Below are positions 1 to 21,218 of a stretch of 21,218 nt of DNA, one piece after another. The first letter of the stretch is position 1. The number at the start of each line of letters is the position of its first letter. Under the pieces are notes generated by a model. It did not search any database. It saw nothing but the letters and a program-made list of their open reading frames with translations, and was not told the DNA's origin. Both the position numbers and the translations under genes were made by a program. This DNA is from a virus. Location: IMG/VR virus record IMGVR_UViG_3300025435_000561, positions 1 to 21,218 of that record. The stretch is one strand, 5' to 3'.

Positions 1-293
1 GCCAAGTTCTTTAATTCGAGTAACTTGTATGTCGACAATTCAGGATCATCTTCTGCAACCAGTAAAGTATGGTCAAATTGATCTTCAAGTGTACGCTTAA
101 GTTCTTTGAGTCCGCCGTAGTCTGCGGCCCAGTTGCGAACGTCAAGGTCATTGGTACCAAAGTAGAACTTCATACTGAAGCTGTATCCATGAATCAAATT
201 ACAATGGCTATCTGCTCGCCATTGACGATAAGCGCATGGAAATGCGTCATGGTACTCTTTGGTACTGGTATATTTGTAAGTTATGGGTGTCAT
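1..293 (-). CDS. queD: 6-carboxytetrahydropterin synthase QueD (3' end cut by window edge)
   Basis: This gene was read directly from the minus strand. It starts with ATG at 293 and stays open to base 1, so about 97 N-terminal residues are visible and the C-terminus lies outside. QueD converts dihydroneopterin triphosphate, the FolE product, to 6-carboxytetrahydropterin, the second step towards preQ0. The visible part carries the family's Cys-x3-His-Gly-Tyr segment (CNLIHGYSF), followed by a W-x2-DYGGLK segment and FDHTLLVAEDDPEL, which matches the LDH..LN region of pyruvoyltetrahydropterin/QueD T-fold enzymes. The histidine that normally begins the zinc site appears replaced (FPCAYRQW), as I recall for phage-type members. 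A GGAG Shine-Dalgarno (301-304) sits 7 nt before the ATG, and a hairpin partly covers it. The 90-codon plus-strand frame over the same bases is a shadow. The FolE gene in the same window supports the assignment. Confidence 0.82.
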   Translation of the reverse strand, partial: MTPITYKYTSTKEYHDAFPCAYRQWRADSHCNLIHGYSFSMKFYFGTNDLDVRNWAADYGGLKELKRTLEDQFDHTLLVAEDDPELSTYKLLELKNL

Positions 294-300
294 GCTGTTT

Positions 301-325
301 CTCCTATGTTAAATTTTAGCATAGG
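301..325 (-). promoter_or_regulatory. Hairpin overlapping the queD Shine-Dalgarno
   Basis: On the minus strand CCTATG (325-320) pairs perfectly with CATAGG (308-303). Three more pairs form inside (TAA/TTA) after one C-A mismatch. The 3' arm contains the AGG of the queD Shine-Dalgarno AGGAG (305-301). Folding would therefore hide part of the ribosome-binding site. The hairpin is seen directly; translational control of queD is inference. Confidence 0.4.
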
Positions 326-371
326 CTGGCAGAGTTTGTAAAGCGGGATGAAGCCAAAGGCCGCTGTTGAA

Positions 372-379
372 TATTTATG
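372..379 (-). promoter_or_regulatory. Possible T4-type late promoter upstream of queD
   Basis: The minus strand reads CATAAATA, one base from the T4 late promoter consensus TATAAATA. It overlaps the stop codon of the PP-loop gene and lies about 80 nt before the queD start. This is the only gap of more than a few bases in this part of the cluster. With a mismatch in the first position the call is tentative. Confidence 0.35.
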
Positions 380-1211
380 GTTGTAGTTGTTGTATGATTT
401 GTTCTCGCGTACCATACCAATGACGTGCATCAAATTCGTAAATGTCTGTCTTAAACATTTGTAAAAGTTTTGTTCTAACTTCATTGAATTTGTCATGTGA
501 ACTGATACTACTGAGATAGTCGACTTTAGGTCTTGGGCTTACACCATAAAAATTTAACTTATTATACTGTTCGTCAAGACTGGTATCAAATTTATTGATA
601 TAACTCAATGCCAGCTCAGGGGTGTACATAAAGAATGCACTTGGGTGCCGTCCCTTGCCTACAATGTCACTGATAAAATCCAAACTTTTACAGAAGAACT
701 GATCTGTGCCTGGTTCTAAATTGATATCACCTGCACTATAGATACAATGCCCACCTTGTTGTTCAACATAGTCAAACACAATCATGATAGGTGTCTGCTC
801 ATAATTTTTAAAAGCATACAGTTTAGGAAAAAACTTGATCATGCTGTTGCATAAATCATTGATAGTATATTCCAATATCACTGGTACAATATTGTTTTTA
901 CGGCACCAATATTCTGCGTACCAAGTCTCAATGGCATTGAGAGACTCAATCTTAAGTATAACCGGTGTGAATTCAATTTGATTTCGTAGCAGGACATTTG
1001 CCACACACTCGCTATCAATACCACCGCTGAGTGCTAGATATAATGGCTTGTTTGACCATTGTTGTTTTAATAATAGGGCCGCACGATTGGCTGCATAGTC
1101 AAAGTTGCTATAGCGTTCACTGGCGCCGTGATTAAATTTTAGTTGAAATTTTGCACCATCAACACTGACAGAATACCAATTGTTGTAGCCACCGGGCAAC
1201 CATTTAGTCAA
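375..1211 (-). CDS. PP-loop ATP pyrophosphatase-like protein (QueC or asparagine synthetase-like)
   Basis: The 278-residue product has the PP-loop signature SGGIDSE at about residues 62-68, the ATP-binding P-loop of adenylating N-type ATP pyrophosphatases (QueC, asparagine synthetase B C-domain, GuaA, NadE). About 55 residues precede the P-loop, more than in QueC, where the motif is near the N-terminus. The clustered cysteines that bind zinc at the C-terminal end of QueC are not visible, and neither is an N-terminal glutaminase domain as in AsnB. Its position just before queD makes a role in 7-deazaguanine synthesis tempting. The sequence supports only ATP-dependent adenylation of an unknown acid. 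The start overlaps the upstream stop as ATGA (1208-1211), implying translational coupling. Confidence 0.7.
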   Translation of the reverse strand: MTKWLPGGYNNWYSVSVDGAKFQLKFNHGASERYSNFDYAANRAALLLKQQWSNKPLYLALSGGIDSECVANVLLRNQIEFTPVILKIESLNAIETWYAEYWCRKNNIVPVILEYTINDLCNSMIKFFPKLYAFKNYEQTPIMIVFDYVEQQGGHCIYSAGDINLEPGTDQFFCKSLDFISDIVGKGRHPSAFFMYTPELALSYINKFDTSLDEQYNKLNFYGVSPRPKVDYLSSISSHDKFNEVRTKLLQMFKTDIYEFDARHWYGTREQIIQQLQP

Positions 1212-1543
1212 GCTGTATCTCTTTCATAACGGTCCAGTGCGTCTTGCATATTGTGACGCACCACATAGTCGTTGAATTTTAACAAAAACATACTGGCGGT
1301 ACTGGCATCGGCACCACGGAAGTGTAGGCGCACATTGTTTGTACCATCCTGCATATAATAGCAGGGTTTGGCATTATAAGCCACTACTGGTGTTAGAATA
1401 CGCACGCCACGATGGTTATACATTTCCGTGTGGCCCACGGTACCTTCAATTAGGCGAAACCATTCAATCATGTCGCCAGTTAGCTCAGTGACATCAATCA
1501 CAATGTTGTAGGAAACTGTGCAACCTGGTGGTAGTCGAATCAT
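1208..1543 (-). CDS. Conserved phage-type hypothetical protein, 111 aa
   Basis: I do not recognise a domain with a known activity. The product is 111 residues, without signal peptide, membrane segment or cysteine cluster. It begins with a proline- and glycine-containing stretch (MIRLPPGCTVSYNIVIDV) and ends in a helical charged segment. The gene overlaps both neighbours by 4 nt (ATGA at 1540-1543 with the cupin gene upstream, and at 1208-1211 with the PP-loop gene downstream). It is therefore almost certainly translated as part of the cupin / PP-loop unit, and a joint function is possible. The frame is real judging from the tight packing. Confidence 0.7.
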   Translation of the reverse strand: MIRLPPGCTVSYNIVIDVTELTGDMIEWFRLIEGTVGHTEMYNHRGVRILTPVVAYNAKPCYYMQDGTNNVRLHFRGADASTASMFLLKFNDYVVRHNMQDALDRYERDTA

Positions 1544-1998
1544 CGAGCTGCCCTATCAGCTAGATACTGCTCATGCTGTACCCATTTGCCTTTTGTGAGA
1601 AATCCCCATTCACGTTTTTGTGGACCGGGCATGAACAAAGTCCAGCAGGTCACGCTAGGATCAAGCTCAATACGATGAAAGCTGCGAGCGCTACATATAC
1701 GAAAATGGCCGGGTCCACACCATCGAGCCATCTCGCCAATTTTCTTTCCTGATGCATCAAACTGCGGAGTCCATTCATAGTAACCACCTTTTAAGATAAG
1801 CGTAAAGTAGCTCCATGGATGATCATGCACATCATCGGGGTCTGACTTAAGAAATTTGTGTAGAAACACATTGAAGGGGAAACGCTTTCTGTCCTTAAGA
1901 AAAAGGTAGTAACGCTCGAGATAAGGTTCATTGTCAATCCTGTCCATTACAATACGTTTGCGGCCCAAGCGATCAAGCCAATTCAAAAACCAAGTCAT
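1540..1998 (-). CDS. Cupin-fold protein, 152 aa
   Basis: The product contains a cupin-like metal-binding pattern. HDHPW lies at about residues 58-62, a glutamate follows in GGYYEW at about 75, and a third histidine sits in FHRIEL at about 108. This is the usual His-x-His, Glu, His spacing of a one- or two-motif cupin barrel. Cupins include metal-dependent dioxygenases, isomerases and sugar-binding proteins, and nothing here fixes the substrate. An AGGAG Shine-Dalgarno lies 5 nt before the ATG at 1998. The gene follows the S4 gene by 8 nt and overlaps the 111-aa gene by 4 nt. Given nearby sugar genes, a sugar or small-molecule substrate is possible, but this is inference. Confidence 0.65.
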   Translation of the reverse strand: MTWFLNWLDRLGRKRIVMDRIDNEPYLERYYLFLKDRKRFPFNVFLHKFLKSDPDDVHDHPWSYFTLILKGGYYEWTPQFDASGKKIGEMARWCGPGHFRICSARSFHRIELDPSVTCWTLFMPGPQKREWGFLTKGKWVQHEQYLADRAAR

Positions 1999-2006
1999 TG
2001 TATCTC

Positions 2007-2306
2007 CTATACATGTCGGTTGATTTGTGTTGCCACGTTCCGGTCTAGGCAGAGAATGATGTGTGGAGTCTTGACCGTGATTGGTTCATCTCCGGGCGGA
2101 AACATTATGTATCCATTGGGATCATTGGTCTTGGTTCCACCTAGCCGTATGCCACCTTGGTCATGCAGTCGTCGTGCTTGGCCGCGACTCTGCGCCAATC
2201 CTGCTTGTACCACGATGCTGAACAAGTCCATGTACTCCACCCACCGGTCCAGTGGCACATAACGCCACTGTGTCAATACATCCAATAACGAAACATCACT
2301 TGTCAT
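2007..2306 (-). CDS. Stand-alone S4-like RNA-binding domain protein, 99 aa
   Basis: Residues about 33-57 (QAGLAQSRGQARRLHDQGG followed by IRLGG) match the S4 RNA-binding domain core. They are closest in feel to the C-terminal S4 domain of bacterial tyrosyl-tRNA synthetase, in which 'GLA.S..EARRLI.QGGV..NG' is typical. No catalytic domain is attached. Proteins of this kind bind structured RNA such as tRNA or rRNA, but the target here is unknown. The start is supported by AGGAG 5 nt upstream and overlaps the lipoprotein stop as ATGA (2303-2306), so it is probably co-translated from the lipoprotein promoter. A phage copy could act on host tRNA or on its own mRNA; there is no direct evidence for either. 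Confidence 0.6.
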   Translation of the reverse strand: MTSDVSLLDVLTQWRYVPLDRWVEYMDLFSIVVQAGLAQSRGQARRLHDQGGIRLGGTKTNDPNGYIMFPPGDEPITVKTPHIILCLDRNVATQINRHV

Positions 2307-3454
2307 TGCATCTCCTGTGTATAAAATGTGTTGTTGATTAATTCTAACATAAAAATCTTGTTTGTGCTAGGATTTTGGTAAACTGTAGCTGGATCAAATG
2401 ATGACCCGCCCATTGCTGTAAAAGCATTGGGTTTGTATTTTGTAGTTCCAACGTATAGACTTGCATTAAGTGCATCGCCACTAAAGAACACACTGTCTAC
2501 ACCGCCAACCATTAATTCACGTCCATAATACATACTGCGTTTGGACTCTAGTGTAGTCAAATATGAATAGGTATTTGGGCCAGTATAGGCCAATACTTCA
2601 CGTGGCCCAGGATCAGGTACATTAACACCGTCTATAGACAGTACAAAATCCTTATGTCCGTCTCCATTTAAATCTGCTACAACCACATCAACCGTATCAT
2701 AGTTTATGTCAGCTTGATAACCTACTGTACTGACCAGTGCCAGTGTGTGATCATATACTGCAATGGCGTCTTTAAAACCGGCTACGCTGTTGTTATTTGC
2801 CAAGTATACAGTATTGGTTGCACCTTCGGGAATAACAGCACAGGCCGAAAAGTAGTTGCCAGGTAGCATGGTGGTATTGAGTGTAAAACTAGATCCGCCG
2901 CTGTTGACAAACACTCCGCTGCCGGCTACTATGAGATCTAATTGCCCATCACCGTTTAAGTCCCCCATGCAAGCACCGTGTGCTTGGCTAGAGTCTGTCC
3001 AATCTTCCCTGCGGAACTGTGCTCCTGTGCCCCAGAACATGACACTATTTTCTGAGTGGATTGCAGTACCATCATCAAATCCGGGTAGAAAAATATCAGG
3101 ATGCCCATCACTGTTAAAGTCTGCAATAATGACACGCTGACTGCCTTTGATTACATTGTTGCTCAACAGAGTGCTGGTGCGGTCAGTTAAAGTGCCATTG
3201 GCATTTTGCACAAGTATATGAACATAGGCAGTAGCAACATTGCTGTTCCAGCCACTAACTACAACGTCTTCGAGCCCGTCCCCGTTGATGTCGCCTACTG
3301 TCATGTTGTAGACTAAATTGGTTTGAGTACCAATGCTGGAAACTTGAGTTCTGTTTGAAGTGACTGCAGGGTTGCTACTAGAACCCCCGCCAGGTCCGCC
3401 TCCACAAGCAGTTAATACTAAAGTTACAAGAATGGGTGCAATTAGTTTGTTCAT
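2303..3454 (-). CDS. FG-GAP/VCBS repeat lipoprotein
   Basis: The 383-residue product begins with a lipoprotein signal peptide: charged MNK, a hydrophobic run, then lipobox LTAC with Cys17 as the lipidated residue, followed by a Gly/Ser-rich linker. Four calcium-type D-x-N-x-D-G-x-x-D loops follow at about residues 55, 112, 165 and 261 (for example DINGDGLED and DLNGDGHKD). This is the hallmark of FG-GAP/VCBS repeats of integrin-alpha-like beta-propellers. The expected location is the periplasmic face or surface of a host membrane, with Gly at +2 favouring outer-membrane sorting in enterobacteria. There is no Shine-Dalgarno. The ATG coincides with the predicted +1 of a consensus promoter. The gene looks like an independently expressed accessory ('moron'-like) gene, and superinfection exclusion or host-surface modification is a plausible but unproved role. 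Confidence 0.82.
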   Translation of the reverse strand: MNKLIAPILVTLVLTACGGGPGGGSSSNPAVTSNRTQVSSIGTQTNLVYNMTVGDINGDGLEDVVVSGWNSNVATAYVHILVQNANGTLTDRTSTLLSNNVIKGSQRVIIADFNSDGHPDIFLPGFDDGTAIHSENSVMFWGTGAQFRREDWTDSSQAHGACMGDLNGDGQLDLIVAGSGVFVNSGGSSFTLNTTMLPGNYFSACAVIPEGATNTVYLANNNSVAGFKDAIAVYDHTLALVSTVGYQADINYDTVDVVVADLNGDGHKDFVLSIDGVNVPDPGPREVLAYTGPNTYSYLTTLESKRSMYYGRELMVGGVDSVFFSGDALNASLYVGTTKYKPNAFTAMGGSSFDPATVYQNPSTNKIFMLELINNTFYTQEMQ

Positions 3455-3463
3455 GCACCCATT
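3431..3463. repeat. Perfect 10-bp inverted repeat over the promoter start site
   Basis: AATGGGTGCA (3431-3440) and TGCACCCATT (3454-3463) are exact inverted repeats with a 13-nt spacer. The dyad runs from about -9 to +24 relative to the predicted start at 3454. Arm centres are 23 bp apart, close to two helical turns, as expected for a dimeric repressor site. In a read-through transcript the same sequence would fold as a hairpin touching the start codon. Confidence 0.7.
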
Positions 3464-3489
3464 ATAACACGTTAGCCTTTATGTGTCAA
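3461..3489 (-). promoter_or_regulatory. Consensus sigma-70 promoter of the lipoprotein gene (leaderless)
   Basis: On the minus strand TTGACA (3489-3484) and TATAAT (3466-3461) are separated by exactly 17 nt, a perfect match to the bacterial housekeeping consensus. The -10 element ends 6 nt before the lipoprotein ATG, which places +1 on the A of the start codon at 3454. No Shine-Dalgarno precedes the ATG, consistent with a leaderless mRNA. The TGA inside TTGACA is the stop codon of the upstream PLP-protein gene. Confidence 0.85.
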
Positions 3490-4391
3490 AGTGGTAAGTA
3501 GCCCCGGTTGAAAAACTTGGAAAAACAGATACGATTGCTGTCTTTTAGGCCACGATTGTGATTGTCGTACTGGTGATTGTAGTCCAGGCCAAATGTCACG
3601 CACTTGCTGGGCACTAGGTTGTACTGTTCACACCATGCTAATTGTTTTTCTCTGTAGCGTGTGAAAATGTCATCGGGGCTTTGATGATCAAACAGTTTGA
3701 TAGCAACTGCGGCACCAAACTTGTTTACATAGTGAGTGTTGCCGTAAATGTTTAGTCCATCTGTAGTGTCTTTGCTGAACCTGATACCAATACGCATACC
3801 ATACACTGGGAATGGCTTGCTGAGACTTTGTGCTACATCTGTGATTGCAGGATGGCTGTAGTCAAAATCTAAATCAGCACAGATGCCAAAGAATGCAGAG
3901 TCTACTAGAACTGGGATGCCCAACTCCAAGCAGCGATCCAACATTTCTGTAGTGTGCTTTTGGTCGCCTGTGTCGGCAAAGGGTAAACTGAATACCACGG
4001 CATCATTGGGTTTGAGTTCTTCATCATCAATGTAGGCCCAATCAAAGCCTAGATGTTTCCATGACAGCTCGTGATAGAGATACTCTCCACGGAAGCAGCG
4101 GAATCGACGTGTTCTATTACGCAAATAGAATTTGTCAAAACTTTCAGTAGTGCCTTGCGAGTAGGTTACGCTGGGGAAATTATCCAGTCCCTTGACACGA
4201 CTGAGCTGTGTGCTTTCGATCCATTCACGGTACCGTTTGAGATAACGCGGAATGACTTGATCATCTTCTAGCCAATTGACATCAATGGACTGTATGATGT
4301 CATGTACTAGCTTATCCATTGCTGGATCGTTTACGCAATCAGCGGGTGCTGTTGCAATGCCAACTAGGTTGGCCTGTAAGGGTGTTGTCAT
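3486..4391 (-). CDS. PLP-dependent aminotransferase-like protein (fold type I)
   Basis: The 301-residue product has the main landmarks of class I/II aminotransferases. SQGTTESFDKF (about 78-88) resembles the substrate/PLP phosphate loop. GIPVLVDSAFFG has the PLP-ring aspartate at about D164. SLSKPFPVYGMRIGI has a candidate Schiff-base lysine K192 and an arginine at R199. The family usually has 350-400 residues, so this version is short at both ends and may lack most of the C-terminal small domain. The substrate is unknown. AAGGAG precedes the ATG at 4391 with 7 nt spacing, 15 nt after the folE stop. It ends exactly at the lipoprotein promoter, so it is the last gene of the long gp45-initiated unit. 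Another PLP enzyme of the same fold remains possible. Confidence 0.72.
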   Translation of the reverse strand: MTTPLQANLVGIATAPADCVNDPAMDKLVHDIIQSIDVNWLEDDQVIPRYLKRYREWIESTQLSRVKGLDNFPSVTYSQGTTESFDKFYLRNRTRRFRCFRGEYLYHELSWKHLGFDWAYIDDEELKPNDAVVFSLPFADTGDQKHTTEMLDRCLELGIPVLVDSAFFGICADLDFDYSHPAITDVAQSLSKPFPVYGMRIGIRFSKDTTDGLNIYGNTHYVNKFGAAVAIKLFDHQSPDDIFTRYREKQLAWCEQYNLVPSKCVTFGLDYNHQYDNHNRGLKDSNRICFSKFFNRGYLPL

Positions 4392-4406
4392 TTTTAGTTC
4401 TCCTTA

Positions 4407-5108
4407 TTAACGCGGTGCAAATTCCTGTTGCAGTTTGATATTATCAAAAAACTCTTTCTTAACACTGGCATCCTCACGGAATGCGCCTTCTAGAACCGTA
4501 GTTTGAGTGAGGCTACTGTGCGCCATAATACCGCGATTCTCGCAACATCCGTGAACCGCTTGTATATAAACAGCCACATCATCACTGCCAGTGGCAAATT
4601 TAATCTCGCGAGCAATGTCCATGCAAAGTTCTTCTTGAAGAGTGCCTCGACGAGCGCACCACTGGGCGATACGTGTGTACTTGCTAAGTCCAATGAGCTT
4701 TGGTCCAGCAATAATGCCGATATACGCCACACCCGAAACAGGTTGGTGATGATGGCTGCACATGCTCTTAAGCTCACTACGCACAACCAACATGCCTTCG
4801 TATCGGCTGTCCGTATCATTCGGGAAAGCTGTAGCGTTAGGTGTAGGCTCGTAACGTCCAGCCATGATTTCGTTATAATACATTTTGGCGAGACGGCGTG
4901 CTGTGCCTTTTGAGTTCGGGTCATTTTCTCTATCAATCAATAGTGTGTCGAGAACTTGTTCAAAAGCCTGTGTGGCTTCTTCGATCAAAACCGCTTTTTG
5001 ATCTTCGTCTACATAATCGCTAATGTTGTCGCCGGCCCAAAAACGTTTACCGTTTGCCTGCATTTGTTTTCGAATTGCTTGTGATAAGTTTAAACTTCTG
5101 TCATTCAT
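4407..5108 (-). CDS. folE: GTP cyclohydrolase I
   Basis: FolE opens and rearranges GTP to 7,8-dihydroneopterin triphosphate, the entry step to both folate and 7-deazaguanines (preQ0, queuosine). The 233-residue product has the zinc and active-site motifs in order: SMCSHHHQPVSG with C117 and H120, IGLSKYTRIAQW, and the later zinc cysteine C188 followed by ENRG (family form C-M-T-M-R-G). The family is about 180-250 residues, so it is complete. It starts 2 nt after the degT-like stop, so it is translationally linked. In a phage that also carries QueD and a TGT-like protein, the pterin product is more likely meant for 7-deazaguanine than for folate. This last point is inference from context. Confidence 0.95.
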   Translation of the reverse strand: MNDRSLNLSQAIRKQMQANGKRFWAGDNISDYVDEDQKAVLIEEATQAFEQVLDTLLIDRENDPNSKGTARRLAKMYYNEIMAGRYEPTPNATAFPNDTDSRYEGMLVVRSELKSMCSHHHQPVSGVAYIGIIAGPKLIGLSKYTRIAQWCARRGTLQEELCMDIAREIKFATGSDDVAVYIQAVHGCCENRGIMAHSSLTQTTVLEGAFREDASVKKEFFDNIKLQQEFAPR

Positions 5109-5110
5109 AT

Positions 5111-5734
5111 TTAGTCCAAAATTGTAATTTTACGTAGGTCTGGATAGGGCACATAAATGGGTTTAGGATTAGATTCCTTAACACCCTCTAGCAGTGCCAA
5201 ACCCTGTACTGCTTCTTCGGGAGTAGGCTTATAATGATAACCGACTCTAAAAGTACCTTGGCTCTCCCAAGGTTTAGTATTTAGGTCGCGACCATCATAA
5301 CGCATACAAATTAATGCTTCATAAGCCTGTTGGTCATCTAACAGTATAGCACCACCACGGCCAATGTGTAAAGGCTTAGTATAGCCAAAGCTGAGGCACT
5401 GCATCATGCCCTCACGATACATGTTCTTTTCTAGTCTACGTGCGCTGTCCCAAATACGGGTGCCTTCAAACTTGTACTCGCCAACCCAATGCTGTCTGTG
5501 TGAAATAGTATCTGGGTAGTAGCCATAAGCAATACCCAACTTGTGCATGGTCATTGGGATGCTCAAATAGGTATAGGGAGTGAACGTGCATTGTTTGATC
5601 TTGTCATAGCGCAAACACAGCTCAATAGCGTGTGTGCAACAATCAGTCATGACCACATAGGGTGCGCCTGTGAACTCGGCCAGTGCCAGTTCAAATCTTT
5701 TAATATCGTCAAATGTCATCTGCTTCGGTACCAT
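5111..5734 (-). CDS. DegT/DnrJ/EryC1-like sugar aminotransferase, short form
   Basis: The product resembles the large domain of DegT-family PLP-dependent sugar aminotransferases. FELALAEFTGAPYVVMTDCCTHAIEL (residues about 14-39) matches the N-terminal cofactor region. WDSARRLEK has the PLP-ring aspartate near D96. SFGYTKPLHIGRGGAIL has the candidate Schiff-base lysine K120 and the family's G-x-GG turn. Full family members have about 370 residues. At 207 this protein lacks the C-terminal domain, so it may act with a partner (the other PLP-like protein at 3486 is a candidate) or serve another role. It overlaps the galE end by 19 nt. This order, GalE then DegT then FolE, suggests nucleotide-sugar work, perhaps making an amino sugar. 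Confidence 0.72.
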   Translation of the reverse strand: MVPKQMTFDDIKRFELALAEFTGAPYVVMTDCCTHAIELCLRYDKIKQCTFTPYTYLSIPMTMHKLGIAYGYYPDTISHRQHWVGEYKFEGTRIWDSARRLEKNMYREGMMQCLSFGYTKPLHIGRGGAILLDDQQAYEALICMRYDGRDLNTKPWESQGTFRVGYHYKPTPEEAVQGLALLEGVKESNPKPIYVPYPDLRKITILD

Positions 5735-6696
5735 TTATATGCTGAGTCAATGATGGTTTCAATATCACTGTATTGTGGAGTCCAGTTTAAGAGCTCTTGT
5801 GCCGTTCTAGTATCGGCGACTAATTCATCTGGATCTCCGGGTCTAGGTTCGCCGTAGTATACTTGGACAAGACCGTATTTTTCAAAAACATAATCAACAA
5901 TTTGTTTGTTACTAATGCCCTTGCCTGTGCCCAAGTTCATTACGTAAGCACCATCTTGTGGATAGTCGCTGGTCAAGAAGTGATAACCCTGAACGTGCGC
6001 CAGAGCAATGTCCCAAACGTGTACATAGTCACGCACACAAGTTCCGTCGGGTGTGTTAAAGTCCATGCCATTGATTGTAAAGGATCTTTCGGTTAAACTT
6101 GCCTCAAGCGCACGAGCTATGATGTGTGTAGCACCAGGTTCCTGCCCAAGGTCATATGTGTCAACCATGGCACCTGCTGCATTAAAGTAACGGAAGCACA
6201 AGCTGGTAATACCATAGCCTACGCTGTAGTCATGTAACATACGCTCTACAGTCAACTTGGTCTGTCCATAGGGACTGATGGGATTTAGATTTGCCTGTTC
6301 AACAATGGGCATGTTTTCTGGCGTACCATACACACTGGCACTGCTGCTGAACATGATACGTGGCTTGCGCTGCATATGGCGTATGACATTAAGCATCTTG
6401 ACTGTTTTAGACACGTTATTGTCCCAATACTCACCAGGATCTGTTACGCTAGGGCCTACTAGACTTGTACCAGCACAATGTACAATCAGCACAGGCTGTA
6501 AATCTACAATCATGGCCAAGGCTTCTTCGCTGGCAAAGTCTGCGTGTAAGAAACCGTCAATGCCGTTAAGAGTGTGTTCTCTACGTTCAGTGTCAATGAT
6601 GGTTACAATGTTTTCTGCGTCGGCATATTTGAATGCTCGTGCCACATGGCTACCAATGTAGCCGCAACCACCTGTGACAATTATATTTTTATTCAT
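5716..6696 (-). CDS. galE: NAD-dependent UDP-glucose 4-epimerase
   Basis: This 326-residue protein is an extended short-chain dehydrogenase/reductase. The NAD-binding G-x2-G-x2-G is VTGGCGYIGSH (about 7-17). The catalytic Ser/Tyr/Lys are in SSSASVYG (about 117-124) and SPYGQTK (Y143, K147). The HCAGTSLVGPSV and CFRYFNAAGA segments are GalE-specific in feel, as is the C-terminal GEPRPGDPDELVADT. GalE interconverts UDP-glucose and UDP-galactose, or the N-acetyl forms, in the cytoplasm. Length is normal for the family (about 330-340). It overlaps the 66-aa gene by 8 nt upstream and the degT-like gene by 19 nt downstream. It likely supplies a sugar nucleotide to the two phage glycosyltransferases, although modification of host surface sugars is equally possible. 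Confidence 0.93.
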   Translation of the reverse strand: MNKNIIVTGGCGYIGSHVARAFKYADAENIVTIIDTERREHTLNGIDGFLHADFASEEALAMIVDLQPVLIVHCAGTSLVGPSVTDPGEYWDNNVSKTVKMLNVIRHMQRKPRIMFSSSASVYGTPENMPIVEQANLNPISPYGQTKLTVERMLHDYSVGYGITSLCFRYFNAAGAMVDTYDLGQEPGATHIIARALEASLTERSFTINGMDFNTPDGTCVRDYVHVWDIALAHVQGYHFLTSDYPQDGAYVMNLGTGKGISNKQIVDYVFEKYGLVQVYYGEPRPGDPDELVADTRTAQELLNWTPQYSDIETIIDSAYKWYRSR

Positions 6697-6889
6697 CTTG
6701 GTTTTTAATGCCTGCTAGGTTTTTTAACATTACGTATTGGTCAAATAATTTAACCAATTCATTATCCTCGCCGAGATACCATTCACTTGCGGCCTTTAGG
6801 CTCAGTGCTCTTAACTGGTCTTCTGTTAGCTGGGGAAATTTCTCCCCAGCTAATGTGATCCAGATATCTAGTTTAGTATTTAGACTCAC
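6689..6889 (-). CDS. Small hypothetical protein, 66 aa, GTG start
   Basis: I do not recognise this protein. It is a short, acidic, mostly helical sequence (for example FPQLTEDQLRALSLKAASEW) with no membrane segment and no cysteines. The start is GTG at 6889, inside the last 17 nt of the glycosyltransferase gene, without a clear Shine-Dalgarno, so coupling to the upstream stop is likely. The end overlaps the galE start by 8 nt. Position between two sugar genes and absence of any competing frame support a real gene. Confidence 0.55.
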   Translation of the reverse strand: MSLNTKLDIWITLAGEKFPQLTEDQLRALSLKAASEWYLGEDNELVKLFDQYVMLKNLAGIKNQDE

Positions 6890-8048
6890 GTGTGTGCTTG
6901 CGATAATCAGTTGACATGCGTAACCATTGCTCGCCCTTACCTTCTAAGATATCACAAATGCGATCAACAGTGCCGTCGTTCCAGTCGCTGATACTGCCCA
7001 TCAGCGGACTTGGAGTCTCCAACAAGACTTCTAGTTTGTTCAGTGCATCTTCTATTGACCAAGGGATATAAAGCCGAGTATGATCATTACTAAAGGTTTC
7101 AGGAAAACTACGATAAGCAGGGTACAAAACATTGCAACCAAGTGCGTCAGCTTCGGATACGGTGTTTGAAACCCAATCTTGCAAAGCACAATTAAACACA
7201 ACACGACTGTCATTAACGATGTTGTAGTAGTCATTTTTAGCCAAGTCCTCGTTGAGTGTCAGCAAGCCACGTGCCTGCATGTCGCGAGTACGTTGCATAT
7301 AGCTGTCGTTGTTGCTTTTGAGTTTTGCACCTGAACACACAGCAAACTCTACGCCACTGTTGGGATGACGAGCATGCCATGCTTCAATAACATCCATGTA
7401 GAAGTCGGGCTGCTTCTCTTGATCCCAACGTGCGCTAAACACCACACGCCGTTTGCGATCCGCAAATGGTTTAATAGCGCCAACACGTTCTTGTACTTCT
7501 GCTTTGCCAAATGCCAGACCACTAATGTTGTAGATTGGCGATTTCCAACCTGCAATCTTCATGTGCATTACCATTTCTTCGTTGGTAGCAAGTACACCAT
7601 CAACGAATGAATCAACCATGCGTTCATAGTGACCCATAAAGTCGCCCATTCCCCAGACATGTACAAAATCATCTGGATCAATAGACTGAGCAAGACAACG
7701 AACAAAGATCCTTGGGCGCGATGCTGCCGGAATCTGTTTAATGATGTAAGGTAAACTTTCGATACCTGGCTGGAACATGTCCTCAAAGTAGATAACATCT
7801 TCATTGTTTATTTCTCCTGCCTTCATCATGCTAACCAAATTCATCAGCTGGCTCATGCCAAAGTATGTGCGTCCATGTGCGTCCAGCACTTGTCCTGTTA
7901 CAATAGCTTGGTCATTGCTGAGTGTGTCGCCGGGTACAATTTGATAATTGATGCCACGGCGTTCAAACACACGACTATTCCACTCTGTAAGTTGTAGTGT
8001 GTAACGTGCTTTGTAGGGCTCTAGGCCCATGTAGTATAGTTTACGCAC
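6873..8048 (-). CDS. GT-B fold glycosyltransferase (family 4-like)
   Basis: The 391-residue product looks like a GT-B glycosyltransferase. Its second half opens with the usual nucleotide-binding domain start (RRVVFSARWDQEKQPDFYMD, about 219-238). It continues through a DYYNIVNDSRVVFNCALQDW segment and a SNTVSEADALGCNVLYP segment that parallels the E-x7-E donor-sugar region. The N-terminal half contains a Rossmann-like acceptor domain. The acceptor is unknown: phage DNA, host surface glycan or phage structural protein are all possible. The start is GTG at 8048 with AAGGA six bases upstream, a good site. It lies 2 nt after the MazG-like gene. GalE and DegT-like genes follow, consistent with local sugar-nucleotide supply. 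Confidence 0.8.
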   Translation of the reverse strand: MRKLYYMGLEPYKARYTLQLTEWNSRVFERRGINYQIVPGDTLSNDQAIVTGQVLDAHGRTYFGMSQLMNLVSMMKAGEINNEDVIYFEDMFQPGIESLPYIIKQIPAASRPRIFVRCLAQSIDPDDFVHVWGMGDFMGHYERMVDSFVDGVLATNEEMVMHMKIAGWKSPIYNISGLAFGKAEVQERVGAIKPFADRKRRVVFSARWDQEKQPDFYMDVIEAWHARHPNSGVEFAVCSGAKLKSNNDSYMQRTRDMQARGLLTLNEDLAKNDYYNIVNDSRVVFNCALQDWVSNTVSEADALGCNVLYPAYRSFPETFSNDHTRLYIPWSIEDALNKLEVLLETPSPLMGSISDWNDGTVDRICDILEGKGEQWLRMSTDYRKHTRESKY

Positions 8049-8050
8049 AA

Positions 8051-8422
8051 TTAATCCTTTTTCAAGTATGGAGCAAGTTCAGGTGGTGTCCAGCCTACTG
8101 GCTTGAGCACTTTGCCATCTTCACGCTTACGTACCTTGCCAGTTTCTTTGTCGATCTTGGCAAAGTTGGTACGCATTACTTCTTTCCACGCACCTTCGGT
8201 ATCTGCACCCATGCTGTGTAATGCACCAATAGTAACAACTAGAATATCAATTAGTGCATCTAAAGTTTCGACTTTGTTGTGTGCTGTGATTGCATCATAT
8301 AATTCTCTAACTTCTTCGTCAATTAAAGAAACATATAAGTTAAATTGATCTTTGTTAAACTCGTCGACACTTTGGTCGCAGGCCTTCATGAACTTTTCTT
8401 GATCGCGGAATGGATTAGTCAT
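8051..8422 (-). CDS. MazG-like nucleoside triphosphate pyrophosphohydrolase
   Basis: The 123-residue all-helical product has the all-alpha NTP pyrophosphohydrolase signature: E-x2-E within DEEVRE (E37, E40), then E-x2-D-x3-D within ETLDALIDI (E52, D55, D59). These residues bind magnesium and the triphosphate. The tail (NFAKIDKETGKVRKREDGKVLKP, then VGW.PPEL) is typical of phage and PRA-PH-like members. Such enzymes hydrolyse (d)NTPs or related compounds to monophosphate and pyrophosphate, for pool sanitising, stringent-response effects or nucleotide supply. The exact substrate is not readable. Its start overlaps the 89-aa gene by one base (TAATG). Confidence 0.78.
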   Translation of the reverse strand: MTNPFRDQEKFMKACDQSVDEFNKDQFNLYVSLIDEEVRELYDAITAHNKVETLDALIDILVVTIGALHSMGADTEGAWKEVMRTNFAKIDKETGKVRKREDGKVLKPVGWTPPELAPYLKKD

Positions 8423-8691
8423 TAGAATGTCCGAACTTTCCAGTTGCTGTTCTTGTCACGTGGAGTAAACACTCGACGTTCTTTGGGATAAGGACTCCAG
8501 TTGTCCTTTGGATGCTTGCCGTTTTTAACACGTTGCAGCTCACCCCAGGGTGTCTTCTCGTTGTACAAATGACTTTCGTCATAGACATAGCCTTGCTTCT
8601 TGCAAAACTCAAGATATTCTTCGAGGTCGTCGAAAATGTTGCGGACTTCGTTTTTCATCTTGAAGTATTTTTGCAGGTGTTCGTTAGCCAT
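8422..8691 (-). CDS. Small hypothetical protein, 89 aa
   Basis: I do not recognise the fold. The protein is rich in charged and aromatic residues, with a helical N-terminal half (LEEYLEFCKKQGYVYDESH) and a basic C-terminal tail (PKERRVFTPRDKNSNWKVR), and has no signal or membrane segment. AAGGA lies 8 nt before the ATG at 8691, a good site. The stop overlaps the MazG-like start by one base. A nucleic-acid-related role is conceivable from the basic tail but not supported further. Confidence 0.65.
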   Translation of the reverse strand: MANEHLQKYFKMKNEVRNIFDDLEEYLEFCKKQGYVYDESHLYNEKTPWGELQRVKNGKHPKDNWSPYPKERRVFTPRDKNSNWKVRTF

Positions 8692-8702
8692 TTTATTATT
8701 CC

Positions 8703-9143
8703 TTAAACGCTAATAAGTTGTGGGCGGAAAGTTTCATATTTAATGAGGGCACCGTTTTCGCCATCTTCGGCAACCTCAATCCAGACACTACGTCCAGGAT
8801 ACTTTGCAGCAATCTGTAGATACAGATCATCGCTAATCATTTCGCAGCTCTTGAAGTCAAGTTGGATTGTGCCATCGCGGTACAGATTCTCCAACCAGCG
8901 TTTAAACTGGATAAACTCAACATCTCGGTCGTTGTGGAATACATCGATCCAGACACGAAAATGGAATATGTGGCGATGAGGCACACCAAGAAAACTAACA
9001 TCGTATTCATCACCAGTTGCCAAACTGGGATCTGTTGCGGCTGCGGGGTACTTGTGGATTCCTTCTTTGCGGAATGTGATCCAAATTTTTCTGTCTGCAC
9101 GTTGTTTAATTCTTTCAATTGTATCTCTCTCATCTTGTGTCAT
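8703..9143 (-). CDS. QueD/PTPS-like T-fold protein without the catalytic cysteine
   Basis: With the ATG at 9143 the product has 146 residues. It aligns by eye with the pyruvoyltetrahydropterin synthase/QueD family. EGIHKYPAA (H30) corresponds to the AAHRLP zinc histidine, PHRHIFHFRVWI (H56, H58) corresponds to LHGH.Y.V, and VEFIQFKRWLE corresponds to the ..DFG.LK segment. A glutamate in IEVAEDGENG (about E123) corresponds to the substrate-binding glutamate. The cysteine that normally precedes HGH is absent, so it may have another activity than the QueD at 1-293. The ORF can be extended to a TTG at 9155, but GGAG six bases before ATG 9143 and the ATGA overlap with the nuclease stop favour 9143. 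Confidence 0.65.
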   Translation of the reverse strand: MTQDERDTIERIKQRADRKIWITFRKEGIHKYPAAATDPSLATGDEYDVSFLGVPHRHIFHFRVWIDVFHNDRDVEFIQFKRWLENLYRDGTIQLDFKSCEMISDDLYLQIAAKYPGRSVWIEVAEDGENGALIKYETFRPQLISV

Positions 9144-9730
9144 TGGTTGCTCCAATCAAATATAGGGTTTTTTAAGGTGGTTTTGGTCATGCTTTCAAGT
9201 TTATCAAAAGCATACAGACCAATTCGGAATTCATAAGATTCAGACTTGCCGGGTTGAGTTCGTTCAAGGTAGCCCCAGTATGTGCCAGGAATATAGTTAG
9301 GGCTAACACCATACTTGGTTAATTCAGCAGTGAGATTCGCTCTAGCAGTTTCGTAAGCATCTTTAATGAGACTTTGAATGTAGTCCGGAGAAAAATCAAA
9401 AATTTGATCTTCTACAATTACACGATCTTTTGTCTTAACACGATACTGTAATTGGAACTTTTTAAAAACAGCACTATCAATATAGTCAGTGTTGACAATA
9501 TCTTGTGGAGTCATGCAGGCAACGGTTTGTGCGCTAACACTGTCAATGTCACGCGACTTGACTTCTAAACCAAAGAATTCACAATCAACACCACGTCCGT
9601 TTTGCATGGCAATGCCACGTTCAACCAGCAACTGTTCAATATAACGACCGGCCTCGCCATTGGCTTTAGACGGAACGGTAATCCCTACTAGGGAAAATTT
9701 AAACTTGGTAATTTTAACTGTGGGTTTCAT
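9140..9730 (-). CDS. PD-(D/E)XK-like nuclease domain protein, 196 aa
   Basis: Residues 25-60 carry a pattern typical of restriction-endonuclease-like nucleases. A helix with a conserved acidic residue (GEAGRYIEQLL, E26 or E32) is followed by GRGVDCEFFGLEVKSR with D49, E56 and K58 in the D-x6-E-x-K spacing. This is a motif-level reading, not a family match. Such domains cut DNA with two metal ions, as in MvaI/BcnI-type enzymes, Holliday resolvases and phage exonucleases. The rest of the sequence has no recognised domain. It overlaps its neighbours at ATGA junctions on both sides (9727-9730, 9140-9143). The location in a cluster with a DNA-base-exchange enzyme is suggestive: it could degrade unmodified host DNA, or act in phage recombination. 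Confidence 0.55.
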   Translation of the reverse strand: MKPTVKITKFKFSLVGITVPSKANGEAGRYIEQLLVERGIAMQNGRGVDCEFFGLEVKSRDIDSVSAQTVACMTPQDIVNTDYIDSAVFKKFQLQYRVKTKDRVIVEDQIFDFSPDYIQSLIKDAYETARANLTAELTKYGVSPNYIPGTYWGYLERTQPGKSESYEFRIGLYAFDKLESMTKTTLKNPIFDWSNQ

Positions 9731-10242
9731 AGTGGTAGGTCCTTGGTGTATTGTGTCCAGTCAGTGAATACCTTGCGATCCATCAGTGAATGAACACCAT
9801 GACACCACACACCGGGGTTGGTTGAGTCAAAATCTATGTCGTCAATCTTTAATGTTGCGTTATAGTTCAGCAGTCGAATGTAGGGCATCTTGACAGAGAT
9901 CATGGGAATAAATGTGTTGTGTTCACACAATCCACTTTCTGCTAGTCCTTCTAAACAGCTGACATCAATATCCAGTGTGCAGAAATAGCCCTTGTCTAAA
10001 AATGGCATGATCATTTTTTGCCACTGTGTCCACTTGACGTAGTCATTGACATCAATATCGGGAAAACTTTGGTTAGCACCAAAGTAGATATGTTCAATGC
10101 TGTCTGCTCTGCTGAGATTTAGAGCAATGTCTTCTACAGCTTGTACGCCTACTACAAACAGAGTTTTCTTACCGTGTGCAGGAGTATGTTCTACTTCAAT
10201 GCCAGTGAAGAATGTTACTTCTTCGTGCCCGTCTCTAATCAT
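9727..10242 (-). CDS. Conserved phage-type hypothetical protein, 171 aa
   Basis: No family with known activity is recognised. The N-terminus (FFTGIEVEHTPAHGKKTLFVVG) is strongly patterned and looks like a conserved motif followed by an alternating strand/helix region with several acidic pairs (LDIDVSCLEGL, KIDDIDFDS). This could be an alpha/beta domain. It is coupled by ATGA overlaps to the radical SAM gene upstream (10239-10242) and to the nuclease-like gene downstream (9727-9730). A function joined to the radical SAM protein, such as a partner or substrate, is possible but not shown. Confidence 0.65.
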   Translation of the reverse strand: MIRDGHEEVTFFTGIEVEHTPAHGKKTLFVVGVQAVEDIALNLSRADSIEHIYFGANQSFPDIDVNDYVKWTQWQKMIMPFLDKGYFCTLDIDVSCLEGLAESGLCEHNTFIPMISVKMPYIRLLNYNATLKIDDIDFDSTNPGVWCHGVHSLMDRKVFTDWTQYTKDLPL

Positions 10243-11411
10243 AAATTCAAATTAAAAGTTTTGTTGAAAGATTGATTCCTAATAGTGTCTAAAGTCTTTG
10301 TGTACTCGATAAACTTATCAGAATCTCTAGTATGTAGTGTAGCAGAACTCAAATGAGTTTGCAAGCCTTTTAAAGGGGAAATGTACTCAATTGGATTAAT
10401 TGAGTCTTTGCTCAAGATATCTATACAACCTTGTAGATTGGACAATGCAGTATCCAAAAGTGCAGTTGGCACAGCACTGGGCTGTAGGTATTCGGGATAT
10501 TGCACTATTGAAAAAATTATCTCAAATGGTTGATTGGGGTAGTGTAATTTTGTTGATCTAAACCAATTGGCTAAAGCTGATAATCCAAACACACTATAAG
10601 CGCTCACAGTGGTATTGATAAAAACACTTTGCTTGAGTGCAAGTATGGCATTTAGATTTCGTTCAACAGTATGCCATATTGTTCCATTGCGTATGTATTC
10701 TGCCAGTTCTCCTACAGCATCAATGCTAACAGTCCAATGTACATTTTCAAATTGAGATATTAAATTCAACAGTTTAGGATTAACTACTGATGCATTGGTT
10801 GTGATCAATAACTCCACGTCTGTTTTACCTTTGTTGATTAATGTTGATAAAACATCTATGTGTTCTTTGATCAGCAAGGGCTCACCGCCAGTTAAGTTTA
10901 AGCGTTTGAGGGTTGGCAAAAAAGACTCTATAGAGTTGACAATGTCCTTGTGTATTGGTACCACAGGCCTAAAGTATTTTTTCAATACGGGATTAAGTTT
11001 AATTTCTTTATCTATACTGGTACTAAATGCTGGCTCGCAACTACGGCAGCTGAAGTTGCAGAGATTATTATATCTTAAATCCAAGTATTCAATTTGATTT
11101 GGCACAGTATCTACGGTATAGCGCCAGTCTCTAAGAGCACTTTGTCTAGTACTACCAAACCCCATCTGTTCGTTTGCCACACAGCCTTGACATTCTTTTG
11201 GTACTTGACCTTGAGCGATTGTGTCCTTAACTGCCTGAAGATACGCACTTGCGTTAAATTCTGCAGGACTCAATTGCAGTTCTTTTGTACTTGAACAGCA
11301 GATCTTAACACCAGTTGGTTGAATAAACTGATGTATCCAAGGCAAAGGACAAAAGAATTGTTCAGGCATCGGGGTGTTGTGCTCGTAGCTTAACAAGCTC
11401 GTCACGAACAT
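10239..11411 (-). CDS. Radical SAM protein with N-terminal twitch/SPASM-like cysteines
   Basis: The radical SAM iron-sulphur motif C-x3-C-x2-C is at residues 118-125 (CNFSCRSC), within the typical DLRYNNLCNFSCRSCEP context. TGGEPLL, the SAM-binding GGE motif, follows at about 174-180. Before it are paired cysteines typical of an auxiliary-cluster region: FCPLPW (C21), ICCSS (C38, C39) and CQGC (C74, C77). This matches the twitch-type architecture seen in phage and anaerobic-type maturases, not the short QueE. The substrate is unknown. Two starts are possible. ATG 11411 has an AAAGGAA site but overlaps the YdcH-like gene by 50 nt. ATG 11369 (MPEQFFCPLPW) gives an N-terminus typical of the family and an ATGCCTGA overlap with that gene. 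Confidence 0.85.
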   Translation of the reverse strand: MFVTSLLSYEHNTPMPEQFFCPLPWIHQFIQPTGVKICCSSTKELQLSPAEFNASAYLQAVKDTIAQGQVPKECQGCVANEQMGFGSTRQSALRDWRYTVDTVPNQIEYLDLRYNNLCNFSCRSCEPAFSTSIDKEIKLNPVLKKYFRPVVPIHKDIVNSIESFLPTLKRLNLTGGEPLLIKEHIDVLSTLINKGKTDVELLITTNASVVNPKLLNLISQFENVHWTVSIDAVGELAEYIRNGTIWHTVERNLNAILALKQSVFINTTVSAYSVFGLSALANWFRSTKLHYPNQPFEIIFSIVQYPEYLQPSAVPTALLDTALSNLQGCIDILSKDSINPIEYISPLKGLQTHLSSATLHTRDSDKFIEYTKTLDTIRNQSFNKTFNLNL

Positions 11412-11541
11412 GCAATCGTTCCTTTTTTAGTTTGGCAATTTGAATATCGTCAAACAGTTCGTGCTTTTCTAGATTATCAATTTGTTTGTCTAGCTGTGCG
11501 TGTTGTTCTTGTAAATGTGCAATACGTCCCTGATAACTCAT
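11362..11541 (-). CDS. YdcH/DUF465-like small coiled-coil protein, 59 aa
   Basis: I read this gene manually; it is too short for common length cut-offs. The 59 residues begin MSYQGRIAHLQEQHAQLDK and include IAKLKKERLHVRDEL. This is the heptad-like helix-turn-helix pattern of DUF465/YdcH proteins (H-x2-LD-x2-I ... LKK-x-KL-x-L-x-DE). Their function is unknown in bacteria. The start is strongly supported: GGAGG sits 5 nt upstream, and ATGA overlaps the DpdA-like stop (11538-11541). The stop overlaps the possible radical SAM start at 11369. Confidence 0.78.
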   Translation of the reverse strand: MSYQGRIAHLQEQHAQLDKQIDNLEKHELFDDIQIAKLKKERLHVRDELVKLRAQHPDA

Positions 11542-13211
11542 TGTTCCTCCAAATTGTCTAACAGTTGTTCGTTTAGTTCGGGCTCTTCATATTCAGGCAT
11601 TTCAAATAGACTGTTAAAGATAGCATCAGTAACGTGTCTAACCTTCTTGCCTAGACGTCCACGTCCGCCGATGATCTCTGTCCAGTAGTTGTCATACTGA
11701 TCAATGATTGCTTGACTTGCCTCTCTAGTAGGTGCTGCAAAGATACGTTCGACAATATCTTCAAATCGTTCGCCAGTTGCCTTACTACGCATCATGCTGG
11801 GGAATTCGCCACTATCAAAACGTCTGTTGGCTTCTTGTACTGCTGTCAAGTGCATCCAAACATTATGCCCCATTAAGAGTGCATAGCTAAAACTGTCCCA
11901 ACTTGTTTTGCCCCATTTGTCATTTTTGTTTTTGTCAGGCAACACATCATATAGTGTTTCGTCTTGGAAGTTTTCGGGTGTAATAGTTACACCTGCCTTG
12001 GCTACACCTGGTTTGTAGATACAGATGTCTCGTATCTGACACATGGCACTGATGGGACTTTCTGTAAAACTTGGGAAGAAACCATCCTGTACCACTGCAT
12101 CGCTATACTTGCGTGTGTCTGTTGCGTACTTTTTATTGTCTGCACTTGGTCCCATCTTGTAGCTCCACTTGCCATCGTGTGGGAATGTGTTTTCGTAATA
12201 GACTTGTCCGTTGGCAGTAGCCAGGAAAGGACTTGCACAGTCAAAGCTGATGGTAAAGTTGGGGTTGACGTGCTTGCGAACAGCACGTTGAATAACTGTG
12301 AGTAGCACAGCCCATTCCAGTTTACTGGTGCCCAAGAAGTGCATCCAATCATGTACGCCTTGTTCTAGTAATCCATCATACTTGAGTGCAATCAATCGGC
12401 TCAGGATCAAGTGTACATCACACATGTTCTGTCCTCCCATAGCCCAGCCGTTAAAGTGACGTCCGGGATACTTAACAGGATCGCAGTACTGCTTCATTGT
12501 GTCATACCAAGCATCGGCTGCGCTGTGACTTGCACCTTGCAGCACGTTTAGAATCTTAACACCGCCTGCATCAATACCCTTGCGATTTGCAATAAAGTAC
12601 TCGTTATTGTACTTGGTAGCATCAATCAGTTCTTGTTCAGTTTTGAAGTTACCAATCTTGCTGTTCTTTTCAGGAAACTCGCGAACCCAAGTTGGAATAT
12701 CCAGTGTCATGCCATAGTTGGCAACGCCATCCATCCATTTAAGAATAGCTTCTCGTTTGCTCTGTGCCATGTCCAGTTGTTTTTGATATGCTTTTAGTTC
12801 ATCACCAGCAAGCGTGGCCAACTTGTTTTGTACATGGGTACTGCTAGGTGCATGCCACTCGCCTTCCCACAGGCCTTTGGCAATCTGGAACCCGCCCGAG
12901 TCACCTAGTAGTGTAGTATTGGGATCACGTTGTCGAATCATGTCCTCGCCACTGTTGGGTTTGGTCAAGTCCAAGTTGGCATGTCCGCCTGAATACAGAC
13001 TCCACTTGTAGGGAAACGCACCCTTTTGATCATCAAGCCAGTTTATCTGCTCCATGTCTGTGAGTTTGTCTGCTAGTGCCTGTGGAAAACGTGCAGGATC
13101 TACATATTGCTCTTGTCTCTGCTTGCCAATAAATGTGGCGTAAAAGCCTGAGATAGCAGGAAGGAATACTGCGTAGTCTAGTTGTTTTGCGGTTAGGTTA
13201 TCTTGTGCCAT
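11538..13211 (-). CDS. dpdA: DpdA-like TGT-fold DNA 7-deazaguanine transglycosylase
   Basis: The 557-residue product follows tRNA-guanine transglycosylase motif order: DSGGFQ (D104-Q109, the base-binding loop), an aspartate in LDIPTW (D171), NVLQG (Q225-G226), GWAMGG (255-260), HFLG and SFDCASPF with candidate nucleophile D324. A GHNVWMH segment near H449 matches the TGT 'HN' zinc-ligand region. In the DpdA family such enzymes exchange guanine in DNA for preQ0 or a related 7-deazaguanine. The usual C-x-C-x2-C zinc site is not visible; only C391 and C397 are nearby, so the zinc site seems altered. The 557 residues exceed bacterial TGT (about 375). A DNA role is inferred from the phage setting and partners FolE and QueD; a tRNA role cannot be excluded. 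The start (ATG 13211) overlaps the sulfotransferase end by 14 nt. Confidence 0.8.
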   Translation of the reverse strand: MAQDNLTAKQLDYAVFLPAISGFYATFIGKQRQEQYVDPARFPQALADKLTDMEQINWLDDQKGAFPYKWSLYSGGHANLDLTKPNSGEDMIRQRDPNTTLLGDSGGFQIAKGLWEGEWHAPSSTHVQNKLATLAGDELKAYQKQLDMAQSKREAILKWMDGVANYGMTLDIPTWVREFPEKNSKIGNFKTEQELIDATKYNNEYFIANRKGIDAGGVKILNVLQGASHSAADAWYDTMKQYCDPVKYPGRHFNGWAMGGQNMCDVHLILSRLIALKYDGLLEQGVHDWMHFLGTSKLEWAVLLTVIQRAVRKHVNPNFTISFDCASPFLATANGQVYYENTFPHDGKWSYKMGPSADNKKYATDTRKYSDAVVQDGFFPSFTESPISAMCQIRDICIYKPGVAKAGVTITPENFQDETLYDVLPDKNKNDKWGKTSWDSFSYALLMGHNVWMHLTAVQEANRRFDSGEFPSMMRSKATGERFEDIVERIFAAPTREASQAIIDQYDNYWTEIIGGRGRLGKKVRHVTDAIFNSLFEMPEYEEPELNEQLLDNLEEQ

Positions 13212-13824
13212 AAAATTGTACTTGTTCTATTAGTTTATAATCATCAGCAAAATGCTGTTTAAGTTTGTCAAGGTATTTAGGTTCGCGGTCGATTAACTGT
13301 TTAAAAATTCTTTTAAATCTGCTGCGATTTGGGCATTGCTCACTAACATGCTGATAAGCATATTTGTGATACTTGTTTTGGCCCAAATGGTCAGCAATAT
13401 AGTTACTAAAATTGCTACGATACTCATTGTTACACCACATAAAGGTACAGTTGTCTGTGTCTAAACCCTCAATGAATTTTACTTGACGTTCAGTATGATC
13501 GTCAAATGTTACTCTATCAAAAATTAGTTCTTCAGTTTCACGAAACGGCACCTGCATGTTGACATGATACAGTGTCAAATACTCTGCAATACCACTTAGC
13601 CAACGATCTATGGGATCGCGTAGTATTACGAGTGCATGTTTATTTAGGCCGTCAGTGCGATAATTGTAAAATTCCCAACCCCAATCTTGTAGGTTAGGCT
13701 TGGTCCAGCTGCTGGCATTTTTTGGAATGTGTACATACATAAGGTCAATGTCCGGGCGGCTCATACACTCGCCATAGACATGACCTTTATGTTGCCATTC
13801 GTTGATACCAGTGGTTACAATCAC
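13198..13824 (-). CDS. Sulfotransferase-like protein, 208 aa
   Basis: The protein has the two PAPS-binding signatures of the sulfotransferase superfamily. HIPKNASS (about 32-39) is the 5'-phosphosulfate loop and VILRDPIDRWLSG (about 66-78) is the 3'-phosphate element. Sulfotransferases move sulfate from PAPS to a hydroxyl or amine on sugar, protein or small molecule. The acceptor is unknown. The length is short but within the range of small phage/bacterial members. The start is GTG at 13824 overlapping the gp45 stop as GTGA; an internal ATG (M21) is an alternative but lies only 11 residues before the phosphosulfate loop. It sits between the clamp and the DpdA-like gene, so it may modify a DNA base, a surface glycan or a phage protein. 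None of these is proven. Confidence 0.75.
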   Translation of the reverse strand: MIVTTGINEWQHKGHVYGECMSRPDIDLMYVHIPKNASSWTKPNLQDWGWEFYNYRTDGLNKHALVILRDPIDRWLSGIAEYLTLYHVNMQVPFRETEELIFDRVTFDDHTERQVKFIEGLDTDNCTFMWCNNEYRSNFSNYIADHLGQNKYHKYAYQHVSEQCPNRSRFKRIFKQLIDREPKYLDKLKQHFADDYKLIEQVQFYGTR

Positions 13825-14558
13825 TTGGTCAGTGCTGGGATAATGTAGTTGTATTCAATCAAGCCCGAGTCAACAGTGATCATGCTGGCACCGTCTTCGC
13901 TGATTTTAAATGCCTTGTCACCTGGTAGTGCCAAGATTGCTAGTACAACACCAACCGGCCAGTGGAACTGTGTGCGTGTAAAGTTACCCGCGACACCTGC
14001 TTGGAACACAAAGTTACCTGCGTGGCTTGTTGGGTCACCAAAGAAAAACTTGAGATCGCCGTTTTCAGTCTTGGCAGTGAATGTTGTTTCTTCACTGTTG
14101 GCTGCTGCTTGATAACGCAAGCGTTGAATGTTTTGTACAGTAGGAGTAAACTCTACGTTCCATTTAACGCCACGGAATTTAGGGCTCTTGAGTTTGTCGT
14201 TGATGACCATTGAGTTCATGTAGCGATAGTCGTTCTTGAAGTCACCTGCGGCATTTTCAAAATGCAATCCGCTGGGCACAGTATCGCCATTTGCGTCAGT
14301 TTGTTTGTTGACAGTGATCTTGGCATCCTTGGCATATTCTTCAATGCCCAGAATTGTTTTTAGTTTGCCAAGATTGGGCATACCAAATGTGCCAATAAAG
14401 TCCGGATGCGGATCTTTGAATTTAGCTTCTAGAATAACAGTACGTTCTTCGCTGATTGTGCTGATCTCAATAGTGTCGGCAGTGCCAACGATCTTGATCA
14501 TGTCAATGCCACCAAGTCCGTTTGTGTGTTGTACGATGTCTTTTAAATAGTCTTGCAT
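13821..14558 (-). CDS. 45: DNA polymerase sliding clamp, gp45-like
   Basis: The 245-residue product resembles the T4 gp45 sliding clamp, a trimer that tethers gp43 to DNA and also activates late transcription. Shared features are the overall size (T4 gp45 is 228 residues), the N-terminal region with GGIDMIKIVG and a GMPNLGKLKTILGI segment typical of the clamp loop, and the regular beta-rich pattern of the two domains. It lies downstream of gp43 with one methyltransferase gene between, in the expected replication neighbourhood. A TAGGAG site lies upstream of the ATG at 14558, and a good sigma-70-like promoter starts the transcript. The downstream sulfotransferase is translationally coupled. 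Confidence 0.85.
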   Translation of the reverse strand: MQDYLKDIVQHTNGLGGIDMIKIVGTADTIEISTISEERTVILEAKFKDPHPDFIGTFGMPNLGKLKTILGIEEYAKDAKITVNKQTDANGDTVPSGLHFENAAGDFKNDYRYMNSMVINDKLKSPKFRGVKWNVEFTPTVQNIQRLRYQAAANSEETTFTAKTENGDLKFFFGDPTSHAGNFVFQAGVAGNFTRTQFHWPVGVVLAILALPGDKAFKISEDGASMITVDSGLIEYNYIIPALTK

Positions 14559-14577
14559 TATATACTCCTAATAGTTG

Positions 14578-14607
14578 ATTGTAACAGTTTGTATTTAGAT
14601 CTGTCAA
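14578..14607 (-). promoter_or_regulatory. Sigma-70-like promoter upstream of gp45
   Basis: The minus strand shows TTGACA (14607-14602), an 18-nt spacer and TACAAT (14583-14578; 5 of 6 consensus bases). The expected start is about 12-15 nt before the ATG, leaving a short leader with TAGGAG. As at the lipoprotein promoter, TTGACA contains the TGA stop of the preceding gene, here the methyltransferase. It likely drives the long gp45-to-PLP gene cluster. Confidence 0.65.
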
Positions 14608-15542
14608 GGGGTTCTTCGTTTTATTTCGCCCAATACCTGGTGTGCTTTTACTGTGCGTAGCTTACCGGGGCGTTTTATTTCAAGCCAACTGATGTTGGGC
14701 TCTTCGTTAAATGTGGATACTATTTCAAATCCCAAACTTTGACAAGTCGGAACAAGAATGCTTTGTGGCAAGTATGTTTGAGCAAAGTTCTCTGCCATAC
14801 CTGCACCAGCTGGAGTATCGCCGTCGTTGTAGCTGAACAAGAATACTCCACCGGGACGCAACAAAGTAATCATCTGCTTCAGCACCTGTGTGATTGTGTC
14901 TAAACTGATATAGTTGAAATGTCCCCAACTGAACACAAATCCAAACTGTCCTTGTGGTAAGGCTGTAAAGTTATGATTGTTTAAGGGATATTTGCGTAGA
15001 CGTCTTTGATACTCTTCGGGAAACTTGCTGTTGGCACTGGCAAGGAATTCGGGATACTTGTCTACAATGTACAAAGGATCGGCGGCCACAAGATACTGTG
15101 TCCATTCGCCATCTCTACAGCCAATTTCTAAACTTGGATACTTCCAATCAGTATAGAGCTGTATACGTTGCTTGACTAGTTGCTCAACATCTTCACGTAG
15201 GTGTATACGACGATGATTACGCACGTGATCAAAACCACCGTCACGTTCTTCAAGTTCATAACTGTTGGCAAACAGGCTGTGACTGAGTGCAGTGATTTTC
15301 TGATCAATCTCACTAATTTTATTTTTGTATTCGGCCAAGGGCGACTCAACCTTGACCAGTAGATCGTTATAGTAAGCAACCAGCTGGTCAATGTATTCAA
15401 TATCGTTGGCTTCAATCACAGGAACCTGTAGTTTTACGTTCTCAATTTGAGTACGCAAACGGTCAATGGCCATTGCAGCTTCATCGGTGTTGAAGTTTTC
15501 CTTTAGACTCTTTTTAAGAGTAACTAGGTCGTATAAGGCCAT
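14604..15542 (-). CDS. Class I SAM-dependent methyltransferase with N-terminal helical region
   Basis: The C-terminal half has class I methyltransferase features. SLEIGCRDGEW (about residues 137-147 from the chosen start) is SAM-binding motif I, DKYPEF follows, FGFVFSWGHFNYISLD is motif IV-like, and LLRPGGVFLFSYND is the post-IV motif. The N-terminal about 100 residues are helical with heptad-like repeats (IDRLRTQIENVKLQVPVIEA), suggesting oligomerisation or a partner-binding coiled coil. The acceptor is unknown. The open frame extends to 15596, but ATG 15542 is better. It has GGGA five bases upstream, starts one base after the gp43 stop, and avoids a long overlap with gp43. It ends inside the -35 box of the gp45 promoter. 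Confidence 0.75.
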   Translation of the reverse strand: MALYDLVTLKKSLKENFNTDEAAMAIDRLRTQIENVKLQVPVIEANDIEYIDQLVAYYNDLLVKVESPLAEYKNKISEIDQKITALSHSLFANSYELEERDGGFDHVRNHRRIHLREDVEQLVKQRIQLYTDWKYPSLEIGCRDGEWTQYLVAADPLYIVDKYPEFLASANSKFPEEYQRRLRKYPLNNHNFTALPQGQFGFVFSWGHFNYISLDTITQVLKQMITLLRPGGVFLFSYNDGDTPAGAGMAENFAQTYLPQSILVPTCQSLGFEIVSTFNEEPNISWLEIKRPGKLRTVKAHQVLGEIKRRTP

Positions 15543-15543
15543 A

Positions 15544-18210
15544 TCAGTCCCAACTAAACAAGCTGTCAAATGTTGACTTGGTGTCAGTGTTGGCACTAAT
15601 GTCCCAATCCAACACGCCCAACAAGTTCTCTACCTTTTGATCAACAATGGCAGTTTCCATCTTGTCTTGGTCAAATGGCAGTTCCTTGAACCATGCAGGA
15701 ATACGAGACTCGTCTGTGGGATAACCAACTGACGTATAGCCTAGCGGATTGTCTTTGAGTTTGCACACGATAGTCTTCATGCCGTCAATGATCTTGGCAC
15801 TGTAGTTGTCCCCGTGCATTCTGCGTAGATTGTTCCAGTTCATTGCCGCACGAACGTGTCCTGGCATGTTGGCTTTGCCCAGCTTGGCTTCCTCGGCTGT
15901 GTACTTGGTCAAGTTGTTGACACGTTTAGGCGTACCCTTTTCCCAAGCAGGCAACTGTTGGAATGTGATCTTAAAGTCACGCACCTTTGAAATGATAGCA
16001 TCACGTTCTGCACCTGTTAGCACATCTAACAAGATCTCGCTTAGGAAGTCCTGCATGACTTTGGGAGTATCTGACCGCTTCAAGTCCAAGCCCATGGCCT
16101 TTACTTTGCCTGGCTTGCCGTCAACGTCTAGTCGTTTACCTTCTAGATCAAAGATTAGTACAGCATAACGCTTCTTCTTGATAAACAGGCCCTTCTCGGC
16201 AATCAGTTCACGACCGCCTTTGATGATAGCACCCATTTCTCTTGGGCAGTGACAAGCACGTTCCATAAAGCCCGGGAACGACTCGTTAACGCTGTCTGCA
16301 ATAGTGTCGTAGAGTGCAATACAGACATCCTTGTTCCATTCCATGCGTCCTGCCTCAATGTCTTTCTTAAACACAGGATATGCACTAAAGTAGACACTGT
16401 CTGTGTCACCATAGATAACAGTCTCGCCCACATGGTCATATACCCCAGTTAGACATTCATTAACGTGACTGTCCATGTGCTTGGCAATGGTACGTCCTGT
16501 TAGCGTAGTGCTTTGTCCGATACGCTTGTCAAAGAATCTGCAACCTGGGTTTAAGATAGCGCCATAGAGACTGTTCAAGTTAATCTTCTTAACCAGCTGA
16601 CGCTTGTCCCAGAATGCAATGTCCTCTTTGTCTGTGGCTTCCTTCTTCTTGGCCTGCATCTCTTTACGTTCTGCATACCAACGTTCCAACAAGCCCGGAA
16701 TGATACCCTTCATGTCATACTTGAATATGGTACCGTTTGCACTTAATGTCCAAGGTTGATTGCTGTCAAATATCATGCGCCACACCTCTGCGGCTGTGTG
16801 CGTTGTACTTTGCCGGCTTTCTTCCCAGTCAATAGTGATCTCGATACCCTGTTGGCACTCCATTACTGCGGTATATTCCAAACTACCAAACAAACCTTCC
16901 CATGCGTCAGCAAAGTTGCCGCCATTAACGGCCATCTTGTCTGCGATGTACTTGTCGGTCATTGTTTGTCGTAACTGTCCGACAATGGTTTCTGGTCCCA
17001 TGTTGAGGGCGCGAATAGCCGAGGGATAGAGACTGTTGATGTCGATGGCGCCAATGTATTCGTGCATACCCCGTTTGGGATAAGCAACATAGGCACCTGC
17101 GGCTTGCGTTTGACCTTGTTCATCACGACCTTTCCTATTAGGGACAATCATACCACGCCCGTGTGCTTCATTAATGATAGCTTGCTCAGTTACAGCGACC
17201 GCACCCATTGTGGTCTGTAACAACACAGTATTATCGTGAGCAATTTCGTTGGCCAGATCTAGAAAGCGTAGTTTCTTGTCTAGCTTGGCCAACAACATGG
17301 TATCTTGTCTGTTATAGTCAATGAACTTGGGAAAGTCTTTGTTGTACAATTGGTCCAACGTGCCTTCATAGGCAACTTTGCGCTCATCTAGTTCATATTC
17401 GCCAATAGCGTCCAAACTATAACTATGTCGTTCTTCGTATGTGTACTTGCGATACAGTTGCATATAGTCCATATGCACACGGCCCACAAGGTCAAAGGTG
17501 ATGTTGGTAGCACCAAAGCGTTCAAATTCACGCTGTTTAGGAAATTGATTCCATAAACATAATCTGCGTGTGTCGTCTTTGGTCAACACCCGCATGGTAC
17601 GCATAATGGTATAGGGAATATCGAAACCCTCACTGTTCCAACCACTTAGGATGTCGGCGTCTTGGATCAAGTCAAAGAATGTATTCAACATGTCTTCTTC
17701 TCGTTCAAACAAGAAACAGTTGTCAAAGCGATCACAGATCTCTTGTGCGCTTTCCCAGCTGTATGTTTTGGGAGGCAATACCAAGGTGACTAGTTTGTCT
17801 AGCCAATCTAAGTAGACTGAGAAGGCAGTGATCTTGTTAAATGGATCTGTAGTTGGAGCGTAGCCTTTGTCGGGGTGGAAATCCACCTCAATGTCAAAAA
17901 ATGCTGTTTGCAGTTTTGGTGACGTTGCACCTAGATAGTTGTTTTCAAGGCAGCGGAAGATTGGGTTAATATCACTTTCCCAATGCTGCTTGTTGCTCTG
18001 TAGTTTTAGTTCTTTGTGATATTCTTTGTTGCTACGACTACTGAATCTTGTAACAGGGGTGTCAAAGATAGTACGATATTTGCCCTTGGGGTCGTCGTAG
18101 TAGAATACATATTCTGCGGGAAAGTCACGGTATTCTCTAACACCGTTTACACGTTCGACAACGTGAATGCGATCTTTTGCTCTGTCATAGAGAGCGTCAA
18201 CATAACTCAT
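15544..18210 (-). CDS. 43: Family B replicative DNA polymerase, gp43-like
   Basis: At 888 residues the protein is nearly as long as T4 gp43 (898). Exonuclease motifs are intact: TAFFDIEVD (D106, E108), SGWNSEGFDIPY (D197) and IDYNRQDT (D303). Polymerase motifs are AIDINSLYPSAIR (D390), the KKINLNSLYG helix and YGDTDSVYF (D602, D604), with KKKRYAV later. Both proofreading and polymerase activities should be present. The C-terminal tail (FDSLFSWD) resembles the aromatic clamp-binding peptide of T4-type polymerases, fitting the gp45 gene nearby. AAGGAG lies four bases before the ATG at 18210, preceded directly by a hairpin resembling the gp43 autoregulatory operator. Confidence 0.97.
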   Translation of the reverse strand: MSYVDALYDRAKDRIHVVERVNGVREYRDFPAEYVFYYDDPKGKYRTIFDTPVTRFSSRSNKEYHKELKLQSNKQHWESDINPIFRCLENNYLGATSPKLQTAFFDIEVDFHPDKGYAPTTDPFNKITAFSVYLDWLDKLVTLVLPPKTYSWESAQEICDRFDNCFLFEREEDMLNTFFDLIQDADILSGWNSEGFDIPYTIMRTMRVLTKDDTRRLCLWNQFPKQREFERFGATNITFDLVGRVHMDYMQLYRKYTYEERHSYSLDAIGEYELDERKVAYEGTLDQLYNKDFPKFIDYNRQDTMLLAKLDKKLRFLDLANEIAHDNTVLLQTTMGAVAVTEQAIINEAHGRGMIVPNRKGRDEQGQTQAAGAYVAYPKRGMHEYIGAIDINSLYPSAIRALNMGPETIVGQLRQTMTDKYIADKMAVNGGNFADAWEGLFGSLEYTAVMECQQGIEITIDWEESRQSTTHTAAEVWRMIFDSNQPWTLSANGTIFKYDMKGIIPGLLERWYAERKEMQAKKKEATDKEDIAFWDKRQLVKKINLNSLYGAILNPGCRFFDKRIGQSTTLTGRTIAKHMDSHVNECLTGVYDHVGETVIYGDTDSVYFSAYPVFKKDIEAGRMEWNKDVCIALYDTIADSVNESFPGFMERACHCPREMGAIIKGGRELIAEKGLFIKKKRYAVLIFDLEGKRLDVDGKPGKVKAMGLDLKRSDTPKVMQDFLSEILLDVLTGAERDAIISKVRDFKITFQQLPAWEKGTPKRVNNLTKYTAEEAKLGKANMPGHVRAAMNWNNLRRMHGDNYSAKIIDGMKTIVCKLKDNPLGYTSVGYPTDESRIPAWFKELPFDQDKMETAIVDQKVENLLGVLDWDISANTDTKSTFDSLFSWD

Positions 18211-18213
18211 AAT

Positions 18214-18240
18214 TCTCCTTGTATAGTTTAAAGCCTATAC
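18214..18240 (-). promoter_or_regulatory. Candidate gp43 translational operator hairpin
   Basis: On the minus strand GTATAG (18240-18235), loop GCTTTAAA (8 nt) and CTATAC (18226-18221) form a perfect 6-bp stem, followed directly by AAGGAG (18220-18215), then AATT and the ATG. T4 and RB69 gp43 repress their own translation by binding a hairpin with an 8-nt loop just upstream of the Shine-Dalgarno. The size and place fit, although the loop sequence differs from T4's AAUAACUC. Confidence 0.62.
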
Positions 18241-18251
18241 TGACTCTACAT

Positions 18252-18284
18252 GCCGTTTCGAGTCCGGCGAGACTGTAATATTAC
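18252..18284 (-). repeat. Small inverted repeats in the gp43 leader
   Basis: The remaining 79-nt gap before gp43 holds a perfect palindrome GTAATATTAC (18275-18284) and a short stem GCCG/CGGC (18252-18255 with 18265-18268, 9-nt loop). No T-run follows, so a factor-independent terminator is not supported. I could not find a convincing sigma-70 promoter here. Confidence 0.35.
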
Positions 18285-18289
18285 TTATC

Positions 18290-18580
18290 TTATTGCAAGG
18301 CAAATCTAATTAAACCAATACCATCTATGGTTACCAAAAAGATACTATTGGCCATTAGACCAAAACTTCTGCGTGTGTAACAGGCCCATCCACTGGCACA
18401 GCATCCTGATATAAAAATAACATAGAGCGGTACCACTGGAATGTTGGGCACTGTCATAGCAAACATTATAGCACTGATCACACTGCAACTCCAAGCAAAA
18501 ACTTCAGCACAGAATCTCAGTGGATAACTGTTCCAGTCGTTGCGTACATAGTTGACAAAGTTTTGTAGGAAGTTTTTCAT
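18290..18580 (-). CDS. Small three-helix membrane protein, 96 aa
   Basis: The product has about three hydrophobic segments, roughly residues 22-43 (AEVFAWSCSVISAIMFAMTV), 48-67 (VVPLYVIFISGCCASGWACY) and 73-93 (LMANSIFLVTIDGIGLIRF). A short basic/aromatic N-terminal region precedes them. It is likely an inner-membrane protein. I know similar small membrane proteins from T4-like marine phages but no proven function. The start overlaps the glycosyltransferase stop as ATGA (18577-18580). Transport of a small molecule or membrane-level exclusion would be guesses. Confidence 0.65.
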   Translation of the reverse strand: MKNFLQNFVNYVRNDWNSYPLRFCAEVFAWSCSVISAIMFAMTVPNIPVVPLYVIFISGCCASGWACYTRRSFGLMANSIFLVTIDGIGLIRFALQ

Positions 18581-19584
18581 GTGCTAAGGTTAATCCAAAG
18601 TTGGTTACTGCGTTGGCTCCATAGCTCTAATAGCTGTCTATCGTATGGTGCAGTGGTTTTCAGCAAGCCATCAATTGTGGGCAAGATCTCAGCACCTGTT
18701 GGACGCACGGCACCTAGTGCTTCTACATGCTCAGTCCATTCATATTGTCCATCAACAACCACTGGCATAAACTGTAGACATTCTAGCACCGCCATGCTAA
18801 AACATTCGTTCTTGCTAGGCAAGTAGGCTACCCGATGTTGACTCATTAGTTCAAACATGGCATCACGTTGATCAAGACCAAATGACACTACATTGGCTCC
18901 GGCAAATAGTAGTGCATCTGTTTCGTGTGTGATCACTGTAGGAGTCACACCCAACTGCTGTGCCATAGCCATAAACTCTCTGGCACCTTTACGATCAGTA
19001 GTATCGCCAACATAGAGCAGACCCTGTGTCTTTTCTGTGTTGTTATAATTAGCTGGTGTAAATGGTGAAGGAGTATGTACCGGACGCTGTGGCTTAACAT
19101 TGTGGCTGTAGGGCGCACACATACCAATACGCCAATTGGTTGTATTCGCTATGTCTACTTGCGCTGCAAGATATTCGTCACTGAGAAAACTGTAACGGCC
19201 ATCTGCATTCATTAGATCACTTTCGTGCTGTACAAATATGCCGTCACGGAATTCAGTAACTGCTCCTAGATAACTGTGCAAGTCGTGTGCCACGACTAGA
19301 TCTGGCTCTACGTCTAATTTTGTAAAAGCCTCACGCACGTCATCTGCGACTTGATGTTCTACCTGTAACCACACATGACCATCTCTCCAGTTTGGCTCAT
19401 AAGCCGATAGTATATTACAATATAATGTTTCGTCTGTGTTGATGGTTTGTGTGGGTTTCGCATCGGTTACGAAAAGTACACGATGCCCCATACTGCGTTG
19501 TAAATCTATTACAGTATTAATATACCTAGTAATACCATTGGGTCTCAGCAGTACGCTACTACAGGTATGAACAATGGTCTTCAT
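18577..19584 (-). CDS. GT-B fold glycosyltransferase (group 1/GT4-like)
   Basis: The 335-residue product has typical GT4-like features. The N-terminal region includes RPNGITRYI (a glycine-containing loop). A mid-protein domain start reads GLLYVGDTTDRKGAREF. A donor-binding region reads LPSKNECFSMAVLECLQFMPVVV, matching E-x7-E (E in NECFSMAVLE). It likely transfers a sugar from a nucleotide donor to an unknown acceptor. The start overlaps the dsbA-like stop (TAATG at 19582-19586) and the end overlaps the membrane-protein start. Position in the replication block leaves DNA-base glucosylation possible, as in T4, but the fold motifs alone do not show it. Confidence 0.78.
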   Translation of the reverse strand: MKTIVHTCSSVLLRPNGITRYINTVIDLQRSMGHRVLFVTDAKPTQTINTDETLYCNILSAYEPNWRDGHVWLQVEHQVADDVREAFTKLDVEPDLVVAHDLHSYLGAVTEFRDGIFVQHESDLMNADGRYSFLSDEYLAAQVDIANTTNWRIGMCAPYSHNVKPQRPVHTPSPFTPANYNNTEKTQGLLYVGDTTDRKGAREFMAMAQQLGVTPTVITHETDALLFAGANVVSFGLDQRDAMFELMSQHRVAYLPSKNECFSMAVLECLQFMPVVVDGQYEWTEHVEALGAVRPTGAEILPTIDGLLKTTAPYDRQLLELWSQRSNQLWINLST

Positions 19585-19850
19585 TACAGAGTCTTGCCAA
19601 CAGTTTCCAAGATGGTGTTGAGCTCGTCGTGGTCTCGATTGGTTTCGCCCAGTTTGGCCTTGTGTGCAATACGAATTGCCTTCTTTAAGGTGCCGGGTTT
19701 GATTTCCAATTCTTCTGCTACTGCTTTGACAGTGTCGCTGAGTCCTGCACTCAGGTCTTCAATCTCTTGCATGACCTGCATGCCTTCTGAAATCAATTGA
19801 GTAAGTTTAGCTTTGGCTTCGCCGTTGAATGTGCGATCATAATCACTCAT
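19584..19850 (-). CDS. dsbA: DsbA-like double-stranded DNA-binding protein (late transcription)
   Basis: From ATG 19850 the product has 88 residues, the size of T4 DsbA (89). The sequence has long helices with a core IEDLSAGLSDTVKAVAEELEIKP followed by a LKKAIRIAHKAKLG segment, closely matching my memory of T4-type DsbA, which binds near late promoters. This is recognition by pattern, not by alignment. The open frame extends to an ATG at 19874, but AGGAG five bases before 19850 supports the later start. A sigma-70-like -10 box (TATAAT, 19879-19874) lies just upstream, overlapping the longer frame and arguing against it. Confidence 0.7.
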   Translation of the reverse strand: MSDYDRTFNGEAKAKLTQLISEGMQVMQEIEDLSAGLSDTVKAVAEELEIKPGTLKKAIRIAHKAKLGETNRDHDELNTILETVGKTL

Positions 19851-19873
19851 GTGTTCTCCTAGTTGATAGTACA

Positions 19874-19903
19874 ATTATATACTGTTGTTTCATGTAAAAA
19901 CAA
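19874..19903 (-). promoter_or_regulatory. Sigma-70-like promoter of dsbA-like gene
   Basis: A perfect TATAAT (19879-19874) lies 18 nt after TTGTTT (19903-19898, 3 of 6 bases). The start is expected near 19867, 17 nt before the dsbA-like ATG, with AGGAG between. The -35 box is weak, so a phage activator may help. The -35 lies inside one arm of an inverted repeat. Confidence 0.5.
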
Positions 19904-19904
19904 C
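19884..19904. repeat. Inverted repeat between divergent promoters
   Basis: GTTGTTT (19884-19890) and AAACAAC (19898-19904) form a perfect 7-bp inverted repeat with a 7-nt spacer. It lies between the dsbA-like -10 box and the plus-strand late promoter, covering the -35 region of the first. It could be a protein-binding site or an RNA hairpin. Confidence 0.5.
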
Positions 19905-19912
19905 TATTATGG

Positions 19913-19920
19913 TATAAATA
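19913..19920 (+). promoter_or_regulatory. T4-type late promoter of the HNH gene
   Basis: TATAAATA is an exact match to the T4 late promoter consensus, recognised by gp55 with the gp45 clamp as activator. It lies 62 nt before the HNH ATG at 19982, with the only strong Shine-Dalgarno in between (AAGGAG, 19968-19973). The gp45-like clamp is encoded in this window, so the system needed to read it is plausible. Confidence 0.65.
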
Positions 19921-19981
19921 TTAGTGTAGTTCGCGATATTGGCGTATCCAACTACTCTAACGCTTAGAAGGAGCATCAGCA

Positions 19982-20614
19982 ATGTATTTACCCAACAAAT
20001 ACACCACTACCTATTATAAAATCATCAATCGTGCAAAATCTCGCACATTGACTGAATACATTGAAAAGCATCACATCATTCCTCGCAGCCTTGGCGGTAA
20101 TGATAGTCTAGACAATCTAGTTGAGCTTACAGCCAGAGAACATTTCATTTGTCATATATTACTTACTAAAATGCTAACAGGCAAAGATAAAGCAAAAATG
20201 TCTCAAGCAGTTTGGATGATGGTCTCGTGTTCTTCTGATAATCAAAGCAGATACAAAGTTAATAATAGAGTATATGAAAAATTAAAAGTCAACATGTCAA
20301 TGGTGAAAAAAGATATAAGTACTTGGAATAAAGGAGTATCTCCAAATGACGCTACTCGGCTAAAATTAAGATCTGCAAGTATTTCTAATTTGGTTAAGTC
20401 TGGGAAAATAACTCAAGAAGAAGCTGAATTTCGTAACGCTCAGCCGTTACCAGAAATTAAAAAATATAATAAGCGAAAAAATAAAGTTGTCAAAACTCCT
20501 AAAGGTAGATCCAAGGGCGGCTGGAAATGGAGCGACGAGGATAAAGAAAAATTATCTTTGCAGAGATTAGGTAGGACACCGTGGAACAAAGGACGTAAAA
20601 ATACCACTATTTAA
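19982..20614 (+). CDS. Free-standing HNH homing-type endonuclease with NUMOD3-like motifs
   Basis: This is the only plus-strand gene. The 210-residue product has a clear HNH motif: EKHHIIPRSLGG (H30, H31) then DNLVELTAREHF (N45, H54), with H58 after. Two W-N-K-G segments (about 115-118 and 201-204, in STWNKGVSPND and TPWNKGRKNT) look like NUMOD3 DNA-binding motifs of phage homing endonucleases. The C-terminus is very basic. It should cut a DNA target with a divalent metal and promote spread of its own gene. The gene is visibly more AT-rich than its neighbours, lies opposite to them, and has its own late promoter and terminator-like hairpin. It therefore looks like a recently mobile insertion. 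No intron is visible. Confidence 0.88.
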   Translation: MYLPNKYTTTYYKIINRAKSRTLTEYIEKHHIIPRSLGGNDSLDNLVELTAREHFICHILLTKMLTGKDKAKMSQAVWMMVSCSSDNQSRYKVNNRVYEKLKVNMSMVKKDISTWNKGVSPNDATRLKLRSASISNLVKSGKITQEEAEFRNAQPLPEIKKYNKRKNKVVKTPKGRSKGGWKWSDEDKEKLSLQRLGRTPWNKGRKNTTI

Positions 20615-20647
20615 ATGATGAATTCCGGGCACGACTCCGACATCATT
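20614..20647. repeat. Inverted repeat after the HNH stop
   Basis: AATGATG (20614-20620) and CATCATT (20641-20647) form a 7-bp inverted repeat with a 20-nt spacer. It starts at the last base of the HNH stop codon. It may be an end-of-element sequence or a 3' hairpin of the HNH mRNA. No direct repeat of the opposite flank was seen by eye. Confidence 0.35.
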
Positions 20648-20664
20648 ATGGTTAGTGGTCAACC

Positions 20665-20704
20665 AACACCGCCGTTACGAATAACGGGTCCTAAGGGTGT
20701 TTTT
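20665..20704 (+). terminator. Compound hairpin terminator after the HNH gene
   Basis: An outer stem AACACC (20665-20670) pairs with GGTGTT (20696-20701). It encloses a perfect inner stem CCGTTA (20672-20677) with TAACGG (20682-20687), loop CGAA, and an 8-nt bulge. The outer arm runs into a five-T tract on the plus strand (20700-20704). On the minus strand the inner loop is TTCG, a stable tetraloop type, after the metallopeptidase stop. It may thus serve both convergent genes. Confidence 0.5.
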
Positions 20705-21218
20705 ACTTGTTATGTTTGGCTCTGCCGGCCTTCATGTTGGCCAACCAGTGTGCCATACGAGCCTTCTCGCCTGTTGAATGTTTGGCAGTGTTGCGTAGAC
20801 TACTTACACTTGCTTTGGTGTTCACGCCCATGCGCTTGCTTAGACCTTTGCGACCAGGATTCTTACCATCGGCAAAGTTTTCATTTTGCTGTGGTTCTTT
20901 CTTGTTGGTCTCGTCGTCGTAGTGTTGCCAGTTGTGATAAACTTTTTCCTTGGGCTCAAGTTTGGGTACGGCAGGCTGGCCATAATCGTCCCAAGACTTT
21001 TTCTGTTCAGGAGGATCTTTAAGTTCGTTTAGGGCACCAAAGTAATCTGGATGTTGATCTGCAAAGTCTCTCATAAGAACTCCTGCTACAGCGTTGGCTT
21101 GATTTTCAATTCGACTACCAGTAGCACCATCGCCTGGCTGTATCATGTCAAGTTCTCGTTGTTTGTGATGTACTAGCTCGTGTGCTAGGGTACGTAGTAC
21201 GTCCATGACGTGACGTCC
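20703..21218 (-). CDS. Zinc metallopeptidase, HExxH type (5' end outside window)
   Basis: The frame is open to base 21218, so the N-terminus lies outside and the ATG at 21206 is probably internal (GRHV precedes it in frame). HELVHHKQRE holds the HExxH zinc motif, and GSRIENQANAVAG downstream supplies a likely third ligand (Glu), as in gluzincin-like peptidases. The later part is low-complexity and charged. The C-terminus (TKASVSSLRNTAKHSTGEKARMAHWLANMKAGRA in composition) resembles a basic tail that I recall from T4-like marine phage proteins. Such phage proteins may be virion or prohead-linked, but the role is unknown. It converges on the HNH gene, with an 88-nt gap between. Confidence 0.75.
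   Translation of the reverse strand, partial: GRHVMDVLRTLAHELVHHKQRELDMIQPGDGATGSRIENQANAVAGVLMRDFADQHPDYFGALNELKDPPEQKKSWDDYGQPAVPKLEPKEKVYHNWQHYDDETNKKEPQQNENFADGKNPGRKGLSKRMGVNTKASVSSLRNTAKHSTGEKARMAHWLANMKAGRAKHNK

Follow-up and report, generated by a model that had tools for sequence, protein, structure and literature searches.

We found that a 21,218-base stretch of DNA (the window, which is the complete record of a virus of bacteria and hence a fragment) carries what is probably a phage DNA-hypermodification operon, taken as a whole with a QueC-free 7-deazaguanine route, a glycosyltransferase step and a sliding-clamp step. In the proposed pathway, a QueD-fold protein that we refer to as T7 would process CDG instead of QueC making preQ0, possibly decarboxylating CDG to 7-deazaguanine, and a DpdA-like transglycosylase would swap guanines of new phage DNA for the base made from CDG. 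The exchange would proceed by TGT-type double displacement, with D324 as the nucleophile and D104 as the general acid/base. A GT-B glycosyltransferase would then probably add a sugar from a donor shaped by GalE and DegT, and DpdA would travel with the sliding clamp via a motif in its tail. The modified base would likely hide the phage DNA from bacterial defences, protecting it against restriction. The genes concerned and their neighbours are as follows.

1–293, minus strand: QueD, first 97 residues (PF01242, 46 bits against a cut-off of 22.4), catalytic Cys31 present
4407–5108, minus strand: FolE, GTP cyclohydrolase I (PF01227, E 3.5e-38)
5111–5734, minus strand: short DegT/DnrJ-type aminotransferase, possible amino-sugar supply (PF01041, E 3.5e-14)
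5716–6696, minus strand: GalE UDP-glucose 4-epimerase, possible sugar-donor supply (TIGR01179, 285 bits against a cut-off of 262)
6873–8048, minus strand: GT-B family-4-like glycosyltransferase (Pfam Glycos_transf_1, conserved donor-site residues)
8703–9155, minus strand: T7, a QueD-fold (T-fold) protein (AlphaFold2 model, alignment, QueC exclusion)
9727–10242, minus strand: c4, 171 residues, of no known family
10239–11411, minus strand: radical-SAM protein, variable neighbour (PF04055, E 1e-9; phrog_14086, E 3e-22)
11538–13211, minus strand: DpdA-like guanine transglycosylase (P0001), 557 residues (motifs, fold, profile)
13198–13824, minus strand: sulfotransferase-like protein, variable neighbour (phrog_3347, a weak match at E 1e-4)
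13821–14558, minus strand: X, the gene just before dpdA, candidate sliding clamp (phrog_12062; synteny)
14604–15596, minus strand: class I methyltransferase between the polymerase and the candidate clamp gene (PF08242, E 1e-10; 90 of 177 loci)
15544–18210, minus strand: B-family DNA polymerase, C-terminus TFDSLFSWD (phrog_262, E 8e-194)

The order X–DpdA–c4–T7–glycosyltransferase–(GalE–DegT)–FolE–QueD–QueE is kept across divergent contigs. Among 177 loci, DpdA is present in 177, X in 173 (on the same strand, before dpdA), c4 in 149, T7 in 131, the glycosyltransferase in 125, a GalE-like gene in 67, DegT in 44, FolE in 81, QueD in 25 and QueE in 37, the later operon genes often being lost to contig ends or flank limits. 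A first-pass annotation of the window had called both FolE and QueD clear. FolE is indeed clear and keeps its metal-ligand Cys and His residues; QueD is real, but the left edge of the window cuts the gene. Between the two lie genes for a PP-loop ATPase-like protein (375–1211), a cysteine-dioxygenase-like protein (1540–1998), an S4-domain protein (2007–2306) and a lipoprotein-like protein (2303–3454); the PP-loop ORF was considered as QueC and rejected, as it has no QueC match. The annotation had also raised sulfotransferase, radical-SAM and T-fold genes as candidates for further decoration of the base. The T-fold gene, T7, is conserved, whereas the sulfotransferase gene (29 of 177 contigs) and the radical-SAM gene (44 of 177) are variable. 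Besides T7, the glycosyltransferase and c4 count as the operon's conserved decoration genes, c4 being found also in PA5oct and Acidovorax phage ACP17. The radical-SAM protein is not taken as QueE, its best family being phrog_14086, with only weak matches to QueE profiles.

A search for queE and queC had been proposed with the same annotation. QueE is found in every larger relative, about 1–7 kb past QueD in the closest large ones, whereas full-length QueC is absent from the relatives that carry T7. In the largest window-type relatives, QueD and QueE lie at 275.5 and 276.5 kb (G001), at 84.1 and 82.8 kb on the reverse strand (G003), and at 30.4 and 37.6 kb (G002). Because QueE comes after QueD in these large relatives, we expect it just past the left edge of the window. 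The complete preQ0 gene set (FolE, QueD, QueE and QueC together) was not found, the window itself being a fragment. In most of the phage QueE proteins (L011:19451–20323, L144:11397–12248 and others; alignment A6), a long insertion (tens of residues) separates the second cluster cysteine from the third, and all three cysteines are invariant.

The product of 11538–13211 contains all the transglycosylase motifs in the annotated order: DSGGFQ (residues 104–109), D171, NVLQG (222–226), GWAMGG (255–260) and SFDC (322–325), with HFLG at 291–294. Three aspartates of this set align with DpdA2.

12900–12902, minus strand: codon of D104 (in DSGGFQ), aligned with D75 of DpdA2
12699–12701, minus strand: codon of D171, aligned with D111 of DpdA2
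12240–12242, minus strand: codon of D324 (in SFDC), where TGTs have their nucleophile, aligned with D263 of DpdA2

This ORF is not a chance one, because it has relatives in at least about 600 IMG/VR stretches, comparison with its nearest homologues gives a pN/pS of about 0.17, and D104, D171 and G226 are identical in 177 of 177 aligned homologues, with D324 kept in 176 and replaced by a gap in the remaining one. Relatives at 27–37% identity occur in 13 phage records, where all are labelled "hypothetical protein".

The AlphaFold2 model of the transglycosylase (pLDDT 82, pTM 0.82) was compared with known folds. In a Foldseek search of the PDB, archaeosine TGT (1iq8) was the best match and the sole one below 1e-3, at E 6e-6, with Cap10 and QTRT2 ranking next. 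TM-scores to TGT, at 0.32–0.52, are low, although the E-value and the motifs agree. In BFVD, the model matched the phage nt-1 protein R9TGF0 (E 4e-9), which at 464 residues has the length of the DpdA2 protein, and among all BFVD matches below 1e-3 the named ones are TGT or DpdA, the others being uncharacterised. Alignment of the window family to the DpdA2 profile by hhalign gave a probability of 95 and E 3.3e-8, with the three aspartates aligned. The comparison with TGT and DpdA that had been suggested as a check supports the first reading of this gene, and the predicted TIM-barrel TGT fold and the catalytic Asp trio support its membership in the TGT/DpdA superfamily.

Other comparisons bound the family. 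Profile–profile comparison detected no similarity to the DpdA of phage 9g, and that with the phiST-type short TGT was not significant. A single-sequence tblastn search from the window transglycosylase did not find nt-1 DpdA2; the window-family profile, at the sensitivity used, picked up nothing related in the Campylobacter CP220, nt-1, 9g and phiST genomes; and the window had no match to phages at the DNA level. Sequence searches of the transglycosylase against Pfam, NCBIfam, PHROGs, PADLOC and the PDB returned nothing useful. The Pfam TGT profile PF01702 does not match it either, but we do not take this as evidence against a TGT, since the known DpdAs of 9g and nt-1 are equally missed. The zinc site of tRNA TGTs (CxCxxC...H) is not kept in the window family, in which only D395-x-C397 and H449 are conserved in that region. 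As DpdA2 matches by profile and fold, while the 9g and phiST-type profile tests are negative, the window family is best regarded as sister to DpdA2. The DpdA2 proteins (nt-1 YP_008125322 and those of ACP17, X1, pf16 and KVP40) share its active-site plan and are shorter, at 424–464 residues against 557. DNA is the best reading of the substrate. Fold, profile and gene context support a DpdA-like DNA-guanine transglycosylase, and it is likely that this phage has a DNA-modifying DpdA system.

The T7 model (pLDDT 91.7) has E. coli QueD (4ntk) as its best PDB match, at E 3e-4. The T-fold metal ligands H34, H60 and H62 are invariant in 132 of 132 members, and in all 132 a leucine, Leu56, occupies the position of the QueD catalytic Cys, four residues before HxH. 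We considered T7 as the QueD of the pathway and rejected this, as it lacks the catalytic Cys and co-occurs with a true QueD; their coexistence in ACP17, phiST and other phages indicates that T7 is a separate enzyme. Homologues are also found in the bacterial genomes L210, L211 and L215 (Amycolatopsis), L216 (Paenibacillus polymyxa) and L217 (Bradyrhizobium). The Amycolatopsis homologues adjoin QueD–QueE–FolE (L210 also has phage-like genes nearby), the Paenibacillus one a radical-SAM gene and the Bradyrhizobium one a 9g-like DpdA.

We compared 29 QueE-bearing phage genomes (22 in a first set and 7 in a second) and found T7 in 23 and full-length QueC in 6, with no genome having both; these genomes are not phylogenetically independent, and combinatorial odds would overstate the significance. 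In the first set, full-length QueC is present in nt-1, 9g, Vibrio phage 2.275.O and G021, and T7 is absent from exactly these. In the second, Ahp1, Bakedbeans, D479, RHph_I1_18 and MA9V-3 have T7 and no full-length QueC, while the DpdA2 phages pf16 and KVP40, which are absent from the T7 search results, have QueC. G017, D479 and X1 show partial QueC-like matches, which we take to be other PP-loop ATPases. T7 is found with four types of DpdA, namely the window family, DpdA2 (which it adjoins in ACP17, BUCT-ZZ01 and X1), the short TGT (phiST and MA9V-3) and the 9g-like DpdA (Bradyrhizobium). Window-type DpdA, in turn, is accompanied by QueC in 2.275.O and G021, and in 2.275.O it adjoins QueF, a YhhQ-like transporter, QueC, FolE and QueD. 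Because T7 spans DpdA families and window-type DpdAs also pair with QueC, the swap is one of T7 for QueC and not of one DpdA type for another.

QueC consumes CDG, the product of QueE. As T7 replaces QueC, the simplest reading of the gene distribution is that T7 consumes CDG as well, and it probably acts on CDG in QueC's stead. We consider a QueC-free, T7-dependent branch likely, and infer from the relatives that this very phage has no QueC. Since preQ0 needs QueC, which is missing in full-length form from the relatives with this layout, preQ0 is probably not the base. The first-pass annotation had named "preQ0 or derivatives"; this is the weakest part of its claim and probably wrong, the same-layout relatives carrying T7 and the glycosyltransferase instead. 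Cui et al. (2023) reportedly predicted a CDG decarboxylase, DpdL, and are said to have reported dDG and dCDG. DpdL would thus act at the same step as we propose for T7, and T7 may equal DpdL. If so, the step has already been named, and the novelty lies in its link with the glycosyltransferase and the window DpdA family.

Known systems resemble the window layout in part. Phage nt-1 uses QueC and has neither T7 nor the glycosyltransferase. In Enterobacteria phage 9g (DpdA1, dG+ pathway), the transglycosylase adjoins an annotated replicative clamp, which precedes dpdA, and FolE–QueD–QueC–QueE; 9g likewise has QueC and lacks T7 and the glycosyltransferase. The phages with the short TGT (phiST and MA9V-3; possibly DpdA3) share FolE, QueE, T7 and the lack of QueC with the window layout, but their TGT has 259–264 residues, T7 and the TGT are separated by a small kinase-like gene (L192:7431–9579, L103:13983–15568), and they have no glycosyltransferase. 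The biosynthesis of huimycin uses QueD, QueE and FolE homologues and a glycosyltransferase acting on a 7-deazaguanine base, as predicted here, but with a QueC homologue and for a free natural product rather than DNA (PMC7439116).

In the glycosyltransferase family the best match to Glycos_transf_1 has E 8e-12; for the window's own protein there is a match to PF13524 at 3e-4, short of the cut-off. The alignment shows that the family keeps the donor-site residues R207, K212 and E299. In the first set, the gene is present in 17 of 18 T7-bearing genomes and in 0 of 4 QueC-bearing ones. Across the 29 genomes it is found in 17 of the 23 with T7 and in none with QueC; GalE and DegT are frequent companions and come after it in the lineage of the window. 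The T7 route does not always involve glycosylation, because six T7-bearing genomes (phiST and all five T7-bearing phages of the second set) have no such gene. Where T7 and the glycosyltransferase share a contig, they lie on the same strand in 118 of 118 loci, with a median gap of 260 bases. The same T7 and glycosyltransferase stand beside the DpdA2 of ACP17, BUCT-ZZ01 and X1, and the window glycosyltransferase shares 65% identity with its counterpart in cyanophage BUCT-ZZ01. As the BUCT-ZZ01 DpdA is of another family, the T7–glycosyltransferase module moves independently of DpdA. Whether the inserted base is sugar-decorated we judge to be about an even call. If T7 removed the carboxylate, this would leave no obvious handle at C7 for the predicted glycosylation.

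The replication link rests on X and on the DpdA tail. The size and position of X and the neighbouring B-family polymerase suggest a clamp, for which reason we regard it as a candidate; clamp profile and PDB searches of X gave no support. The tail motif is the following.

11604–11618, minus strand: FNSLF (residues 532–536), in the disordered DpdA tail, candidate clamp-binding motif resembling TFDSLFSWD

F536 of this motif is invariant in alignment A3. Among 172 complete DpdA homologues, an FNxLF-like tail motif is present in 104, where shuffling the tails yields about 10; for a less strict LF motif the numbers are 155 and 57. These figures are descriptive, as the motif was picked after viewing the tails. 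Polymerases encoded on these contigs have C-termini like TFDSLFSWD, 151 of 155 containing [LFM]F, and in T4-type phages such a polymerase C-terminus is the clamp-binding tail (gp43/gp45). The ends of polymerase and DpdA2 are SLDDLFE and TLDELFE in ACP17, and SLESLFG and SLEELFG in X1. The DpdA of 9g ends in RLQDLFDE, which also resembles the window-family tails. These near-identical DpdA2 and polymerase ends, and an SLEDFFND end in a second glycosyltransferase-like protein of BUCT-ZZ01, are seen among L104:11725–12999 and 5795–8359, L186:8968–10281 and 148–2826, and L185:7665–9008. The resemblance of the DpdA tail motif to the polymerase C-terminus suggests a DpdA that is carried by the clamp and works behind the replication fork.

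The transglycosylase could instead act on host or phage tRNA and alter decoding during infection, as might be expected of a TGT-superfamily protein whose best PDB match is a tRNA enzyme, in a phage whose QueE and QueD might supply queuosine synthesis. We regard this as very improbable: dpdA sits in a replication block, the window contains no tRNA gene, and without QueC and QueF the product would differ from the base used by bacterial TGT. Moreover, the nearest characterised relative is nt-1 DpdA2, and the DNA of nt-1 holds dPreQ0 (PMC6884629). A second alternative is a classical preQ0 system, as the first-pass annotation had proposed, in which QueC is encoded outside the window or by the host, dPreQ0 or dG+ is inserted, and T7 and the glycosyltransferase serve other ends. 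FolE and QueD are present, window-type DpdA occurs with QueC in 2.275.O and G021, and most hosts make preQ0 (Hutinet 2019, PMC6884629). Such a system is nevertheless unlikely, given that QueC is missing from large same-layout relatives (PA5oct, ACP17 and BUCT-ZZ01) that keep QueE and QueD, and that T7 and full-length QueC exclude each other throughout the 29 genomes.

A closer alternative accepts T7 as a CDG decarboxylase (DpdL) and holds that the DNA contains plain 2'-deoxy-7-deazaguanine, with the glycosyltransferase acting on the cell surface or other targets. The DpdL, dDG and dCDG said to be described by Cui et al. count in its favour, as do the six phages (phiST and five others) with T7 and no glycosyltransferase and the frequency of surface-modifying glycosyltransferases in phage genomes. 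However, the glycosyltransferase follows T7 closely wherever both are present and stays with it when the DpdA family changes, and we consider the plain base possible but rather unlikely. The reading that we favour, in its full form, is that the DNA of this clade holds a sugar-bearing 7-deazaguanine, derived from CDG with no QueC involved and inserted by a clamp-tethered DpdA; this combination we put forward tentatively, at somewhat less than even.

The system is common, being present in at least about 600 IMG/VR stretches that are mostly unannotated, and it has relatives in the culturable phages PA5oct, Paride, ACP17, BUCT-ZZ01 and X1. The named genes and isolates make each step directly testable by mass spectrometry. 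If true, our proposal would add to phage 7-deazaguanine chemistry a QueC-free branch, probably leading to a sugar-decorated guanine, and clamp tethering would suggest a way for an enzyme that swaps bases to work on all newly made DNA. DNA with a sugar on its 7-deazaguanine would apparently be new, and so would a transglycosylase coupled to the clamp.
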